Assembly (NCBI RefSeq): GCF_035658495.1
Contig: NZ_CP141945.1
Span: 1,756,725-1,820,724 of the forward strand
Direction: 5' to 3'
Source: Novosphingobium sp. RL4
GTDB lineage: Bacteria; Pseudomonadota; Alphaproteobacteria; Sphingomonadales; Sphingomonadaceae
DNA: 64,000 nt
Positions 1 to 64,000 of this stretch are shown in pieces. Numbering within the stretch: the first letter of the stretch is position 1; each line of letters starts with the position of its first letter. Made by a program: the position numbers and the translations under genes. The notes beneath the pieces were generated by a model. The model had not been told where the DNA came from. It searched no databases and saw nothing but the letters and a program-made list of their open reading frames with translations.

Positions 1-1
1 C

Positions 2-133
2 ACGGCTCTCGAACAGAACACCTTCCCCGCTTTGCGCCGGCGGACCAGACTCTACTTCAAGGCGCGGGATCAGGGCGCCTATGCGCGCGGCGCTGCGGCG
101 ATGGTGCTGGAGCATGTCTACGCCGCATCGTGA
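2..133 (+). CDS. 3' end of an unidentified gene (partial)
   Basis: An open frame runs in from the left edge and stops at a TGA at 131-133, giving the last 43 residues of a protein. The tail is arginine- and alanine-rich (it includes LRRRTRLYFKARDQGAYARG) and has ordinary third-position GC for this window. A strong hairpin follows directly, which supports a real gene end. I do not recognise the family from this short piece. It converges on pyrC. Confidence 0.5.
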   Translation, partial: TALEQNTFPALRRRTRLYFKARDQGAYARGAAAMVLEHVYAAS

Positions 134-156
134 ATTTCACGGTTTGGCGGGGAGTA

Positions 157-194
157 GGTAGATGAGGAGAGCCGGGTCATCCTCCTCATCTACC
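157..194. terminator. Terminator-like hairpin between convergent genes
   Basis: A perfect 13-bp inverted repeat, GGTAGATGAGGAG (157-169) and CTCCTCATCTACC (182-194), encloses a 12-nt loop. It lies between the end of the left-edge gene and the end of pyrC, where a bidirectional terminator is expected. There is no T tract, so intrinsic termination is likely but not certain. Confidence 0.5.
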
Positions 195-232
195 CAGTCG
201 AGCGCTTGCAGGCTGTTGCTTTCGGGTCGGCC

Positions 233-1270
233 TTAGCCGACGAAACGCCAGCGGATCGTCTCTCCGGCATGGAAGGGAACGAGGGTGATGTCGCCGTCGA
301 CGATCGTTTCCGCCACGGCCACGTCCTCGCGCTTCAGCGTTACCGTGCCCTCGTTCAGGGGCAGGCCGTAGAAATTGGGTCCGTGTTCGGAGGCGAACCC
401 TTCCAGCCGGTCAAGCACGCCTTCCTCGTCGAAGACCTGCGCGTAGCTTTCCAGGGCGAACGGCGCATTGAAGATGCCGGCGCATCCGCAAGAGGATTCC
501 TTGCGGCCGATGGCGTGCGGCGCGCTGTCCGTACCGAGGAAGAACTTGGGCGACCCCGAAACCGCCGCCTTGCGAACGGCGAGACGGTGCCGTTCCCGCT
601 TGGCAACGGGCAGGCAATAGGCGTGCGGACGAATGCCGCCATCGAAAATCGCGTTGCGGTTGATGATGAGGTGCTGCGGCGTGATCGTTGCGGCGATCCG
701 GGGGCCGCTTTCAGCCACGAACTCTGCGGCGTCGGCTGTGGTGATATGCTCCAGAACGATCTTGAGCGCCGGGAAATCTCGGACCAGCGGCGCGAGGACG
801 CGTTCGATGAACACAGCTTCGCGATCGAAGATGTCGACATCGCGATCGGTTACTTCGCCGTGGATCAGCAGCGGCATCCCGATCCGCTGCATCGTTTCCA
901 GCAGCCCGGTGAGCTTGCGGATATCGGTGACGCCGTGGGCGGAGTTGGTGGTGGCATGGGCGGGATAGAGCTTGCAGGCAGCGAACACGCCCTGTTCGTA
1001 GCCGCGCTCGATTTCCGCCGGATCGGCATCGTCCGTCAGGTAGCAGACCATCAGCGGGGTGAAGTCCGTCCCGGCCGGCAGGGCGGCGATTATCCGCTCC
1101 CGGTACGCCTGCGCCGAGGCCACGCTGATGACAGGCGGCGTCAGGTTCGGCATGACGATGGCGCGCGCAAACTGGCGCGCGGTATAACCGACGACTGCGT
1201 TCAGCATCTCGCCATCGCGGAGATGCACATGCCAGTCGTCGGGGCGGCGGATCGTTATCTGCGATGTCAT
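233..1270 (-). CDS. pyrC: Dihydroorotase, class II (PyrC)
   Basis: This enzyme reversibly cyclises N-carbamoyl-L-aspartate to L-dihydroorotate in cytosolic de novo pyrimidine synthesis. The 345-residue length is typical of the class II (E. coli PyrC-like) family. The metal-binding HVHLRDG motif lies near residue 14, the MPNL segment follows, and [16 protein letters not shown] near residue 100 holds the lysine that is carbamylated in this family. The HGEVTD and EHITT segments supply further metal ligands, and GTDSAPH near residue 247 holds the catalytic aspartate. It is a stand-alone housekeeping gene, convergent with the left-edge gene and followed by a hairpin. The ATG has only a weak ribosome-binding site. 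Confidence 0.95.
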
Positions 1271-1362
1271 GAGGCCGCTCTAGCCCACCTCGATGGCTGT
1301 CGTCGATGCCGGATTCGGAACATTTCCGCTGCAACGATCGGTGCGTGCTGTCGGTTCGAAAG

Positions 1363-2118
1363 TTACCCGATGAACATCCCCCCGTTTACTGCGAGCACTT
1401 GCCCGGTGACGTAGCCGGCGCCGTCGGATGCGAGGTATTCGCAGGCCGCCGCGATATCTTCCGGGGTTCCGGGGCGTGGAATCGGAATGTGCTGGGCAAT
1501 CACGTCAAGCGGCGGGAATGTCCCCGCGGCGATTCCCGCTTCTGCCATCGGCGTTGCGACGACCGATGGAGGGATGGTGTTGACGGTGATTCCCTGGCCC
1601 GCAAATTCGCGGGCCAGTGCGCGCGTCAATCCGATCACTCCGGCTTTCGCAGCGGAGTAATGCGCACGATCCGCCGCACCGGACTGGGCGGCCTGCGACG
1701 AGATCGTGATGATCCGGCCCCATCCTGCCGCGACCATGTCGGGCAGCGCGGCCTGTACCGTATGGAAAACGCCGGTCAGGTTGATGTCGATCATGCGCTG
1801 CCAGGTTTCCACGGTTACGTCCTGGAAGCGGATGCCCTCGGATATGCCGGCATTGGCGACCACGATGGCGATGGGGCCCAGTTCCTCGCGCACGGCGGCA
1901 TAAGCGGTTTCGATGCTATTCCGGTCGGAAACGTCGACCTTGCGGGCAAGGATCGCCGCACCTTCCGAGCGCAGCGCGGCGCTTTCCCGGTCCAGCGCGT
2001 CCTGCTGGATGTCCAGCATCGCGACGGGGTGCCCGTTGCGGGCGAACAGGCGCGACACGCCCAATCCGATGCCCGAAGCTCCGCCGGTGACGACGACGAC
2101 ACGATCATGGCTGCTCAT
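1363..2118 (-). CDS. SDR family NAD(P)-dependent oxidoreductase
   Basis: A classical short-chain dehydrogenase/reductase of 251 residues. The N-terminal Rossmann motif is TGGASGIGLG, followed by the NAG motif (VVANAG), the catalytic serine in ITISSQ and the YSAAK catalytic pair. It ends with the usual GQVLAVNGG strand. The ATG follows a purine-rich ribosome-binding site (GGGAGAGAGAG). It is divergent from a second SDR gene, with the shared promoter between them. Its place beside glycosidases, a P450 and a TonB receptor suggests oxidation of a sugar or aglycone alcohol, but the substrate cannot be read from sequence. FabG-like reductases look similar, so the physiological reaction is open. Confidence 0.85.
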   Translation of the reverse strand: MSSHDRVVVVTGGASGIGLGVSRLFARNGHPVAMLDIQQDALDRESAALRSEGAAILARKVDVSDRNSIETAYAAVREELGPIAIVVANAGISEGIRFQDVTVETWQRMIDINLTGVFHTVQAALPDMVAAGWGRIITISSQAAQSGAADRAHYSAAKAGVIGLTRALAREFAGQGITVNTIPPSVVATPMAEAGIAAGTFPPLDVIAQHIPIPRPGTPEDIAAACEYLASDGAGYVTGQVLAVNGGMFIG

Positions 2119-2309
2119 TTAGCTCTCTCTCTCCCATCCGTTTCGTTCCGCCGCGCGGTCGCCGCCGAGCTTCCTGGCCCGAGCGCGCTGCGTATGGATC
2201 GCTAGTTTATGCGATATCGTGGCGCACAACTTGCGTGATGTCCAGCCCACCGATAGGCATGGAGCGCGCGATTCGGATCGCGTGATAAAATTGGAATGGG
2301 AGAAAGAGA
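2119..2309. promoter_or_regulatory. Divergent promoter region of two SDR genes
   Basis: This 191-bp gap serves two SDR genes that point away from each other. It contains GCGATATCGTGGCGC at 2211-2225, which matches 11 of 15 positions of the palindrome found at the GH106, P450 and TonB receptor promoters. That may be a weak site for the same regulator, but the match is poor enough to be chance. Confidence 0.3.
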
Positions 2310-3122
2310 GTGCCAGTGCCGGACGTTTCCAACCGCTCGATCAATGAACTGATTTCCCTTGCGGGCAGGAGCGCGGTCGTGACCGGGGCGGCCTGGGGAC
2401 TGGGAAAGGCAACCGCGAGGCGGCTGGCCGAGGCGGGGGCGGCCGTGCTCATCGCCGACATCGACGAGCAGGCGGCCGCTGCCACAGCCGGGGAACTGTC
2501 GGAACGCTATTCGGCCGACGTCTCGTTCGCCTGTCTGGATGCGGCCGATAGCGGTTCGATCGCCGCCGTGGCCGATCTTGCGGAGAGCCGGTTCGGCAAG
2601 CTGGATATATGGGTCAACAATGCGGGCATTCCTTCGTTCACGCCTTTGCTCGATCTCGATGACGCGGAATTCGACAATGTGCTGGCGATCAATCTTCGCG
2701 GATCGTTCGTGGGCGCGCGGGAAGCCGCGCGCCGGATGATCGCGCGCGGACAGGGCGGGGTGATCGTGAACGTGGCGTCCCTTGCCGGTGTCATTGGTAT
2801 TTCCGAAGGCCAGGCGGCCTATTGCTCGTCCAAGCATGGCGTCGTCGGCCTCACCCGCCAGTTGTCCATCGAACTCGGCGCGCACGGCATCCGGGTTCTG
2901 GGGGTGGCTCCGGGCTTCTCTCTTACGGAAAAGACGATGTTCATCGCCGATTGGGATGAGGCAACGATCAGGAACTGCCCCATTCCGGGTATCGGGGCCA
3001 GCCGACTCGGCCGCGTGGGTGTGGCCGACGATATCGCCCGCGCCATCCTGTTCTGCGCGTCAGACCTTGCCGCATTCATGACCGGCAGCACGCTCCTGCT
3101 CGACGGCGGCGTCGCCGCCTGA
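2310..3122 (+). CDS. SDR family oxidoreductase (GTG start)
   Basis: A classical SDR of 270 residues with all hallmark motifs: TGAAWGLGKA near residue 26, DIDEQ at the end of beta-2 (suggesting NAD preference), VNNAGIPSF near residue 107, the serine in VNVASLAG and the YCSSK catalytic pair. The C-terminus MTGSTLLLDGGV is typical. The GTG start follows GGGAGAAAGAG. It is divergent from another SDR and converges on the GH39 gene. I infer a role in the catabolic island, for example oxidising a hydroxyl freed by glycosidases or made by the P450. This rests on context only. Confidence 0.85.
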   Translation: MPVPDVSNRSINELISLAGRSAVVTGAAWGLGKATARRLAEAGAAVLIADIDEQAAAATAGELSERYSADVSFACLDAADSGSIAAVADLAESRFGKLDIWVNNAGIPSFTPLLDLDDAEFDNVLAINLRGSFVGAREAARRMIARGQGGVIVNVASLAGVIGISEGQAAYCSSKHGVVGLTRQLSIELGAHGIRVLGVAPGFSLTEKTMFIADWDEATIRNCPIPGIGASRLGRVGVADDIARAILFCASDLAAFMTGSTLLLDGGVAA

Positions 3123-3186
3123 GCATTCGCCGCGATCCGCCGGCCCGGCGGCAACCTTCTGGAGGCTGGCGCCGGGACGGACGGGA

Positions 3187-4707
3187 TCAGAGCAGTTCGA
3201 CGAGCGCGAGACCTTCCGGCGGGAGGTCCAGGGCGAGGGTTCCGTCACTGTCGAGGCGGCGGCGTTCGATCACGGGTAGAGAGGCCTTGCGCAATTGCGC
3301 AACCTGATCGCGCGAAGGATACTGCGGTGAACCCATCGCTCGCCAGGCCGGCATGGGCGAGCCGCGCTCCCAGTCCACATAGCGGACTTCCGCGGTTTTA
3401 CGGCCGCCGATACCGTCGAAGGCAAGCGTTATGCGCTTTGGCTCGCCCTTGATCCTGCGTTCTGCGGTCATGCCTGGAATGCCGCCGGGTTGATCCACTT
3501 CCGCCAGGTTCCACACCAGCACGGAAACACGTCCGTCCTTCCCGCGCGAAGCCAGTGCCGGGCCCTGGGCGGAGAGCCGCTCGGTGCCGAGGCGGTGCAG
3601 CAGGCGATAAGTGTTGAACGAAGGCTTGGCGATGCCGTCGATCATCATGCTCCAGCCCATCGAGCCTTCCTTCAGCATGTAGTCGTCCACGCCCAGTTCC
3701 TCGTACATGCCGCTGAGCGTCCACTGCGACATCCCTGCACAATGCGCCATGCCCTGAGCGATGACGTGGGCGATCATGGCCGGGCTGTCCGACGACCATT
3801 CGGAAAGCCACAAGGGCTTGCCCGCGAGTGGACCCGCGTCGATGGTCCGGCGTGCATTGCCGAGCGCATCGGGGATCACGTCGTTGACGTTGCGCCGGGG
3901 CGCGTCCTTGCCGAAGACGTCGTTCTGGTCGTCACCGGCGTAGACGTGGGTGGCGAAGAAATCGACCGGCGCGTTGTTCGCCGCGCACCATTGCGCGAAA
4001 TCCCCGATCCAAGCCGTTTTCGACGTTGCCGGTCCTCCTACCTGAATGCGCGGATCGACCGACTTGATGGCGACCGCGGCGGCCTTGTACATATCGAAGT
4101 AGCGCTGCTTGTCCGCTGTCCAGAAGAACGCGAGATTGGGCTCGTTCCACACCTCGAACGGCCAGGTGCGCACGGTTTCTATGCCGTAACGGTCCACCAT
4201 CGCGGCGGTGAACGACTTCAGGAAGCCGGCGAATTCCGCGTCGGAAGTCGGCGGGGTGATGTTCCCGCCGTAGAAACCGAATTGGGTTTTGCCGGAGGCC
4301 AGTTTCCCCGGCATGAAGCTCAGTTCGACATAAGGGCTGATGCCGATGTCGAGCATGCCGTCGTAGACCCGGTGTACATTCAGCCAGTTCGGCCCGCCGT
4401 TGCGGCGCATTTCCAGGATGCTCTTGCCGAATACGCCGAGCTCGTCATTGAAGATGCCGTGGAAGCGGGCGCGTTTGAAGCCCGCTTCGGCCCGGCCGAT
4501 CCGCATGTCCTGCCGCCATTCCTCGCGCATGGTGATCGCGGCGCGGTCCGATCCTACCGATTCTTCCCACACGTGGGGCAGCGGCCCGGTTACGGCGCGG
4601 GTGTCCACTCGAACGGTCTGGACCGCCATATCGGCCGCGCGGACGCCCCTTGCGGAAAGGGCCGCCGCCGCGGCACCGGATGCCAGGAATGTACGTCGAT
4701 CAAACAT
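3187..4707 (-). CDS. GH39 family glycosidase, Tat-exported (beta-xylosidase-like)
   Basis: A 506-residue glycoside hydrolase of the GH39 type, a family known for beta-xylosidase and alpha-L-iduronidase activity. A Tat signal (DRRTFLASGAA at residues 3-13) is followed by an alanine-rich cleavage region, so the enzyme is probably periplasmic. The TIM barrel shows FEVWNEPNLAFFW with the expected acid/base at Glu189, and WLSEWSS with the expected nucleophile at Glu303. Length fits the family. I chose the ATG at 4707 because GGAGAG lies 4-5 nt upstream; a GTG four codons earlier is possible. It lies in the catabolic island, in line with the GH106 gene. The target sugar (xylose or arabinose, for example) is not decided by sequence. 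Confidence 0.85.
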   Translation of the reverse strand: MFDRRTFLASGAAAAALSARGVRAADMAVQTVRVDTRAVTGPLPHVWEESVGSDRAAITMREEWRQDMRIGRAEAGFKRARFHGIFNDELGVFGKSILEMRRNGGPNWLNVHRVYDGMLDIGISPYVELSFMPGKLASGKTQFGFYGGNITPPTSDAEFAGFLKSFTAAMVDRYGIETVRTWPFEVWNEPNLAFFWTADKQRYFDMYKAAAVAIKSVDPRIQVGGPATSKTAWIGDFAQWCAANNAPVDFFATHVYAGDDQNDVFGKDAPRRNVNDVIPDALGNARRTIDAGPLAGKPLWLSEWSSDSPAMIAHVIAQGMAHCAGMSQWTLSGMYEELGVDDYMLKEGSMGWSMMIDGIAKPSFNTYRLLHRLGTERLSAQGPALASRGKDGRVSVLVWNLAEVDQPGGIPGMTAERRIKGEPKRITLAFDGIGGRKTAEVRYVDWERGSPMPAWRAMGSPQYPSRDQVAQLRKASLPVIERRRLDSDGTLALDLPPEGLALVELL

Positions 4708-5051
4708 GCTTCTCTCCACAATATTGTCGGATGCGCGGAAGGATCAGTGCGCCATTTCTATTTCGAAAATCGAGCTTGAGCCGGCGAGCTGTGACCGTGA
4801 CGGGTAAGCTGCGGGTTACTTCCGCGAGCAGGGCGCCCGCTTCTTTCAGCAGGTCGGTGGTGATCGCCAGACCGGAGCCAGCGGCTGGGACGCTCGACGG
4901 AAGGACGTGCAGAGCCGGGCACGGCAAGCGCGGCTTCCATAGCGATCGAAGCGACAAGTCGCCGGCCGTTTGCCATTGTCATCTCCCATAATGTCGTGCG
5001 GCCATTTTTTTGGCCTTCACGTTTTCTGTTTATTGGTCTGACCAGTGATTG
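4708..5051 (-). other. 344-bp gap with a possible frameshifted small gene
   Basis: No confident gene lies between the GH106 and GH39 genes. On the minus strand one frame opens at an ATG near 4976 behind GGGAG and reads MANGRRLVASIAMEAALAV. A second, overlapping frame, open to the GH39 start, contains the more protein-like GLAITTDLLKEAGALLAE. Joining them would need a frameshift near 4915. This may be a decayed small gene or chance in GC-rich DNA. The stretch around 5000-5050 is AT-richer. Confidence 0.2.
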
Positions 5052-8000
5052 TTACCGTGTTTCTGACCCTGACACACGTTTTCTTCCCGGCGATGCTTTT
5101 AAAGCTGCATTGCGGTCCATGTTGACGTTGCCGGAATTCTTCAACGGGAAGCCGAGCAGCCGGATTGGACCGATCAATCCCGAGCGGCGCAAGGGCGCGT
5201 CTTTCCGGTAGGTGGGCGTCGCGGTCCATGTCACCTTGTCCGCTCCCGGCTGCGCATCGCCGATGAGGCGATTGACCCAGAGGTTGGCGACGCGGACTTG
5301 CACGCGGTTCCTGCCCGGTTTCATGAACGCGCCGATGTCGACGCGGTAAGGCGCATGCCAGGCGTGGCCGGCAATGCGGCCATTGATGCTGACTTCCGCG
5401 ATCTCCCGCGCTTCTCCCAGATCGAGCTGGAGAGGCTGGCCTGCCTTCCAGCCGCGCGGCGTATCTATCTCGCGCGAGTATGTGGCCACGCCGGAAAAGT
5501 AGCGGATCGCCGGATCGTCGTTTTCGTCCAGCGGCGCCAGCGCCATGCGCACGCTTGCGGGCGCGCCGCGGCCGGGTTCGAACGCGACATTCCAGAGGCC
5601 CGGAACCGTCGCCAGCGGGACGGGATCGCGGGATGGCGCGGATTGCTGGCGTGCCGGGGTTTCCTTGCGAAACACCACGTTCACGGATTCGTCGGCCTGA
5701 AAGGTCAGGGGGATGATCGTGATGCCGTCCCGGATAGTGAAGCTGACGGATTCGGATCGGCCGGTCTCCGCATGCCACAACTCGGGTATCCTGCCGGCGA
5801 TCCTGAACCGGGCTTCGATCGTCTCGGTTCGGTCCTTCTGATTGGAAATGAAGTAGATGTCGGCCTCCTGCGACTGTCGGTGCACGAACGGCAGATGGCT
5901 GTCGGCCTGCGCGCCGGTGTAGGAAAAGTCGGGCCTGACGCCGATATCGGTCAGGACGGAAGCGAGATCGTTAGTGTTAAACACGCGGCCTTGCCCGACG
6001 GCGGTGTCGGGCCGGCCCGGCCAGAGCTTGCCGAGCAGGCCAGCGTATAGGTCTTTGTCCGTTTCCAGCCCCGGGTCGCCGATCGGCCGCCGGCCCACCA
6101 CGATCGCGCCTTGTTCTGCCAGGGAAGCGACCCTGCGCAGCACGGCAAGGCTCATCCGGCTGGAAGAACCGCCGAGATAGAGCACGCGGTAACGTGCGCC
6201 GCCGATGCTGGCGAGTTCGCCGCGATCGACTTTCAGGGCTTCCACGAGCGCATCGGCATTCACGAAGTCGAACGCATGGCCTGCGGGAATGCCGGTAGCT
6301 TGCCCATTTCCGAAAAGGGATGTGAGGGGCGCTTCCTCGCCGTGGAAATAGGCGACATCGGCAACGTTCCTTCCCTGCTGCAGCATCAGCGCGTTGCGTG
6401 CGATGTAATCCATCCACGGCCGCGCGAGTTCGCCCCATGCTTCGTTGCGATTGAAATCCTGCCCGAAGATCGAAAGGCGCAGTCCCGGCTTGCGGTCTTC
6501 CACCGGCACATGAACCGAGGTGTGGATGACCGGCCGGTTGATGCCGCTTGCGAATTCCAGGTCGATCATGCGCTTGAGATCGGCCGGACCATAGGACCAC
6601 GGCGAGAGCATGGACGTCAGTGATTCCGCCGCCACGAATGTCCTGCCATAGATATGAGCGACCGATGCCGCGCCCTTCATGTCGGCTAGATAGGTGGGCT
6701 TGGGTCCTCCTGCGCGAGGGAAGGCCCACATTGCGGCCATGGGAATATCGGCGAATTTGCGCATGGCCATGTCGTCGCCCAGCATGGGGCGGTGGTCCTC
6801 CAGAGCTTCGCCGTAGACGATCATGCCGTGTTCGTGGGCTGACCGGGCGATCGTACCGTAATGCTCGCTGGCGAGCAGTTCCGCCAAAGTCCGGCGGAAG
6901 TCATGGAGGAAGCGGTCGCTCCGGCTTCGCGATCCGACGATCCTGCCGGTGAGGGCCGGCATCCAGGGAACCGGATCGTATCCGCGCAGGCGCCGGAACC
7001 GGTCGATCATGCCGGGCGTCCAGTTCGACGCGCCCACTTCGATGCTGTCGGTCAGGATGGCCCGGATCCCTTTTTCGCCCATCAGATCCTGGCCGGCCGC
7101 GTCGCGATAGGTTTCAAGGTAGTGATCCATGTAGCGCTGCACCGCTCCGGCGTCGTACTTGTCCACCTCGAGCCCGGTGGCCTCCAGCGGCGCCGGGTGG
7201 TTCATGGTGCCGACGAGCGAATAGCCGAACCGCATGATCCGCCACCGCCCCTTTGGCGGCAGCCAGTCCAGCGTGCCGTCGGGGCGGAGGCGCGCTGTCA
7301 CGTCGATCACATCGGTCGGGGGCGTTCCCGGTGTGTCGATGAGTCCGTGGTCGAGATCGTAGTAGTCCGGCACGACGTCGAACCCGGCCTTGGCTTCGGC
7401 GCGATTGATGCGATCGGTTTCGGAAAGGACGAATTCGGCAATGCGGATGGTCTTCGCCTGCCCGGTGCCGGAAAACCCTGCCGCCAGAGCGGAAAGATCG
7501 ACGCCTGCGGGTGGCGGCGCGATGTTGGGCAGGCTGCTGACTTCCTCGAACACGGCGCGGAACCGGCTTGCCTTCACGGGCGGGAAGGCCATGGTCGTGG
7601 GCACGCGCGAAAGCGGTATTTCGGATACTGCCGTCCACGTCCCACCGGTCGTTTCGGCTTCCAGTCTGGCCTTGAGGTTGGCGCCGACGAATTTGCCGGA
7701 ACCGCCGGGCACGAAGAGCGTCATGGACCGGACCGTGGTTGGCCGGGCGTAGTCCAGTTCCAGGACCGATGGGCCTTTCGCCGCCTTGGCGAGGTCAACC
7801 GCGGATTCGAGATCGCCGTCCGCCAGGGCGGCTCCGTCAATCTTCTGCCCGGGGCCGTCCCTGTAGGATACGGGCGCCGGCACCTCGTTTACGGCGGCTG
7901 GAAAAGCCAGCACGGCGACATCGCGGTAGAAGGGCTGCGGAACTTCGGGCGCCTTCTCGTTAATGGTTGAGTTCGTTCCCGACTTTGCCGCGATCGACTG

Positions 8001-8546
8001 GAAGGGCCCGGTTATAGCAGGCGGCGCGGGGAGCGCCCGCGAGAACGGTTTTCCGCCTTCGATAGTCACCTCGCTCCAGACCAGTTTCTTCATGCCATCG
8101 GCGGGCGGCACCCATGGCCCGCCGGTTTCGGACCATCCCGGCGAAGAGGCGATGGCCAGTTCGATGCCGAGCCGGTCAGCTTCCCGAGCGGCGGCCCTGA
8201 ACGCCGATTTCCAGGCGGGCGTCATGTAGACCAGTCTCTGGTCGACGATCTGCGGGCTCTGCAGATTGACATCGAAGGACTGTGCACCGCCGATACCGGC
8301 GCGCTTCATCCAGGCAAGATCCCTGAGGAGTCCGTCCTGCGTGATATTGCCGTTGATCCAGTGCCACCAGACGCGCGGCCGCGCTTCCATGGGAGGATCG
8401 TTGAAGGCGGCTTCGAGACCCCGTGCTTCCGCGGGCTGGGCGGGATCTGCTCCATCGGCAAGCGCGGGGGCCGAGCAGATGGCGGCCGAGAGTAACAGAA
8501 ACTGCTTCAACACTTTGGCATAAAAACGAAAATTCCCTGCTGCCAT
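5052..8546 (-). CDS. GH106 family alpha-L-rhamnosidase-like glycosidase
   Basis: A large secreted glycosidase of 1164 residues, the usual size for GH106. After a signal peptide (FLLLSAAICSAPALADG) comes the family's typical opening, RPRVWWHWINGNIT near residue 57, then DLAWMKRAGIGGAQSFDV and the SSPGWSETGGPWV segment. A catalytic barrel spans roughly residues 50-700. A galactose-binding-like beta domain near the C-terminus shows VSINGRIAGHAWHAPYRVDI. GH106 enzymes release terminal alpha-L-rhamnose from plant glycosides and pectic side chains. The promoter carries TTGACA (minus strand, 8668-8673) and a perfect regulator palindrome at 8633-8647. It is divergent from the ferredoxin-P450 pair, which suggests co-regulated deglycosylation and oxidation of one substrate. 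Confidence 0.85.
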   Translation of the reverse strand: MAAGNFRFYAKVLKQFLLLSAAICSAPALADGADPAQPAEARGLEAAFNDPPMEARPRVWWHWINGNITQDGLLRDLAWMKRAGIGGAQSFDVNLQSPQIVDQRLVYMTPAWKSAFRAAAREADRLGIELAIASSPGWSETGGPWVPPADGMKKLVWSEVTIEGGKPFSRALPAPPAITGPFQSIAAKSGTNSTINEKAPEVPQPFYRDVAVLAFPAAVNEVPAPVSYRDGPGQKIDGAALADGDLESAVDLAKAAKGPSVLELDYARPTTVRSMTLFVPGGSGKFVGANLKARLEAETTGGTWTAVSEIPLSRVPTTMAFPPVKASRFRAVFEEVSSLPNIAPPPAGVDLSALAAGFSGTGQAKTIRIAEFVLSETDRINRAEAKAGFDVVPDYYDLDHGLIDTPGTPPTDVIDVTARLRPDGTLDWLPPKGRWRIMRFGYSLVGTMNHPAPLEATGLEVDKYDAGAVQRYMDHYLETYRDAAGQDLMGEKGIRAILTDSIEVGASNWTPGMIDRFRRLRGYDPVPWMPALTGRIVGSRSRSDRFLHDFRRTLAELLASEHYGTIARSAHEHGMIVYGEALEDHRPMLGDDMAMRKFADIPMAAMWAFPRAGGPKPTYLADMKGAASVAHIYGRTFVAAESLTSMLSPWSYGPADLKRMIDLEFASGINRPVIHTSVHVPVEDRKPGLRLSIFGQDFNRNEAWGELARPWMDYIARNALMLQQGRNVADVAYFHGEEAPLTSLFGNGQATGIPAGHAFDFVNADALVEALKVDRGELASIGGARYRVLYLGGSSSRMSLAVLRRVASLAEQGAIVVGRRPIGDPGLETDKDLYAGLLGKLWPGRPDTAVGQGRVFNTNDLASVLTDIGVRPDFSYTGAQADSHLPFVHRQSQEADIYFISNQKDRTETIEARFRIAGRIPELWHAETGRSESVSFTIRDGITIIPLTFQADESVNVVFRKETPARQQSAPSRDPVPLATVPGLWNVAFEPGRGAPASVRMALAPLDENDDPAIRYFSGVATYSREIDTPRGWKAGQPLQLDLGEAREIAEVSINGRIAGHAWHAPYRVDIGAFMKPGRNRVQVRVANLWVNRLIGDAQPGADKVTWTATPTYRKDAPLRRSGLIGPIRLLGFPLKNSGNVNMDRNAALKASPGRKRVSGSETR

Positions 8547-8632
8547 GTCTCTGCCCGTTCCTGCATCGTTGCGCGAAAAATGCCTGGCCGGAACAGGCCC
8601 TTGCGTACTGTCTCCGGCGCCATGTATTTTGT

Positions 8633-8647
8633 GCGATACAGTATCGC
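8633..8647. promoter_or_regulatory. TetR-type operator, copy 1 (perfect palindrome)
   Basis: GCGATAC-A-GTATCGC is a perfect 7-1-7 inverted repeat, 87 bp upstream of the GH106 start. It sits just downstream of a minus-strand TTGACA at 8668-8673, where a bound repressor would block transcription. The same sequence stands before the TonB receptor gene next to the TetR gene. Confidence 0.7.
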
Positions 8648-8735
8648 GTATTAATGGATTGAAGCGCTGTCAAGCCAGTGACGCGGTTCGGCCGGCTGAT
8701 GCCGCCGCATGCCCCCTTCCCATCCTCGTTCGGGC

Positions 8736-8763
8736 TTGACGCATAAGCGGCGTCAGGTTTATG
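8736..8763 (+). promoter_or_regulatory. Probable sigma-70 promoter of the ferredoxin-P450 operon
   Basis: TTGACG at 8736-8741 and TTTATG at 8758-8763 are separated by 16 bp, about 75 bp upstream of the ferredoxin start. The operator-like sequence at 8763-8777 begins at the end of the -10 element. Confidence 0.45.
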
Positions 8764-8777
8764 CGCCACTGTATCGC
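8763..8777. promoter_or_regulatory. TetR-type operator, copy 2 (imperfect)
   Basis: GCGCCACTGTATCGC matches the palindrome GCGATACTGTATCGC at 13 of 15 positions, with one half intact. It overlaps the end of the probable -10 element of the ferredoxin-P450 promoter, a position suited to repression. Confidence 0.55.
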
Positions 8778-8835
8778 GTAAAAACGAAATCCGGTTTGAA
8801 GCCGGTGGGGCCGCGGTGCAGGAGAGGGCTGGAAA

Positions 8836-9156
8836 ATGACGACGATTATCGTTGTGGGCGCGTCCGGAGAGGAAAGAGCCCTGGAGGCGAGGCCGGGGCA
8901 AACCGTCATGGAAATCATCCGGGATGCCGGGTTCGATGAACTGCTGGCGCTGTGCGGGGGCTGTTGCTCCTGCGCGACCTGCCACGTCCATGTCGAACAT
9001 GTGCAGGGGACGAAGGCCCTCGATCCCATGAGCGATGATGAAAGCGATCTGCTGGATTCGTCGAGCCACCGGAATGAGCGCTCGCGCCTCTCGTGTCAGT
9101 TGCAGGTCACCGATGCGCTCGATGGCCTGCGCGTGAGGATCGCCCCCGAAGACTGA
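8836..9156 (+). CDS. 2Fe-2S ferredoxin (P450 redox partner)
   Basis: A 106-residue adrenodoxin/putidaredoxin-type ferredoxin that passes electrons to a class I cytochrome P450 in the cytosol. The cluster ligands are Cys40, Cys46, Cys49 (C-x5-C-x2-C within LCGGCCSCATCHVHV) and Cys87 (SRLSCQ). Two extra cysteines at 43 and 44 crowd the binding loop. The gene lies 59 bp before the P450 gene on the same strand, so they almost certainly form an operon. No ferredoxin reductase gene is present in the window, so a reductase must be supplied from elsewhere. Its promoter carries an operator-like palindrome. Confidence 0.92.
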   Translation: MTTIIVVGASGEERALEARPGQTVMEIIRDAGFDELLALCGGCCSCATCHVHVEHVQGTKALDPMSDDESDLLDSSSHRNERSRLSCQLQVTDALDGLRVRIAPED

Positions 9157-9215
9157 AACACCGAAACACTCGCTTGCCGGGCAACGCACCCGCGCAAGGA
9201 ACAGGAGCAGGATAG

Positions 9216-10793
9216 ATGACTGAACTGGCCGATCGGGACTATTTCACCGACCATGAAATCCTTGTCGATCCCTACGCCTATTTCGAGGCCGTGCGCGGGA
9301 AGGGCGGGATCTACAGACCCAAGGGCAAGGATTACCTGATCGTCACGGGGTTCGAGGAGACCCTCGAAATCATGCGCAATTCCGAGGATTTCTCGGCGAT
9401 CATCGGGCTTCAGGGCGCCTCGGCGCCCTTGCCGTTCACACCCCGGGGCTGCGATATCACCGCCGAGATCGAGGCGCACCGCGAGGCTTTCCACGGCGGC
9501 GACCTGCTCGTCAACCTGGACGACAATGCCCATCTTCAGTTGCGGTCGCTGGTCAACCGCCTGTTCACGCCTTCGCGCCTGAAGGCGAACGAGGCATTCA
9601 TCCAGGCCTTCTCCGACGAACTGGCGCGCGATGCGGTGGCGAACGGCAGTGTCGAACTGGTCCGGGCGATCGCGACCCCGTTCGTCACGCTGGTCATTGC
9701 CGATCTTCTGGGTATCCCCGCCGAGGATCGCCAGCGCTTCATCGAGATCATCGAGAACGCGCCGCCCCCCGGAAATCTGGACGGCGAACTCGATCTTGAC
9801 GCCGAGGACCATCCTTTCGTGATCATGGGCGGCTACTTCGCCCAATACGTTTCCGATCGCCGCGCCAATCCGACCGAGGACATCCTTTCCGAGCTGGCGA
9901 ACGCCCGTTACCCCGATGGGACTCTTCCGGAAGAGATGGCCATCGTCAAACTGGGCATGTTCATGTTCGGGGCGGGGCAGGACACCAGCGCCAAGCTGCT
10001 GGGCAATGCGATGCGCTTCATAGTCGATCAGCCCGGCCTTCAGGACCGGCTCCGTGCCGACCCCGCGCTGATCCCGGCCCTGATCGAGGAAGTGCTGCGG
10101 CTGGAAGGATCCACCAAGCAGACCGCGCGCCTGGCGCGCAAGGACACGAAGATCGGCGATCTCGAGGTTCCTGCCGGAACGAAGATCATGCTGGCGATCG
10201 CGGCGGCCAATCGCGATCCGGCGCGTTGGGAAGATCCCCAGGAATTCAGGCTAAATCGCCCGAAGATCAGGGAGCATGTCGCATTCGGGCGGAGCGCGCA
10301 TACCTGTGCGGGCGCTCCACTGGCGCGTGTCGAGGTGCGGATCATTCTCGAGAAGCTGCTCAGGTACACGTCGGATATCGACCTCGATCCCGCGGTTCAT
10401 GGGCCGCGCGGTGCGCGAAAGCTCGACTTCGAGCCGAGCTTCATCATTCGCGGGCTGGCGGAACTGCATCTGAAACTGACCCCGGCAGACGGCGTCGATC
10501 TCAACGCGGCGCAGCCTTCGATCCTCGGGGAGACCCCTGCGGTCGAGGCGTCGCCGTCACCGGTCGCTCCGGCGGGTTACTCCACGGCCCGGACCAGACT
10601 GGCAGTGCTGCTCAAGGACGAGGCAGCCAAGGCGGTGCTCGATGCGCATTTTCCGGGGATCACGGCAGACAAGCGGATCGGCATGGCGAAATCGATGACG
10701 CTGCGCGCCATCCAGAAGTTCGCGCCCGGCCAGTTTACCAACGAAGCGCTGGATGCCGTTGACCTCGACCTGGCGGCACTGCCGACCGGCTGA
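9216..10793 (+). CDS. Cytochrome P450 with an extra C-terminal domain
   Basis: A bacterial class I P450 fused to an unusual tail, 525 residues in all. The P450 core covers about residues 1-430: the I-helix oxygen motif FMFGAGQDTS, the ExxR motif in EEVLRLEGS, and the heme loop FGRSAHTCAG with the thiolate ligand Cys364. The core is normal in length. A Pro/Ala-rich linker (EASPSPVAPAG) then leads to a helical domain at residues 455-525 (DNA 10578-10790). That domain aligns without gaps to the exported 109-residue protein encoded at 20224-20553 (31 of 69 identities counted by hand; the best block is MAKSMTLRAIQKF against MARGMTLRAIQQY). The ferredoxin gene is just upstream and a hairpin terminator just downstream. 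The substrate is unknown; context suggests the aglycone of a plant glycoside. Confidence 0.9.
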   Translation: MTELADRDYFTDHEILVDPYAYFEAVRGKGGIYRPKGKDYLIVTGFEETLEIMRNSEDFSAIIGLQGASAPLPFTPRGCDITAEIEAHREAFHGGDLLVNLDDNAHLQLRSLVNRLFTPSRLKANEAFIQAFSDELARDAVANGSVELVRAIATPFVTLVIADLLGIPAEDRQRFIEIIENAPPPGNLDGELDLDAEDHPFVIMGGYFAQYVSDRRANPTEDILSELANARYPDGTLPEEMAIVKLGMFMFGAGQDTSAKLLGNAMRFIVDQPGLQDRLRADPALIPALIEEVLRLEGSTKQTARLARKDTKIGDLEVPAGTKIMLAIAAANRDPARWEDPQEFRLNRPKIREHVAFGRSAHTCAGAPLARVEVRIILEKLLRYTSDIDLDPAVHGPRGARKLDFEPSFIIRGLAELHLKLTPADGVDLNAAQPSILGETPAVEASPSPVAPAGYSTARTRLAVLLKDEAAKAVLDAHFPGITADKRIGMAKSMTLRAIQKFAPGQFTNEALDAVDLDLAALPTG

Positions 10794-10801
10794 TGCACCG
10801 T

Positions 10802-10838
10802 TTCCCTTCGCCTCGCCGGACGCACGGGGCGAAGGGAA
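10802..10838 (+). terminator. Hairpin terminator after the P450 gene
   Basis: A perfect 11-bp stem, TTCCCTTCGCC (10802-10812) and GGCGAAGGGAA (10828-10838), lies 9 bp beyond the P450 stop codon. No T tract follows. Confidence 0.55.
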
Positions 10839-10839
10839 T

Positions 10840-10870
10840 GGTCAATCCAATTTATGAAAACAGATTGACC
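10840..10870. promoter_or_regulatory. Inverted repeat in the TonB receptor promoter
   Basis: GGTCAATC (10840-10847) and GATTGACC (10863-10870) form a perfect 8-bp inverted repeat around a 15-nt AT-rich spacer, directly upstream of the GCGATAC palindrome. TTGACC in the right arm could also serve as a -35 element. It may be a second regulator's site. Confidence 0.35.
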
Positions 10871-10872
10871 AA

Positions 10873-10889
10873 TGCGATACAGTATCGCA
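10873..10889. promoter_or_regulatory. TetR-type operator, copy 3 (perfect 17-mer)
   Basis: TGCGATACAGTATCGCA is a perfect palindrome and the best copy in the window. It lies 41 bp upstream of the receptor start codon, beside AT-rich promoter sequence (TAATAT at 10899-10904). The TetR gene lies just beyond this receptor gene. Confidence 0.7.
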
Positions 10890-10929
10890 CGAAATGCGTA
10901 ATATAAAAAACAGAAGGGAAGGGGATTCG

Positions 10930-13434
10930 ATGCGTAGGGAACGGGCTCTCACGCTCGCGGGCGCCAGCCTGCTTGCAATGTCAACGCCGGCACTTGCCCG
11001 GCAACAGACCGAACCGGCGGCAACGGGCGAGGCGAATGCAGCGCTGTCGCTGACCAATGAGATCATCGTCCAGGCCCGCCGTCGCGACGAGAGCCTGCAG
11101 GACGTGCCGCTTGTCGTGAACGCCGTGACGGCCGACACGATAGACAAGCTGAACATTCGCAGTTTCACGGATATCGGCTCAGTCGTCCCCGGCCTTCAAC
11201 TGACGCCCAATGCCAATGGCATCGGCACGTCGTCATCGATCCGAGGCGTCAATCACGACGTGAATGTCAGTGCCGAAAACGGCACCATCCAGTACTATCG
11301 CAACGATGCCCCGGTCCCGTCGAGTTTCGTTTTCCAGACGATGTACGATGTCGGCCAGATCGAGGTCCTGCGGGGGCCGCAAGGTACTCTGCGCGGCCGG
11401 TCTACGCCTTCGGGTTCCATCACGGCAACCACCAGGCTGCCGGATCTCGTCGAGCCGGGCGGTTATGTTTCCGGTACATTCGGATCGGGATCGGCGGCCA
11501 ACATCAACGGTGCCCTGAACATTCCGGTGATAGGCGACATGCTGGGCGTTCGCGTGGCCGGACTGCACAAGTTCGACCGGCTGAACCGCGTCAGCAGCAT
11601 CAACAGCGATGTGAAGCCGCGCAGCGAAACCAATGCGATCCGCGCGACCGTTCGCTTCGAGCCGACCCAATGGCTACGCTTCGGCTTTCTCTATGAGGGA
11701 ATGCAGAACGATGCCTTGCGTTTCGACCAGGTGCGTTCGGTAGCGGCGTTCAATCCCGATTACACCCCATCGGCCGGCGCACCGGACTACGGCGACATCG
11801 GGATAGGCGATTATCTTTCGGTTCAATCCCGGCCGAGCACTGTTTCGCAGAAATTCCGGTTCTACAACTGGAACGCCGAGGCCGACATTCTCGGCCAGCG
11901 CCTGGTCTACGTAGGATCGCGCACGGCGCAGCATTACCGCAGCTTCGGGGTGCGCGACCTCGCCAATTTCTTCCCCGACCTTGCGATCGGGCAGGAGGCC
12001 GACACGCGCGGCACGACGTCCAGCCACGAGGTTCGCCTGCAGAACCTCGACCGGATCGGGGGCCTGTTCGACTATGTCGTGGGCTATTTCCAATATGCGG
12101 TTCCGTCCCGCACGATCCTGAACGAGAGCAGCATCACGCAGTTGCGGCTGGCAGGCCCCGGCATTCCGATTGCGCCGCCCAGCGTGACGGACACGCCGAT
12201 CTATCTTCCCAAAGGCATGCCGAAGGAGGAATCGTTCTTCGGGAACGTGACGCTTCATCTGGGCGATGCGACCGAACTGTCCGGAGGCCTGCGCCGAATC
12301 CACTTCACGGACTTCCGCGATGGCCTGTTTATCGGCTGCACCCCGCAGTTGTACGAGGCCGGATCGTGTACGCGCCAGAACGGCACGCAGTCGGACGTGA
12401 AGGAGAACACCACGATCTACAGCGCGAGCATCAAGCACCGCTTCACGCCGGGGCTCATGGTCTATGCGGCGACCGGCAGTTCCTGGCGTCCGCCTGTCGT
12501 CGCGATCGGCAATTTCACGCATGCCGATTACACGCCGAACGAAGTCGCCCATGTCGCGCTGCCGCCGGAAAGCTCGAAGTCCTATGAGATCGGCGTGAAA
12601 TCGGACTGGTTCGATCACAAGCTGACATTCAACCTCACGGCCTATCACCAGAAATACAAGAACTACCCCTACCGTTCGGGCGGGGCAGGCATTGCTTATA
12701 TCAACATCAATTCGGCCGGTGCGCCCACTATCGGCAACTTCAACTTCGTGAGCGCGGTGCCGGTGAAGGTGAACGGGGTGGAGGCGGAGCTCGCTTTCAC
12801 TCCAACCTCGCAGTTCAGTGTCGGCGCTACCGTCAATTATGCCCGGAGCACGATAGGCAATGCGCTGCTGGCCTGTACCGACGCGCTGAACAACCAGACG
12901 GGTGCCGTCGGTTCGGACGGACTTCCCGACAGCGTGACCCCGACGCTCGCGCAGATGCAGCAGGCTTACGGCGCCGAGCGCGTGGCGGTGTGTCCGGGCG
13001 GCGGACAAAGCGCGACATTCCAGCCGCAGTGGACCGGCGTTCTGCGCGCGGAGTACAACCAGCCGGTCGGACATGACATGGACGCCTATGTGCGCGGGCT
13101 GCTGAGCTGGCGAGGCAAGTCGAAGACCGATCCCAACAACCGCTTCGACGATGTCGGGGCATATGGCCTGTTCAACCTCTATGGCGGTTTGCGCGCGGCC
13201 GATGGAGGCTGGGAAGTCACCGTCTATGCCAAGAACCTGTTCGATACGAACAAGCTGCTGACCCAGGATGACCTGGCCCAGTTCACGGCTGTGACCGACG
13301 TCTATCTGGCGCCGCCGGCCTTCAGCGTTACGGGCATCGGATCCACCGTCTACAACAGCCGCTACACGGGCGTGACCGTTACCGCGCCGCGCGAATTCGG
13401 CGTGACGTTCCGCGTGGCGTTCGGTTCCCGCTGA
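10930..13434 (+). CDS. TonB-dependent outer-membrane receptor (catabolic island)
   Basis: An 834-residue receptor that should bring the island's substrate across the outer membrane using TonB energy. A signal peptide (LTLAGASLLAMSTPALA) is followed by a TonB-box-like region (NEIIVQARRRDESLQDVPL), the plug domain (VPGLQLTPNANGIGTSSSIRGV) and a beta-barrel to the C-terminal phenylalanine-containing strand (GVTFRVAFGSR). The plug opening (RRRDESLQDVP) is of the kind common in sphingomonad catabolic receptors. I chose the ATG at 10930 because AGGGAAGGGG precedes it; an in-frame ATG at 10894 has no such site. The gene has a perfect operator in its promoter, and a terminator hairpin separates it from the convergent TetR gene. 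Confidence 0.9.
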   Translation: MRRERALTLAGASLLAMSTPALARQQTEPAATGEANAALSLTNEIIVQARRRDESLQDVPLVVNAVTADTIDKLNIRSFTDIGSVVPGLQLTPNANGIGTSSSIRGVNHDVNVSAENGTIQYYRNDAPVPSSFVFQTMYDVGQIEVLRGPQGTLRGRSTPSGSITATTRLPDLVEPGGYVSGTFGSGSAANINGALNIPVIGDMLGVRVAGLHKFDRLNRVSSINSDVKPRSETNAIRATVRFEPTQWLRFGFLYEGMQNDALRFDQVRSVAAFNPDYTPSAGAPDYGDIGIGDYLSVQSRPSTVSQKFRFYNWNAEADILGQRLVYVGSRTAQHYRSFGVRDLANFFPDLAIGQEADTRGTTSSHEVRLQNLDRIGGLFDYVVGYFQYAVPSRTILNESSITQLRLAGPGIPIAPPSVTDTPIYLPKGMPKEESFFGNVTLHLGDATELSGGLRRIHFTDFRDGLFIGCTPQLYEAGSCTRQNGTQSDVKENTTIYSASIKHRFTPGLMVYAATGSSWRPPVVAIGNFTHADYTPNEVAHVALPPESSKSYEIGVKSDWFDHKLTFNLTAYHQKYKNYPYRSGGAGIAYININSAGAPTIGNFNFVSAVPVKVNGVEAELAFTPTSQFSVGATVNYARSTIGNALLACTDALNNQTGAVGSDGLPDSVTPTLAQMQQAYGAERVAVCPGGGQSATFQPQWTGVLRAEYNQPVGHDMDAYVRGLLSWRGKSKTDPNNRFDDVGAYGLFNLYGGLRAADGGWEVTVYAKNLFDTNKLLTQDDLAQFTAVTDVYLAPPAFSVTGIGSTVYNSRYTGVTVTAPREFGVTFRVAFGSR

Positions 13435-13445
13435 GGATATCTGCT

Positions 13446-13474
13446 CCCGAAGTCCCGACCTGCGGGACTTCGGG
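13446..13474. terminator. Bidirectional hairpin terminator
   Basis: CCCGAAGTCCCG (13446-13457) and CGGGACTTCGGG (13463-13474) form a perfect 12-bp stem with a 5-nt loop between the convergent receptor and TetR genes. Confidence 0.65.
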
Positions 13475-13504
13475 GAGGTTTGGCGATGCCGCTTCGAAAC
13501 GGCG

Positions 13505-14128
13505 TCAGTCGGGAGCCATGATCGAGGTGGAAAGCAGCCGGAACAGGATCCTGGCCACTTCCGGCACACTATAGGTCCCCTCCGGCTGGCCGACCCACCA
13601 TGCCAGCGTTTCGGCAATCAGGGAGGCTGCGCATATGGTGCCCAGATCCGGCGGCAGCCACGCATTAAGCGGCGTTTCGTTCTGCGCGACGATCCTTGAT
13701 ACGCGTAGCCATTCCTCGCGCATGGCGCTGCCCGCACCGCCGTTGAGGAGGATCGACCAGAGCGAACGGTGCTCATCGACATATGAGCAAAGCGCCCGGA
13801 AACCCGCCTCGTAGTCTTCCGCGTCGCGGATGGACAAGGTCAACTGGTTGAGGTGCGCGATCTCGTCCTTGGCGATGGCGTCGAGCAGGCCTTCCTTGGT
13901 CTGATGGTGGCGGAAGAATGTGGCGTAGTGAACTTGCGCTTCGGCGCAAATGTCACGGACGGTGATCTGATCGAACGGCTTTCGCTGCAGGAGCGCGAGC
14001 ATGGCCTCCTGCAAGGCGCGCGCGGATCGCAAGGCGCGGGCATGCTTAGACCTCGATGACGCCAGTGGCTCGATTTTATGCGATACAGCGTCGCTTTTCT
14101 TACGATTCGGTTTGTCGGTATCGGCCAT
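13505..14128 (-). CDS. TetR/AcrR family transcriptional regulator
   Basis: A 207-residue TetR-type repressor. The N-terminal helix-turn-helix runs over about residues 30-75 (FDQITVRDICAEAQVHYATF, then FRHHQTKEGLLDAIA); the rest is the variable ligand-binding helical domain. It carries about 25 residues ahead of the usual start of the fold, and the codons for that stretch contain a degenerate copy of the operator (14080-14094). Its own synthesis may therefore be controlled from within the gene, or translation may start later than annotated. I infer that it represses the GH106, ferredoxin-P450 and receptor genes, because a matching palindrome stands at each of those promoters. Confidence 0.88.
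   Translation of the reverse strand: MADTDKPNRKKSDAVSHKIEPLASSRSKHARALRSARALQEAMLALLQRKPFDQITVRDICAEAQVHYATFFRHHQTKEGLLDAIAKDEIAHLNQLTLSIRDAEDYEAGFRALCSYVDEHRSLWSILLNGGAGSAMREEWLRVSRIVAQNETPLNAWLPPDLGTICAASLIAETLAWWVGQPEGTYSVPEVARILFRLLSTSIMAPD
14080..14094. promoter_or_regulatory. TetR-type operator, copy 4 (degenerate, intragenic)
   Basis: GCGATACAGCGTCGC matches GCGATACAGTATCGC at 13 of 15 positions. It lies within the first codons of the TetR open frame as annotated, which suits autoregulation. Confidence 0.45.
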
Positions 14129-14209
14129 CGCCTCGTCTTTGACGCAAAAGCGACTGGCTGCGCAAGCGAACAGCGAAAAGGCGGGCCGGTCGATGGTGCC
14201 CGAAACGGC

Positions 14210-14926
14210 TCATGAGGTATCTTTGGTCAGGCGATAGAAGCAGTAGTCCGTCCCGTCGCGGCCATGCTCGACGAGTATCATCGCATCGATGCCGAGCTTC
14301 AACGCATCGAACGTTCCCAGGACGACATCCTTCCTGTGCTGGATCGTATGCGGATCATTGGCGCGGGGGTGCCGGAGCAGGCGCCGTGCAAACCGCCGCA
14401 GGCCGAGCAGTCTGCCCACGATCAGCCGGCGAAAGCCGTTCGGGCCGTGCAACAGCAACTCACCGATGGGAACCTGATGGCGGATGCCCACGATCAGGTG
14501 GCGTTTCGAAACCCGCCGGAGTTCCCGCAGAACTTCCTCAAGCCCGCGCGCGTCCATCCAGTTGAGGAAACGGATGCTCAGGGCGCAGTCGTAAGTGCCG
14601 TCCGCATCCGGGATGGCGCGAATGTCGGCAAGCTCGAGCGTGCAGTCCAGTCCGTCCGCATCGTCCAGCTTGACGCGTGCCGCTCTCAGCATGTCCGGCG
14701 AAATGTCGCGCCCGACCACCTTGAAGCCGCGTTCGTGATAGAGCTTGAGAAAGCGCCCGGTCCCCACCGGCATGTCGGTAACAGTGGCTCCGCTCCGGAC
14801 GGCGCGCAAAAGCTCGCGGACGGCGCTATCCTCGCTTACCCATTTGGCTGTGGGTGCCCGGCGGGCATCGTATCCTGTGGCGGTGGCACCGGTATATGCG
14901 CTGCTCAGTGTCTGAAAATCCATCAA
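14210..14926 (-). CDS. SAM-dependent class I methyltransferase
   Basis: A 238-residue Rossmann-fold methyltransferase. Motif I is VTDMPVGTGRFL near residue 50, with the acidic end of beta-2 at VVGRDISPDML, a beta-4 region DCALSIRFLNWMD and a post-motif LRRVSKRHLIVGI. The start overlaps the stop of the upstream P-loop gene by 4 bp (ATGA), so the two are translationally coupled. The substrate is not recognisable. The pair may belong to cell-envelope or lipid modification rather than to the glycosidase island, since neither gene carries the operator palindrome. Confidence 0.8.
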   Translation of the reverse strand: MMDFQTLSSAYTGATATGYDARRAPTAKWVSEDSAVRELLRAVRSGATVTDMPVGTGRFLKLYHERGFKVVGRDISPDMLRAARVKLDDADGLDCTLELADIRAIPDADGTYDCALSIRFLNWMDARGLEEVLRELRRVSKRHLIVGIRHQVPIGELLLHGPNGFRRLIVGRLLGLRRFARRLLRHPRANDPHTIQHRKDVVLGTFDALKLGIDAMILVEHGRDGTDYCFYRLTKDTS

Positions 14927-15765
14927 CCGATCTCCTGCTGAGGAATTCTGATCCGCAAGAATTGTGCGACCTGTTCGGCGGCGTCGGATAACTGATCCTC
15001 GCCGTTCACCTCGAGGACGGGAACGCCGCGCCGCCGCAAATGCTCGGCGGCGAGAGCGAAGGCTTCGGCGGCGTCAACCGTGGCGGTATGAAGCTCGTTG
15101 TCGTCGAGACCAGCATGGGCGCTGATCCTGCGCCCCCTGTTGCGCAGACGTTCGACTATGACGCCGGGGCGCGCCGCCACGAGCACGACCGCACCGGGCT
15201 TCGGTACGGAGGAAAAGTAGGCCTCCCGCAATGACGGCGGGCTGGCCCAGCCTTTCTGGACGAGCGCATCCTGTTGGAGGATCTGCACGTCGGCGGGCAG
15301 GCGGTTCCAGAGATGGAGGTCGCGCAGCTGCTCCAGCATGATCGGCAGTCTGGCGAACCGGGCAAAGGCATCGCCGAAGCCGGTTCGCGCCATCTCGATG
15401 CAACACTCCAGGAAGGCCCCGTGGATATGCAGCATCTGGCGGAACGAGTCCTCCGAAGAGATCGCTGCCAGCCGCCTTGCAAAAACATCCCCCACGCGTG
15501 GCAACTGGAACGCGGAAAGGTAGGAGATGCGCCGGATCGGGCTGACCTGATCCAGGCTTGCCGTGGCGGCCAGCAGCCTGCCTTCCTGCACTGTGCGATA
15601 GATGGCCTGCCGCCCAAGACGCGCGCGTGCGGCATGGTAGATCGCGGACTTTCCCACGCCGGGCGGGCCGACGAATTCGACCTGCCGCTCGGCGCCGGGG
15701 AATGCCGGATCGTGTGCAACGGGGGGAATCGCCAATTGGGGGGTGGGCAGGTTCATCGCCTTCAC
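14923..15765 (-). CDS. P-loop NTPase, kinase-like
   Basis: A 280-residue protein with a clear Walker A motif (VEFVGPPGVGKSAIY near residue 32). The downstream region resembles nucleotide or small-molecule kinases: VVLVAARPGVIVERLRNRGR is typical of a lid or acceptor arginine region, and a final VPVLEVNGED strand follows. It is the first gene of a coupled pair with a methyltransferase. Either the GTG at 15765 (GAGG 5 nt upstream) or the ATG three codons later could be the start. Function unknown; a sugar or lipid kinase is possible. Confidence 0.65.
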   Translation of the reverse strand: MKAMNLPTPQLAIPPVAHDPAFPGAERQVEFVGPPGVGKSAIYHAARARLGRQAIYRTVQEGRLLAATASLDQVSPIRRISYLSAFQLPRVGDVFARRLAAISSEDSFRQMLHIHGAFLECCIEMARTGFGDAFARFARLPIMLEQLRDLHLWNRLPADVQILQQDALVQKGWASPPSLREAYFSSVPKPGAVVLVAARPGVIVERLRNRGRRISAHAGLDDNELHTATVDAAEAFALAAEHLRRRGVPVLEVNGEDQLSDAAEQVAQFLRIRIPQQEIG

Positions 15766-16225
15766 ATCCTCAGCGCTGAAGATTTCGCCCGCGGCTGTGC
15801 CCGGGCTCCTCGATAACCTGCCTCGCCCCCAAGGAAGATCAACTCAACCAAATTGGTAGAGAATGTGGATGCGGTCAACCCGGCATGGAATTGAGAAATT
15901 CTTATGACAGAAAAGAAAATTCCCGGAGGTACTGAACCGATTAGGGGCCGCTGTTTCGGCCTATATCCATGTTATGGCGAGATTTTTTAATAATGAGGGC
16001 GAAGAAATTATATTGAATTTTTCTTAAGTCGATCCGGAGGTGGCCGATGATTTACGATTCGCCCTCCAGCCTGAACTGGCGCAGAGGGCGATGTGCCCGG
16101 CAATCGCGCTGGGATCCTTCTCTCAGCCCCGGCGTCATGACTTCGAATGTGCCGGCAGCGAGGCATGGGAAACGCCGTCGCTCGAGACATCGAAAACGGC
16201 GTCCCCTGCGCCTGCCGCTTGGTGA
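15766..16225. promoter_or_regulatory. 460-bp AT-richer intergenic region with a candidate promoter
   Basis: No gene is supported here. On the minus strand TTGACC (15875-15880) and CAATTT (15852-15857) with a 17-bp spacer could drive the P-loop/methyltransferase pair. The stretch 15890-16035 is clearly AT-richer than the rest of the window. A frame at 16047 behind GGAGG codes for an arginine-rich, low-quality sequence that runs antisense into the desaturase gene; I do not accept it as a gene. Confidence 0.35.
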
Positions 16226-17035
16226 TCAGTCCGCCAGTTCCGCCGTCACGGGACCCGCCCGTCCGGCGCTTTCGCCTCGGGCCGCGCGCGCGGCGGCGGT
16301 GCGGTCCTTGATGGCTTCGAAATCGCTCTCGTACTTCTTGCGCATGGTGCCGCACAGACGGTCCCATATCGTTGTGTAGCCACCGAAATTGCCCGTGAAA
16401 TAGCGGTGGTGCTGATCGTGGAATGTTGCCGAGATGAACCACTTCGTGGCCCAGGTCCGGTTCCACCAGCGGGGGAGGAACTCGTAGCCGGAGTGGACGT
16501 AGAGCCCCATGATGATGTTCGTTGGCAGGATCAGCGCCATTGTCGCGTCATGGACAGTGAAGGCGGCCAGAAACAGCGGGACGAACCCGCCATTGATGAT
16601 CGATTCCAGCGGGTTGACCGAAAGCGTTGTCAGCAGGTTCGGCGAAGTCGATTTGTGATGGAGCTTGTGGACCCAGCTATAGACCGGTTCCTTGTGCATC
16701 CAGCGATGGAGCCAGTAGAAATAGGTGTCGAACAGGAAGAAGTAGAGCACATATTCCAGCGCGATGGTCCACCATGCCGCCGGTGTCGGATCGAACGTGA
16801 TCCATCCGTGGGTCTTGGCCCAGCCGGTCGCCACGCCGATGATCTTGCCGGATATGGCCAGGGTGACGACGGCAATCAGCGCCTCGTTGCGGAAGATCTT
16901 CCACTTGAAGCCTCTGGGCTGGATCTTGCGTGCCTTGAAGAAGCCTGACGCGATGCCGGCGACTATGCCGGTCACCACGAAAGCCGCCAGCCAGAAATTC
17001 AGGGCCTGTTCGCCGCTGATGAAGGACTTGAACAT
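16226..17035 (-). CDS. Sterol desaturase/fatty acid hydroxylase superfamily protein
   Basis: A 269-residue integral membrane di-iron oxygenase. The histidine clusters of the superfamily are present: HRWMH, HKLHH and, near the C-terminus, HDQHH. At least four membrane segments are visible (for example LNFWLAAFVVTGIVAGIASG near residue 13). The ATG at 17035 follows GAGG at a good distance; a longer frame upstream has no support. Members hydroxylate or desaturate sterols, carotenoids, sphingoid bases or fatty acids. Beside a P450, glycosidases and SDRs, action on a triterpenoid or steroid aglycone is attractive, but hydroxylation of a sphingomonad membrane lipid is equally possible. Confidence 0.85.
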   Translation of the reverse strand: MFKSFISGEQALNFWLAAFVVTGIVAGIASGFFKARKIQPRGFKWKIFRNEALIAVVTLAISGKIIGVATGWAKTHGWITFDPTPAAWWTIALEYVLYFFLFDTYFYWLHRWMHKEPVYSWVHKLHHKSTSPNLLTTLSVNPLESIINGGFVPLFLAAFTVHDATMALILPTNIIMGLYVHSGYEFLPRWWNRTWATKWFISATFHDQHHRYFTGNFGGYTTIWDRLCGTMRKKYESDFEAIKDRTAAARAARGESAGRAGPVTAELAD

Positions 17036-17256
17036 CGGTGCCTCAGGAAAGAACGAGGGCAAAGGCGACGATATGCGCCGCCAGAGCAAAGGGAAGGGCA
17101 TAAGCCGAGCGGCTGGGCATCCGGGTGTTCATGGGTTTCTCCATCTTCGGGTCCGAGGCGGACATGGCCATGTCCGGATGTCAGTTCGCGACTGGCCGGC
17201 AAGCAGGATTACGTTACGGAGGGAATTGCCCCATAAATCTCCCGGAAAACCGGCAT

Positions 17257-17287
17257 TTTGCCAGTTCGCGCATCGCGAACTGGCAAA
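17257..17287. terminator. Perfect 14-bp hairpin after the GH2 gene
   Basis: TTTGCCAGTTCGCG (17257-17270), a 3-nt loop and CGCGAACTGGCAAA (17274-17287) lie 25 bp past the GH2 stop codon. It is most likely a terminator on the minus strand, though no T tract follows. A partial copy (CAGTTCGCGACTGG) lies at 17182-17195 in the desaturase promoter region, so a protein-binding role is possible. The rest of 17036-17311 holds nothing else I can support. Confidence 0.5.
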
Positions 17288-17311
17288 GGCGAACGTGTTT
17301 CGGCTTGGATT

Positions 17312-19810
17312 TCAGGATAAGTCGAAGGCAATTCCACCCTCCGCCAGTCCTTCGCATTTCGCCTTTATGCGCACCCGGCCCGGCTTGCCGCTCCCTCGCA
17401 GGATGAGCAGCGCCTGCCCGCGGTAGCACTCCGCGCTTGACGACTGGAAGGAGCCGGTTGCCTGCGGATTGGCACTGCCGAAAGCGGCCAGGGTTGCCGG
17501 TCCCTCGATCAAAAGATCGATGCGTCGGCGGTCGTCGGGCAGGACACGGCCCTGCGCGTCGGTGATGTCCACCCGCAAGTAGCTGAGGGCATTTCGGGCG
17601 GCTCCGGCTTCGCGGCGTTCCGGCACAACGCGAACGCGCGCGGCAGGGCCCACCGTTTCCAGCACCTTGCGCGCAATCGGCTTGCCGTTGCGATATGCGA
17701 TCGCTTCCAGCTTTCCGGGGGCATAGGGCACCTCGAACTCGGCCCGCCGCCGGTCGGTCGGACCGAGTTCCCGGGAGGCGGCCAGCTTTCCGTCCAGTCG
17801 CAATTCGACCCTGTCTCCGGCGGCGTGAACCCGCACACCGAGCGGGCGCCCCTCGGCGCCGGGCCAGGTCCAGCTCGCCAATTCGTCGGACCAGCCCCAG
17901 CCGGAGACATATTCGAATGTCCCGTCAGGGCCAGGGCGCTGCACCGCCATTTCCAGATCGCTGATGCCCCACACCACATCGCGCGCCAGAGAGGACGCCT
18001 TCTGCTGGCCGATCAGGTCGATGTCGCCGCACCAGGCGTTCACCCAGGGGAAGGAGGGGAGGTAGATCGGATAGTTGCCGTTCTTCAGCCTCGCGTTGGC
18101 GCCGATCCCGGCTTCTCCGAGATAATCCATCGCGGTCCACAGGAATTCGCCAAGGAAGTAGGGCGCCTTCTCCTGCAAGGCCTGATAGTCGTAGACATCG
18201 CGAGCGAAGGTCTCGGAAGCATAGACCACGCGTTCCGGGTGCACGCCCTCCTCGGCCTCGATATCTTCGAGGCGGTAGTTGTAGCCGGGCACGTCGAGAA
18301 ACACGGTCGATGCATTGTCGGTCTTGCCGCCTCTGCCCGCGCGCGCGGTTTCGGGGGCGGCGATCAGTTCAGCGCCAAGAACCCCGTTCAGTCCGGCCGT
18401 GACCGGCCTTGTCGGATCGAGCCGCCTGACGGCATTGGCCAGTTTCCATTGCCACTCCACCCCTTCTTCCGTTGACCGGAACGGGATCTCGTTGCCGATG
18501 CTCCACATGATGACGGACGGGTTGTTCCGGGCCGTGCGGACCATCGCATCGATGACTTCCGACCAGTGTGCCGGGAACTGCTGCGCGAAGTCCTGCGGCT
18601 CCTTGGCGACGTGCCAGGCATCGAACGCTTCCTCGATCAGGTACATGCCGAGCCGGTCGCACGCCTCCCTCAGGCTGCGGGACGCGGGGTTGTGCGAGGA
18701 TCGGATGGCGTTGAAGCCGCGCGCCTTGAGCAGCCGCAGCCGGCGTTCGTCGGCATCGGGAAAGGCACAGGCGCCGAGCAGGCCGTTGTCATGGTGGAGG
18801 CAGCCGCCCTTGAGCTTCACCTGTTGGCCGTTGACGGTCATGCCGGTCCGCGCGTCGAAGGCTATGATGCGGATGCCGTAAGGCTGGACGATGCGGTCCA
18901 GCACGGAACCGTTCCGGACGAGTTCGGTTTCCAGCGAATAGAGTTCGGGGCTGGCCGCCGACCAGAGGCGAGGGCCGCGAACCTCCAGGGTCTGCCGCAT
19001 CGCTGCCGCAGCAGGAGCGCTGGCTTCGGCGACGACGCGGCCATCCGGTTCGACGAGCCGGGTGCGGAGGATATCGCCGCTTTCCGGAGCGACGACTTCG
19101 CTCGACACATCCACCACCGCACGGCCGTTTTCGAGCTTGCTCGTCCAGGCCGCCACACCCCAGCGGACGAGCCGCGAGGCGGACGGGACAATGTCGAACT
19201 CCACCGAGCGGTAAAGGCCCGAACCTGAGTACCAGCGGCTGTTCCGGCCGAGGTTTCGTACCCGCACGGCCACCACGTTATCGCCGGTGCGGTCCAGGAA
19301 GGGCGTGAGGTCAAGCGCGAACGGGGCATATCCCGCCACGCTGCCGCCAACTTGCCTGCCGTTCAGCCAGACGTCCGTTTCCAGATAGGCCCCGTCGAAG
19401 ACAATCTCGACGCTTGCGCCGGCCGGGTAGGCATCGGCGCGGAAGTGCTTGCGGTACCAGCCTTCGCCGCCATTGGTGAAGCCGGTTGCGGTCTTGCCGA
19501 TCGAGCGTTTGTCGAACGGGCCGATCACGGTGCCGGGAAGTTGTCCCGGCAGGTCCTCCACGCTCCAGTCGTGGGGCAGGTCCACCCGGCGCCAGTCGGT
19601 ATCGTCGAACGCCTTGCTTTGGGCGCCGTCCATCTCACCCAGCCGGAAGCGCCAGTCGTCGTCGAAAGGCTGGCGGCGCCCGCCATGGTTTGCGGGTGCC
19701 GGGCTGCGCGCACTTGCCGCAGGGGCTGCGAAGGCCGCGCCGCTTACGGCGGTTGCGGCGGCTATGGCCAGCACGTTGCGCCTGCCGGTGGTAAGGAAGC
19801 CGCGTTCCAT
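17312..19810 (-). CDS. GH2 family glycosidase (beta-galactosidase-like), Tat-exported
   Basis: An 832-residue GH2 enzyme. A Tat-like signal (TTGRRNVLAIAAATAVSGAA) precedes the sugar-binding jelly-roll domain (residues about 45-210, with FDDTDWRRVDLPHDWSVED), an immunoglobulin-like domain and the TIM barrel with SSHNPAS and SIGNE, whose Glu441 is the expected acid/base. The nucleophile is probably Glu533 in YASETF. A C-terminal beta region follows from about residue 620. Such enzymes usually remove beta-galactose, beta-glucuronic acid or related sugars. The ATG overlaps the upstream gene's stop (TGATG), so translation is coupled to the small protein upstream. It adds a third exported glycosidase to the region. 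Confidence 0.88.
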   Translation of the reverse strand: MERGFLTTGRRNVLAIAAATAVSGAAFAAPAASARSPAPANHGGRRQPFDDDWRFRLGEMDGAQSKAFDDTDWRRVDLPHDWSVEDLPGQLPGTVIGPFDKRSIGKTATGFTNGGEGWYRKHFRADAYPAGASVEIVFDGAYLETDVWLNGRQVGGSVAGYAPFALDLTPFLDRTGDNVVAVRVRNLGRNSRWYSGSGLYRSVEFDIVPSASRLVRWGVAAWTSKLENGRAVVDVSSEVVAPESGDILRTRLVEPDGRVVAEASAPAAAAMRQTLEVRGPRLWSAASPELYSLETELVRNGSVLDRIVQPYGIRIIAFDARTGMTVNGQQVKLKGGCLHHDNGLLGACAFPDADERRLRLLKARGFNAIRSSHNPASRSLREACDRLGMYLIEEAFDAWHVAKEPQDFAQQFPAHWSEVIDAMVRTARNNPSVIMWSIGNEIPFRSTEEGVEWQWKLANAVRRLDPTRPVTAGLNGVLGAELIAAPETARAGRGGKTDNASTVFLDVPGYNYRLEDIEAEEGVHPERVVYASETFARDVYDYQALQEKAPYFLGEFLWTAMDYLGEAGIGANARLKNGNYPIYLPSFPWVNAWCGDIDLIGQQKASSLARDVVWGISDLEMAVQRPGPDGTFEYVSGWGWSDELASWTWPGAEGRPLGVRVHAAGDRVELRLDGKLAASRELGPTDRRRAEFEVPYAPGKLEAIAYRNGKPIARKVLETVGPAARVRVVPERREAGAARNALSYLRVDITDAQGRVLPDDRRRIDLLIEGPATLAAFGSANPQATGSFQSSSAECYRGQALLILRGSGKPGRVRIKAKCEGLAEGGIAFDLS

Positions 19811-20094
19811 CACCGCTCCCCCAATGTCTTGAGCTTAACATCTACACGGTCGAGCATGTCGGGTTTGACCACCCCGAACTGCACGAGCGACCGGAACGAG
19901 AAGTTGCCGAGGTGCGGCTTTATCATGTCGTTGCCGATGCGCGCCTCGACGTTGGGGATTTCCGCCAGGATGATGGCCCAGGCTTCCGGGATCGCCTTCA
20001 GATCGGCGATGGCGGTGTCTTTCGTGCCGAGCAAACGCGGGAGCCGGCGCGGCGGCGTGAACTGCTGTGCGGGCGGATAGAGCGGAGCGTCCAT
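19810..20094 (-). CDS. Small helical protein coupled to the GH2 gene
   Basis: A 94-residue protein without a signal peptide. After a Pro/Arg-rich start it reads TKDTAIADLKAIPEAWAIIL and ends GNFSFRSLVQFGVVKPDMLD then RVDVKLKTLGER. Spacing and helical pattern resemble the exported protein encoded next to it and the P450 tail (compare TQDTDIGTLLDDPEA and MTLRAIQQY), which suggests a diverged copy of the same domain. Its stop codon overlaps the GH2 start. The ATG at 20094 has a modest AAGGTCAGGA site upstream. The function is unknown; a partner or maturation factor for the glycosidase is one guess. Confidence 0.65.
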   Translation of the reverse strand: MDAPLYPPAQQFTPPRRLPRLLGTKDTAIADLKAIPEAWAIILAEIPNVEARIGNDMIKPHLGNFSFRSLVQFGVVKPDMLDRVDVKLKTLGER

Positions 20095-20223
20095 GGTCGT
20101 TGGTCCTGACCTTTCTTGCGGAATGCACGGTTTGGGAAAGCGGCGCGCGCGGGAGCCGGCGCGCAAGCGCGGCACGCCGACCTGGGCGGCGTGGACAAAA
20201 TGGCCGGAAGCCTTGTCAGCCCA

Positions 20224-20553
20224 TCACTTTTTCGGAGGTAGCTTCGCGAGATCGGCGTCGATCGCCGCCAGTTTGGCGTCGGTGATCTGGTCTGCCGAAT
20301 ACTGCTGGATGGCGCGCAATGTCATGCCGCGCGCCATGGCGATCTGGTCGCTCTTGACGATTTCGGGAAGGTACTTCTCAAGAACGGTCCTGGCTTCGGG
20401 ATCGTCGAGAAGGGTTCCGATATCGGTGTCTTGTGTCGTGTATCGCGGAGTTGCGGCCTTTGCCGTGGCGATGGTCGCCGCCGCCGGGGCCTGTGCATTC
20501 GCGCCAGACGCGGCGGTGGCGGCAAGCAGTGCGATAAACAGCTGAGTGCGCAT
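20224..20553 (-). CDS. Exported small protein, stand-alone copy of the P450 tail domain
   Basis: A 109-residue protein with a clear signal peptide (MRTQLFIALLAATAASGANA) and then an Ala/Thr-rich linker. Residues 38-109 form a compact helical domain: TQDTDIGTLLDDPEARTVLE, MARGMTLRAIQQY, then TDAKLAAIDADLAKLPPKK. The domain aligns without gaps to the last 71 residues of the P450. It is the first gene of a probable operon with the small protein and the GH2 gene, and is divergent from a TonB receptor. The function is unknown. Periplasmic location, in contrast to the cytosolic P450, argues for a general binding or interaction role rather than a redox one. Confidence 0.7.
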   Translation of the reverse strand: MRTQLFIALLAATAASGANAQAPAAATIATAKAATPRYTTQDTDIGTLLDDPEARTVLEKYLPEIVKSDQIAMARGMTLRAIQQYSADQITDAKLAAIDADLAKLPPKK

Positions 20554-20858
20554 GATTTCCTATCCTTCTCCACTGCGGCGCCGTTTTTCCGGGGCAGAGC
20601 CCTCGCCCGGATCGCGCTCTAAATGTACACGTCGTATATATAAATCACGCAGACATTGCCAAGCATTTTTGCGCTGCCTGATTCCCGGCGGGGGTTTCCG
20701 GCAAGGGTCATGCGCAGGATCCGCCTTCCTGCAATTCCGGGGAAATATTTCGCAATATTTTCAATATTCACCGAACCGTCATCGCCACGACCCGGAATCG
20801 TCATCTGCGCTTCCTAGGGCGCACCGAACACAATCGTTTGTATCCGGGGAGCACCTCA
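20554..20858. promoter_or_regulatory. Divergent promoter region (small-protein/GH2 operon and receptor operon)
   Basis: This 305-bp gap serves two operons. Near 20624-20655 it holds an AT-rich stretch (TGTACACGTCGTATATATAA), probably a promoter of the leftward operon. A second AT-rich block at 20742-20768 includes the palindrome GAAATATTTC and two AATATT copies, probably belonging to the rightward operon. No GCGATAC palindrome and no clear Pho box were seen. Confidence 0.35.
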
Positions 20859-23540
20859 ATGCGTTTCAACAAGCGTGCGCTGGCATCGTCAGCGTCGACC
20901 CTTCTGCTCGCCTGCGCGAGCGTTTCTGCAATGGCCCAATCCGCGCCCCAGGCCGCGCCAACGCCGGCTCCGGCGCCTTCCGACGCTTCTGCCGAGACGG
21001 GACCGGACGGCGTGAACGGTGAGGATATCGTCGTTACCGGCAGCTATGCGCGCAGCCTGAGCGCGGCGACCGAAGCCAAGCGCAATGCCGCTTACGGCGT
21101 CGACTCGATCAATTCGACCGATATCGGCAAGTTCCCCACCCAGAACGTGGCCGAAGCGCTTCAGCTGGTGACGGGCGTGGCCATCACCCGCCCGCGCGGC
21201 GAGGGCATGTATGTCAGCGTTCGCGGCCTTGGCCCGCAGTTCCAGAACACGCTGCTGAACGGCAGCCCGGTGGCGGTAAACGAAGTGATCGAGAACGGCG
21301 GCGCCGCCGGTCGCCAGTTCCGCTTCGAGATGCTCCCGGCCGAGTTCACCTCCAGCATCGACGTCGTCAAGACGCCGACCCCCGACATGACCGAGGGCGC
21401 GCTGGGCGGCAACATCAACGTCAAGACCTTCGAGCCGTTCGACGTCGGCACCAAGACCACGCTCAACCTGCGCGGCACCTACACCACCCAGACCGACAAG
21501 GTTAAGCCGAACGCCACCCTCATCACGAGCTGGGTCAACAAGGACGATACCTTCGGCGTGCTCGTCGGCGGCCAGTACTGGGCCAAGGACGTCCGCAACG
21601 ACCGCTTCATGAACTTCGGCTGGTACAAGGACCGCTTCGCTTCCGCACTGGGCGAAGGCTACTACCTGCCGACCCGCACCCGCCCGACCGTGGAGACGGA
21701 AAAGCGCGAGCGCATCTCCGGCATGCTTTCCATGCAGTGGCGCCCCAACCCGGAGCTGGAAACGACGCTCAACGTCCTCGCCACCCGTCTGGACGTGGCC
21801 TATGACGAGTTCGGCCTCGACATCTTCCCGGACGATACCAGCGTGGCCGGGCACCGGCCGACCATCGACCCCGACAGCGTGGTGCTGGACGGCGATACCG
21901 TGGTGAAGGCGACGATCAACGACGTGCGCTTCATGGCCTCGCGCGAGTACAGCCTCAACCGTCACGATCTCATCAATGTCGGCCTGCGCCAGACCTGGAA
22001 CCACGATGCCTGGCACGTTTCGGGCAATGTGAACTGGTCCTTCGCGCACAGCTATCACCCGAGCTACGATGTCGGCACCGTGCGCAGCCGTGCGATGTTC
22101 TTCGCGCCGCTGACTTATGACGCGACCGGCGGCTACAAGAACGTGCCCACCTTCAACACCACGGTCGATGCCACCAACCCGGCGAACTACCAGCTCTACC
22201 AGTTCAACATCGCGCCCAAGAACAGCAAGGACTGGAACTTCTACACGCGCGCCGACGTGGCGCACGATTTCGAAGGCTTCATCTCGAAGCTGGCCGTTGG
22301 CGGCGAATATCAGTTCCGCAAGCGCGACTATTCCCGCCGCGACTTCCTGGTGAATCCGGCAGCGGGCACCCCGCTCTCCAGCCTCGGTTCCGGCGCTTAT
22401 GAGCAACTGCCCTTCGACAACTATCTCGAAGGTCTCGGCGGCAATATCCCGCGCAGCTTCCTGGTGCCGGTAACGCAGGCCTATCTCGACGCGTTCTTCA
22501 CTTCGGATGTCGAGAATTCGGCGCTTACCGCTTCGGATCTCGCCGCATCGTTCCGCACCACCGAAAAGATCTGGAGCGCTTACGCCCGTGCGGATTACGC
22601 CTTCACGCTGGGTTCGATCCCGATCACCGGCAACATCGGCGCGCGTTACGTGCACACCGATCAGGTGGCGAGCGGCAACTTGCGGTCCGGCAGCGTGACC
22701 ACGCCGGTCAGCTACCCCAAGACCTTCAACAACGTCCTGCCCAGCTTCAACTTGCGCGCCGAACTGTCCGGCAATCTCGTCGGCCGCCTGAGCGCAAGCC
22801 GTGTCCTGACCCGTCCCAACGTGACCGACAGCGCGCCGCGCATCACCGTCTCTACCGATGCTCCCACGGCAAGCGGCGGCAACCCCGATCTCGTGCCGTT
22901 CCTGGCCACGCAGTTCGACGGCTCGCTGGAGTGGTACTTCAACAAGTCGGGCTCGCTGACCGGCGCGGTGTTCTACAAGTCGATGGACGACTACATCACC
23001 CAGCAGAACGTGCCCATCGAGATCCCGGGGCGCGGCACCGTGCAGCTCAGCACGCAGGTCAACGGCGGCGATGCCAAGGTCTACGGTTTCGAGGCGGCCT
23101 ATCATCAGGTCTTCACCTTCCTGCCGCAGCCTTTCGACGGGCTCGGCCTGCAGGCTTCCTACACCCGCACTTCCGTTCAGGCGGACTACACGGCGGGCTC
23201 TCGCACCATCAAGGACGAGATGATCGGCCTTTCGAAGAACAGCTTCAACGTGGTGGGCTTCTACGAAAAGGGGCCGATCTCGACCCGGCTTTCCTACGTC
23301 TGGCGCGACCGTTATCTCTCCGGGACGGGCAGCACCACGCAGGCCCCGACCTACACCGCCGCCTTCGGATCGCTTGACGGTTCGGTGGCCTATCGCCTGA
23401 CCGACAACGTGACGCTGAGCCTGGAGGCGATCAACATCGCCGGCGCGCGTCAGTACACCTACAACGACAGCCCGCTGCGCTTCGGCGAGATCAACGATTA
23501 CGGCACGACGATCCTGTTCGGCGCGCGGGCTGAATTCTGA
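20859..23540 (+). CDS. TonB-dependent receptor (inositol phosphate-type operon)
   Basis: An 893-residue receptor of the large Xanthomonas/Caulobacter type. The signal peptide (ALASSASTLLLACASVSAMA) is followed by EDIVVTGSYARSL, the plug (DIGKFPTQNVAEALQLVTGV, then SVRGLGPQFQNTLLNG) and a barrel ending in TTILFGARAEF. The ATG at 20859 follows GGGGAGC; a TTG seven codons earlier is less likely. The stop codon overlaps the ATG of the PI-PLC-like gene (TGATG), so receptor and enzyme are coupled. The ligand is inferred from the two enzymes downstream, for example phytate breakdown products or glycerophosphoinositol. Confidence 0.9.
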   Translation: MRFNKRALASSASTLLLACASVSAMAQSAPQAAPTPAPAPSDASAETGPDGVNGEDIVVTGSYARSLSAATEAKRNAAYGVDSINSTDIGKFPTQNVAEALQLVTGVAITRPRGEGMYVSVRGLGPQFQNTLLNGSPVAVNEVIENGGAAGRQFRFEMLPAEFTSSIDVVKTPTPDMTEGALGGNINVKTFEPFDVGTKTTLNLRGTYTTQTDKVKPNATLITSWVNKDDTFGVLVGGQYWAKDVRNDRFMNFGWYKDRFASALGEGYYLPTRTRPTVETEKRERISGMLSMQWRPNPELETTLNVLATRLDVAYDEFGLDIFPDDTSVAGHRPTIDPDSVVLDGDTVVKATINDVRFMASREYSLNRHDLINVGLRQTWNHDAWHVSGNVNWSFAHSYHPSYDVGTVRSRAMFFAPLTYDATGGYKNVPTFNTTVDATNPANYQLYQFNIAPKNSKDWNFYTRADVAHDFEGFISKLAVGGEYQFRKRDYSRRDFLVNPAAGTPLSSLGSGAYEQLPFDNYLEGLGGNIPRSFLVPVTQAYLDAFFTSDVENSALTASDLAASFRTTEKIWSAYARADYAFTLGSIPITGNIGARYVHTDQVASGNLRSGSVTTPVSYPKTFNNVLPSFNLRAELSGNLVGRLSASRVLTRPNVTDSAPRITVSTDAPTASGGNPDLVPFLATQFDGSLEWYFNKSGSLTGAVFYKSMDDYITQQNVPIEIPGRGTVQLSTQVNGGDAKVYGFEAAYHQVFTFLPQPFDGLGLQASYTRTSVQADYTAGSRTIKDEMIGLSKNSFNVVGFYEKGPISTRLSYVWRDRYLSGTGSTTQAPTYTAAFGSLDGSVAYRLTDNVTLSLEAINIAGARQYTYNDSPLRFGEINDYGTTILFGARAEF

Positions 23541-24685
23541 TGCGCGGCGCGATTGTTCTGGCCGCCATCGGGCTGGGTCTGGGCGGGGGAGCCATGGCTT
23601 CCCCACCGGCCGCCGGTTCCGGCGCGGCTCCCGCCTCCCAAGCGCCTGCAGCCGCCGACCTGCGAATGAACGACATTCAGGTCGTGGGTTCGCACAACAG
23701 CTTCAAGGCGCGCATTCCGGCGGAAGTGATGGAAGGCATCCGCCAGCGGGACGCGCGTCTCGCCGGAGCGCTGGATTACTACCACCTGCCGCTTGCGGAG
23801 CAGCTCGACGCCGGCGTGCGTCAATTGGAGATCGACATCTTCGCCGACCCCGAAGGCGGGCGATATGCCGATCCCAAGGGAGAGAAGCTGCTGGCGGCAG
23901 GCGGCGCCAGCGGGTTCGACCGGGCAGCCATGCTTAAGCCGGGCTTCAAGGTCCTGCACATTCCCGATGTGGACTACCGTGCCACATGCGTCACCCTGAT
24001 CCGCTGCCTTGGCGAGGTCGATGCATGGTCGCGCGCCCATCCCGGCCATCTGCCGATCATGATCACCATCAATGCCGCCGACACGCCGAATTCGCATGAC
24101 GTGACGGCTCCGTTGCCGCTCGACGATGCGAAGCTGCTCGATGATCTGGACCGGGAAATCCGCAAGGCGCTTCCCGGCCAGCGGCTCATCGCGCCGGACG
24201 AGGTTCGCGGCAAGGCCGGCAGTCTGGCCGAAGCCGTGAAGTCGAAGGGCTGGCCGACCCTGGAGGCTGCGCGCGGGCGGATCTACATCCTGCTCGATGT
24301 GCGTCCGGCCGTTTCCGAGGTCTATCGCCGCGGGCATCCCTCGCTGCGGGGCCGGGCCATGTTCGGCTGGTATCCCGATGGCGAGGCGGAAAGCGCGATC
24401 CAGATCGTGCAGGACCCGGTGGCCGACGGCGCAAGAATCCGCGAATGGGTGAAATCGGGCGTTATCGTGCGCACCCGCAGCGACGCGAACACCGTGGAGG
24501 CGAGGGCGCACGATCTGGCCAAGGCCCACGCCGCCGGGGAAAGCGGGGCGCAGGCCGTCAGCACGGACTATTACCCCGGTGCCCCCGATCCGCTCGGCCT
24601 CGGTTTCTCGGTCACTCTGCCCGGCGGCGTCATGGCGCGCTGCAATCCGGTTCGCGTGGCCGCTTCCTGCACCGTGAAGCCCTGA
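23540..24685 (+). CDS. Ca2+-dependent PI-PLC-like secreted phosphodiesterase
   Basis: A 381-residue exported protein of the bacterial calcium-dependent phosphoinositide phospholipase C type. After a signal peptide the catalytic barrel opens with QVVGSHNSFKA near residue 51 (first catalytic His) and continues with LDAGVRQLEIDIFADPEGG, whose acidic residues would bind calcium. The barrel proceeds to PIMITINAAD and GRIYILLDV and ends in a cysteine-containing tail. It starts inside the receptor's stop codon and is followed after 1 bp by the phosphatase gene. Members cleave the phosphodiester of inositol lipids; the exact substrate here is inferred. Confidence 0.75.
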   Translation: MRGAIVLAAIGLGLGGGAMASPPAAGSGAAPASQAPAAADLRMNDIQVVGSHNSFKARIPAEVMEGIRQRDARLAGALDYYHLPLAEQLDAGVRQLEIDIFADPEGGRYADPKGEKLLAAGGASGFDRAAMLKPGFKVLHIPDVDYRATCVTLIRCLGEVDAWSRAHPGHLPIMITINAADTPNSHDVTAPLPLDDAKLLDDLDREIRKALPGQRLIAPDEVRGKAGSLAEAVKSKGWPTLEAARGRIYILLDVRPAVSEVYRRGHPSLRGRAMFGWYPDGEAESAIQIVQDPVADGARIREWVKSGVIVRTRSDANTVEARAHDLAKAHAAGESGAQAVSTDYYPGAPDPLGLGFSVTLPGGVMARCNPVRVAASCTVKP

Positions 24686-24686
24686 C

Positions 24687-25901
24687 ATGGCGACCTGGCG
24701 CAACCTGCTGGCGCTGACCGTGCTGGCGGTCGGCACGGTTCCGCTCATCGCCGTGTTTCCGGGCCAGTCGGTGGCTGCGCGCGAACTGGTGCCGGACAAG
24801 GCGGTCATGGTGATGCGGCACGGTATCCGTGCGCCTCTGGACGGCGAGGTGCCTGCGGGCACCCGCACGGCGGCGCCGTGGCCGGCATGGAGCGTGGCGG
24901 AAAGCGTGGTTACGCCTCATGGCGAACGGGCGCTGGAAATCGTGGCGCGGGCAGACCGGCAGCTTCTGGCAAGGCGCGGCCTGCTGGATAGGGCGGGTTG
25001 CCCGAAGCCCGGCAAGGTCGCGATCACGGCCAACACCTCGCCCCGCGCGATCGCCAGCGGCGAGGCCTATGCGCACGGGTTCGCGCAAGGGTGCGGGCTT
25101 GAAGTGGCGCACCGCGCGGCGGGAGAGGTGGACCCGATCTTCGAGCCGCTTCGCGCGCGTGCCACCGCGTTCGACGCTTCGGCGGCGGTGGCCGATATCG
25201 AGCGTGCCACGGGCGGGATGGCGGCGCTCGTCAAGCGGGACCGGGCGGAACTCGCCTTGCTCGACACGGTGCTGGGCTGCGGGGGCGACTGCCTGCCTCC
25301 CGGCGCCCCGGCAGTCGCACCGGGCGGCGATGGCCACGATATTGCGCTGTCAGGCCAGATCCGCAGTGCATCGGGCATCGCGCAAGTGCTGCTGCTCCAG
25401 TATCTCGAAGGAATGCCCGCCGATCAGGTAGGCTGGGGGCGGATCGACGAAAAGGGGCTGGAACGGCTCGGCCGCCTCCATGCAGACTTGTTCACCGTCT
25501 TCACCCGGCCGCCTTACATGGCCTCCCACCAGGCGAGCGCGCTGGGCCGGCGGATACTGGACAATCTGGAGCGTGGCCCCGATTTCGAGGTCCTGATGGG
25601 CCACGACACCAACGTGACCGCGCTGGCGGCTGCGCTGGATGTGGACCTGTCGGCCAGTGGCTATGCCACGAACGACGTGCCGCCCGGCGGGGCCATCCTG
25701 ATCGAGCGGCTTCATGACCGGCGGACGGGCGAACGGTTCGTGCGCGTGTCCTACCGAACGCAGCCCCCGGCCGCCCTGCGGGCGCTGCGCGGCGATGTAT
25801 CGTTGACGCCTCTCGTGCTTCCGGCCTGCGGAACGGAGCTTTGCCCCTATGCCGCATTCGTGTCGGCGCTCGGCGGCAGGCTTGCGCCGGGGGCGTCCTG
25901 A
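24687..25901 (+). CDS. Histidine acid phosphatase (phytase/glucose-1-phosphatase type)
   Basis: A 404-residue secreted phosphatase of histidine phosphatase clade 2. The N-terminal segment LLALTVLAVGTVPLIAVFPG is a signal. The catalytic MRHGIRAPLD motif (RHGxRxP) lies near residue 45 and the proton-donor motif GHDTNV in the C-terminal third. Paired cysteines (LGCGGDCLP; PACGTELCP) suggest disulphides in the periplasm. With the PI-PLC-like enzyme and receptor it forms a three-gene operon that would release phosphate and inositol from phytate or related esters. Glucose-1-phosphatase activity is the main alternative. Confidence 0.85.
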   Translation: MATWRNLLALTVLAVGTVPLIAVFPGQSVAARELVPDKAVMVMRHGIRAPLDGEVPAGTRTAAPWPAWSVAESVVTPHGERALEIVARADRQLLARRGLLDRAGCPKPGKVAITANTSPRAIASGEAYAHGFAQGCGLEVAHRAAGEVDPIFEPLRARATAFDASAAVADIERATGGMAALVKRDRAELALLDTVLGCGGDCLPPGAPAVAPGGDGHDIALSGQIRSASGIAQVLLLQYLEGMPADQVGWGRIDEKGLERLGRLHADLFTVFTRPPYMASHQASALGRRILDNLERGPDFEVLMGHDTNVTALAAALDVDLSASGYATNDVPPGGAILIERLHDRRTGERFVRVSYRTQPPAALRALRGDVSLTPLVLPACGTELCPYAAFVSALGGRLAPGAS

Positions 25902-25917
25902 GCGCTTCGCCGCTTGG

Positions 25918-26628
25918 TCAGCGCAGCGTATAGCCGCCATCGCAGTAAAGCGTGCTGCCGGTCATGTTCGCGTTGTCCAGCAGGAACAGGGCGGCCTGGG
26001 CCTGCTCGTCGACATGGGCCGGGCGCCGTACGAGGCAGAGCTGCCGCCACTGCGCATAAGCGGTTTCGCGCTGGGCGGCGGGCCGTTCGCGCCAGAGTTC
26101 GCTGTCGGTGGTGCCGGGGGAGAGGCAATTGACCCGGATCGGCGACAGTTCGATGGCCAGCCCGCGCGCGAGCCCTTCCAGCGCGGAATTGCAGGCCGCA
26201 TAGGCCGGAGCCCCGATCGGCCGGGCCGAGGCCGCACCGGACTTCAGGACCACCGCGGCATCGGTGCGCAGCCGGGGTAGGGCTTCGAACACCGTCCAGT
26301 ACTGGCCCCAGAACTTTCCTGCGAAAAGTGCCTCGCTCGTATCGTGCATGCCATCCTGGAACGGGCCGGTGCTGTACGTGGCCGCGGGCGTGAACAGCCC
26401 GGCCAGCACCGGGGATCCGGCGAAGAAGGCGTTGATCGATGCGCGGTCGGTGGTATCGACAAGGCGGCCGGATGCACGATCGCCCAGCCGCGATAGAGCC
26501 GCCGACAGTCGTTCCGCCGATCGGCCGCCGATCAGCACCCGGTCGCCGCGTCCGACCAGCATTTCCGCAACGGCAAAGCCGATCCCCGATGTACCGCCAA
26601 CTATGGCGTAAGTCCGTTCATTGTTCAT
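25918..26628 (-). CDS. Atypical SDR family protein lacking the catalytic lysine
   Basis: A 236-residue Rossmann-fold protein with the cofactor motif IVGGTSGIGFAV at residues 8-19. The usual NNAG motif is replaced by FTPAATY, and the catalytic YxxxK reads YAACN (asparagine for lysine). The C-terminus GSTLYCDGGYTLR is SDR-like. It may be a poorly active reductase, use a different mechanism, or act as an NAD(P)-binding sensor. I chose the ATG at 26628 because the fold begins directly after it; a longer frame exists upstream. It is divergent from a LysR regulator, a common regulator-target layout. Confidence 0.75.
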   Translation of the reverse strand: MNNERTYAIVGGTSGIGFAVAEMLVGRGDRVLIGGRSAERLSAALSRLGDRASGRLVDTTDRASINAFFAGSPVLAGLFTPAATYSTGPFQDGMHDTSEALFAGKFWGQYWTVFEALPRLRTDAAVVLKSGAASARPIGAPAYAACNSALEGLARGLAIELSPIRVNCLSPGTTDSELWRERPAAQRETAYAQWRQLCLVRRPAHVDEQAQAALFLLDNANMTGSTLYCDGGYTLR

Positions 26629-26704
26629 GGAAAGGACGATATTCAGGCATGTACATCTCGGGAAATGAAGAAATTTCGCCTCATTCACGAATTGAAATCC
26701 TGAA

Positions 26705-27634
26705 ATGCCGAGCGGCCCCCGTCAGTCCGGCGACGATATCAGCGTGTTCCTGGCGGTATGCGCGGCGGGTAGCTTCGCGGCGGCTGCCCCCAGGCTGGGG
26801 CTCTCCGCATCTGCCGTTGCCAAAGCGGTGGCCAGACTGGAAGCCCGCCTGCAGGTCAGGCTGTTCCATCGCACGACGCGCAGCCTTGCCCTGACGGCGG
26901 AGGCTGCAGTCTACCGGGAGGCGTGCGAGGCGGCGCGCGGCCGGATAGACCGGGTGGAAGCGGAACTGGCGGCGCTGGCATCGGAACCGGCGGGCCTGGT
27001 ACGGATCAGCCTGCCGCCCCTGTTCGGCACGCAGATCGTTGCTCCGGCGCTGTTCGCCCTGCGCGAAACATGGCCGGGCCTCCGCTTCGACATCTCGACT
27101 TCCACGGCCTTGGCAGACCTCCCCGGGGAGAGGACCGACCTTGCCGTCCGCATCGGCGAGCTCCCCGACCTGCCGGGCGTGACGGCACGGAGGCTGGGTG
27201 TGCAGCGGGTCGTGCTGTGCGGCGCTGCCGAATATATCGCGAAGCGTGGCAAGCCGGTCCATATCGGCGATCTCTCGCAGCATGCCTTGATCGCCGCCGG
27301 GCGCAACGGCCGCGCGGTGCCATGGCAATTGCGGTCGGGTGACGGCGACCGTTTGGCGTTCGAGCCACAGGCGGGGCTGTTGCTTGACGGCAGCCTGCTG
27401 ACGCTCGCTGCCATCCGGGCCGGGCAGGGGCTCGGACTGGTGCCCTGCTGGCTAGTCCGGGAGGAGATCGCGCGGGGCGAACTCGTCTCCGTGCTGGAAA
27501 CGCATGTGGCCGGACATCTGCCTGTTCATGCGCTATGGATCACGGCGCCCGTCATGCTGCCGCGCCTGCGCGCGTCGATCGATGCTATCGTCAATGCGGC
27601 AAGAGGCGCCATCGCCGAGGGATTGCTGGTATGA
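26705..27634 (+). CDS. LysR family transcriptional regulator
   Basis: A 309-residue LTTR. The N-terminal winged helix shows FLAVCAAGSFAAAAPRLGLS then SAVAKAVARLEARLQVRLFH, followed by RTTRSLALT. The effector-binding domain spans about residues 95-300 (LVRISLPPLFGTQI). It is divergent from the atypical SDR and probably controls it. The 76-bp gap contains ATTTC (26673-26677) and GAAAT (26694-26698) as a possible LTTR-type inverted repeat. The effector is unknown. Confidence 0.88.
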   Translation: MPSGPRQSGDDISVFLAVCAAGSFAAAAPRLGLSASAVAKAVARLEARLQVRLFHRTTRSLALTAEAAVYREACEAARGRIDRVEAELAALASEPAGLVRISLPPLFGTQIVAPALFALRETWPGLRFDISTSTALADLPGERTDLAVRIGELPDLPGVTARRLGVQRVVLCGAAEYIAKRGKPVHIGDLSQHALIAAGRNGRAVPWQLRSGDGDRLAFEPQAGLLLDGSLLTLAAIRAGQGLGLVPCWLVREEIARGELVSVLETHVAGHLPVHALWITAPVMLPRLRASIDAIVNAARGAIAEGLLV

Positions 27635-27642
27635 TCCTTGTG

Positions 27643-27705
27643 TGTACGGGCGCATAAGGGAAGCACCCGGAGCGGCAGGCCGCAAAGTTTTGCTTCCGGG
27701 AGTAC
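27643..27705 (+). ncRNA. Possible structured leader upstream of peptide deformylase
   Basis: Nested inverted repeats are visible: GTAC (27643-27646) with GTAC (27702-27705), CCCGGA (27666-27671) with TCCGGG (27695-27700), and a tight inner hairpin GCGGC-AG-GCCGC (27672-27683). It could be the LysR terminator or a structured RNA in the deformylase leader. It does not match a riboswitch class I recognise. Confidence 0.3.
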
Positions 27706-27792
27706 GACTCTTATTGTCTAGTGATTTGGTTGAGATTAACTAGGCAGATCGGCGAGCGGCGCACACCCGCCGTTTGCGCAAGGATGTGACGG

Positions 27793-28332
27793 ATGATCCT
27801 CGAAATACTGAAGATGGGCGATCCGCGCCTGCTAAAGCCCGCGCGTGCGGTGGAGGACATCGCCGCGCCGGAGGTGGGCGCGCTCGTGGCCGACATGTAC
27901 GAGACCATGCACGCGGCTGGCGGGGTCGGGCTGGCGGCGCCGCAAGTGGGTGTGGACCTTCGCGTCATGATCTTCGGCTTCGAGGCAAGCGCGCGTTATC
28001 CCGGCGAAGCCCCGGTCCCGGCCACCACGCTTATCAATCCCAGCCTTGAAGTGCTGACGGAAGAGACGGAAGACGGCTGGGAGGGGTGCCTTTCGGTTCC
28101 CGGCATGCGCGGGCTGGTGCCGCGCGCCACGCATATCCGCTATGGCGGAACGCTGGAGGACGGCACCGTGCTGGAACGGGAAGCGCGGGGCTTCCACGCC
28201 CGCGTGTTCCAGCACGAATTCGATCATCTGAACGGCGTGCTCTATCCCCGGCGCATACGCGACATGACGAAGTTCGGCTTTATCGATGCCCTGTTTCCCG
28301 GCAGTTCGCTGGCCTCTCTGGAGGCCGGTTGA
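27793..28332 (+). CDS. def: Peptide deformylase
   Basis: A 179-residue metalloenzyme that removes the N-formyl group from nascent proteins at the ribosome. All three family motifs are present: [10 protein letters not shown] near residue 49, [11 protein letters not shown] near residue 97 (with the metal-binding cysteine) and [12 protein letters not shown] near residue 138 (with the two metal-binding histidines and the catalytic glutamate). Length and motif order are normal. It is not next to fmt, so it may be an additional paralogue; that needs the rest of the genome. The metNIQ-type transporter follows on the same strand after a short gap. Confidence 0.93.
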
Positions 28333-28443
28333 TTTCCCCGATGCGGGTGTGCGGGCAGGCAGGTCTGGATAGTCCGGCCCGGTTCCGCTAACCGCCGCTT
28401 CCCCCAGCGCTCAGCAATTCACGAGTTTTTCCGGTTCGGAGCC

Positions 28444-28539
28444 ATGATCGATATATTCCAGTTCCATCACCACCCCGCGCGGGCCCTGCGGTATCGCGAA
28501 GCGATGCGGCGATCCGGCGGAAAGGTGCGTGCCGCATGA
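28444..28539 (+). CDS. 31-codon ORF translationally coupled to metN
   Basis: A short frame starts with ATG behind CGGAG, reads MIDIFQFHHHPARALRYREA and then an Arg/Gly/Lys-rich end, and stops with TGA overlapping the metN start by 4 bp (ATGA). The coupling makes real translation plausible. It contains three consecutive histidines and only two methionines, so it is not an obvious methionine-sensing attenuator. It may be a small protein or a translational enhancer for metN. Confidence 0.45.
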   Translation: MIDIFQFHHHPARALRYREAMRRSGGKVRAA

Positions 28540-29501
28540 TCCGGCTTGAAGGCGTTCACAAGGCATACGGCGGCACCCATGCCGCGCTTGCCGATGTCGA
28601 TCTGGAGATCGGCCGGGGCGAGGTGTTCGGCATCATCGGCCGGTCCGGCGCGGGCAAGTCCACGCTGGTGAGGCTGCTGAACGGCCTCGAACGGCCAAGC
28701 GCCGGACGCGTGCTGGTGGACGGCATCGACGTTGCGGTTCTGGGGCCGCCGCAATTGCGGTCGTTGCGCAGGCGCGTGGGGATGATTTTCCAGAACTTTG
28801 GGCTGCTCTCGTCGCGCACGGTGGCTGACAACGTCGCCCTGCCGCTGCGTATCGCAGGCGCCTCCGCCTCGGAGATCGCCGCGAAAGTGCCGGCCTTGCT
28901 GGAGCGGGTGGGGCTTGCGGAGCATGGCGACAAGTATCCGGCCCAGCTTTCCGGCGGCCAGAAGCAGCGCGTCGGAATCGCGCGGGCGCTGACCACCGAT
29001 CCCGATATCCTGCTGTGCGACGAGGCGACCAGCGCCCTCGATCCCGAGACGACACGCAGCATCCTTGCCCTCATCGCCGACCTCAACCGCGAGCTTGGCC
29101 TGACGATCGTGCTCATTACGCATGAGATGGAAGTGGTCCGCCAGGTGTGCGACCGGGTGCTGGTGCTCCATTCGGGCCGCGTGGTCGAAACGGGCAGCGT
29201 GGCGGACGTTTTCCTTCATCCGCAGGCGGCGGAGACCCGCGCGCTGATCGACGAGGACGGCGAACACGAGGCACCCATTGGGTTCGACGGTCCGATCGTG
29301 CGCCTGACGCTGCACGGACAGTCCGTCCTCGACCCCGTTCTCACAAGGATCGCGCGTGAGACGGGCACGGACTTCATCATTCTCGATGGCCGCATCGGCC
29401 GGCTCAAACATGGCAGTTTCGGCAGGCTCACACTGGGCCTTCTCGGCGGCGACACCGCCGCTGCCATCGCCGCGCTGCGCAACCATGGGGACGTCGAATG
29501 A
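28536..29501 (+). CDS. metN: Methionine ABC transporter ATP-binding protein
   Basis: A 321-residue ATPase of a MetNIQ-type D-/L-methionine importer. Walker A is GRSGAGKST near residue 35, the Q-loop IFQNFGLL, the signature LSGGQKQRVGIARAL, Walker B ILLCDEATSALD and the H-loop VLITHEME. A C-terminal NIL-type regulatory domain of about 80 residues (residues 240-321) marks it as MetN rather than a generic amino-acid ATPase; in known MetN proteins this domain binds methionine and inhibits transport. It overlaps metI by 4 bp. Confidence 0.93.
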   Translation: MIRLEGVHKAYGGTHAALADVDLEIGRGEVFGIIGRSGAGKSTLVRLLNGLERPSAGRVLVDGIDVAVLGPPQLRSLRRRVGMIFQNFGLLSSRTVADNVALPLRIAGASASEIAAKVPALLERVGLAEHGDKYPAQLSGGQKQRVGIARALTTDPDILLCDEATSALDPETTRSILALIADLNRELGLTIVLITHEMEVVRQVCDRVLVLHSGRVVETGSVADVFLHPQAAETRALIDEDGEHEAPIGFDGPIVRLTLHGQSVLDPVLTRIARETGTDFIILDGRIGRLKHGSFGRLTLGLLGGDTAAAIAALRNHGDVE

Positions 29502-30163
29502 ACGACCTGTTCGCCAATGTGGACTGGGGCGAAATCGGCCAGGCCTGTCTCGATACGCTGGCCATGCTGGGCGGCTCGCTGGTGCTGACCGTACTGCTCG
29601 GCCTGCCGCTGGGCGTGCTGCTGTTCCTGACCGGACCGGGGCAGCCCTGGGCCAGTCGCTGGGGCAACGGGGCGCTGGCGCTTGCCGTCAACCTGCTGCG
29701 ATCGGTGCCTTTCATCATCCTGCTGATCGTGATGATCCCGCTGACGATCCTGCTGGTGGGCACCTCGCTCGGCGTGGCGGGCGCGATCCCGCCGCTGGTG
29801 GTGGGGGCCGCTCCGTTCTTCGCGCGCCTCGTGGAAACGGCGCTGCGGGAAGTCGATCGCAATACGGTGGAGGCGGTGCAGGCGATGGGGGCGACGACGC
29901 GCGACCTCGTGTTCCGCGCGCTCCTGCCTGAAGCCCTGCCGGGGATACTGGCGGCTGTCACCGTCACGGCCATCACGCTGATTTCGTTCACCGCGATGGC
30001 CGGTGCCGTGGGCGCGGGAGGGCTGGGCGATCTGGCGATCCGCTTCGGTTACCAGCGTTTCCAGACCGACGTGATGTTCGTCACCGTCGTCCTGCTGCTC
30101 GTCCTCGTCCAGTTTCTCCAGGCCGCGGGAGACCGTCTCGTCCGCCGCTTTACCCGCAAATAG
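29498..30163 (+). CDS. metI: Methionine ABC transporter permease
   Basis: A 221-residue inner-membrane permease with about five transmembrane helices (for example LGGSLVLTVLLGLPLGVLLF). It carries the EAA-loop sequence AMGATTRDLVFRALLPEALP that contacts the ATPase. Length fits MetI. It overlaps metN by 4 bp (ATGA) and is followed after 8 bp by metQ, so the three genes form one operon. Confidence 0.92.
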   Translation: MNDLFANVDWGEIGQACLDTLAMLGGSLVLTVLLGLPLGVLLFLTGPGQPWASRWGNGALALAVNLLRSVPFIILLIVMIPLTILLVGTSLGVAGAIPPLVVGAAPFFARLVETALREVDRNTVEAVQAMGATTRDLVFRALLPEALPGILAAVTVTAITLISFTAMAGAVGAGGLGDLAIRFGYQRFQTDVMFVTVVLLLVLVQFLQAAGDRLVRRFTRK

Positions 30164-30171
30164 GATTTCCC

Positions 30172-30969
30172 ATGCAACGACGCCTGCTTATCGCTGCCTT
30201 TGCGGCCTTGCTGCTTCCCGGTTGCGGCGCTTCCAAGAAGGTCGATGATCCCAACCTGCTGACGGTCGCGGCCACTGCCGTGCCGCATGCCGAAATCCTC
30301 GAATTCGTGAAGCCGGTGCTGGCCAAGCAAGGGCTGCAACTCGACGTTCGCGTGTTCAACGACTACGTCCAGCCCAATGTCCAGGTTTCGGAAGGGCGGA
30401 TAGACGTCAACTACTTCCAGACCGGGCCCTATCTCGATGAGTTCAACAAGGCGAAGGGCACGCATCTCGTACCGATCGCGGGAATTCACATCGAGCCGTT
30501 CGGCGCCTATTCGCGCAAGTGGAAGAAGGTTGCCGACCTGCCCGCAGGCGCGACGGTGGCCATACCCAACGAACCGAGCAACAGCGGGCGCGCGCTTCAG
30601 CTTCTGGCGCATGGCGGGCTTATCACCCTGCGCGATCCCAGGAGCATGTCGGCAACGCCACGGGATATCGTCTCCAATCCCCGGAACCTGAAGTTCCGCG
30701 AGATCGAGGCGGCCACCCTGCCGCGCGTGCTCGGAGAGGTCGACCTGGCGACGATCAACACCAATTATGCGCTGGACGCCGGGCTCAATCCCATGCGCGA
30801 TGCCTTGCTGATCGAAGGCAAGGACACGCCCTACGTCAACTTCGTGGTCGGCACGGAAAAGGCGCGCAGCGATCCGCGTGTCGCGAAACTGGTTGCCGCG
30901 CTGCGCACGCCGGAGGTCAAGGCCTTCATCGAGAAGAAGTATTCGGGGGCGGTCGTTCCCGCCTTCTGA
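30172..30969 (+). CDS. metQ: Methionine-binding lipoprotein (MetQ/NlpA family)
   Basis: A 265-residue substrate-binding lipoprotein for the MetNI importer. The lipobox LLPGC places the lipidated cysteine near residue 18. The family core follows: LTVAATAVPHAEILEFVKPV, VNYFQTGPYLDEFN, PNEPSNSGRALQLL and the final VAALRTPEVKAFIEKKY. It is last in the operon, and a hairpin lies between it and the convergent small-protein gene. Confidence 0.92.
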   Translation: MQRRLLIAAFAALLLPGCGASKKVDDPNLLTVAATAVPHAEILEFVKPVLAKQGLQLDVRVFNDYVQPNVQVSEGRIDVNYFQTGPYLDEFNKAKGTHLVPIAGIHIEPFGAYSRKWKKVADLPAGATVAIPNEPSNSGRALQLLAHGGLITLRDPRSMSATPRDIVSNPRNLKFREIEAATLPRVLGEVDLATINTNYALDAGLNPMRDALLIEGKDTPYVNFVVGTEKARSDPRVAKLVAALRTPEVKAFIEKKYSGAVVPAF

Positions 30970-31007
30970 GCGGGATCGCACAGCGCGCACGACCCGATCA
31001 CACGGAC

Positions 31008-31042
31008 CTGAGCGCGAATTCGGGTTTTGAGTTCGCGCTCAG
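31008..31042. terminator. Bidirectional hairpin terminator
   Basis: CTGAGCGCGAA (31008-31018) and TTCGCGCTCAG (31032-31042) form a perfect 11-bp stem with a T-rich loop, between metQ and the last gene of the nar remnant. It overlaps that gene's stop codon. Confidence 0.6.
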
Positions 31043-31239
31043 ATGATGAGGTAGGCGGTAATCGCCAGGCAGGCCACGGCTACCACCAGCCAGATCAGTG
31101 GCCAGCCTTCGCCTTTGCGTTCCTTTGTCGAAACGCTGTCGATGGGCGCAGGCGTCCATTCGTCGGTCGCATGGACGCGCTCCTCGGTCTGCTTCAGGGC
31201 AGGGTTGAGGGGCTGTCCGACCTTCGCTTGTTCGGTCAT
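31039..31239 (-). CDS. Small single-pass membrane protein in the nar remnant
   Basis: A 66-residue protein with a charged N-terminal half (MTEQAKVGQPLNPALKQTEE, later RKGEG) and one C-terminal membrane helix (WPLIWLVVAVACLAITAYL). The previous gene's stop codon overlaps an ATG two codons upstream (31245), so either start is possible; GGAG spacing favours 31239. It is last in the operon after narI, the parvulin and a 107-residue protein. Function unknown; perhaps an accessory subunit of the nitrate reductase complex. Confidence 0.65.
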   Translation of the reverse strand: MTEQAKVGQPLNPALKQTEERVHATDEWTPAPIDSVSTKERKGEGWPLIWLVVAVACLAITAYLII

Positions 31240-31241
31240 CG

Positions 31242-31565
31242 TCATGCTCCGTGGTTTCCCGCTTGCCCGCCAGTATGAACTTCGCAGGTCGGGGCGGCAA
31301 TTCGCCATTGCAGGATGGCGTGGAGGCAGGTCCGCCCGGGATCTGGCCCATCGCGCATGGCGGACATGATCGTGGCCCAGTCTTCCTCGGACGCTGCCCG
31401 CGAAAAATCGGCCACGGCCATGCGCACGAATTCGGTAGCCGAAATGGCGGACGCGGCGGCGGCGCGGCGGACATCGGTGCAGGTATCGGGATCGGTTTCG
31501 GCAAGGTAGCGCTCCATGCTCGCCGCGGATCGCCGCGCCATGCCGAGAAGGTCGCCCAGCATCAT
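31242..31565 (-). CDS. 107-residue protein in the nar remnant operon
   Basis: A small, mostly helical protein (MARRSAASMERYLAETDPD, then AAAASAISATEFVRMAVADF). Conserved-looking cysteines occur at TCTD, RTCLH and PTCEV. GGAGG precedes the ATG, which lies 2 bp after the parvulin stop, so it belongs to the same operon. No signal peptide or membrane segment is seen. I do not recognise the family. Its position suggests a role in assembly or activity of the nitrate reductase. Confidence 0.6.
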   Translation of the reverse strand: MMLGDLLGMARRSAASMERYLAETDPDTCTDVRRAAAASAISATEFVRMAVADFSRAASEEDWATIMSAMRDGPDPGRTCLHAILQWRIAAPTCEVHTGGQAGNHGA

Positions 31566-31567
31566 GG

Positions 31568-32473
31568 TCAGTCCTCCACCGCGCCGACCACGATCCCCTC
31601 GACCGTGCCGCGTGCCGCCAGCGCGGCGACATAGCGTGTTGCCAGCATGGACCAGCTTCGCGCTTCCAGCATGTCGCCGATCCTGTCGCGCACCGCATCG
31701 AACGGAAGCGTGCGTCCGGGCAGGTGCCGGTTGAGGCGCACGACGTGCCAGCCGAAGCGCGAGCGAACAGGCTCGGCAGCGGTTTCACCGTTCTTCAGCG
31801 CCTCTATCGCCTGCTGGACCGCCGGGACCAGTTCCCCCCGACGGATCTGCCCGAGCGAGCCGTCCTGCTGGGCCGGCGCGCAGGCCGAGTGCGTCCGTGT
31901 GGCCTCTGCGAACGCGGTCTGGTCGTCCCCTACCGCGGCGGCGATGGAGCGTGCGAAGGCTTCGGCGGCATCCCATGCCGCGTCGTCCTGCCGCTCGGGT
32001 TCGATCAGGATATGGGCGGCATCGAACAGGTCCGGCGTTCGAAACCGCTGGGGATTGCTTTCATAATAGCGCCGCTGCTCGCCTTCGGTGGCGATTTCAG
32101 GGGCGACCTCCTGCTCCAGCACGAGGCGGACCAGCGCCTCGTCGTCGGTTTCAGCGCGTCCGGTTTCATCGGGATGGCTTGCCGGGTGGAGACCGAGGCG
32201 CCTGGCCTCCTGGACCAATAGCTCCCGTACGGCCAGTGCGCGGGCGGCCTCGACCCATGCGGTTTGCGGGTCGGGGGCGGGGTGATGCTGGATTTCCTGT
32301 GCGATGGCCTCGGGCGTGATCTCGACGCCGGTCATAAGGACGTCCCCGAAGGCCGGTGGCGGCGGTATGGCGGGACCGGAGCAGCCGCAACCGCCGCTCT
32401 GGCAGGCACCCGGCATGTCGCCGAACGACGGTGACACGTTCGTCACGTCGATCATGTCGGCTGTTCTTGTCAT
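31568..32473 (-). CDS. Parvulin-type peptidylprolyl isomerase of the nar operon
   Basis: A 301-residue PpiC/parvulin protein. The rotamase domain covers about residues 140-265: DAAHILIEPE, then DGSLGQIRRGELVPAVQQAI and PVRSRFGWHVVRLNRH. An N-terminal helical arm (residues 50-135) resembles NifM/SurA-type chaperones. Near the start a cysteine-rich stretch (CQSGGCGCSG) is unusual and could bind metal. The start overlaps the narI stop by 4 bp behind a strong GGAGGGG site. Parvulins of this kind accompany nar operons in several proteobacteria and are thought to help the reductase fold. Confidence 0.82.
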   Translation of the reverse strand: MTRTADMIDVTNVSPSFGDMPGACQSGGCGCSGPAIPPPPAFGDVLMTGVEITPEAIAQEIQHHPAPDPQTAWVEAARALAVRELLVQEARRLGLHPASHPDETGRAETDDEALVRLVLEQEVAPEIATEGEQRRYYESNPQRFRTPDLFDAAHILIEPERQDDAAWDAAEAFARSIAAAVGDDQTAFAEATRTHSACAPAQQDGSLGQIRRGELVPAVQQAIEALKNGETAAEPVRSRFGWHVVRLNRHLPGRTLPFDAVRDRIGDMLEARSWSMLATRYVAALAARGTVEGIVVGAVED

Positions 32474-33267
32474 GACCCCTCCTGTCCGCTTTCGGCCATC
32501 TGGCGAAGCACCGTAGGCCCTCCATAGCTGGGAGCGCCTCCCGCGTGTCCGCGCGTCTGCGAGTAGTCTTTCGCGGACCGTTTGCCGCGGGTCCGCACGA
32601 TCTGGAAACCGGGACGGAAGATGTACCAGATCGGCGCGCTGAAGACGTGGACGAGGCGGGTGAAGGGGGTGATGACGAAAAGCGTGAGGCCAAGAATGAT
32701 GTGCAGTTTGTAGACCATCGGCACATCGATCAACAAGTGCGCGGCTGACGGGTTGAAGGTCTGGAGCCCCTGCGCCCAGCCCATGAACTTGAGCATTTCC
32801 TCGCCTTCGAGATGCTGCGCGGTCCAGAACGTCGTCGAGATGCCGAGCATGAACTGGCACCAGATCAGGACCAGCATGAGGATGTCGCCCCATGATGAGC
32901 TTCTGCGGATGCGGGGATCGAACAGGCGCCGGTGAAGCAGCAGCGAGCAGCCGACGAAGCCCGCCACACCGGCCACGCCGCCGACGAGCATGGCGGCGAT
33001 CTGCTTGAAACTGTGGCTTATGCCCAGCTTGTCTATCACCGTGACCGGCGTGAGCAGCCCCACGAAATGGCCGACCAGAAGGATGAGGACGCCCATGTGG
33101 AACAGGTTCGAACCCAGCACCACCTGCCTGCGTCTCAGGAACTGGCTCGATTGCGATCGCCAGCTGAACTGGTCCGCGTCGAAGCGCAGGATGCTGCCCA
33201 CGACAAGGACGGTCACGGCGAAATAGGGATACCATCCAAAGGCGAGGTGGTTGATGAAGTCATGCAT
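32470..33267 (-). CDS. narI: Respiratory nitrate reductase gamma subunit (cytochrome b)
   Basis: A 265-residue inner-membrane diheme cytochrome b that passes electrons from quinol to NarGH. Five membrane helices are visible, with histidines in GVLILLVGHFVGLLTP and YKLHIILGLTLFVITP, and HVFSAP near the end as in NarI. The ATG overlaps the narJ-fragment stop (TGATG). The catalytic subunits NarG and NarH are not in the window, and narJ is truncated, so this narI may be orphaned by the rearrangement next door. Confidence 0.9.
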   Translation of the reverse strand: MHDFINHLAFGWYPYFAVTVLVVGSILRFDADQFSWRSQSSQFLRRRQVVLGSNLFHMGVLILLVGHFVGLLTPVTVIDKLGISHSFKQIAAMLVGGVAGVAGFVGCSLLLHRRLFDPRIRRSSSWGDILMLVLIWCQFMLGISTTFWTAQHLEGEEMLKFMGWAQGLQTFNPSAAHLLIDVPMVYKLHIILGLTLFVITPFTRLVHVFSAPIWYIFRPGFQIVRTRGKRSAKDYSQTRGHAGGAPSYGGPTVLRQMAESGQEGS

Positions 33268-33593
33268 CACGCTTGCTCCTTGCCGACGGGGCGGTTGGAG
33301 GCCCTGATCTTGGCGGTGACCCCGGTAGGGTCGCCCATCTCGTGGGCACCGCCGAACGTGACCGGGGCTTCTTCCCACTGATCGTCGAGGCGGGCGGAAT
33401 CGTCGTCCGGTTCGCTGCGCTGGCGTTCCGCCAGCGCATCCTTGTCCATCCGCTGCCCGCCCAGTTCGACGAGCGCCGCGAAAATGGCGGCGTAGGGAGA
33501 TTGCCGTTTTTCAAGCCCCTCGCTGAGCGCCGCGAAGACGTGGCGTGGTCTGGCGTCTGCAGAGCCGGGGCGAGCTTCAGCGTATCGGCATCG
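33267..33593 (-). pseudogene. narJ: narJ fragment (nitrate reductase chaperone, C-terminal half only)
   Basis: About 108 codons are open upstream of a TGA at 33267-33269. The sequence HVFAALSEGLEKRQSPYAAI, later QWEEAPVTFGG, fits the C-terminal part of NarJ, the chaperone that inserts the molybdenum cofactor into NarG. NarJ is normally about twice this length. Upstream, at 33594-33596, the frame meets a stop, and from about 33575 onward the DNA instead encodes an MscS-like protein on the other strand. The N-terminal half has evidently been lost. The stop overlaps the narI start as in an intact operon. Confidence 0.75.
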
Positions 33594-34309
33594 TCAACTT
33601 CGTCACGCGTACAGGCCGCCTTGCGCGGCTTGCCCTCGGCGTTGCGGTGTTCCTGTCGACGTTCGGCATCGACGTGACGGCGGGTCTTGCTGCACTGGGC
33701 ATCGGCGGCCTTGCCCTCGCCCTTGGCGCGAGAAAGGCGGTGGAGGATCTGGTGGGCAGCATCATGGTGCTGGCCGACAAGCCGGTCAGGATCGGCGATC
33801 GCTGCAAGGTCAACGGGCGCATCGGCGACGTGGTCGACGTGGGAATGCGCTCGACGCGGATACGCACGCGGGAGCGTAGGCTTCTTACCATTCCCAAGAG
33901 CCAGTTCGCCGATGCAGAGATCGAGAACCTGACGCTGCGGGATCGCTTCTTCGTGGATCAGATATTCGGCGTCGGGTTTGATGTTCAGGTAGCCGGTGTC
34001 GAGGCGGTGCTCACCGCCTTGAGATCGGTACTGGAAGAAGACCCCGACTATATTCCAACGGCTTGCCCGGTTCGCTGTCTGGGTTTCAAGGAAGGGCTCT
34101 ATACCTTCCAGATCCACAGCTACCTGCAAGGCCCGACATATGCCGAAGGCTTCGTTCGGCAGGAGCGGCTGTTGCTCGAACTGCTGCGCCGGCTTGACGC
34201 TATAGGCGTTTCCCCGTCACCGCCGCTTCATCGGATCGATCTGTCGGAGAGAAGTCCCGGCGCCTCTCGGGACTTTCCCCATGGCCAACCGGGGGCAAAC
34301 CCTGATTAG
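33575..34309 (+). pseudogene. MscS-type mechanosensitive channel, 5'-truncated
   Basis: From about 33575 the plus strand encodes the pore helix and cytosolic part of an MscS-family channel: GRLARLALGVAVFLSTFGID, then ALGIGGLALALGARKAVEDL, VGSIMVLADKPVRIGD and the beta domain (TIRTRERRLLTIPKSQF-like). The N-terminal membrane helices that precede TM3 in the family are missing. The frame stays open to a GTG at 33545 inside narJ antisense sequence, which is not a native start. A hairpin (AAGTCCCG 34252-34259, CGGGACTT 34268-34275) lies inside the last codons. I interpret it as a broken gene at a rearrangement breakpoint; a short functional form cannot be excluded. Confidence 0.7.
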
Positions 34310-34467
34310 ATCGGGCGCAGCCGCGGGATATGATCGGGGACTTGCCGGGCCGCATCCGGCAAGCAGGGCAATGGTCGGGAAGCGTGGGAGCGCCCTCAGG
34401 GCGGCATCCCGCCTCCAGGTTTGCTCGCAATCCCAATCGCCGCAGGGCGTATCCGCAGGACGCATCT

Positions 34468-35334
34468 ATGAACCTAGAAGTCGACAACTCGTTGGCCCTC
34501 ATGAGGTCTTCGTCGCCCCTTTGCAGACCAATGCTGGTCGGGGCGGCGGTAGTTGCCACGTGCCTGTCGGCGCCTGCGGCCGCGCAGACGCTGGACAAGG
34601 ACTATTGGATCGCGGTGCAGGCCTATTATCCGCGGATCGACACCAACGTCAGCGTGACGGCGAACACCAGTCAGACGGTCGGATCCGACATCGATTTCGA
34701 ACGCGATCTCGACATGGACAAGAACGAAATCCTGCCAGCGGTATCGGCAGGCGCGCGCTTCGGGCGCATCGTCGTCGGCTTCGATTTCTTCAAGCTGAAG
34801 CGGCAGGGCTCGGTCCAACTGGCTCGCGACATCGAGTTCGATGACGTGACATATCCCGCGTCCGCCCAACTCGGCAGCAGCTTCGACAGCGATATCTACC
34901 GGGTGACGGTCGGATATTCGTTCGTCAGTCGCAGCAACCTCGAAATCGGGGCTGCGATCGGTCTGCATGCAACCCGTTTCGACGTCGCGCTCGAAGTGGA
35001 GGCGACGGTCGGCGGTTCATCCGTGCAGGCCCGTCGGCGCGAGAAGAACGTCCTGGCTCCCATACCCACCATCGGTGCCTATGGGACGTACAGGATTGCG
35101 GACAGGTGGACGCTCAATGGCCGGGTCGATTACCTGTCGTTGAAGATTGGCGACTATGACGGCCGCCTCATCAATGCGCAGGCCGGCGTCAATTTCAAGG
35201 TGCTGGAAAACATCGATCTCGGCGCCGCCTATCGCTATGTCGATTACAGGGTCGGGATCGAAAAGGACGCGTGGGAAGGACGGGTTCGGTACAAGCTGCA
35301 CGGTCCTGCCCTGCTCTTGCAGGCTTCGTTCTGA
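34468..35334 (+). CDS. Outer-membrane beta-barrel protein
   Basis: A 288-residue exported protein. The signal peptide (MLVGAAVVATCLSAPAAAQT) sits about 20 residues after the annotated ATG, so an ATG at 34501 is a possible alternative start. The mature part alternates hydrophobic and polar residues in strand-like blocks (VSAGARFGRIVVGFDFFKLK; YRVTVGYSFVSRSNLEIGAA; IGAYGTYRIADRWTLNGRVD) and ends in an aromatic strand (LLLQASF), as in 8-strand OmpA-like or OmpW-like barrels. It stands alone beside the glycan locus. The ligand or role is unknown. Confidence 0.75.
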   Translation: MNLEVDNSLALMRSSSPLCRPMLVGAAVVATCLSAPAAAQTLDKDYWIAVQAYYPRIDTNVSVTANTSQTVGSDIDFERDLDMDKNEILPAVSAGARFGRIVVGFDFFKLKRQGSVQLARDIEFDDVTYPASAQLGSSFDSDIYRVTVGYSFVSRSNLEIGAAIGLHATRFDVALEVEATVGGSSVQARRREKNVLAPIPTIGAYGTYRIADRWTLNGRVDYLSLKIGDYDGRLINAQAGVNFKVLENIDLGAAYRYVDYRVGIEKDAWEGRVRYKLHGPALLLQASF

Positions 35335-35364
35335 AGAAGGGGTGCCAAGCGGCGTCCAGGCCGC

Positions 35365-36477
35365 CTAGGCGGCGTGGTGGAACTCCTCGTCCAGCGAGGC
35401 GATCCGTTTCAAACGCGCTGCCTGAAGTCGGGAGAATAGCCCTGTCCGGCCGGGTATTCCTATCCCGGCCCCGCCATCGGCCGGATCGATCGAGAGGAAA
35501 TGTTGCGAGGGCGGTGCGTACTTCACGAAAATGCGCCGCACCGTGGAACGCGATTTTCCCGCAATCGCAACGGCCAGGGCGACCGGATCCTTTGTCATCG
35601 CGCGCAGCATGAAGGTGCCGAAAGATGCGAAGCGGCGCCTGGAAAGCCGGGCCTCCGCCAACAGCAGGTCTCGCTGGGCCGAAATCCAGCGATCGAGCCA
35701 GCGGGGCGGATTGACGGCAGGATGGGCCTCGAGGAACAGGTCGCGCATCATCGCGTCCGAGCCGAGCATCCTTTCGCGGTTGCGCGACATGGTGCCCGGT
35801 CCCCGACGATATCCGACAAGATGCTCTGCCACCGATCCCAGCGGGGCGTGAGCGCAGAACATCAACTGCAGCAAATGATCCTCGCAGCCTTCGTATCCCG
35901 CATCCCTGAGGCCGGAATCGTAGCCACCTGCCCGGACCCAGGCGTCCTTTCTGAACACCATGCCGCTGCCGTTGCCCACGAGGTTTCGGTAGAGCATGCG
36001 GTAAGGGCCGATGTGGCACATGCGGTGAAGCGGGCTCGAGCCGATGATATTCGATCGATCGTCGATGAGGCGGAAGCCGGAAAAGGCACATTCGGCCGGT
36101 TCATCGGCCCTCGTCAGGACGGCTACGAGCTTGTGGAGATAGGAGGGGTGCCACAGGTCATCTGCGTCGATCGGTGCGATTAAACTGCCGGAAGCACTCG
36201 AAATGCCGAGGTTGCGTGCGGCCGCAACGCCCTTGTTCGGGCTGGAAATGACGCGCACGCGTGCGTCCCTGTTCGCAAAACCTGATGCAATGGCGTTCGT
36301 GCCATCCGAAGAACCGTCATCCACGACGATGACTTCGATGCCGGTATACGTTTGGCCTGTTACCGCCGCCAGGGTTTCGGCAAGGGTCGCCTCGGCATTG
36401 AACGCCGGGACGATCACCGATACCAGCGGGTTGCCGCCGCCGAAGCCGGCAGCGGGATCGCATCTGGTTTCCGTCAT
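35365..36477 (-). CDS. Family 2 glycosyltransferase
   Basis: A 370-residue GT-A enzyme. The nucleotide-binding start is LVSVIVPAFNAEATLAETL, followed by VVDDGSSDGT and the metal-binding PIDADDLWHP. The acceptor region includes VFRKDAWVRAGGYD. It is cytosolic or loosely membrane-associated and would add one sugar to a growing glycan. The ATG overlaps the stop of the upstream glycosyltransferase by 4 bp, so the two are coupled. Donor and acceptor are unknown. Confidence 0.88.
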   Translation of the reverse strand: MTETRCDPAAGFGGGNPLVSVIVPAFNAEATLAETLAAVTGQTYTGIEVIVVDDGSSDGTNAIASGFANRDARVRVISSPNKGVAAARNLGISSASGSLIAPIDADDLWHPSYLHKLVAVLTRADEPAECAFSGFRLIDDRSNIIGSSPLHRMCHIGPYRMLYRNLVGNGSGMVFRKDAWVRAGGYDSGLRDAGYEGCEDHLLQLMFCAHAPLGSVAEHLVGYRRGPGTMSRNRERMLGSDAMMRDLFLEAHPAVNPPRWLDRWISAQRDLLLAEARLSRRRFASFGTFMLRAMTKDPVALAVAIAGKSRSTVRRIFVKYAPPSQHFLSIDPADGGAGIGIPGRTGLFSRLQAARLKRIASLDEEFHHAA

Positions 36478-37679
36478 CCCTTGGCTGCCTTTTCTCGGCG
36501 ATCGCTGCGAATCAGATCCTCGAGCATTGCCTTGAATTCTCCGACCGGGTCGGGGCTGACGAGGCTCCTGGCGGCCTCCGCAGCCTGCCGCCCGATGGAT
36601 GGCCATGATCCACGCTGCTGCCATGCTCGCTCAAGTGCGGCATCGAGCGCGGCTTCGGTGGCGGACTCTGCAAGGAATCCCGACACGCCGTCCTGCAAGG
36701 CCTCCCGGTTGCCGGCAACGTCCGTAACGATGGCGACGCGGCCGCTCAGCATCGCCTCGACAAGCGACAGCGGCAGTCCCTCGCATCGGGACGGCAGGAT
36801 CAGGCCGTGCGCCGTTTCCCAGATTTTCGCAGGGGTCGCCGAGTAGCCCGGGAACTGTACATTTTCGAGCCCGAGGTACGCGGCCATCCCCTTGAGCCCG
36901 TTTGCGTTGTGGCCGGAGCCATAGAACTGCACGGAAATGTCGCGGGTGCGCCATTTGGGCATCGCAAGGACGCGCAGCAGGAGATCCTGGCCCTTTTCGC
37001 GGGCATCCAGCCGCGCCAGACATGCCAGCCGGACGCTTTCCTCCGCTCCGGCGCTCGGCCAGGGCAGGGGATTGGACCAGTCGGCATTGTAGGGATTACG
37101 TACGAGGATGCCGTTAGGCAGTGCCATTCCCAGTTGTTCTTCGGTGAGCCGGAGGTTGTGTTCGCTGACGAAGAATGCCCGCTGCGCCGCGCCGAATACA
37201 CCGCGCAGTTCGGCATGCATGCGGTCGTGCGGCCAGTAGAGGTCGGAGGCTTTCTGGCTGACCAGGACGAAGGGAATGCCAAGCTTCCTGCATACTTCAC
37301 CGGCATACCAGCCGTCGTAGTTGAGCCCTTGCGATACGACGACAAGGTCGGGCTGCAATGCGCGCAGGCCCCGGGCCAGCAGGCGATCCTGCAGATATCG
37401 CGAAGCTTTCCAGACCTGGCTTACGAGCTTGCGCAGCCGGGTCGGTGCATGGCGGGGGCCGGCGAGATCGTGAATGCGGCAGCCGGAACCGCGCAGGACT
37501 GTCGCTTCGCGGCTATCGGCGATGAATGGCTTGTACACGGACACCCGATGTCCGCCTTTCGCGAACGTCAGCGCGGTCCTGTACCAGAGTTCCTCGCTGC
37601 CGCCCCAGACCTGGTTCGAGCTGATGAAGCAAATGTTTCGTGGCTTCGGGATGTGTGACGAGGCGGAAGAGTTCATCAT
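36474..37679 (-). CDS. Family 4-type glycosyltransferase (GT-B)
   Basis: A GT-B enzyme of about 400 residues. The N-terminal domain begins ICFISSNQVWGGSEELWYR; the C-terminal domain shows LACLARLDAREKGQDLLLRV and the donor-binding LPSRCEGLPLSLVEAMLSG (the EX7E-type motif). No clear Shine-Dalgarno sequence is visible; I take the ATG pair at 37679/37676 just before the conserved start. It is divergent from the epimerase gene and coupled to the next glycosyltransferase. Likely role: assembly of an exported polysaccharide. Confidence 0.85.
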   Translation of the reverse strand: MMNSSASSHIPKPRNICFISSNQVWGGSEELWYRTALTFAKGGHRVSVYKPFIADSREATVLRGSGCRIHDLAGPRHAPTRLRKLVSQVWKASRYLQDRLLARGLRALQPDLVVVSQGLNYDGWYAGEVCRKLGIPFVLVSQKASDLYWPHDRMHAELRGVFGAAQRAFFVSEHNLRLTEEQLGMALPNGILVRNPYNADWSNPLPWPSAGAEESVRLACLARLDAREKGQDLLLRVLAMPKWRTRDISVQFYGSGHNANGLKGMAAYLGLENVQFPGYSATPAKIWETAHGLILPSRCEGLPLSLVEAMLSGRVAIVTDVAGNREALQDGVSGFLAESATEAALDAALERAWQQRGSWPSIGRQAAEAARSLVSPDPVGEFKAMLEDLIRSDRREKAAKG

Positions 37680-37861
37680 GTGCCATCGCATAGGGGCATG
37701 GGAAAGCGGATGCCAGATGCATGACGGCATTCTGCGCCGGGAAAATAGCGAACGCCGACCTATTCGTGAATTTTTCCGGAAGTGTTGAAAAGGCAATACT
37801 ATTTCTTCAGGTCTCGGGATTTTCTGCTAAGGGGAAATTTCAGCTGTTCGGGGGCGAACTC

Positions 37862-38770
37862 ATGATTTTGATTACCGGGTCGGAAGGCCTCGTTGGGCGC
37901 GCGACCATTCGCGCACTTGCAGACCGCGGGATTTCCTGCCGTCAATTCGATATCGCACGCGATCCTGGGCAGGACACCCGTAATGAGCGTTCGCTCGAGG
38001 CCGCGGTGGAGGGCGTGGACGGCGTTCTTCATCTCGCAGCCGTTTCGCGGGTCGTTTGGGCGCAGCGTGATCCCAAGCTTGCGCAGGAGGTCAACGTGGC
38101 CGCCACGCAGAAGCTGGTCGATACCGTGATCCGGCAGAAGACCCGTCCGTGGATGATCTTTGCCAGCAGCCGCGAGGTCTACGGCGAACAAGGCAGCCTT
38201 CCCGTGCACGAAGACGCCGAACTCAGCCCGATGAACATCTATGCCCGTTCCAAGGTCGCGGGAGAACAGATGGTCGCTGCGGCGCGGGAGGCCGGCGTGG
38301 TTTCCAATATCGTCCGGCTTTCCAATGTCTACGGATGCACGCGCGACCATGCAGACCGCGTTGTCACGGCTTTCGCCCATACCGCGGCACTGGGCGGAGA
38401 GCTTCGCCTTGACGGTCCGGAAAACATGTTCGACTTCACGCATGTCGATGACGTCGCGCGCGGGCTGGTTGCCCTGATCGAGGCGACGCAGACAGGGAAA
38501 ATCCTGCCACCGATCCACTTGCTGACCGGGCGGGGCACAACCTTGCAGATGCTTGCCGATCTGGCGGGACGCGTGGCACGCAAGCCGGTCAGCGCGCGTA
38601 ACGCACCCTCGCGCACTTACGATGTCGCCCGGTTCTATGGAGATCCGTCGCGTGCGAAGGAGCTTCTTGGCTGGCAGGCGGAAGTAGACATCGAAACGGG
38701 CTTTGCGCGCCTCGCGGACAATTTCTTCGAAGAGGCGGAGGCGAAGACTTCATCGCTCGCGCTTGCGTAA
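37862..38770 (+). CDS. NAD-dependent epimerase/dehydratase (extended SDR)
   Basis: A 302-residue nucleotide-sugar epimerase/dehydratase. The cofactor loop is ILITGSEGLVGRATI at the N-terminus, then VLHLAAVSRV, the serine-containing FASSREVYG and the YARSK catalytic pair. The C-terminal substrate domain includes FDFTHVDDVARGLVALIEA and RAKELLGWQAEVDIETG. The ATG follows GGGGGCG. It probably makes a sugar nucleotide for the glycan exported by the next two genes; the sugar is not identifiable. Confidence 0.87.
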   Translation: MILITGSEGLVGRATIRALADRGISCRQFDIARDPGQDTRNERSLEAAVEGVDGVLHLAAVSRVVWAQRDPKLAQEVNVAATQKLVDTVIRQKTRPWMIFASSREVYGEQGSLPVHEDAELSPMNIYARSKVAGEQMVAAAREAGVVSNIVRLSNVYGCTRDHADRVVTAFAHTAALGGELRLDGPENMFDFTHVDDVARGLVALIEATQTGKILPPIHLLTGRGTTLQMLADLAGRVARKPVSARNAPSRTYDVARFYGDPSRAKELLGWQAEVDIETGFARLADNFFEEAEAKTSSLALA

Positions 38771-38842
38771 CGGGGCAGGGCATCCGGTGCTGGGAAAGTC
38801 GGCTCGGGAAATGCGTGCGTTGAGCCTTGGGCAAGTCTCGTA

Positions 38843-39610
38843 ATGAAGGCCTCATTCAACCGGTTGCTGCATGTGCTGCGGCTCAGCGCGGCTCTGTTCC
38901 GGGCGTCTCTTCGCGCAAGAGCGCGGCGTTCGCTGCTGGGCCATCTCTGGCTTTTCATTCCGGCGCTCGTGGCTTGCCTCGTTACAGGATTCCTGCGCAA
39001 TCGGGGCAACCTGAATTTCGACGTGCCGGGCATGCCCTACGTCTTCTTCGTGTTTGCCGGCATGAGCTTCTGGCAGGTATTCGTCGATGCGCTGGGGGCT
39101 CCGCTGGCCCAGCATTCGCAGAACCGGTCGATTGTGTCCCGCATCCGGTTCCCACATGAGGCATTGACGTTGGCGGGCCTGTGGAACGTCCTGCTTAGCG
39201 CTGCAGTTCGGATCTGCGGGGTACTCATCCTCTGCGCCGTGGTCGGCGTGCATGTCGGGGGCAGTATCGTCTGGCTCCCGTTGGCGGTTTTGGCATTGGC
39301 CCTGTTGGGACTGGGGCTGGGGTTGCTGTTGACCCCGCTCGGCCTGCTTTATGACGATATCGGGCGTGCGCTTCCCATGGCGACCACGCTGCTGTTCTTT
39401 GTCATGCCGGTTGCCTATCCCTTGGCGGCAACGGGGTGGGAAGCCTTCAACCCCGTGCTGCCGCTGATTAACGCCGCCCGCGCATCGATCGTCGGTGCAT
39501 CTGTCGCCGACCCTTTGTGGTTGCCGCTCGTCGTCGGTGTGCTGGCGCTTGCCGTGGCTTTTCCGTTTTACCGGATCGCGCAGCCCGAACTGATCGAGCG
39601 TATGGGATGA
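38843..39610 (+). CDS. ABC-2 type polysaccharide export permease (Wzm-like)
   Basis: A 255-residue inner-membrane permease of the O-antigen/capsule export type (Wzm/KpsM). It begins with a cytosolic arginine-rich amphipathic segment (LRARARRSLLGHLW), then six hydrophobic segments, including LVACLVTGFL, VFFVFAGMSFWQVFVDAL and ALALLGLGLGLLLTPLGLLY. The spacing around QNRSIVSRIRFPHEAL is typical. It overlaps the ATPase gene by 4 bp. It would flip or extrude a lipid-linked glycan. Confidence 0.87.
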   Translation: MKASFNRLLHVLRLSAALFRASLRARARRSLLGHLWLFIPALVACLVTGFLRNRGNLNFDVPGMPYVFFVFAGMSFWQVFVDALGAPLAQHSQNRSIVSRIRFPHEALTLAGLWNVLLSAAVRICGVLILCAVVGVHVGGSIVWLPLAVLALALLGLGLGLLLTPLGLLYDDIGRALPMATTLLFFVMPVAYPLAATGWEAFNPVLPLINAARASIVGASVADPLWLPLVVGVLALAVAFPFYRIAQPELIERMG

Positions 39611-40878
39611 GCGAAATCTACGCCATCGATGTCCGGCACCTGAGCAAGAAATACTGCCCGAACCTGCGGCGATCGCTGGCATATGCCGTGCGGGATACCC
39701 TGGCCCGTCTGCTTCCGTGGCTGCGACCATACCCGTCGCTTCGGAAGGGCGAATTCTGGGCGCTCGACGATGTGTCGCTGCAGGTTCGACGCGGCGAAGG
39801 CCTTGCGATCATCGGGCACAACGGCGCAGGCAAGAGTACGCTGCTCAAGATCATCTATGGCTTGCTGGAGCCCGACCACGGTTCGGCGCGGACTTCGGGC
39901 AAGGTAGTGGGCCTGCTTGACCTTGGAGCGGGGATCGACCCGCTGTTGACGGGCGCGGAGAACATCGTCGTGGTCGCGATGTTGCACGGCCTCGGACGCA
40001 AGGCGGCCAGGAACCTGATCCCGTCGGTCCTCGATTTCTCACAGTTGCAGGAGGCCGCCGATACGATCGTGCAGGTCTACAGCGCGGGAATGAAGGCGCG
40101 GCTCTCCTATGCCATCGCGGTTATGCTGCGGCCGGAAATCCTGCTGATCGACGAGGTCCTGGCCGTTGGCGATCTTGCGTTCCAGCGCAAGTGCATCAGC
40201 CATCTCGAACAGTTCATGGCAGGCGGCGGAACCCTGTTGCTGGTCTCCCATGTGCCCCATCATGTGCAGAAGGCCTGCAGTCGTGCCGTCCTGCTGGACC
40301 AGGGGAAGGTGGTGGCGTCGGGACATGTCGGTGACGTGGTCCGCCAGTATCTGGAACGGCGCCCGCTGGACATTCGTGCGGCGGACCAGATAGCGGCGGC
40401 GCCGTTCCGTGTTCTCCGCTTGTCTTTGAACCATGCCCGGGGCGGAGCCGCGCGCTGCGGGGAGCCGGCAGAAGTGGTCATGGAACTGGAAGCCGACGAG
40501 GATCTGAGCGCATTCTGCGGCTTTTCGATCCACTCGCAGGATGGCTGGACCTGCATCAGTTCCTCCTTCGATCGCGAAGCGCGCATTCTTTCCCCCGGGC
40601 GCTCGACGTTGCGCTGCGAAATCGCATCGCTTCCGTTGGTCGCCGGCACGTTCCTGCTGCGACCGATCCTGGCCGATAGCGTGGCGTTGCAAGTCCTTCC
40701 TCTCGGCGGACCTGATGGAGGTGGATCGCGCTTCGATGTCGTAGGCGAGGCGGACCTGTTTTCCAATGGCGAGAAGCAGTTGGGCCAATTGGTCCATATG
40801 GACGCATGCTGGATGGACCCGGACGCAAACGGGTCCGTGAGGCAACCCGTCGCCAGCGGCGAAGCCGTGCTTCCTTAG
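39607..40878 (+). CDS. Polysaccharide export ATPase (Wzt-like) with C-terminal domain
   Basis: A 423-residue ATPase partner of the Wzm-like permease. Walker A is IIGHNGAGKSTLLK near residue 77, the signature YSAGMKARLSYAIA, Walker B ILLIDEVLAVGD and the H-loop LLLVSHVPHH. About 170 residues follow the ATPase (from about residue 255), forming a beta-rich domain (VVMELEADEDLSAFCGFSIH) like the Wzt C-terminal domain that recognises the glycan's terminal modification. The sulfotransferase gene downstream offers a candidate terminal modification. Confidence 0.88.
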   Translation: MSEIYAIDVRHLSKKYCPNLRRSLAYAVRDTLARLLPWLRPYPSLRKGEFWALDDVSLQVRRGEGLAIIGHNGAGKSTLLKIIYGLLEPDHGSARTSGKVVGLLDLGAGIDPLLTGAENIVVVAMLHGLGRKAARNLIPSVLDFSQLQEAADTIVQVYSAGMKARLSYAIAVMLRPEILLIDEVLAVGDLAFQRKCISHLEQFMAGGGTLLLVSHVPHHVQKACSRAVLLDQGKVVASGHVGDVVRQYLERRPLDIRAADQIAAAPFRVLRLSLNHARGGAARCGEPAEVVMELEADEDLSAFCGFSIHSQDGWTCISSSFDREARILSPGRSTLRCEIASLPLVAGTFLLRPILADSVALQVLPLGGPDGGGSRFDVVGEADLFSNGEKQLGQLVHMDACWMDPDANGSVRQPVASGEAVLP

Positions 40879-40910
40879 TCGCCGCACTGCTGCTGAAGAG
40901 AAGGATTTTC

Positions 40911-41936
40911 ATGTCTGATACCGCCGCCATGCGGTCCGCTATACGGTCGGGCCTTGCCTATCTGGAATCTGTCCAGCTTGAGAGCGGCGAACTCCCTTCG
41001 TTCAGCGCGCATTCCTGCGACATGATCGAGCGCAGGGTATCCGATCCCTGCGTGTTCGTGACAGCATTTATCGCCAATGTACTGGCCGAGTGCCCGCAGG
41101 CAGCCCTCATATTTGAGCGCGCGTGCTCCTTCCTGACGAGGGAGCGCGAAGCGGGAGGGTTCTTCCGGTACTGGAAAAAAGGGCATCACGGGCAATACGT
41201 ACCGTTGGACGTCGACGATACGGCGCTGGGGGCCGCCGCGCTCGGGAAGCTGGGGCGTCAGTCCGACAATCGAGCCGTCCTGCTTGAGAACCGCGATCCT
41301 CACGGCATGTTCTATACCTGGATCGTGCCGTCGAGGGGGCGCCGACACTGGCGACTGATCGGTCGCGACTGGCGGCAGGCGTTTGCCCCGCTGCGAAGCA
41401 GGCAACTCTTCGCATCAGGCAGAATCGAGCGGGACGATGTAGATGCGGGAATAAACGCGAACGTCCTTGTCTGGCTCGGGAGCTTCGAAGGCGACGACCG
41501 TGTCATCGACAAGCTGGTTGAAATCCTGCGCGGGGGCAGGGAGCCAAGCTGCGACAGATATTACAACGATCCCTTCCTTATACTTTACATGTTTTCCCGC
41601 GCGCTCGTCGGCCGGAGTGAGGAGGCCCGCTCCCTTATCCTGTCCAGGACCTCGGTTTCGCCGGAGGCGCCGGCAATCCATGTTGCGCTGGCAATCCTGG
41701 TTCGCTCGATTTGGGGGGCTCCCATCGATGAAGACTGGATCGACCGGCTGTTGCTCGCCCAGCAGCCAGCCGGCGAATGGCCTATCGCACCCCTTTATGT
41801 CGCCTCTCGCGAGAGGAGGGGGTATCTCGACTTTGCGCCTGCACCGGAAAAGGTCTGGCGCGTTGGCAGCGAGGCCATGACGACGGCGTTGAGCGTAAGC
41901 GCCCTCGATCGCGCCCTGGCGGGCAGAGAAGGGTGA
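40911..41936 (+). CDS. Alpha/alpha-barrel protein with a DVDDTA motif (terpene cyclase/prenyltransferase-like)
   Basis: A 341-residue protein of repeated helical pairs, as in squalene-hopene cyclase and prenyltransferase beta-subunit folds. Near residue 98 it carries YVPLDVDDTALGAAALGKLG, closely resembling the catalytic DxDD motif region of class II terpene cyclases. Further repeat-like segments are MRSAIRSGLAYLESVQLESG near the start and LLLAQQPAGEWPIAPLY near the end. It is only half the length of a full cyclase. The ATG at 40911 has an AGAAGG site. It sits between the Wzt gene and a sulfotransferase gene, which overlaps it by 4 bp (GTGA). Function unknown; the motif may be structural. Confidence 0.6.
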   Translation: MSDTAAMRSAIRSGLAYLESVQLESGELPSFSAHSCDMIERRVSDPCVFVTAFIANVLAECPQAALIFERACSFLTREREAGGFFRYWKKGHHGQYVPLDVDDTALGAAALGKLGRQSDNRAVLLENRDPHGMFYTWIVPSRGRRHWRLIGRDWRQAFAPLRSRQLFASGRIERDDVDAGINANVLVWLGSFEGDDRVIDKLVEILRGGREPSCDRYYNDPFLILYMFSRALVGRSEEARSLILSRTSVSPEAPAIHVALAILVRSIWGAPIDEDWIDRLLLAQQPAGEWPIAPLYVASRERRGYLDFAPAPEKVWRVGSEAMTTALSVSALDRALAGREG

Positions 41937-42799
41937 GCGTTCACCTTGTGCATGTCGGATATCCCAAGACGGGTTCCACTTACCTGCAGTCCTGGTTTTC
42001 CCGGCATCCCGACATCCTGTTCGAACCCTATCATCTTGGCGGCAGTGCCGGCCCCCTCGGGTTCGCGTGGCAGGCGGTCTGCGGCGAGGCCGGCAAGGCT
42101 CGTGTCACGAGTTGCGAAGACCTTTCGGTACCGGCCATCAGGCCTGAAGACTGGCCTCGAATGGCCCAGGCCCAGCGCGCGGTCTGCGATCACCTGCACG
42201 CTCTTTTCCCGAGTGCGCATATCCTGATAATTACGCGGGGGTGGCGAGAGGTTATTCGCTCGGCACATTCGCAGCTCGTAGCCATGGGCTGGCACGAACA
42301 GCTCGAGACTTTCCTGGCTTCGCCGGCCGCGCAGTCGGTCATTCCGGTTGTCATGGACTATGACAGGCTGGTGTCCTGGTATCGGGAATTGTTCGGCGAG
42401 CGCGTGACGGTTCTGCCCTATGAACTCCTGCGCGCCGATCCCGCTGCCTTTCTCGCCGTCGTCGAAGGGATACTTGGCGTGGTTTCGGGGCCGATCTCGG
42501 CAGCAGCGGAGAACGTAAGGCTCTCGCAGGCGGAATTGAACGCCTATCCGAGAATTGCGAATGCCATTCGCAAGCTGCCGTCTCGGAAGCTGCGCAAGGC
42601 GCTCACGCTGCTTCATGTTCGAATGGCGAACTCGCGCCTGGGGCCGCATGTGGCGCGATTGGTCGACAGGATGGTGCCGGTTTCCGCCATCACCGAATTG
42701 CACCTTCCGGATCCTGTGCTGCAGGAAATACTGGCCGGTTCAACAAGGCTGGTCGAAGATCCCTGCTATCGGGACTACGCGGCGCTTTATACCGGCTGA
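41933..42799 (+). CDS. Sulfotransferase family protein (GTG start)
   Basis: A 288-residue PAPS-dependent sulfotransferase-like protein. The 5'-phosphosulfate loop is VHVGYPKTGSTYLQSWF at residues 5-21, and the 3'-phosphate-binding region appears as ILIITRGWREVIRSAHSQLV. The GTG start overlaps the previous stop (GTGA), indicating coupled translation. It probably sulfates the glycan made by this locus, or a terpenoid if the upstream protein proves to be a cyclase. It ends just before the convergent UbiA-family gene. Confidence 0.82.
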   Translation: MSVHLVHVGYPKTGSTYLQSWFSRHPDILFEPYHLGGSAGPLGFAWQAVCGEAGKARVTSCEDLSVPAIRPEDWPRMAQAQRAVCDHLHALFPSAHILIITRGWREVIRSAHSQLVAMGWHEQLETFLASPAAQSVIPVVMDYDRLVSWYRELFGERVTVLPYELLRADPAAFLAVVEGILGVVSGPISAAAENVRLSQAELNAYPRIANAIRKLPSRKLRKALTLLHVRMANSRLGPHVARLVDRMVPVSAITELHLPDPVLQEILAGSTRLVEDPCYRDYAALYTG

Positions 42800-42809
42800 C
42801 CATCTCTCC

Positions 42810-43832
42810 CTACCGTAGTGCGACTTCTCTACAGTATTGCCGCAGAAGCCGGATCAGGTCCCCGAAGATGCGCAAGGGTGCTCTCGGAAAAAGCAGCAGG
42901 AACGCGGCCCAGGCCATCACGTCCGAAGGGTGGCGCAGAACGCCGCTCAGGAAGATGGCCGCAGGAAGAAAGCCCAGATAGTAGTCCTGAAGAAGCAGGA
43001 TGTGGTTGCTCAGCGGCGCTATCACGACCGGCACATTGTGCCACAGCAGACGTCTCAGCCAAAGAACGATCCCGTAAACCGCCAGGAAACAGGCAGGAAT
43101 GACGCCCCCGAGTTTGACCATCATGACCGCAAGCCCGGCAACTTCCGCGGGCATGACGATCCAGGATGCCAGACGTCTCGTGGGCATGGCTCCATGCTTT
43201 ACGACGAAAGTCTCCACGCCGGTGACCTGATCGGCCGCAAGGTCGCGCAGCTGGTGCCACAGGATGGCGCGCATCCCGTGGGCAAGGCTCCATACTGCAA
43301 CCGCCCCAAGCCAGACAGGATCGATCGCCAGGTCTGCGCTGCGAAAGGCGAGCAACAGGGCAACCAGCGTCGGCAAGGTCGCTTCGCCCAGCGCCACCAC
43401 GATGATGCCCGCGCTTGCGCGCTTCTTCAGACGGAACGGTGGAACTGAATAAGCCAGGAATGCGAGCCAGGCGCAGGCATAGGCGATGCAAAGCGGAAGG
43501 TTGTCACGCCATGCGAAGAGGAACGCCGCGCCGGTGGCGATGCTTGCGACGAGCATTGCTGCAGCGAGCATGCGGACAGGCCCCGTTGCCAATGTGCTTT
43601 TGCCTGCGCGCAGGTCTTCCTCGCGGTCGCAGAGGTCGTTTACGATGCTGGCAAAAATTGCGCCGCTCACGAGCGACAGGATCAGCAGGATCGCGTCGCG
43701 CCAATGCGGGAGAACAGGCTGGCCAGCGCAGATCAGCGTTGCCGGGAACAGGCTGACGATGACGAGCAGCTTGTAGTCCCACCAGTCGCTCGCGCGGGTT
43801 GTTCGCCTTATGGAATCAAACACCTTGGGCAT
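42810..43832 (-). CDS. UbiA family prenyltransferase
   Basis: A 340-residue integral membrane prenyltransferase with about eight to nine helices. The two Asp-rich Mg-diphosphate motifs are visible: NDLCDREEDLRAGKS near residue 65 and RDLAADQVTG in the second half. The family transfers prenyl groups to aromatic acceptors or, in the decaprenyl-phosphate phosphoribosyltransferase branch, moves phosphoribose onto a lipid carrier. Its place next to glycan export genes makes the second role worth considering; the adjacent terpene-cyclase-like gene would fit the first. The ATG at 43832 lies after a GGGGG run; a TTG two codons earlier is possible. Confidence 0.82.
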   Translation of the reverse strand: MPKVFDSIRRTTRASDWWDYKLLVIVSLFPATLICAGQPVLPHWRDAILLILSLVSGAIFASIVNDLCDREEDLRAGKSTLATGPVRMLAAAMLVASIATGAAFLFAWRDNLPLCIAYACAWLAFLAYSVPPFRLKKRASAGIIVVALGEATLPTLVALLLAFRSADLAIDPVWLGAVAVWSLAHGMRAILWHQLRDLAADQVTGVETFVVKHGAMPTRRLASWIVMPAEVAGLAVMMVKLGGVIPACFLAVYGIVLWLRRLLWHNVPVVIAPLSNHILLLQDYYLGFLPAAIFLSGVLRHPSDVMAWAAFLLLFPRAPLRIFGDLIRLLRQYCREVALR

Positions 43833-44243
43833 TGGCAATCATCCCCCGCCAGCGGAAGCCGAGGACGACACTCCGCAGCAGTGGAGTTCGATCTAGCGGA
43901 ACGTAAGGTTATGGAACAGTGCTGTTATATTTGATGGAATGGCGAAAAGATCGCGCCGGATAGACCCGTCCAAATTCGCGATGCGTCGCTGCCTTGCGTT
44001 TTGCATCCGGTTGAAACTCAAAGTTGCATCTGCGGGACCGGACGCCCGGTCCTGTCGCTATAATGGGAAGTGGGGGACGCGGGAACGGATTGGCCGTTTG
44101 CAGTCTGGACGAAGGTAATCGGCGGCTTTGCGAAATTTCATCGCGCGGAGGATAACACCTGGTTGCGTTTTGTAGAGGAAGGCCCCGTAATGCAATCCAT
44201 TCCAAATGGCCCGGGTACCCCAGGTAGCAGGTAGGGATCGCAC
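43833..44243. promoter_or_regulatory. 411-bp intergenic region before the GGDEF-EAL gene
   Basis: It holds a 7-bp hairpin GGACCGG (44035-44041)/CCGGTCC (44046-44052), a TATAAT-like hexamer just after it near 44058, and a short leader ORF at 44190-44234. Nothing else is supported. UbiA and GGDEF-EAL are transcribed away from each other, so both promoters lie here. Confidence 0.35.
44190..44234 (+). CDS. 14-residue leader peptide ORF upstream of GGDEF-EAL
   Basis: ATG behind AGGAAGG (7-nt spacing) opens a frame encoding MQSIPNGPGTPGSR and stopping at TAG, 9 bp before the ATG of the GGDEF-EAL gene. The good ribosome-binding site and position suggest a translated uORF that could tune the downstream gene, but a frame this short can arise by chance. 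Confidence 0.3.
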   Translation: MQSIPNGPGTPGSR

Positions 44244-46436
44244 ATGTTTCTTGGCCAAAAACTGTCGGGACACCGCGGCGTGGTTGCGATTGTCGGTATC
44301 CTCGGTTTGACGATAGGCGGTTCAGCCGCACTGTTCGTGACGTCGCAGTCGATGGACCGGATCGCAGCGGCGCGGCAGGAGCAGCAAGTGCAGAACGCGC
44401 TTGCCCGCATCGTTTCGAGCTCGTCGGCCCAGGCATCTGCGATCAGTGCGCGGCTGGAGCCGGCACGGCAGATTGCGGACCTCGGGCCGGATGAAGCGGC
44501 GACCTGGCTGGACAACGAACTGGGGCGGCCTACCGTGGCCGCCGATGCGACGAAAGCGGTCGCGATCATGACGCCTTCGGGCGCGATCTATGGTTACACC
44601 AAGGCCGGCCGGGCAGAGCCCGAGGATCTGGAGGAAATCCAGAGCGCGACCAATGGCCTGGTGGCCTCTCTTCGTGACGCTTCTCCTTCTGCTCCTCCGG
44701 CCTTGGCGGGCACCCGAAAGGACGCGCCGGCGATGGCCGACCTTGGGTCCGTTCGGGGCGTCCCTGCCATTGTCGCCGCATCCCGGCTGCCCGCTTCCGG
44801 TGAACCGCTGACGCTGGTTACTGTCACATATCTGGACGAGCCGCTCCTGAACCGCTGGGCCAGCACGTTGATGCTCGATGGCTTCGCGGCCATCGGACCC
44901 AGGGCCATGCCTTCCCCCGCGATGCGGAGCGTTGCCCTGACCGCTTCCGACGGCACGGCGTTGGGGCGCATGGTATGGCGTCCGGCAAGACCCGGCGAGG
45001 CTATTCGCAGATATGTCATCCCCGCAACGCTGGCGATCGGCGCGGCGGTGCTCATCCTGTTCCTGATGATCGCCTTGCGCGCCAATAGCCTGAGGGAAGA
45101 AGCCGTAAACAATTCCAGGCGAGCACGTTTCCTCGAGAGTTTCGATCCCGGAACCGGGCTGGCAAACAGGGCTACGTTCATCAAGCAACTGGAACAGATC
45201 GCGGGAGCCCAGCCCTGCCAGCTGGTGCTGCTGGATGCCGACGATTTCAGCGCCATCAACGAGGCACTCGGCCACCGTGCCGGGGATGACGTTATCCGCG
45301 AATTCGGCAAGGCGCTGCTTGCCGAATTCCAGGGCTCGCGCTGCCTGGTCGCAAGGCTGGATGGCGATGAATTCGCCGTGCTCATCGTGGGCAATCCCGA
45401 CGTGCACGATCTCGGCCCCCGTGCAACCGGCATCGCCATCAGCAGGGGAACGCGCGATGGCGGGACGGTATCCGTAACGATCTCCGCCGGGATCGCCGCC
45501 GCGCCCGAGCATGGTCATACCGCCAGCGAACTGATGAAGCATGCAGACATCGCCCTTGGTGCTGCAAAGTCCGCAGGGCCGGCCAGCCACGTCGTTTACG
45601 ATCCCGCGCTTGGCGAGGCCTTCAAGAGCCGCAAGGGCCTTGAGGCGCGCATGAAGAAGGCCATCGAGGACGAAGGGTTCGAGCTGTTCTATCAGCCGAT
45701 TATCAGCCTGAGCACGATGAAGCCCGCCGGTGTCGAGGCGCTGCTGCGATTGAAGCGCGGGGCCACGGACACGCCCGCCGTCTTCGTGCCGGTGATCGAG
45801 AAGCTCGGGCTCATGCCGCAACTGGGGGCGTGGATCATCCAGCAGGCCTTCAAGGACAGTCGCCGTTGGCCCAAGCTGAAGACCTCGATCAACCTCTCGC
45901 CGCTTCAGCTCGAGAATACCGCCTTGCTCGATCAGGTGGATTTCAACCGGGCGCGTTTCAATGTCGAGCCGGTTTCCATCGGCTTCGAGATCACCGAAGG
46001 CGTCCTGCTCAACAAGTCCGCGACGGTCCATGCGAACCTTCAGGGGCTGCGTGAGCGCGGCTACATCCTGGCGCTTGACGATTTCGGGACCGGTTACTCG
46101 TCGCTCAGCTACCTCTCGGAGTTCGAAATTCAAAGGCTCAAGCTGGATCAGAGCTTCATCCGCGGTGGGCGCCTGCTGGAAAACCGGAGCGCCACGCTTG
46201 TTCACGGCGTGATCGACATCTGCCACAAGCTGAACATCGACGTTGTGGCGGAAGGCATCGAAGACATCGCTGAAGCGTCGACATTGCGGGCATGGGGATG
46301 CGATTTCGCGCAGGGCTACCAGTTCGGCAAACCGGCACCGGCGCGTGTCACGGCGCAGAACCTCGTGACCTTGCAGAATAACGCGCATGAGATCGTCGAC
46401 TATCGCACCGGCGAGCCGCTTTTCGGGACGCTTTAG
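44244..46436 (+). CDS. GGDEF-EAL protein, probable c-di-GMP phosphodiesterase
   Basis: A 730-residue inner-membrane signalling protein. A membrane helix near residues 10-30, a periplasmic sensor region and a second helix near 260-280 (VIPATLAIGAAVLILFLMIA) precede a GGDEF domain whose active site reads RLDGDEF instead of RxGGDEF, near residue 372. The EAL domain looks intact: GVEALLRLK near residue 497, LDDFGTGYSSLSYL, KLDQSFIRG and VVAEGIED. It therefore most likely degrades c-di-GMP, with the GGDEF domain regulatory. Next to a polysaccharide locus, control of glycan production or biofilm is plausible. Confidence 0.9.
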   Translation: MFLGQKLSGHRGVVAIVGILGLTIGGSAALFVTSQSMDRIAAARQEQQVQNALARIVSSSSAQASAISARLEPARQIADLGPDEAATWLDNELGRPTVAADATKAVAIMTPSGAIYGYTKAGRAEPEDLEEIQSATNGLVASLRDASPSAPPALAGTRKDAPAMADLGSVRGVPAIVAASRLPASGEPLTLVTVTYLDEPLLNRWASTLMLDGFAAIGPRAMPSPAMRSVALTASDGTALGRMVWRPARPGEAIRRYVIPATLAIGAAVLILFLMIALRANSLREEAVNNSRRARFLESFDPGTGLANRATFIKQLEQIAGAQPCQLVLLDADDFSAINEALGHRAGDDVIREFGKALLAEFQGSRCLVARLDGDEFAVLIVGNPDVHDLGPRATGIAISRGTRDGGTVSVTISAGIAAAPEHGHTASELMKHADIALGAAKSAGPASHVVYDPALGEAFKSRKGLEARMKKAIEDEGFELFYQPIISLSTMKPAGVEALLRLKRGATDTPAVFVPVIEKLGLMPQLGAWIIQQAFKDSRRWPKLKTSINLSPLQLENTALLDQVDFNRARFNVEPVSIGFEITEGVLLNKSATVHANLQGLRERGYILALDDFGTGYSSLSYLSEFEIQRLKLDQSFIRGGRLLENRSATLVHGVIDICHKLNIDVVAEGIEDIAEASTLRAWGCDFAQGYQFGKPAPARVTAQNLVTLQNNAHEIVDYRTGEPLFGTL

Positions 46437-46449
46437 AAGCGATCCCCGG

Positions 46450-47589
46450 TTACTGAAGGACTGGGTTTCTCAAAGCCTCGCAGATTTGCAGCAGCATCTG
46501 CGCAGACTGCGGCCGCGGCGAGCATCCGAGCGTCAGCCAGAGCGGATTGTCCGAGGCATCGAGATATCGTAGCCCCCTTTCGGCGAGCGGGTCACGGGAG
46601 CGGGCGAAGTCCGTCACGCCGGGCAACTGGATTAAATTCGCCGTGCTGCCGCGTTCGAGGGCGAGGATCAGGCGTGTGCCGCGTTCGGCATAGGGATCTG
46701 CAATGTAGAGTTCGCTGCCGTCTGCGGCATAGTGGATCAGGTATCCCATTGCCGGAAAGACATGTTCCAGATCGAACACGAATTCGCAGCCGCGCTCGGG
46801 CATGTCCTTCAGGAACAGGGCGCGGGCATCCCTGCCGCCGTGCCGGCTGATCGCCATGTCCCTGTCTCGCAGCGAGCCGAGGTGATGGAGTAGCGGCGCT
46901 GCTTCTGCCATCGCGCTTTCGATGGCTGCGCGCATGGTTTTGCCGTCACTGGGGGCATCCCGGGCGGCGGCTTGCGGGTGTGGGCCGTCGATCACCGGCT
47001 GGAAACGCCTGCGCAAGTCGGTTTCGATCAATTGTAGCCAGCGTTCCAGGCCGCTGTTGTCCTGTAGCGGCTGCTCGCCGGGGCCTTGCTGGACGTAGAG
47101 TATCTGGAATCGAGCAAGCACTGCCTCGATCGTCCCGGACAACCGCGGCCAGTTGGCGACGGCCCAGATCATCTTGCGGCGGGAGATTTCCATTCCTTGC
47201 GACTGCCAGACCGGGAGGTCGGGCCGCTTTGCGGCATCGGCAAGTTCCGAAAGCGGCAGGATGAGATTGGCAGCCTCCAGTCCGCCGCGCAGGCTTTGCG
47301 GGATCGAGGCCTGCCGCCCACGCATGGTTATCGAGCCGAGTTCCATGATCCACTTCTCGCGCAGTGCGCATCCTCCGAAAGGGGCTTCGGGGCGGCCTGC
47401 ATAGCTGCCGATGTGGAGGAGTTCGTCTTCGAACAGGAATGCGTAGATGCCCGCCCCGCCCAGTCCCATCTCGCGCGCGCCTTCGCGGCTTCTCAGGAGA
47501 CTGTCGAGCGACGTCGGATTGCCTGGAAACGCTCCCGTGCTTTCGGCCCGGACCAGATCGTAGACGTTGAAAATGCGCGATAGAAACAC
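46450..47589 (-). CDS. Uncharacterised protein with a GIY-YIG-like segment
   Basis: A protein of 379 residues if started at the GTG at 47589 (GGGAG 6 nt upstream); an ATG at 47655 would add 22 residues but has no good site. Near residue 48 it reads GIYAFLFEDELLHIGSYAG, then CALREKWIMELG, which resembles the GIY...YIG core and following Arg/Glu helix of GIY-YIG nucleases, with HIG in place of YIG. The rest is unrecognised, with a second half rich in helices (PVIDGPHPQAAARD, then MRAAIESAMAEAAPLLHHLG). A palindrome upstream resembles one before the histidine kinase operon. Confidence 0.55.
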   Translation of the reverse strand: MFLSRIFNVYDLVRAESTGAFPGNPTSLDSLLRSREGAREMGLGGAGIYAFLFEDELLHIGSYAGRPEAPFGGCALREKWIMELGSITMRGRQASIPQSLRGGLEAANLILPLSELADAAKRPDLPVWQSQGMEISRRKMIWAVANWPRLSGTIEAVLARFQILYVQQGPGEQPLQDNSGLERWLQLIETDLRRRFQPVIDGPHPQAAARDAPSDGKTMRAAIESAMAEAAPLLHHLGSLRDRDMAISRHGGRDARALFLKDMPERGCEFVFDLEHVFPAMGYLIHYAADGSELYIADPYAERGTRLILALERGSTANLIQLPGVTDFARSRDPLAERGLRYLDASDNPLWLTLGCSPRPQSAQMLLQICEALRNPVLQ

Positions 47590-47669
47590 CGGACGCTCCC
47601 TTCCGCCATTCAGGGCGGCTGCGTGATTGACCGGATATTCTTTTTCTACCTCCATCGTTGACGGTCGAT

Positions 47670-47684
47670 CCGGGAACTTCCCGG
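47670..47684. promoter_or_regulatory. Palindrome CCGGGAA-C-TTCCCGG
   Basis: A perfect 7-1-7 inverted repeat, 81 bp upstream of the preferred start of the GIY-YIG-like gene and past the response regulator stop. It shares the half-site TTCCCGG with the near-palindrome upstream of the histidine kinase gene. It could be the response regulator's binding site; a weak terminator for the regulator gene is the alternative. Confidence 0.4.
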
Positions 47685-47717
47685 GGTAACGGCCTATTTA
47701 ATCGTCTACTCAATCAA

Positions 47718-48323
47718 TTAAATGGTTTCTCCCTTGTTAAGGGCGATCAGTTGGGCAAGGCCATTGGTTCTCGTCTTGGCCACGATCGCTGCACGGTGAT
47801 CCTCCACTGTCCTTGCCGAAATGCCCAGTCGCTCGCCGACCTCCTTGTTGCTGTGTCCGCGCACCAGCAAGTCGAAAACGTCGCGTTCCCGGCGGGAGAG
47901 TTCCGCTGTGGCGCTTGCGATCCGGCGCTCGCGGGCGGACCATGCCAGGCCCTCGCAGACCGCCCCGACGAGACGCTCCTCGTCGATCGGCTTTTCGAGA
48001 TAGTCGAGCCCGCCATGGCGGCGCACCGCGTCGACGGCGTGGGACGTCGTGGGCCAGGCGGTCATGAAGACAAGCGCCACGGCGCCGTCGGCTGCGCGCA
48101 GGCGGTCGGCAAAGGCGAAGCCGTCCATTTCCCCCATCTGGATATCGCTGACCACGCAGTCGAACCGCTGGCTGTCCAGGGTCGCGAGCAGTTCGGCGGG
48201 GGCTGTGAACGGCGTTGCCGGGAAGCCGTGGCGGGCCAGCAGACGGGCCACCGTATGCGCGAGATCGGTATCGTCGTCGAGCACGGCAACCAGCGGAGCG
48301 GGGGATCGGGCGGGAGCTGTCAT
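47718..48323 (-). CDS. FixJ/LuxR-type response regulator
   Basis: A 201-residue two-component regulator. The receiver domain shows VAVLDDDTDLAHTV (acidic pocket), the phosphoacceptor Asp60 in CVVSDIQMGEMDG, the threonine in FMTAWPT and the lysine in YLEKPIDE. The C-terminal LuxR helix-turn-helix is LSRRERDVFDLLVRGHSNKE then VGERLGISARTVEDHRAAI. The ATG overlaps the kinase gene's stop by 4 bp (ATGA), so sensor and regulator are co-translated. Confidence 0.92.
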   Translation of the reverse strand: MTAPARSPAPLVAVLDDDTDLAHTVARLLARHGFPATPFTAPAELLATLDSQRFDCVVSDIQMGEMDGFAFADRLRAADGAVALVFMTAWPTTSHAVDAVRRHGGLDYLEKPIDEERLVGAVCEGLAWSARERRIASATAELSRRERDVFDLLVRGHSNKEVGERLGISARTVEDHRAAIVAKTRTNGLAQLIALNKGETI

Positions 48324-49942
48324 GTGTCGTTTCCGGCAAGCGGGAGGCGCAGGGTGAAGCACACGTTTTCACTGCGGTCGGTGCGCAGGAGCGATCCGCC
48401 GTGCGCTTCGACGATCGTGCGCGCGATGATGAGGCCCACGCCCATGCCGGCATGTTCGGAAGCAGAGGGCATGGGCGTTGCATGGCTCCGGTTGCTGACG
48501 TGCAGTGCCAGTTCGTCGGCATCGGCGGCGATGTCTATGCGCACGACGCTGTCCGCAGTCGCGGCGATCCCGTTGCGCACGAGGTTGACGAGCGCCTGTG
48601 TCAGTTCGATTTCCTGGATATGGACGATCAGGTCGGGGTCGATCTCGCCGCAGACCAGACGGCATCCTCGCGCGCGCAGTTCGGGGCGAAGCATCTGTTC
48701 CACGGTGTTCAGCAGGAGCCGCACGGGAACTTGCGAAGGCTCGTCGGCGCTCTTTCCGCCGAAGCGGCGCAGGCGGCGCACGAGATCGGAAAGCGTGCGC
48801 GCCTTGCGGTCCACAAGGGCGGCGCTTTCGGCAATGTCCTCGTCGAGCCCGGCCGTGCGTTCGCGCAGATGGCTGGCTTCGATGGCAAGAGTGGAAAGCG
48901 GCTGGCTGATCTCGTGGATCACCGCGACTGACATGGCACGCAACGTTTTGAGGCGTTCGGCCTGGAACAGCAGGCGATTGCGCTTCTCCAGCGTGTCGTG
49001 AGCGGCGCGCTGGGCATCGGCGAAGCTGCCGGCCAGCCAGGCTACGACCACGATCGCCACCAGCGCGAGATGCAGTTCAAGGCGTTCGATCTGCGACAGG
49101 TTCTGGAGGGAGTAGGGCAGCGCCGGAACGAGAATGGCGATGATCGCGAGCCAGGCCGCGACGCGGCCGTGGCAAAGGCCGATCCATGCGCCCGCAAGCA
49201 GGGTCGGCATGGGCTGAAGACCGAGCCCGGCCTGCCATAGCAGCCACGTCAGGCCGAGGCCGAGCGCAAGTATGGCGGTGTCCTGCATGAGGGGACCCGC
49301 CAAGGGTCTCCATGCGAGCGGTAAAGCGCGCCGGGAGGATTTGCCGGGAGCGCGAAGCAGGCTTGCAACCCAGAGCAGCGGCGGCGCGAGCACGAGCACG
49401 CCGAGCAGGTCACCGACTGTCAGGCCGGTGAGGGATAGCACGAGTTCCGCGCCGGTGCCCGTCTTCTGGAATTCCGGCCATAGCACGGCAGTGGCAAGCG
49501 TGAGAGACGCCATCGCGGCGGGGCAGATGACGGCCGAGATCCCGAGATTCATCTGTGCCGACTTCAGCGAGCCGGCAGTCAGGCGGCGAACGACATGGAT
49601 CGTGAGGGCATAGGCGATCGATGGCCGCAACACGCCCCATGCATCGAGCAGGGGGCGCGGGCCGTGCAGGTCAATCGTTCCGGTCGCCAGGTCGACGGCA
49701 AGCTCGGTCAGGCCTGTCCACGGTGCTACTCCCGCGCCGGCCAGCCATATCGCGGCGAAGCGCCAGCCGGCGGCAGGATACCAGAGTGAGAAGAATCCGG
49801 TGCCGCCCCATGGCGCGGCGGCGGCGTGAAGCAGCCAGAAACCCGCGCCGTAGACGACCAGCCACCACAGGCGCGCCTTTGCGGGTGCGGCAGCAGAAGG
49901 CATCGCTTCGGCCATGAAATAGCGCTTGGTGTTCAGAGGCAT
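48320..49942 (-). CDS. MASE1-type membrane sensor histidine kinase
   Basis: A 540-residue kinase. The first 300 residues hold about eight membrane helices of MASE1 type (FFSLWYPAAGWRFAAIWLAG; GLTVGDLLGVLVLAPPLLWV). The cytosolic part has the H-box MSVAVIHEISQPLSTLAIEA near His343, the N-box ALVNLVRNGIAATADS and the G-box HAGMGVGLIIARTIVEAHGG. No PAS domain is seen, so sensing is probably through the membrane region. The start is uncertain: the ATG at 49942 has AAGGG immediately upstream, and 49915 is an alternative. It is coupled to the FixJ-like regulator. Confidence 0.88.
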   Translation of the reverse strand: MPLNTKRYFMAEAMPSAAAPAKARLWWLVVYGAGFWLLHAAAAPWGGTGFFSLWYPAAGWRFAAIWLAGAGVAPWTGLTELAVDLATGTIDLHGPRPLLDAWGVLRPSIAYALTIHVVRRLTAGSLKSAQMNLGISAVICPAAMASLTLATAVLWPEFQKTGTGAELVLSLTGLTVGDLLGVLVLAPPLLWVASLLRAPGKSSRRALPLAWRPLAGPLMQDTAILALGLGLTWLLWQAGLGLQPMPTLLAGAWIGLCHGRVAAWLAIIAILVPALPYSLQNLSQIERLELHLALVAIVVVAWLAGSFADAQRAAHDTLEKRNRLLFQAERLKTLRAMSVAVIHEISQPLSTLAIEASHLRERTAGLDEDIAESAALVDRKARTLSDLVRRLRRFGGKSADEPSQVPVRLLLNTVEQMLRPELRARGCRLVCGEIDPDLIVHIQEIELTQALVNLVRNGIAATADSVVRIDIAADADELALHVSNRSHATPMPSASEHAGMGVGLIIARTIVEAHGGSLLRTDRSENVCFTLRLPLAGNDT

Positions 49943-49978
49943 CCCTTGCCATCTGCACCCGCTGCCTGCCCGGCGTAA

Positions 49979-49995
49979 CCCGGAAATTTCCCGGG
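49979..49995. promoter_or_regulatory. Near-palindrome upstream of the kinase operon
   Basis: CCCGGAAATTTCCCGGG is palindromic apart from one extra C. It lies 37-53 bp upstream of the annotated kinase start and shares TTCCCGG with the perfect palindrome at 47670-47684. A role in autoregulation is inferred. Confidence 0.35.
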
Positions 49996-50025
49996 TGCGC
50001 ACGGGCCGCGTCCATATCATCGGTC

Positions 50026-50070
50026 AAAAAAAGAGGAAGGCGGGCGAACCGTGGTCCGCCCGCCTTCCTC
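50026..50070 (-). terminator. Rho-independent terminator of the TonB receptor gene
   Basis: On the minus strand a 14-bp stem (50057-50070 with 50033-50046) and a loop of about 10 nt are followed by seven T residues (50026-50032 as A on the plus strand). It lies 25 bp beyond the receptor stop codon. This is the clearest intrinsic terminator in the window. Confidence 0.92.
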
Positions 50071-50094
50071 GTCTATCCCGATCGGGCGTCAGCT

Positions 50095-52341
50095 TCAGAA
50101 GCGGAAGCCGACACCGCCGCCGATCACGCGCGGATCGTTCACGAAAGCGGTCAGGTTGTTGAAGTCGATTGCGCCGATCACGTTCGATTCGTTCGTGATG
50201 TTCCGGGCGAAGACGAAGAGGTCCACGGCGTCGGACGGCGAACGCCAGCCTGCACGCAGACCACCTTCGAAGTTGGTGCCTACGTGGAATTCGGTCGCAT
50301 CGTAAAGGAACAGATTGAAGTCCTTCTGCGCGACCCAGTCGGTCTGGGCATAGAGCTTGCTGCCGCTCGCCAGCTCGTAAGTGTAGGAGGCGTTGAAGTT
50401 GAACAGCCAGCGCGGGGCCTGCGGGAAGGGATTCCCGTCGATCGAGGCGCGGCGTGTGGTGCCCACGGTCACGATCGGATCGCGCACGGTGCAGGCGGCT
50501 CCGCAGAATGCGACCAGCAGGTCCGGATCGTCGATCTTGGTGAAGTTGTAGGAGACGCCGCCGCTGAACTGCAGGCCGCGAACCGGGTTGGCGGTGGCCT
50601 CGAACTCGACGCCGCGACCCTTGCCGCGCTTGGCGTTGATGAGCTGGTTGAAGTTGCCCTGTCCGCCGATGGCGGTGAACTGCGGGTCCTTGATGTCGTA
50701 GATGTAGCCGGTCAGGTCGACGCGGAAACGGTTGTCCGGCGTTGCAGCCTTGATGCCTGCTTCATAGGACGTGATCGTTTCGGAATCCGCCGTCGTCAGG
50801 ATGTTCGAGGTGGCGATGCGGCCCTGGATGGAGGGGCCGCGATAACCGTGCGCGATACGGCCGAAGAGGCTGACCTGCGGGCTGAAGCGATAAAGCGCGC
50901 TGACGTCCCAGCTCGGCTGGTCATCCTTGACCGAACGCGAATCCGCGAAGGGCGCGCCCAGCGTGCGGGCCGCATCGAGGTCGCGCTTGTCGCGGGTCCA
51001 GCGGGCACCGCCGGTCAGCCGCAGACGGTCGGTTACGTCGTAATGGAGCTGGCCGAAGACCGACCAGCTGTCGCTCTTCTGGCGAAGTTCGGAGATGACC
51101 AGCGGATCGATCCCGCCGATGCCGTCCCAGCTGGCCGAGATAAGCTCGAACTTTTCATGCCAGTAGAACGCGCCGACCTGCCAGCCGAAGCGGGTATCGC
51201 CATTGCTGGCGAGGCGGATTTCGTAGGTCTGCTGGTCGAGGTCGCTCGACAGGGTGCCGGTTTCCGAACGGAACGGTACGGTGCCGCTTCCCTCCGTCGT
51301 GCCGAGCACGCCGCCGTCGATGTCGCCGCGGCCCGAGCTGCTGCCCTGATAGGCCGAGACGATCGCGGTCAGCGTTGCGCCGCCGAGGTCGTAATCGACA
51401 TGAAGCGCCTGCGAGGTGGTGTCCTGCGTCTGCGGGTTGTTACGGCCGCCGTCGTAGTAGACGGTGTCGCGGTCGTATCGGTCGTTCAGCTTGTTCGAGC
51501 CGGTGGTCAGCACGTTGGCCCGGTTGAGCGTGCCGGTGCCTTCATAGTGGCGGCCCTGGAGGGTCAGCAGCACGGAAAGGCGATCGTCCGGCTTCCACAG
51601 GGCGTGGAGGCGGCCGGCAACGTCGTCGAACCCGCCAAGGTCCTTGCCCGGCTTGGTGAACGAGGCGTCGTAAGCGTTGTTCACCCAGTTCTCGCGGTGG
51701 TTGACGAGGCCGGCGACACGGAACGACAGGGTGCTGGTGGCAGGGATCGTCACGCCGACTTCGCCGCGCACGGTGCCGAGTTCGCCCACAGTGAACTGGG
51801 CCTGTCCCTCGGCATGGTCGCCGGGGCGGCGGGTGTCCATCTTGACGACACCGGCGGGCGTGTTGCGGCCGAACAAGGTGCCCTGCGGGCCCTTGAGCAC
51901 TTCCACGCTGTCAAGGTCGAAGAGCGGGAAGCCCTTGAGGTAAACGTTCTCCAGCACGACGTCGTCCAGCACGACGGAAACCGGCTGCGAAGCGTTGAAG
52001 TCGAAATCGACGTTGCCGAGACCGCGAATGTAGAGACGTGGGGCGTAGCGGCCGTTCGAGCTTTCGACATAGAGGCTGGGCGTGCGGCCGGCGAGCGAGA
52101 GAATGTCGGCGCCGCCCTCGGAGACTGCGCTGATCTTGTCTCCGCTCAGCACGGAGACCGCGATCGGCACGTCGCGGATGTTTTCCGGACGGCGCTGGGC
52201 GGTGACGACGATGTCGGCGGAAGCGTCCAGGGTGTCAGCCGTGGCGGCACCAGGCCTGGCGGCTGCGTCCTGCGCCAGGGCAGGCGCCGCGCCGGCGAGG
52301 AGCGCCGGCACGCTGGCCAGCCAATACGTCTTCATCTTCAT
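50095..52341 (-). CDS. TonB-dependent receptor
   Basis: A 748-residue outer-membrane receptor. The signal peptide (YWLASVPALLAGAAPALAQD) is followed by the TonB box region (ADIVVTAQRRPENIRDVPIA), the plug (RLYIRGLGNVDFDFNASQPV) and a barrel ending in GGGVGFRF. The RRPENIRDVPI opening is typical of the sphingomonad receptors that take up organic substrates rather than classical siderophores. The ATG at 52341 follows AAGGGG. It is divergent from the cyclic-nucleotide phosphodiesterase gene and ends at a strong terminator. The ligand is unknown. Confidence 0.9.
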   Translation of the reverse strand: MKMKTYWLASVPALLAGAAPALAQDAAARPGAATADTLDASADIVVTAQRRPENIRDVPIAVSVLSGDKISAVSEGGADILSLAGRTPSLYVESSNGRYAPRLYIRGLGNVDFDFNASQPVSVVLDDVVLENVYLKGFPLFDLDSVEVLKGPQGTLFGRNTPAGVVKMDTRRPGDHAEGQAQFTVGELGTVRGEVGVTIPATSTLSFRVAGLVNHRENWVNNAYDASFTKPGKDLGGFDDVAGRLHALWKPDDRLSVLLTLQGRHYEGTGTLNRANVLTTGSNKLNDRYDRDTVYYDGGRNNPQTQDTTSQALHVDYDLGGATLTAIVSAYQGSSSGRGDIDGGVLGTTEGSGTVPFRSETGTLSSDLDQQTYEIRLASNGDTRFGWQVGAFYWHEKFELISASWDGIGGIDPLVISELRQKSDSWSVFGQLHYDVTDRLRLTGGARWTRDKRDLDAARTLGAPFADSRSVKDDQPSWDVSALYRFSPQVSLFGRIAHGYRGPSIQGRIATSNILTTADSETITSYEAGIKAATPDNRFRVDLTGYIYDIKDPQFTAIGGQGNFNQLINAKRGKGRGVEFEATANPVRGLQFSGGVSYNFTKIDDPDLLVAFCGAACTVRDPIVTVGTTRRASIDGNPFPQAPRWLFNFNASYTYELASGSKLYAQTDWVAQKDFNLFLYDATEFHVGTNFEGGLRAGWRSPSDAVDLFVFARNITNESNVIGAIDFNNLTAFVNDPRVIGGGVGFRF

Positions 52342-52519
52342 CTTGCACCCCTTAACGGTAAGCCGGTGCGTATGGATGTTGACGCCGGAAAACCGCGCGT
52401 AGTCGGCAGGAATGGCCACGCACCTGACCGCCTTGCCGAGCGCGGGCCTCTAACCCTGCAATGTGACAATTTCGATATTGATGTTTCGCCAGCCCACAGA
52501 AAACCATAGGGAGATGGCC

Positions 52520-53524
52520 ATGTTTACAAAGACAGTGATCACCCTGTGTCGTTTTGGCATCACTTTGCTGGGGGCCGTCGCGGCCATGTCCGGGCCGGTT
52601 TCGGCCGCTCCGGCGAAGGCCGCTTTCGACCTTGTTCCGCTTGGCGTTGAAGGCGGTGTCGTGGAGGGGGCCACCACCGCCTGGTTCATTGCGGCAAGCG
52701 GAAGTCGCAAGGGGCTGGCCTGCGATGCCGGAACGCTGGTGCCGGGCATCAGGGCGGCCATTGCGAAGGGTGGATTTCCTGCCGGAAGCCGGGCCAGCGA
52801 TGTGCTTCACGAAGGGATCGGGGCCTACCTGATAACCCACCCCCATCTCGATCACGTTGCAGGACTGGTCATGGCCTCGCCGGACGACAGCGCCAAGCCG
52901 ATCCTCGCTTTGCCGGAGGTCAACGCCGCGCTTTCAGCGCATTATTTCAACTGGAGCTCCTGGCCCAACATGGGCGATCGCGGCCAGCCGCCCATGCTGC
53001 GGCGTTATCGCTACGAGGATCTCGTCGCAGGCGGAAAGCCGGTGCCGGTCGGGGACACGGGCCTGAGCGTGACGGCCTATCCGCTTTCGCACGGCGGAAG
53101 CCTGTCCACCGCCTTCCTGATCCGCTCCGGCGAGGACGCGCTGCTCTGCATGGGCGACACCGGACCCGATGCCGTGGAGCATTCGGCGCGGCTCGAAGCC
53201 CTGTGGCAGGCGATCGCGCCGCTGGTGAGGGCTGGGCGCCTGCGTGCCATCATCGTCGAGACATCCTATCCCGATCCGAGAAAGGATACCGAACTTTACG
53301 GTCACCTGACGCCGAAGTGGCTTCGCGCCGAACTCGGGCGGCTTGCGGCTGCTGCTGGCGGCGCCGACAGGCTGAAGGGCCTGCCGGTCGTCATCGGTCA
53401 CATCAAGCCTTCGATTGACGGGGCCGAGCCCGCCGTTTCAGCCATCATGCGGCAATTGGCCGAAGGCGGCTCGCCCCCCGTGCGCTACATTCTCGCAGAG
53501 CAGGGTAAAGCCCTGGAGCTCTGA
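52520..53524 (+). CDS. Class II 3',5'-cyclic-nucleotide phosphodiesterase (metallo-beta-lactamase fold)
   Basis: A 334-residue exported protein with a signal peptide (LLGAVAAMSGPVSAAPA). The metal-binding motif THPHLDHVAGL near residue 112 and later LSHGG, CMGDTGPD and VIGHIKP histidine/aspartate positions match class II PDEs of the yeast PDE1/CpdP type, which hydrolyse cAMP or cGMP. Periplasmic location suggests scavenging of extracellular cyclic nucleotides or another phosphodiester. The ATG at 52520 follows GGGAG at 7 nt. An isolated TGTGA half-site lies about 55 bp upstream, too weak to call a CRP site. Confidence 0.85.
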   Translation: MFTKTVITLCRFGITLLGAVAAMSGPVSAAPAKAAFDLVPLGVEGGVVEGATTAWFIAASGSRKGLACDAGTLVPGIRAAIAKGGFPAGSRASDVLHEGIGAYLITHPHLDHVAGLVMASPDDSAKPILALPEVNAALSAHYFNWSSWPNMGDRGQPPMLRRYRYEDLVAGGKPVPVGDTGLSVTAYPLSHGGSLSTAFLIRSGEDALLCMGDTGPDAVEHSARLEALWQAIAPLVRAGRLRAIIVETSYPDPRKDTELYGHLTPKWLRAELGRLAAAAGGADRLKGLPVVIGHIKPSIDGAEPAVSAIMRQLAEGGSPPVRYILAEQGKALEL

Positions 53525-53552
53525 GGCCGGTCGGAGCCTCAGGGCTCCCGGT

Positions 53553-54736
53553 TCAGGACAAGGCTTCGCATGTCGAGGCGGCGGTGGTTTCGGGAGAGGG
53601 CCGGGCCGCCGCAAACAGCACTGCGATCAGGCCCGCGGCAGAGGTCGCCGCGCCAGCCAGTGCCACGGCCGGATAGCCAAGGCCGAGGGAGATGACGCCG
53701 CCGCCCAGCGCGGCGCCGAGCGCGTTGCCGAGATTGAACGCGCCGATGTTCACCGATGAGGCAAGGTTGGGAGCGTCGGCGGCAGCCTTCATCACCCTCA
53801 CCTGCAGGGGCGGCACGAGGGCGAAGCTGGCGATGCCCCAGAGGAAGATGAGCACCGCAGTCGGCGCGGCGTGGCTCATCGTCATCGCGAACGCGGCGAG
53901 GATTGCGGCAAGCGATCCCAGCGTCACGATCAGCGTCCGGTCGACCGAGCGGTCCGCGAATTTGCCGCCTAGCCAGTTGCCCACGGTCAGACCGAGGCCG
54001 TAAGTCACCAGCATCGCTGTCACGAAGCCCAGTGAGGCATGGGTCGCATCGTGCAGGATCGGCGTGATGTACGTGAACACGGTGAACATCGCGCTGGACC
54101 CCACGACCGTCAGGGCCAGCGCGCCGAGCACCGGCTTGCGGGTGAGGACCTTGAGTTCGGCAAGCGCGTTTCCTTTGCGCGGCGCGGGCAATGCGGGCAG
54201 GGTCAGGCGCAGGGCGGCCATCGTCGCCGCGCCAAGCACGGCGATACCCAGAAGGATGCCCGCCAGCCGAGATGCTCGCCCGCCCAGGTGGCCAGCGGCA
54301 CGCCCACCACATTGGCGATCGTGAGACCCATGAACATGGCGGCTACCGCGCCGGCCTGGCGCTGGGGCGGCACGAGGCTGGCGGCCACGATCGAGCCGAC
54401 GCCGAAGAATGCGCCGTGATTGAAGGAGGTGAGCACCCGCGCGCCCAGCAGCATCGCGTAGCTGCCCGACATGGCCGCGAGCAGGTTCCCGAGCGTGAAG
54501 ATGCCGGCCAGTGCGATCAGCAGGGTACGGCGCGGCATGCGGCCGGTGGTCAGTGTCATCAAGGGGGCGCCGACGACGACGCCCAGCGCATAGGCGCTGA
54601 CCAGTATGCCCGCGGTCGGGATCGATACGCCGAGGTCTCCGGCGATGACCGGCAAAAGTCCCATCGGCGCAAATTCGGTGACGCCGATGCCGAAGGCGCC
54701 GACGGAAAGAGCAAGGAGCCCGGGGTTCATCTTCAT
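53553..54736 (-). pseudogene. MFS transporter (AraJ/YdhP-like) broken by a one-base frameshift
   Basis: Two overlapping frames together encode a 12-helix major facilitator of about 394 residues. The 5' part (from ATG 54736; LLALSVGAFGIGVTEFAPMG; VLTSFNHGAFFGVGSIVAAS) runs to WRASFW and then turns into an arginine-rich nonsense tail. The correct continuation, GIAVLGAATMAALRLTLP, lies in the next frame. One G missing from a G run (CCC at 54247-54249 on the plus strand) explains it. It may be a true inactivating mutation, a phase-variable tract or a sequencing error. Relatives export sugars or drugs. Confidence 0.85.
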
Positions 54737-54894
54737 CGAAAGTCCTCAGACAAGCCGCCTTCGGGCCGAAGTGCCCGCATGAGCGACAGGAATGTCGGAG
54801 GCATAAATGGCCGCTTTCGAACTGGCCGGGTAGCGTCGATTAGCGCGAAGAATCTTTGCGTCTGGCGCAAAGGTGGATTAGTCATTGCGGGATG

Positions 54895-56082
54895 CTAGCG
54901 GAGGCTCTGCGCAGCAGGTTCCGCGATGGCCTTGGCGGATTTGATCTGGACGCCGCTCATGAAGAACAGCAGCCATGGCGACCGTTTCACCACGGCCCAG
55001 CCTGCGAATGAAACGACGAGCGCGGCCAGCGCGAGCGCGAGATAGCGCAGCGGATAAGGCACCGGCATCGCATCGATCAGCCAGAAAGTCGCGATGATGA
55101 TCGGCAGGTGCAGAAGGTAGACGACAAAGGACGCATCCACCAGTTCCCGGACTTTTCTGGACTCCGTGTGGAAAAGGGACCGAGCGCCGGCGATGATGGT
55201 CTGGATGAGACAGATGGCCGCGACGGCTTTCAGTACCGGGCGTGTATACTTGGGAAGCTCGGGCGCGCCGACCGCGACGAGTGCTGTGCAGAGGGCGATC
55301 AAGGCCACCGCCCAGGAGAAGCGGTTGAATTTTCCGTTCATTTCGGGTGCTCGGTTGAGCAGCGCGCCCAGCGCGAAATAGGGCGCATATTCAAGGGAAA
55401 AGCCCAGGGACAAAGGATTCTGCAGAAGGTCGGGAATGAACGGCCCGAGCTTCAGCAGCGCCACTTCATATACCCCCACGCACAGGCCGATGGCGATCAT
55501 CGTGAGCGTGAAGAACCGCGCGCCCTGACTGTCTGCGCGGTCCAGCCGGTAGGTTCTGGCCGAGGGCACGAGGGCGAGGGCCGCGGAGGCGCAGGAAAAA
55601 TAGATGAGGACGATGACGAACCAGAGGTGTCCGGTCGTCTCGCGCCCCATCGTCAGAAGCTGTCGGGCCCAGAAAGCGAACGCCGTTTCCGCGTCGCTGG
55701 AGGTTTGCAGGTCGGCTGCCAGGTTCATGAGCGGTACGATCACGATCAGCCCGGCCGCCAGTGGCGGGAGCAGCCGGACGAGGCGGCTTTGCAGGTAGGC
55801 TGCCGGTTGCCGTTTGAGGAGCAGCATCGCGGTGAAGTAACCCGCGATCAGGAAAAATCCCTGCATCCGGAACAAGTGCAGGAATTCCATCAGGTGCGTG
55901 AGTGGCAGCGATCTGTCGCGGGAGAGGACGATCCAGGACTGCCCGTCATCGCGAAAGGGATGCGCCGCATGAAAAGGAATGCCGAGCAACATCAGAAAGG
56001 CGCGCACGGCGTCCAGATGATGTTCGCGGCTCGGGTGCAGAAGAGCGCCATCGGGCGCTGACGCTATACGGACATTCCCCAT
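54895..56082 (-). CDS. Membrane acyltransferase family 3 protein
   Basis: A 395-residue integral membrane O-acyltransferase with about ten helices. The N-terminal region reads REHHLDAVRAFLMLLGIPFH, then AAHPFRDDGQSW; the pair of histidines and the RxxR-like LQSRLVRLLPP fit OpgC/acyltransferase-3 proteins. These move acetyl or succinyl groups onto periplasmic glucans, polysaccharides or lipids. The ATG at 56082 is preferred, but an upstream TTG in frame is possible. The acceptor is unknown. Confidence 0.82.
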   Translation of the reverse strand: MGNVRIASAPDGALLHPSREHHLDAVRAFLMLLGIPFHAAHPFRDDGQSWIVLSRDRSLPLTHLMEFLHLFRMQGFFLIAGYFTAMLLLKRQPAAYLQSRLVRLLPPLAAGLIVIVPLMNLAADLQTSSDAETAFAFWARQLLTMGRETTGHLWFVIVLIYFSCASAALALVPSARTYRLDRADSQGARFFTLTMIAIGLCVGVYEVALLKLGPFIPDLLQNPLSLGFSLEYAPYFALGALLNRAPEMNGKFNRFSWAVALIALCTALVAVGAPELPKYTRPVLKAVAAICLIQTIIAGARSLFHTESRKVRELVDASFVVYLLHLPIIIATFWLIDAMPVPYPLRYLALALAALVVSFAGWAVVKRSPWLLFFMSGVQIKSAKAIAEPAAQSLR

Positions 56083-56198
56083 GGATGCTTTTTTGCGGCA
56101 AACCGCCACGTCAGACAATTACTCTCAAGGCTGATGCCAAATTGCCGATCATGTCCCATTTGGTCAGGGCAATGCCTGAGAGGCGAGGTTTTTACGAG

Positions 56199-58253
56199 CT
56201 AGAGGCTTCGGGCGAGCGAGAGCGAGACGATCGCGCCTTCGCGCTGTGCGCGCTGCTCGCTGCCGCTGAACGAACCGGCGCGGCTGGGCGAATAGAAGCG
56301 GCGCAGGCGGGAAAAGTCCTGCCCGTTGATCGCCTTGACCGTCAGTGTCGTCTTGAAGCCTGCGATGGCGGTTGTCTCGACATAGGCGCCCCAGAGCGCG
56401 TGATCGCGCCAGCGCAGGACTTCGCCCGTGTAGAAGACATCGCCGTGTACCGCCGCGGTCCAGTTCACGCCCCACGAGGACTTGAAAGCGGGAACATCGT
56501 GACGGAATTCGGCCGTGATGCTGCGCGGGGAAATGTCGTCCATGACGCGGTTTCTGCCGGTTACCGGGTCTCGTAGCCGCGAGCCGCGCCAGGTGCCGTC
56601 AAGAGTCAGGCGCGCGCCCTTGAGCGCGGCGTCGAGCGGGAGCGTGCCCTGCGTGGAGATGCCCCATTGCCGGGCGTTTCCGATCGTTCCCAGCGCTTCC
56701 TCTCCCGTTGGCAGGACGAGATAGCCGAGCAGTCCGGTATGCCATTGGTGATAGGCCTCCACGGCGATGGCGCCGCCCTCGCCCCAGCGGTGGTCGATCC
56801 GCGCCAGCGCCCGCGTGATGCGCGCGGGGCGCAGGCCCGAGTTGCCGCCGAGCGGGCGCCCGTCGGCCTGGTCTACCGATGCGGCGAAGTCGCCGAAGTC
56901 GAGCTGGTCTACGGTGCGCCGCATTCCGAACCGCACTTGGGTCTTGCCGGAAGGCGACCAGACGAGTGCGGCAGAGGGCTTGAGATAGGACAGGGTCTGT
57001 TCCTGCGCCGCTTCTCCCGTAACCCGGATCTGCGAGATTTCGGCCGCTATTCCCGCTTCAAGATTGAGCTTGCGGGAGAGCTTGACGGTGAGGTTGGCGA
57101 AGGCTTCGCCGCGCAGTTCGGAAACGCGGGTGGCCGCATTGGCCAGGGGCACCGCGACCAGCCCACCGCCGGTATCCTCTGCGTAGTTGAGCAGGCTGGA
57201 AAGGCGGTTGTAAGCCACTTCGGCACCGAATTCCGGGCGTATCGGGTGATCGCCCTCACGCGTGACGGTGCCGCGTCCGACCAGTTCCATCGGTTTCTGG
57301 ACCTGCGAGGACAGCCCGCGATAGTCCGCTTCCACGTAATCCTCGTCGGTGGTAAAGCGCTCGGCCCGGCCGAGACCGACCAGTTTGGTGGTCCAGCCGG
57401 AGCCAATGCGGCGGGTCCAGTCCAGGCCGAGCTCGCCGCTGCGGCCTTTCTCGTCATAGGCGATATCGCGGCGGGAATCCGGCGTTTCGTCGGCGGCGGC
57501 GAAGATGTCGATGGCGCGATCGGAGGAGTAGCCTTCCTTGTTGAGCCGCAGGTTCACAGTCAGCGTGCCGCCTCCCAGCGCACCCGAAGTGGACAGGGCA
57601 AGGCCATATTCCGGGGCCTTCGCGGATATGCTTTCCTTGCGGGTGGAACTGAGGTTTCCTGCGGCATCCCGGTCGAAATAGATGCCCTCGTCGGGGTAGC
57701 GCGTCACTTCGCCGGACAGTTCGATGCTGGTCTGCCAGCCCGCGATCCGGCGTGCGTGGCTGGCGCGGACAGAAGGCGACACAAAGCCATCAGAAGTGTG
57801 GCTGAACGTCGCCGAGACATTCCCGGAGCCCCCCGCGTCCACACGCAGCACGACATTGGCGACAAGGGTCTGTCCCTGCGCTTCGGCAGCGTCGCTTCCG
57901 CGCAGCAGGACGATGCGCTCCACCCGCGAAGCGGCGATCCGGCGCAGCACTTCGGTGATGCCGCCGCCCTTCACCGTGGGGCGCTGCCCGTCGATCAGGA
58001 CATTGCCCGCGCCGCCGCCGAAACCGCGCACCGAGGTTCCTTCACTGAGCAGGAACCCGGGGGTCCGTTCGAGCATGTCGAGCGCGGTCTGGGGCTGGAA
58101 CGGCTTGTAGAAATCGGCCGGGTAGACCGGGTCCGGTCCCGCCGGGACGATGGCGGGCGGGGTTTCCTGTCCTGCCGGTTCGCTGGTGCGGGTTTCGTCG
58201 GGCGGAAAGATCGCGGCCGCGACGCCGGCGGCAAGGAAGGAGAGGGCGTTCAT
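56199..58253 (-). CDS. TonB-dependent receptor, compact type
   Basis: A 684-residue receptor. After a short signal (LSFLAAGVAAAIF) and a Pro-rich linker, the plug domain shows ALDMLERTPGFLLSEGTSVR then GNVLIDGQRPTVKGGGITEV, and the barrel continues to the C-terminus (GAIVSLSLARSL). The usual long TonB-box preamble is reduced. A Fur-box-like palindrome at 58376-58392 lies about 120 bp upstream, so iron control is possible. It follows the Lrp regulator and peptidase genes in the same direction and could also serve peptide uptake. Confidence 0.85.
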   Translation of the reverse strand: MNALSFLAAGVAAAIFPPDETRTSEPAGQETPPAIVPAGPDPVYPADFYKPFQPQTALDMLERTPGFLLSEGTSVRGFGGGAGNVLIDGQRPTVKGGGITEVLRRIAASRVERIVLLRGSDAAEAQGQTLVANVVLRVDAGGSGNVSATFSHTSDGFVSPSVRASHARRIAGWQTSIELSGEVTRYPDEGIYFDRDAAGNLSSTRKESISAKAPEYGLALSTSGALGGGTLTVNLRLNKEGYSSDRAIDIFAAADETPDSRRDIAYDEKGRSGELGLDWTRRIGSGWTTKLVGLGRAERFTTDEDYVEADYRGLSSQVQKPMELVGRGTVTREGDHPIRPEFGAEVAYNRLSSLLNYAEDTGGGLVAVPLANAATRVSELRGEAFANLTVKLSRKLNLEAGIAAEISQIRVTGEAAQEQTLSYLKPSAALVWSPSGKTQVRFGMRRTVDQLDFGDFAASVDQADGRPLGGNSGLRPARITRALARIDHRWGEGGAIAVEAYHQWHTGLLGYLVLPTGEEALGTIGNARQWGISTQGTLPLDAALKGARLTLDGTWRGSRLRDPVTGRNRVMDDISPRSITAEFRHDVPAFKSSWGVNWTAAVHGDVFYTGEVLRWRDHALWGAYVETTAIAGFKTTLTVKAINGQDFSRLRRFYSPSRAGSFSGSEQRAQREGAIVSLSLARSL

Positions 58254-58375
58254 CGGGGCGCTTTCATCATGCGGGGAGACACGGCACTTCCGGCCCGTGA
58301 ACCGGCGCCGGATCGCCGCCTTGGGCGGCGACAGGAAGGCTGCTTGCGGATGACATGATCGAGCCGTTTAGTTAG

Positions 58376-58392
58376 TTGCGAACGATTTGCAA
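58376..58392. promoter_or_regulatory. Fur-box-like palindrome
   Basis: TTGCGAACGATTTGCAA is paired at 6 of 8 positions around its centre and resembles the TGCAAATnATTTGCA-like sites of alphaproteobacterial Fur-family regulators. It lies upstream of the compact TonB receptor gene in an AT-richer stretch. Confidence 0.4.
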
Positions 58393-58440
58393 TAAGTATC
58401 AACGGGCGGCGCCACAACTCTCTGCCGAGTTCGAAAAAGC

Positions 58441-58884
58441 CTATCTTTCCAGCTTGGTGGCAAGGATCACGCTGGTGCTGGTCCGCTCTATCCCGTCGAG
58501 CAGTCCGATATCGTCGATCAGGTCGTTCAGCTGGCGGCTGTCGTCCGCCTCCAGCATGGCGATGATATCGAATTCGCCGCTGATCGCGTGGACGGCCTGA
58601 ACGCGAGTGATCTGTTCCAGCGCGCTTTCCACGTCGCGGTGGCAGCGCGGCACCGTCTTTATCATCATGTGCGCGCGGATGCGGCTGGCGGCGAACGCCT
58701 CGCCAAGGCGCACCGTGTAGCCGGCCACCACGCCGGCTTCCTCCAGCCTTGCCAGCCGGGAATAGAGCTGGCTGCGGGAGATGTTCAGTTCCTTGGCGAG
58801 ATGGGCGATCGGTTGCCGCGCGTCCTGCCGCAGCAGCGCCAGCAATCCGTCATCCGTTTCATCGAGCCGGCCACCGGAATGCAC
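58441..58884 (-). CDS. Lrp/AsnC family transcriptional regulator
   Basis: A 147-residue regulator starting at a GTG behind GGGAG. The N-terminal helix-turn-helix is LAKELNISRSQLYSRLARLE and the C-terminal ligand-binding RAM domain shows VQAVHAISGEFDIIAMLEAD. It starts 1 bp after the stop of the cyanophycinase-isoaspartyl peptidase gene, so the two share a transcript. Members respond to amino acids; arginine or aspartate released by the enzyme would be logical effectors here, and the peptidase-receptor promoter region a logical target. Confidence 0.9.
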   Translation of the reverse strand: MHSGGRLDETDDGLLALLRQDARQPIAHLAKELNISRSQLYSRLARLEEAGVVAGYTVRLGEAFAASRIRAHMMIKTVPRCHRDVESALEQITRVQAVHAISGEFDIIAMLEADDSRQLNDLIDDIGLLDGIERTSTSVILATKLER

Positions 58885-58885
58885 G

Positions 58886-60850
58886 TCATTCTCCCGGTCG
58901 TTCGTCCGCGAAGATCGCCGTTGCGGCAGCGGAACCCGCCGCGATGCGGCCACGATACATTCCCAGGTCGTTGATGGCAAACGCGGGCACGCCGTCCGGC
59001 CCCATGGCGATCAGGCCGCCGTCGCCGCCGATCGCGCCCACGGACATGATGGTGTCCTGCGCTGCGGCGGCGAGCGGCTGGCCGAGGTAGCCGACCCGGT
59101 CGCAGACCTGCCGCGCGGCGCTTTCCCGGATGAAGAATTCGCCCGATCCCGTCGCGGAAACCGCGCATTCGCCGTTCTTGGCGTAAGTGCCCGCACCGAT
59201 GATCGGCGAATCCCCGACCCGGCCCCAGCGCTTGCCGGTCATGCCGCCGGTGGAGGTGGCGGCGGCGAGGTTTCCGTCCGCGTCGAGCGCCACGGCGCCC
59301 ACTGTGCCGAACAGGTGCGTGCGGTCCAGCACGGCCTGGTGGTTGCCCTTCCACTTGAGGAACTGCTGCCAGCGCTCCTCCGTGCGGAACCACGACGGAT
59401 CGACCTGCTCCAGCTCCTGCTGCGCGCTGAAAGCGTCGGCTCCGGCACCCATCAGCATCACGTGTGGGCTGTGATCCATCACTGCGCGGGCCGCGTCCAC
59501 CGGATGGCGGGTGCGCGTGAGGCCGGCCACGGCGCCGGCCTTCTGGGAACTGCCGTCCATGATCGCGGAATCGAGTTCGTTGCGCCCTTCCGAGGTGAAG
59601 ACGGCGCCGCGCCCGGCATTGAACAGCGGGTTGTCCTCCAGCACGCGCACGGCCGCAGCCACCGCGTCCAGGGAGGCGCCGCCCTTGTCCAGCACGGCGG
59701 CCCCGGCGCGCAGGGCTTCATCGAGCCCGGCCCGGTAGGCCTTTTCCTTTTCGGGCGAGAGCGAGCCGCGTTCGATGATCCCCGCGCCGCCGTGAATGGC
59801 GAGCGACCATAGCGGCACTTCCACCGCCTTGCCCCCGCGCACGGCGTAGTTCCGCTGGAACGTGGGGTTCTCCACCGTCCCCGCCGGCAAGTGCACGACA
59901 GAGCCCGCGCCGATGCCGGTCACCCGGACGTGATCGGCGGAGAAGGGGCGCGGCGGGATGCCGGTCTCGATCTGGTTGCGAGCATCGGCGCGAAGGCCCG
60001 CGCCGTTTACCAGCCATGCGCCGCCGTCCGGCGAGGTGGCATAGATGCGGCCGGTTCCGTCCGCCTCGACCGCCACCGCCGCGCTTTCGTCCACCCCGAG
60101 CCCGAACATCGGCGGGGCCTGCGGCGCGCGTTCCTTCTGGGCCTTGGCAAGGAAGGCGAAGAGCCGTCCGAGGCGGTCACGCTCCTTGAAATGGGTGTCG
60201 GTGACGATCCCTTTCAACGCGGCGATGTGCAGGAAATCGCCCTCTATCGTGTTTGCGGGACCGAAGGGATCCGCCAGAGCCTCGCCGCTGGTCAGGCTGC
60301 CGCCGTCCATCGCGCCGTAAAGCTTCTCGCCCAGCATGGCGAGGCCGGCGCTGGTTCCGCCCAGCGGCTTTCCGGCGGCGACATGGGCATCGAGCGCTTC
60401 GGCCACCGGCGTGCCGCGCCAGAACCGCACATAGTTGGACTGGTCGCCGCCGGCGATGAAGATGCCGTCGGCCTTGCGCAGCGCTTCCAGGACCTTGGGA
60501 TCGTAGGCGGCCTTGCGGTTCTTGAAGACGAAAGTCTCGGCAGAGCTGATGCCGCCGATCTGACGGTAGAATTCTTCCCCGATCTCCGGTCCGTAGGAGG
60601 CACGCAGGATCACGATATGGCCCTGCCCGGCGTGTGCGAAGAACCACTTCATCGCATCGATGTTGCGGTCTCCGCCGCCCATCAGCAGCAGGCCGCCCGA
60701 ATGGGTCGCGGCGGCGGGCGCGTTGACGTCTCCGATCGCGAAGTGCCGGTAGCCCGGTCCCGCCGATGCGGGAGATGCGGCGGCCAGTGCCGCCCCGCCC
60801 AGGACCATGGCGAGTGTCATGACAGGGCGATGCTTTGCGCGAAACTTCAA
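58886..60850 (-). CDS. Secreted cyanophycinase-isoaspartyl peptidase fusion
   Basis: A 654-residue two-enzyme protein. A signal peptide (LAMVLGGAALAAASPASAG) precedes a cyanophycinase-type S51 domain (about residues 50-300: SGGLLLMGGGDRN, FIAGGDQSNYVRFW and the nucleophile Ser167 in LGGTSAGLAML). From about residue 345 follows an Ntn-type isoaspartyl peptidase/asparaginase (SLAIHGGAGIIERGSL, NPLFNAGRGAV; autocleavage nucleophile Thr516 in HLFGTVGAVALD; STGGMTGKRWGRVGDSPIIG). Cyanophycinase cuts cyanophycin to beta-Asp-Arg and isoaspartyl peptidase splits that dipeptide, so one polypeptide could run both steps in the periplasm. It is coupled to an Lrp regulator and divergent from a TonB receptor. 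Confidence 0.88.
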   Translation of the reverse strand: MKFRAKHRPVMTLAMVLGGAALAAASPASAGPGYRHFAIGDVNAPAAATHSGGLLLMGGGDRNIDAMKWFFAHAGQGHIVILRASYGPEIGEEFYRQIGGISSAETFVFKNRKAAYDPKVLEALRKADGIFIAGGDQSNYVRFWRGTPVAEALDAHVAAGKPLGGTSAGLAMLGEKLYGAMDGGSLTSGEALADPFGPANTIEGDFLHIAALKGIVTDTHFKERDRLGRLFAFLAKAQKERAPQAPPMFGLGVDESAAVAVEADGTGRIYATSPDGGAWLVNGAGLRADARNQIETGIPPRPFSADHVRVTGIGAGSVVHLPAGTVENPTFQRNYAVRGGKAVEVPLWSLAIHGGAGIIERGSLSPEKEKAYRAGLDEALRAGAAVLDKGGASLDAVAAAVRVLEDNPLFNAGRGAVFTSEGRNELDSAIMDGSSQKAGAVAGLTRTRHPVDAARAVMDHSPHVMLMGAGADAFSAQQELEQVDPSWFRTEERWQQFLKWKGNHQAVLDRTHLFGTVGAVALDADGNLAAATSTGGMTGKRWGRVGDSPIIGAGTYAKNGECAVSATGSGEFFIRESAARQVCDRVGYLGQPLAAAAQDTIMSVGAIGGDGGLIAMGPDGVPAFAINDLGMYRGRIAAGSAAATAIFADERPGE

Positions 60851-60954
60851 GATGCGAACTCCGGTTTGCCGGCCGCGCGCCTTACCCGGCAGAGCGGTGA
60901 TTGCCCTGCAAAGCCGTGACGTCTGACATGCGACATTTTGCGCACACTAATCTG

Positions 60955-61004
60955 CAATATGAAGAAACAAAATGTCAAACTGGATTGAGCCGTTCTTCAT
61001 ATTG
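60955..61004. promoter_or_regulatory. Perfect 12-bp inverted repeat in the divergent promoter
   Basis: CAATATGAAGAA (60955-60966) and TTCTTCATATTG (60993-61004) are exact inverted copies separated by 26 bp, between the peptidase gene and the TonB receptor. Spacing of about 38 bp centre to centre would suit a regulator bound at two half-sites. The coupled Lrp protein is the natural candidate. A stem-loop in the receptor leader is the alternative. Confidence 0.55.
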
Positions 61005-61074
61005 TGTTTCTTTGATGTGTCGAAAGCGTCAGGCCACGCAAGGGGGCGTGTCCGTCGCCTATCGTGGGGGCTTC

Positions 61075-63906
61075 ATGGATTCTGCTTCGTACCGCCGCCG
61101 TCATGTCTGGATATCGGGGTGCGGGATCGCGGCCCTGAGTGTGTCGATGTGTGCGGCGATATGCGCCCCGATGAGCGCGCAGGCGCAGGAAACCCTGCAA
61201 CCTCCCGAACCGGAGGGGGCGCCCATCGTCGTTACCGGCTCGCGCATTCCGCGCGTCGCCACCGAGGGGCCGGCGCCGGTCACCGTCATCAGTTCCTCCA
61301 CCATTCTCGAGAACGGCTATGCCAGCGTGCCCGACATCCTGCGCGCCGTCACCCAGAACGGGGGCGAGACGCAGAGCCAGCAGTCCTTCAGCGGCGCCAG
61401 CTTCACGCCCGGCGCGCAGCAGGTGGACCTTCGCGGCCTTGGGCCGAACCATACCCTGGTTCTGGTGAACGGCCGCCGCATCGCCGATTTCCCGCTGCCG
61501 TTCCAGGGACGCAGCAACTTCACCGATATCTCGAACATCCCGGTCAGCATGATCGACCAGGTGGAGATCCTGAGCGGCAGCGCCTCGGCTATCTACGGAT
61601 CGGACGCCATGGCGGGCGTCATCAACTTCAAGCTCAAGGACAAGGCCGACGGCACGACGATAGACTATCGCCACGGCCGCACCGAGCAGGGCGGGGGCAT
61701 GTCGCACCGCCTTTCCGTGACGAGCGGCTGGTCGAACGACCGTTTCCACATCGTGGGCGGGGTGGAGTATCTGCTGCAGCGTCCGATCTGGGCATCGCAG
61801 CGCAGGATCCAGGACAGCACGGCGGACAATCCCACCACCGCCAGCCCGCTCGCCCGCCGCACGTTCCTGCGCTACGATCCCGATGCGGACGAATATGTCG
61901 ATCCCGGCGCGTCGACGTGCGCGGGGCTGTCCTATCTCAACGGTGGCTCGACCTATTACGCCTCGCGCCCGCGCTACGGCGCCTATGATCCGGACCTTGA
62001 CGATTACGGCCCCGGATACTTCTGCGGCAGCAATACCTCGATCGGCTACGGCACGATCATATCCCGGCGCGAAGGCTTCAACAGCTTCGCCTCGGCGGGC
62101 TTCAAGCTGTCCGACGCGGCGGAGCTGTTCGTCGATGCCCAGTTCGGCATCAGCAAGGTGGCGCTCATGCCGGACGTGCTGGAATGGGGTTTCCAGGACT
62201 CCTCGGGCAGCAGCGACACGACCTTCTACAATGCCTACGACAACCGGCTGGATGACTGGTACCGGCAGTTCACGCCCGAGGAATCCGGCGGTTTCCACAA
62301 TGTCATGACGCGCAATCGCCAGACCACCTTCAGCGTGACGCCGGGCATCAAGGGCGCGCTGTCGGACAAGTGGTCCTACGAGCTTTCGTTCAATCACAGC
62401 GAATACCGCGCCAGGGTCGAGTTTCCCGAAGTCATCGCGGCCAAGGCCAATGCGCTGTTCCTGGGCGAGCAGATCGGCACGGACGAGGACAGCGGCTATC
62501 CGATCTTCAACGCCGATCCCTCGCGCCTCTACACGCCGCTCACCCAGTCCGAGTACGAGAGCATCACCGCCTATTCGGTCTACCGGCCGAAAAGCTGGAC
62601 CGACAATCTCCAGGCAACGCTCACCAGCACGAGCCTGTTCGAACTGCCCGCCGGGCCGGTGGGCTTCGCCGCCGTGGCCGAAGGTGGAAAGCAGGGCTAC
62701 GATCTCAACCCGGACCCGCTGGCGCTGACCGATTACTACTATGGCCTCAAGGACAGCGACGGGCACGGTTCGCGCAGCCACTGGGCGATCGGCGGCGAAC
62801 TGCGCGTGCCGGTGACGAGCTTCCTCCAGCTTTCCGGCGCGGCGCGCTATGACGGCTATCGCTTTGCCGGCAACACCATCGGCCGGTTCACGTACAACGG
62901 CGGGCTGGAAGTCCGCCCGATGCGCACGCTTCTGCTGCGCGCCGCCTACGGTACGGGCTTCCGCGCGCCGGACCTGCACTATGTCTTTACCGGCCCCGGC
63001 AATACCCACCCTTCAGCGACCGACTATTACCTCTGCCGGACCGAGGAGCCCGACGAGGAAATCGGCGATTGCTCCTACTCGGACGAAGGCATCGTCGCCA
63101 AGCGCAACGGCAACCGCAGCCTGAAGCCGGAAACCAGCAAGTCGCTCAACGCCGGTTTCGTCTGGCAGCCGAGCCCGCGTTTCGACGTCTCGGTGGACTA
63201 TTTCCGCGTATCGCTGTCGAACCAGGTGCAGGATCTCTCGATCGACCAGCTCCTGCGCGACGAGGCCGATTGCCGCATCGGCGAGACCAATTCGGGCAGC
63301 CCGGTCGATATCAATTCGCCGACCTGCCAGGACGCCATCGCCCGCGTGCAGCGCTATGCCAGCGGCGTGAACGAGGGCGAGCTGGATTCCGTCTCGATCA
63401 ACCCGATCAACATCGCGCACGAGAAGACCAGCGGCATCGACGTGGCACTCCACGCGAACCTGCCCACCGGTTTCGGGCTGTTTTCGCTGACCGGATCGCA
63501 CACCCACGTGTTCAAGCACAGCTTCCGGCAATATCCGGGCGACGCTTCGATCGACAAGCTGGCTTACGACAGCGGCTATGACATCCCGCGCGACAAATCG
63601 ACCGCCAGCGTAAGCTGGAACCTCGAACAGCTTACCTGGACCGTTTCGGGAACGCGGCTGGGCAAGCTGCCCAATTACGACGAAGACGCCTACATCAAGG
63701 CGAGCTACCTGTTCAACACCAGCATCCAGTACGATTTCACCGACCATCTGCGCGGGTCGCTGACGGTGAACAACGTACTGGATCGCAACCCCGTGAAGGA
63801 CCGCAGCTACGCGGCTTATCCCTATTACGACATCAGCTGGTTCGACAGCGTGGGCCGCAGCATCTACCTTGAGATGACGTGGAAGATCGGAGGCAAGGGC
63901 TTCTAG
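61075..63906 (+). CDS. TonB-dependent receptor (cyanophycin/peptide locus)
   Basis: A 943-residue receptor. The signal peptide (GCGIAALSVSMCAAICAPMS) ends before AQAQETLQPPEPEGAPIVVT, a TonB-box region. The plug shows ILRAVTQNGGETQSQQSF and DLRGLGPNHTLVLVNGRRIA, and the barrel runs to the last strand (IYLEMTWKIGGKGF). Two cysteine pairs in extracellular-loop-like regions (ASTCAGLSYLNG, GYFCGSN; YLCRTEEP, GDCSYSD) are notable. The ATG at 61075 follows GTGGGGG; an upstream open stretch is not coding-like. It is divergent from the cyanophycinase-peptidase gene, so oligopeptide or polymer fragments are the inferred ligand. Confidence 0.9.
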   Translation: MDSASYRRRHVWISGCGIAALSVSMCAAICAPMSAQAQETLQPPEPEGAPIVVTGSRIPRVATEGPAPVTVISSSTILENGYASVPDILRAVTQNGGETQSQQSFSGASFTPGAQQVDLRGLGPNHTLVLVNGRRIADFPLPFQGRSNFTDISNIPVSMIDQVEILSGSASAIYGSDAMAGVINFKLKDKADGTTIDYRHGRTEQGGGMSHRLSVTSGWSNDRFHIVGGVEYLLQRPIWASQRRIQDSTADNPTTASPLARRTFLRYDPDADEYVDPGASTCAGLSYLNGGSTYYASRPRYGAYDPDLDDYGPGYFCGSNTSIGYGTIISRREGFNSFASAGFKLSDAAELFVDAQFGISKVALMPDVLEWGFQDSSGSSDTTFYNAYDNRLDDWYRQFTPEESGGFHNVMTRNRQTTFSVTPGIKGALSDKWSYELSFNHSEYRARVEFPEVIAAKANALFLGEQIGTDEDSGYPIFNADPSRLYTPLTQSEYESITAYSVYRPKSWTDNLQATLTSTSLFELPAGPVGFAAVAEGGKQGYDLNPDPLALTDYYYGLKDSDGHGSRSHWAIGGELRVPVTSFLQLSGAARYDGYRFAGNTIGRFTYNGGLEVRPMRTLLLRAAYGTGFRAPDLHYVFTGPGNTHPSATDYYLCRTEEPDEEIGDCSYSDEGIVAKRNGNRSLKPETSKSLNAGFVWQPSPRFDVSVDYFRVSLSNQVQDLSIDQLLRDEADCRIGETNSGSPVDINSPTCQDAIARVQRYASGVNEGELDSVSINPINIAHEKTSGIDVALHANLPTGFGLFSLTGSHTHVFKHSFRQYPGDASIDKLAYDSGYDIPRDKSTASVSWNLEQLTWTVSGTRLGKLPNYDEDAYIKASYLFNTSIQYDFTDHLRGSLTVNNVLDRNPVKDRSYAAYPYYDISWFDSVGRSIYLEMTWKIGGKGF

Positions 63907-63943
63907 GGTCCTGACCCATTAATCACGCCTGCGAGGCACCGGA

Positions 63944-64000
63944 ATGGCGAACATATCGGGCCAAAGCGGCTGCCGGGCGGGCTGGTTGCCCGTCCAAAGC
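63944..64000 (+). CDS. Possible start of a further gene (partial)
   Basis: An ATG behind GAGGCACCGGA opens a frame that stays open to the right edge (19 codons, MANISGQSGCRAGWLPVQS). It lies 37 bp after the receptor stop. The piece is too short to identify or to be sure of. Confidence 0.3.
   Translation, partial: MANISGQSGCRAGWLPVQS

Follow-up and report, generated by a model that had tools for sequence, protein, structure and literature searches.

Novosphingobium sp. RL4 carries, in the 64,000 nucleotides of DNA analysed here (the window), a P450, a small exported protein and a 94-residue protein (p94) encoded beside a family 2 glycoside hydrolase (GH2), all of which seem to contain the same short helical segment. 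Are these segments one domain, and if so, what could such a domain do for proteins as dissimilar as these? The first-pass annotation of the region had proposed a single unnamed helical domain of about 70 residues, suggested to act as a common binding or scaffolding module for the substrate in one catabolic region. Further genes in the window specify a GH106 rhamnosidase, a GH39 enzyme and two TonB receptors, and the setting looks like one in which a plant glycoside with a core other than sugar is broken down. At locus L059 (G587), the order of exported module, p94 and GH2 is repeated with GH39 directly before it. The features on which the argument turns are as follows.

8836..9156, plus strand: 2Fe-2S ferredoxin adjoining the P450 (Pfam Fer2, 6.5e-8)
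9216-10793, plus strand: P450 gene, 525 amino acids
10488..10577, plus strand: variable linker from P450 core to module (residues 425-454)
10578..10784, plus strand: helical module of the P450 tail (residues 455-523; BLAST 31/69 against the exported protein)
17312..19813, minus strand: GH2 enzyme (Pfam DUF4982 and Glyco_hydro2_C5; twin-arginine N-terminus)
19810-20094, minus strand: p94 gene, 94 amino acids, no signal peptide seen
19819..20031, minus strand: helical module of p94, preceded by the p94-family N-terminal arm MDAPLYPPA
20224-20553, minus strand: gene of the exported protein, 109 amino acids, with a signal-peptide-like start by eye
20236..20442, minus strand: module within the exported protein (BLAST to the P450 tail, AF2 model)

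One module in three window proteins

The similarity between the P450 tail and the exported protein is clear. When residues 455-523 of the former are set against residues 38-106 of the latter, no gap is needed and 31 of 69 positions are identical (61.6 bits, E 4e-19), exactly as an earlier hand count had it; the score lies 26 standard deviations above that of 2000 shuffles and is reached by none of them. An E-value of 4e-19 rules out a chance likeness of amphipathic helices. The P450 itself, which by eye starts without a signal peptide, is CYP150-like as judged from its sequence: core residues 6-424 match CYP150A6 (6dcd) with an E-value of 3.8e-113, against 1.6e-52 for the next solved structure, which makes CYP150A6 the closest solved relative along the core. 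CYP150A6 ends where residue 424 of the window P450 falls, whereas the window P450 continues with a linker and the module. Among 82 homologues that are 510 residues or longer, with P0001 (the cluster nearest the window P450) as reference, mean identity is 68% in the core, 69% in the module and 13% in the linker (residues 425-453); the 95 homologues were collected by tail matches, which biases the tail identity upward but leaves the contrast with the linker unbiased. A conserved tail behind a variable linker argues that the P450 tail is a separate, conserved domain, loosely tethered to the core.

The membership of p94 takes more work to establish. Its pairwise similarity to the other two proteins is weak (E 0.001 and 0.004, scores reached by 3 and 13 of 2000 shuffles) and insufficient taken alone. 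Profiles supply the link. Profile A2, built from 20 rows of the p94 family (83 relatives), was run against the complete genome (5.4 Mb) in all six reading frames. Its best match is p94 (9.5e-47), followed by the exported protein at 3.1e-4, the P450 tail at 4.0e-4 and a ThuA protein at 0.12, with nothing beyond those four places up to E 10. The p94-family profile aligns to that of the P450/exported family by hhalign with an E-value of 2.6e-12 over 66 columns, and a leave-out profile of 23 rows, free of p94, ThuA and glycosidase sequences, finds p94 with an E-value of 4.4e-4 for 50,000 sequences. A narrow profile of P450-plus-exported rows (A3) misses the window's p94 in its own genome even at E 10, but matches two p94-family places in another genome (7.6e-4 and 0.0012). 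The profile comparison that the first-pass annotation had called for thus connects the segments in A2, hhalign and the leave-out search, and fails only in the narrow direction; p94 stands as the lower-similarity member it was said to be, and chance likeness is ruled out by the profiles. That the P450 tail, the exported protein and p94 are homologous, and hence represent one module, can be held with high confidence. A combined profile (A6), whose 32 rows come from the window, its protein-search relatives and same-family loci, with p94 and ThuA rows included and none from a glycosidase, matches at least five places in the genome at E<=0.001: the exported protein, the P450 tail, a second exported copy, p94 and the ThuA protein.

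Predicted structures are in accord with the profiles for the two segments that were modelled. The p94 model (pLDDT 93) has as its top structural match the extreme C-terminal domain of the GH3 beta-glucosidase 7ms2; the AF2 model of the exported protein (pLDDT 85-90 in ten-residue blocks over residues 41-100) likewise places 7ms2 first, and its best structural rows are GH3 C-terminal domains. The predicted folds of the two proteins agree with one another and are the same as that of the GH3 C-terminal module. Searches of Pfam and NCBIfam with the window proteins return no family over the module; none of 32 module rows scores above the curated cut-off in Pfam (best E 0.026), and none of 24 above the cut-off in NCBIfam, where the best match, at 0.0056, is a flagellar family. 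One unnamed helical domain of about 70 residues in all three proteins, the core of the earlier proposal, is therefore right, and it was understated.

Hosts of the module within and beyond the sphingomonads

The structural matches direct attention to glycosidases, to which the sequence profiles also lead. Against PDB sequences, A6 matches 7ms2 at residues 679-747 (E 1.5e-4), the GH2 glucuronidase 7kgz at 658-731 of 734 (0.0046) and 8j9f at 711-774 of 780 (1.0), in every case near the very end of a GH3 or GH2 chain; a letter-reversed A6 decoy scores 0.024 at best in the same sequences and finds no glycosidase. A PF16 match at 0.0044, beside 7kgz at 0.0046, was set aside as probable chance, and the PF16, S12 and GDSL-esterase matches all lie inside other proteins or folds and were discounted likewise. 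When three glycosidase tails are added to the profile (A7), 8j9f improves to 5.9e-4, and the last residues of the FMN-type beta-glucuronidase (GUS) 6mvf appear at 0.38. In the Acetivibrio genome of locus L078, A6 finds the GH3 tail at 6.8e-4 and one other place at 0.42. Across 299 Bacillota genomes, A7 matches at least seven places in six genomes, the seed genome included; the new places, at least six in five genomes, comprise four GH3 enzymes (L092, L094, L095, L096), a GH2 enzyme (L093) that has DUF4982 as the window GH2 does, and a solo protein of 72 amino acids (L091). The matches end 0 to 22 residues before the stop. The leave-out profile recovers the solo protein at 9.8e-8 and the GH2 enzyme at 4.6e-5; the GH3 tails of L078 and three others score 0.006, 0.015, 0.017 and 0.1, and that of L095 only 23. 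The motif [MF][TSP][LF][RK]x[LIVM]xx[FYWM] occurs in 4 of 8 glycosidase tails, 90 of 95 P450s, 114 of 120 exported proteins and 59 of 83 p94 relatives, and in none of 83 P450 cores. Used as a query, a fragment of a glycosidase tail retrieved one named locus only.

Profile, predicted fold and motif indicate that the module is the small helical domain with which GH3 beta-glucosidases end, at residues ~674-750 of 7ms2 (C. thermocellum) and ~676-753 of PSTG1 (8j9f/9lql). In these enzymes it is fused behind an Fn3-like domain, whereas in the window it sits on a P450, is free and exported, or is detached as p94. Less surely, it is also the end of the FMN-type GH2 beta-glucuronidases of the gut (Rh3 7KGZ, 6mvf), whose last ~75 residues match the module profile as one of the weakest sequence links. 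Their C-terminal domain is fused and about 150 residues long, whereas the sphingomonad GH2 has its module encoded by a separate upstream gene. The module is in any case not confined to one catabolic region, as had been assumed, since it also ends GH3 and some GH2 enzymes in Bacillota.

Closer to home, the exported solo form prevails. A3 matches at least 31 of 149 sphingomonad-family genomes, 27 of those 31 having a single match. By eye, 26 of 29 A3 loci from other genomes encode short exported proteins; two are type-B carboxylesterases (Pfam) with the module at the C-terminus, and one was dropped (L036, E 0.0015, a partial match inside a larger protein). The carboxylesterases bear out the remark in the first-pass annotation that similar tails exist on sphingomonad hydrolases. 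A PQQ-propeller protein (L101; 1.6e-12 in the leave-out test) has the module at its N-terminus, and three ThuA proteins (L007, L061, L062), to judge by their sequences, probably carry it there too. The ThuA proteins score 0.013 to 0.095 without the L007 row and 0.019 to 4 when the p94 rows are also removed; they are kept as probable because the L007 row entered A6 on a weak match (0.12) and the leave-out scores are weak. The module thus takes the extreme C-terminal position on a catalytic domain in the P450, the carboxylesterases, the GH3s and the Bacillota GH2, is N-terminal in the PQQ and ThuA proteins, and stands without a catalytic domain in p94 and the exported solos. Its spread is patchy, with A6 matching at least 13 of 398 genomes of the phylum and A7 at least 6 of 240 of the class; these tallies, like those for the family, Bacillota, p94 and GH2, are lower bounds. 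Five protein classes (P450, carboxylesterase, GH2, GH3 and PQQ propeller) and the solos thus have the module in common, though the searches of Pfam and NCBIfam turned up no model of it; ThuA is a probable sixth host class. No paper linking these tails was found in a literature search that covered few subscription papers. The module is real, unnamed and phylum-crossing.

Coupling of the p94 and GH2 genes

The first-pass annotation had linked p94 to the adjacent GH2, and the coupling proves tighter than claimed. A p94 search of 397 family genomes yields at least eight places in seven genomes, the window included, and in 8 of 8 the next gene encodes a GH2 enzyme of ~830 residues; the other seven enzymes are 50-62% identical to the window GH2, and Pfam confirms the assignment for six of them and for the window's own. 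The reverse search, from GH2 in 249 genomes, gives at least 12 places in seven genomes. A module gene lies directly upstream of all seven GH2s with 46-100% BLAST identity, the seventh of these genes (L116) being divergent (E 1.2e-4), and of none of the five at 39% or less. In 9 of 9 loci the stop of the module gene overlaps a possible GH2 start by 4 bp. The window junction reads GTGATG: if GH2 starts at the GTG, it overlaps the p94 stop by 4 bases, and if at the ATG, by 1. Motif and hydropathy place twin arginines and a hydrophobic stretch at the GH2 N-terminus in 9 of 9 loci, while p94 has no such start. Four of the five distant GH2s without p94 show twin arginines by eye and the fifth is unclear, so a need for p94 does not follow from Tat export as such.

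L093, the Bacillota enzyme, has the same TIM barrel plus DUF4982 as the window GH2, although identity between the two is no more than 28% and extends over part of the barrel; its module is fused at the enzyme's end. A part that is fused in one lineage and encoded as a co-translated neighbour in another is what one classically sees for proteins with a joint function, a pattern found here in one fused GH2 and, less surely, in the glucuronidases. Tat hitchhiker pairs, such as hydrogenase subunits and glucoside 3-dehydrogenase, resemble the p94-GH2 pair in that a signal-less gene is coupled to a twin-arginine partner gene. Unlike those partners, p94 is very small and lacks a catalytic domain, and its co-export is put forward here as a proposal only.

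Gating, assembly and other possible roles

What the module does may be approached through the glucuronidases. Published work describes the FMN-type GUS C-terminal domain as ~150 residues long, mobile and unresolved in crystals, and that of Rh3 (7KGZ) as critical for triclosan-glucuronide (PMC8748916). Removal of the C-terminal domain from Rh2 GUS lowers mycophenolate-glucuronide activity eightfold, and models put that domain outside the active site, where it might act as a 'gate' (PMC9377255). PSTG, which we read as the PSTG1 of 8j9f, hydrolyses a lignan glucoside, sesaminol triglucoside, according to PMC3622683. The best explanation as stated, which we advance tentatively, is a mobile substrate-gating or recruiting module supplied either in cis or in trans. 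The module would hang beside the active site and help to position the aglycone, the bulky portion of the substrate that is not sugar. In the window P450, the carboxylesterases, GH3 and GH2 it would be supplied in cis on a tether. In trans, p94 would be translated just before the twin-arginine GH2, bind it in the cytosol and possibly ride out with it through Tat, and the exported 109-residue protein would act as the module's free form in the periplasm, either assisting an enzyme encoded alongside it or binding substrate. Physical contact between p94 and GH2, co-export, gating and aglycone binding are all matters that we infer, and the gating element, carried over from reports in which a larger domain was deleted from glucuronidases, may be wrong. 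One domain would serve glycosidases, esterases and a P450 because these enzymes may share aglycones rather than chemistry. The gating reading accounts poorly for the N-terminal and solo forms.

The main rival is a role in assembly or folding. Here the module would oligomerise its enzyme, and p94 would be a chaperone-like subunit that keeps the Tat-exported GH2 competent, with no part in substrate handling. The production of p94 just before GH2 from overlapping codons in 9 of 9 loci suits this, as do the tetrameric state of PSTG (PMC3622683) and a statement in PMC6351562 that C-terminal domains, other than the one considered here, explain the differing quaternary state of some gut GUS. A mobile C-terminal domain, described in PMC8748916 as unresolved in FMN-type GUS, is unlike a structural interface, however, and the tail of the P450, on its variable linker, is an unlikely oligomer core. 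On balance an assembly function is somewhat unlikely, yet it deserves to be taken seriously.

Free ligand binding is less probable again. The exported solo would carry or buffer hydrophobic aglycones or glycosides in the periplasm, and the fusions would capture substrate without gating it. This would suit the dominance of exported solos (26 of the 29 loci, by eye) and their neighbours, which include genes for TIM-barrel sugar isomerase-like proteins (L002, L066, L074), a GMC oxidoreductase (L074), a molybdenum enzyme (L071), and P450 and Rieske proteins (L073). Some 70 residues in five short helices, however, leave little room for a large pocket, and no ligand is known. As for the binding or scaffolding module first envisaged, binding stays plausible and scaffolding is doubtful. 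A self-associating domain that brings the P450, GH2 and the exported protein together in a single catabolic complex would be consistent with three of the five genomic module places lying within about 10 kb, but such a scaffold is very improbable because export signals imply different compartments, the P450 having no signal peptide and the exported protein and GH2 having export-signal-like starts (by eye); moreover, 27 of the 31 matching family genomes have a single module. Still more remote is a place in the DUF1858/ScdA_N superfamily (YtfE N-domain) with redox or cluster-related work, which fold comparison of the exported-protein model had suggested, given that there is no Pfam match, an hhalign probability of 0.6 percent against an alignment of only five DUF1858-like rows (a weak test), no cysteine pattern seen in the module and no DUF1858 entry in the structural list of the better p94 model, an absence that is compatible with membership.

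Returning to the gating or recruiting module, its broadest form is a speculative and rather doubtful generalisation: an unrecognised, exchangeable aglycone-gating module of ~70 residues in plant-glycoside and xenobiotic catabolism, fused or supplied as a separate subunit across glycosidases, esterases, P450s and sugar-oxidation proteins, with p94 as the detached gate of GH2, Tat-exported with its partner. If this is true, the mobile gate of the gut drug-glucuronidases, so far unsolved, would be available in a form small enough to study alone. The glucuronidase C-terminal domain that appears to hold the module affects the reactivation of mycophenolate and triclosan conjugates, according to the studies cited above. 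In p94 the sphingomonads would provide a natural, detached version of 94 residues, so that the function of the domain could be tested by adding or omitting one small protein, and the tailed P450 would show whether the module works outside the hydrolases.

Module genes in other genomes

The module, an unnamed helical domain of ~70 residues, recurs in loci from other genomes, and three of their gene sets are as follows.

L073, 10004-13388: exported solo module, tail-less P450, Rieske ring-hydroxylase
L061, 2132-6577: TIM-barrel sugar isomerase-like gene, GMC oxidoreductase, Gluconate_2-dh3-type subunit, ThuA protein
L074, 13484-18311: TIM-barrel sugar isomerase-like gene, GMC oxidoreductase

In L073 the stand-alone exported module adjoins both the Rieske ring-hydroxylase and the P450 without a tail, the latter 43% identical to the core of the window P450. 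L061 and L074 have the isomerase-like and GMC oxidoreductase genes in common, with the Gluconate_2-dh3-type subunit and the ThuA protein additional in L061; the ThuA protein probably carries the module at its N-terminus. Both sets resemble 3-keto-glycoside pathways. In a further locus, L059, a GH39 gene lies immediately ahead of the exported module, p94 (the 94-residue module protein) and GH2.

Further genes of the window

3187-4719: GH39 enzyme
16226-17101: member of the membrane fatty acid hydroxylase family, encoded downstream of GH2
23540-25901: PI-PLC-C1-like phosphodiesterase and histidine-acid phosphatase, after the second TonB receptor

The last pair and this receptor possibly constitute a phosphate or phosphoinositide uptake set.

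A candidate regulon around the tailed P450

8633-8647: palindrome GCGATACAGTATCGC, in the gap that separates GH106 from the divergently oriented ferredoxin-P450 genes
10874-10888: palindrome GCGATACAGTATCGC, ahead of a TonB receptor gene
13505-14128: TetR gene

These are the only two perfect copies of the palindrome in the 5.4-Mb genome, and degenerate versions occur at 8763 and 14080. The TetR protein is a candidate regulator that may act at the palindrome, and together they may form a private regulon that counts the tailed P450 among its members.
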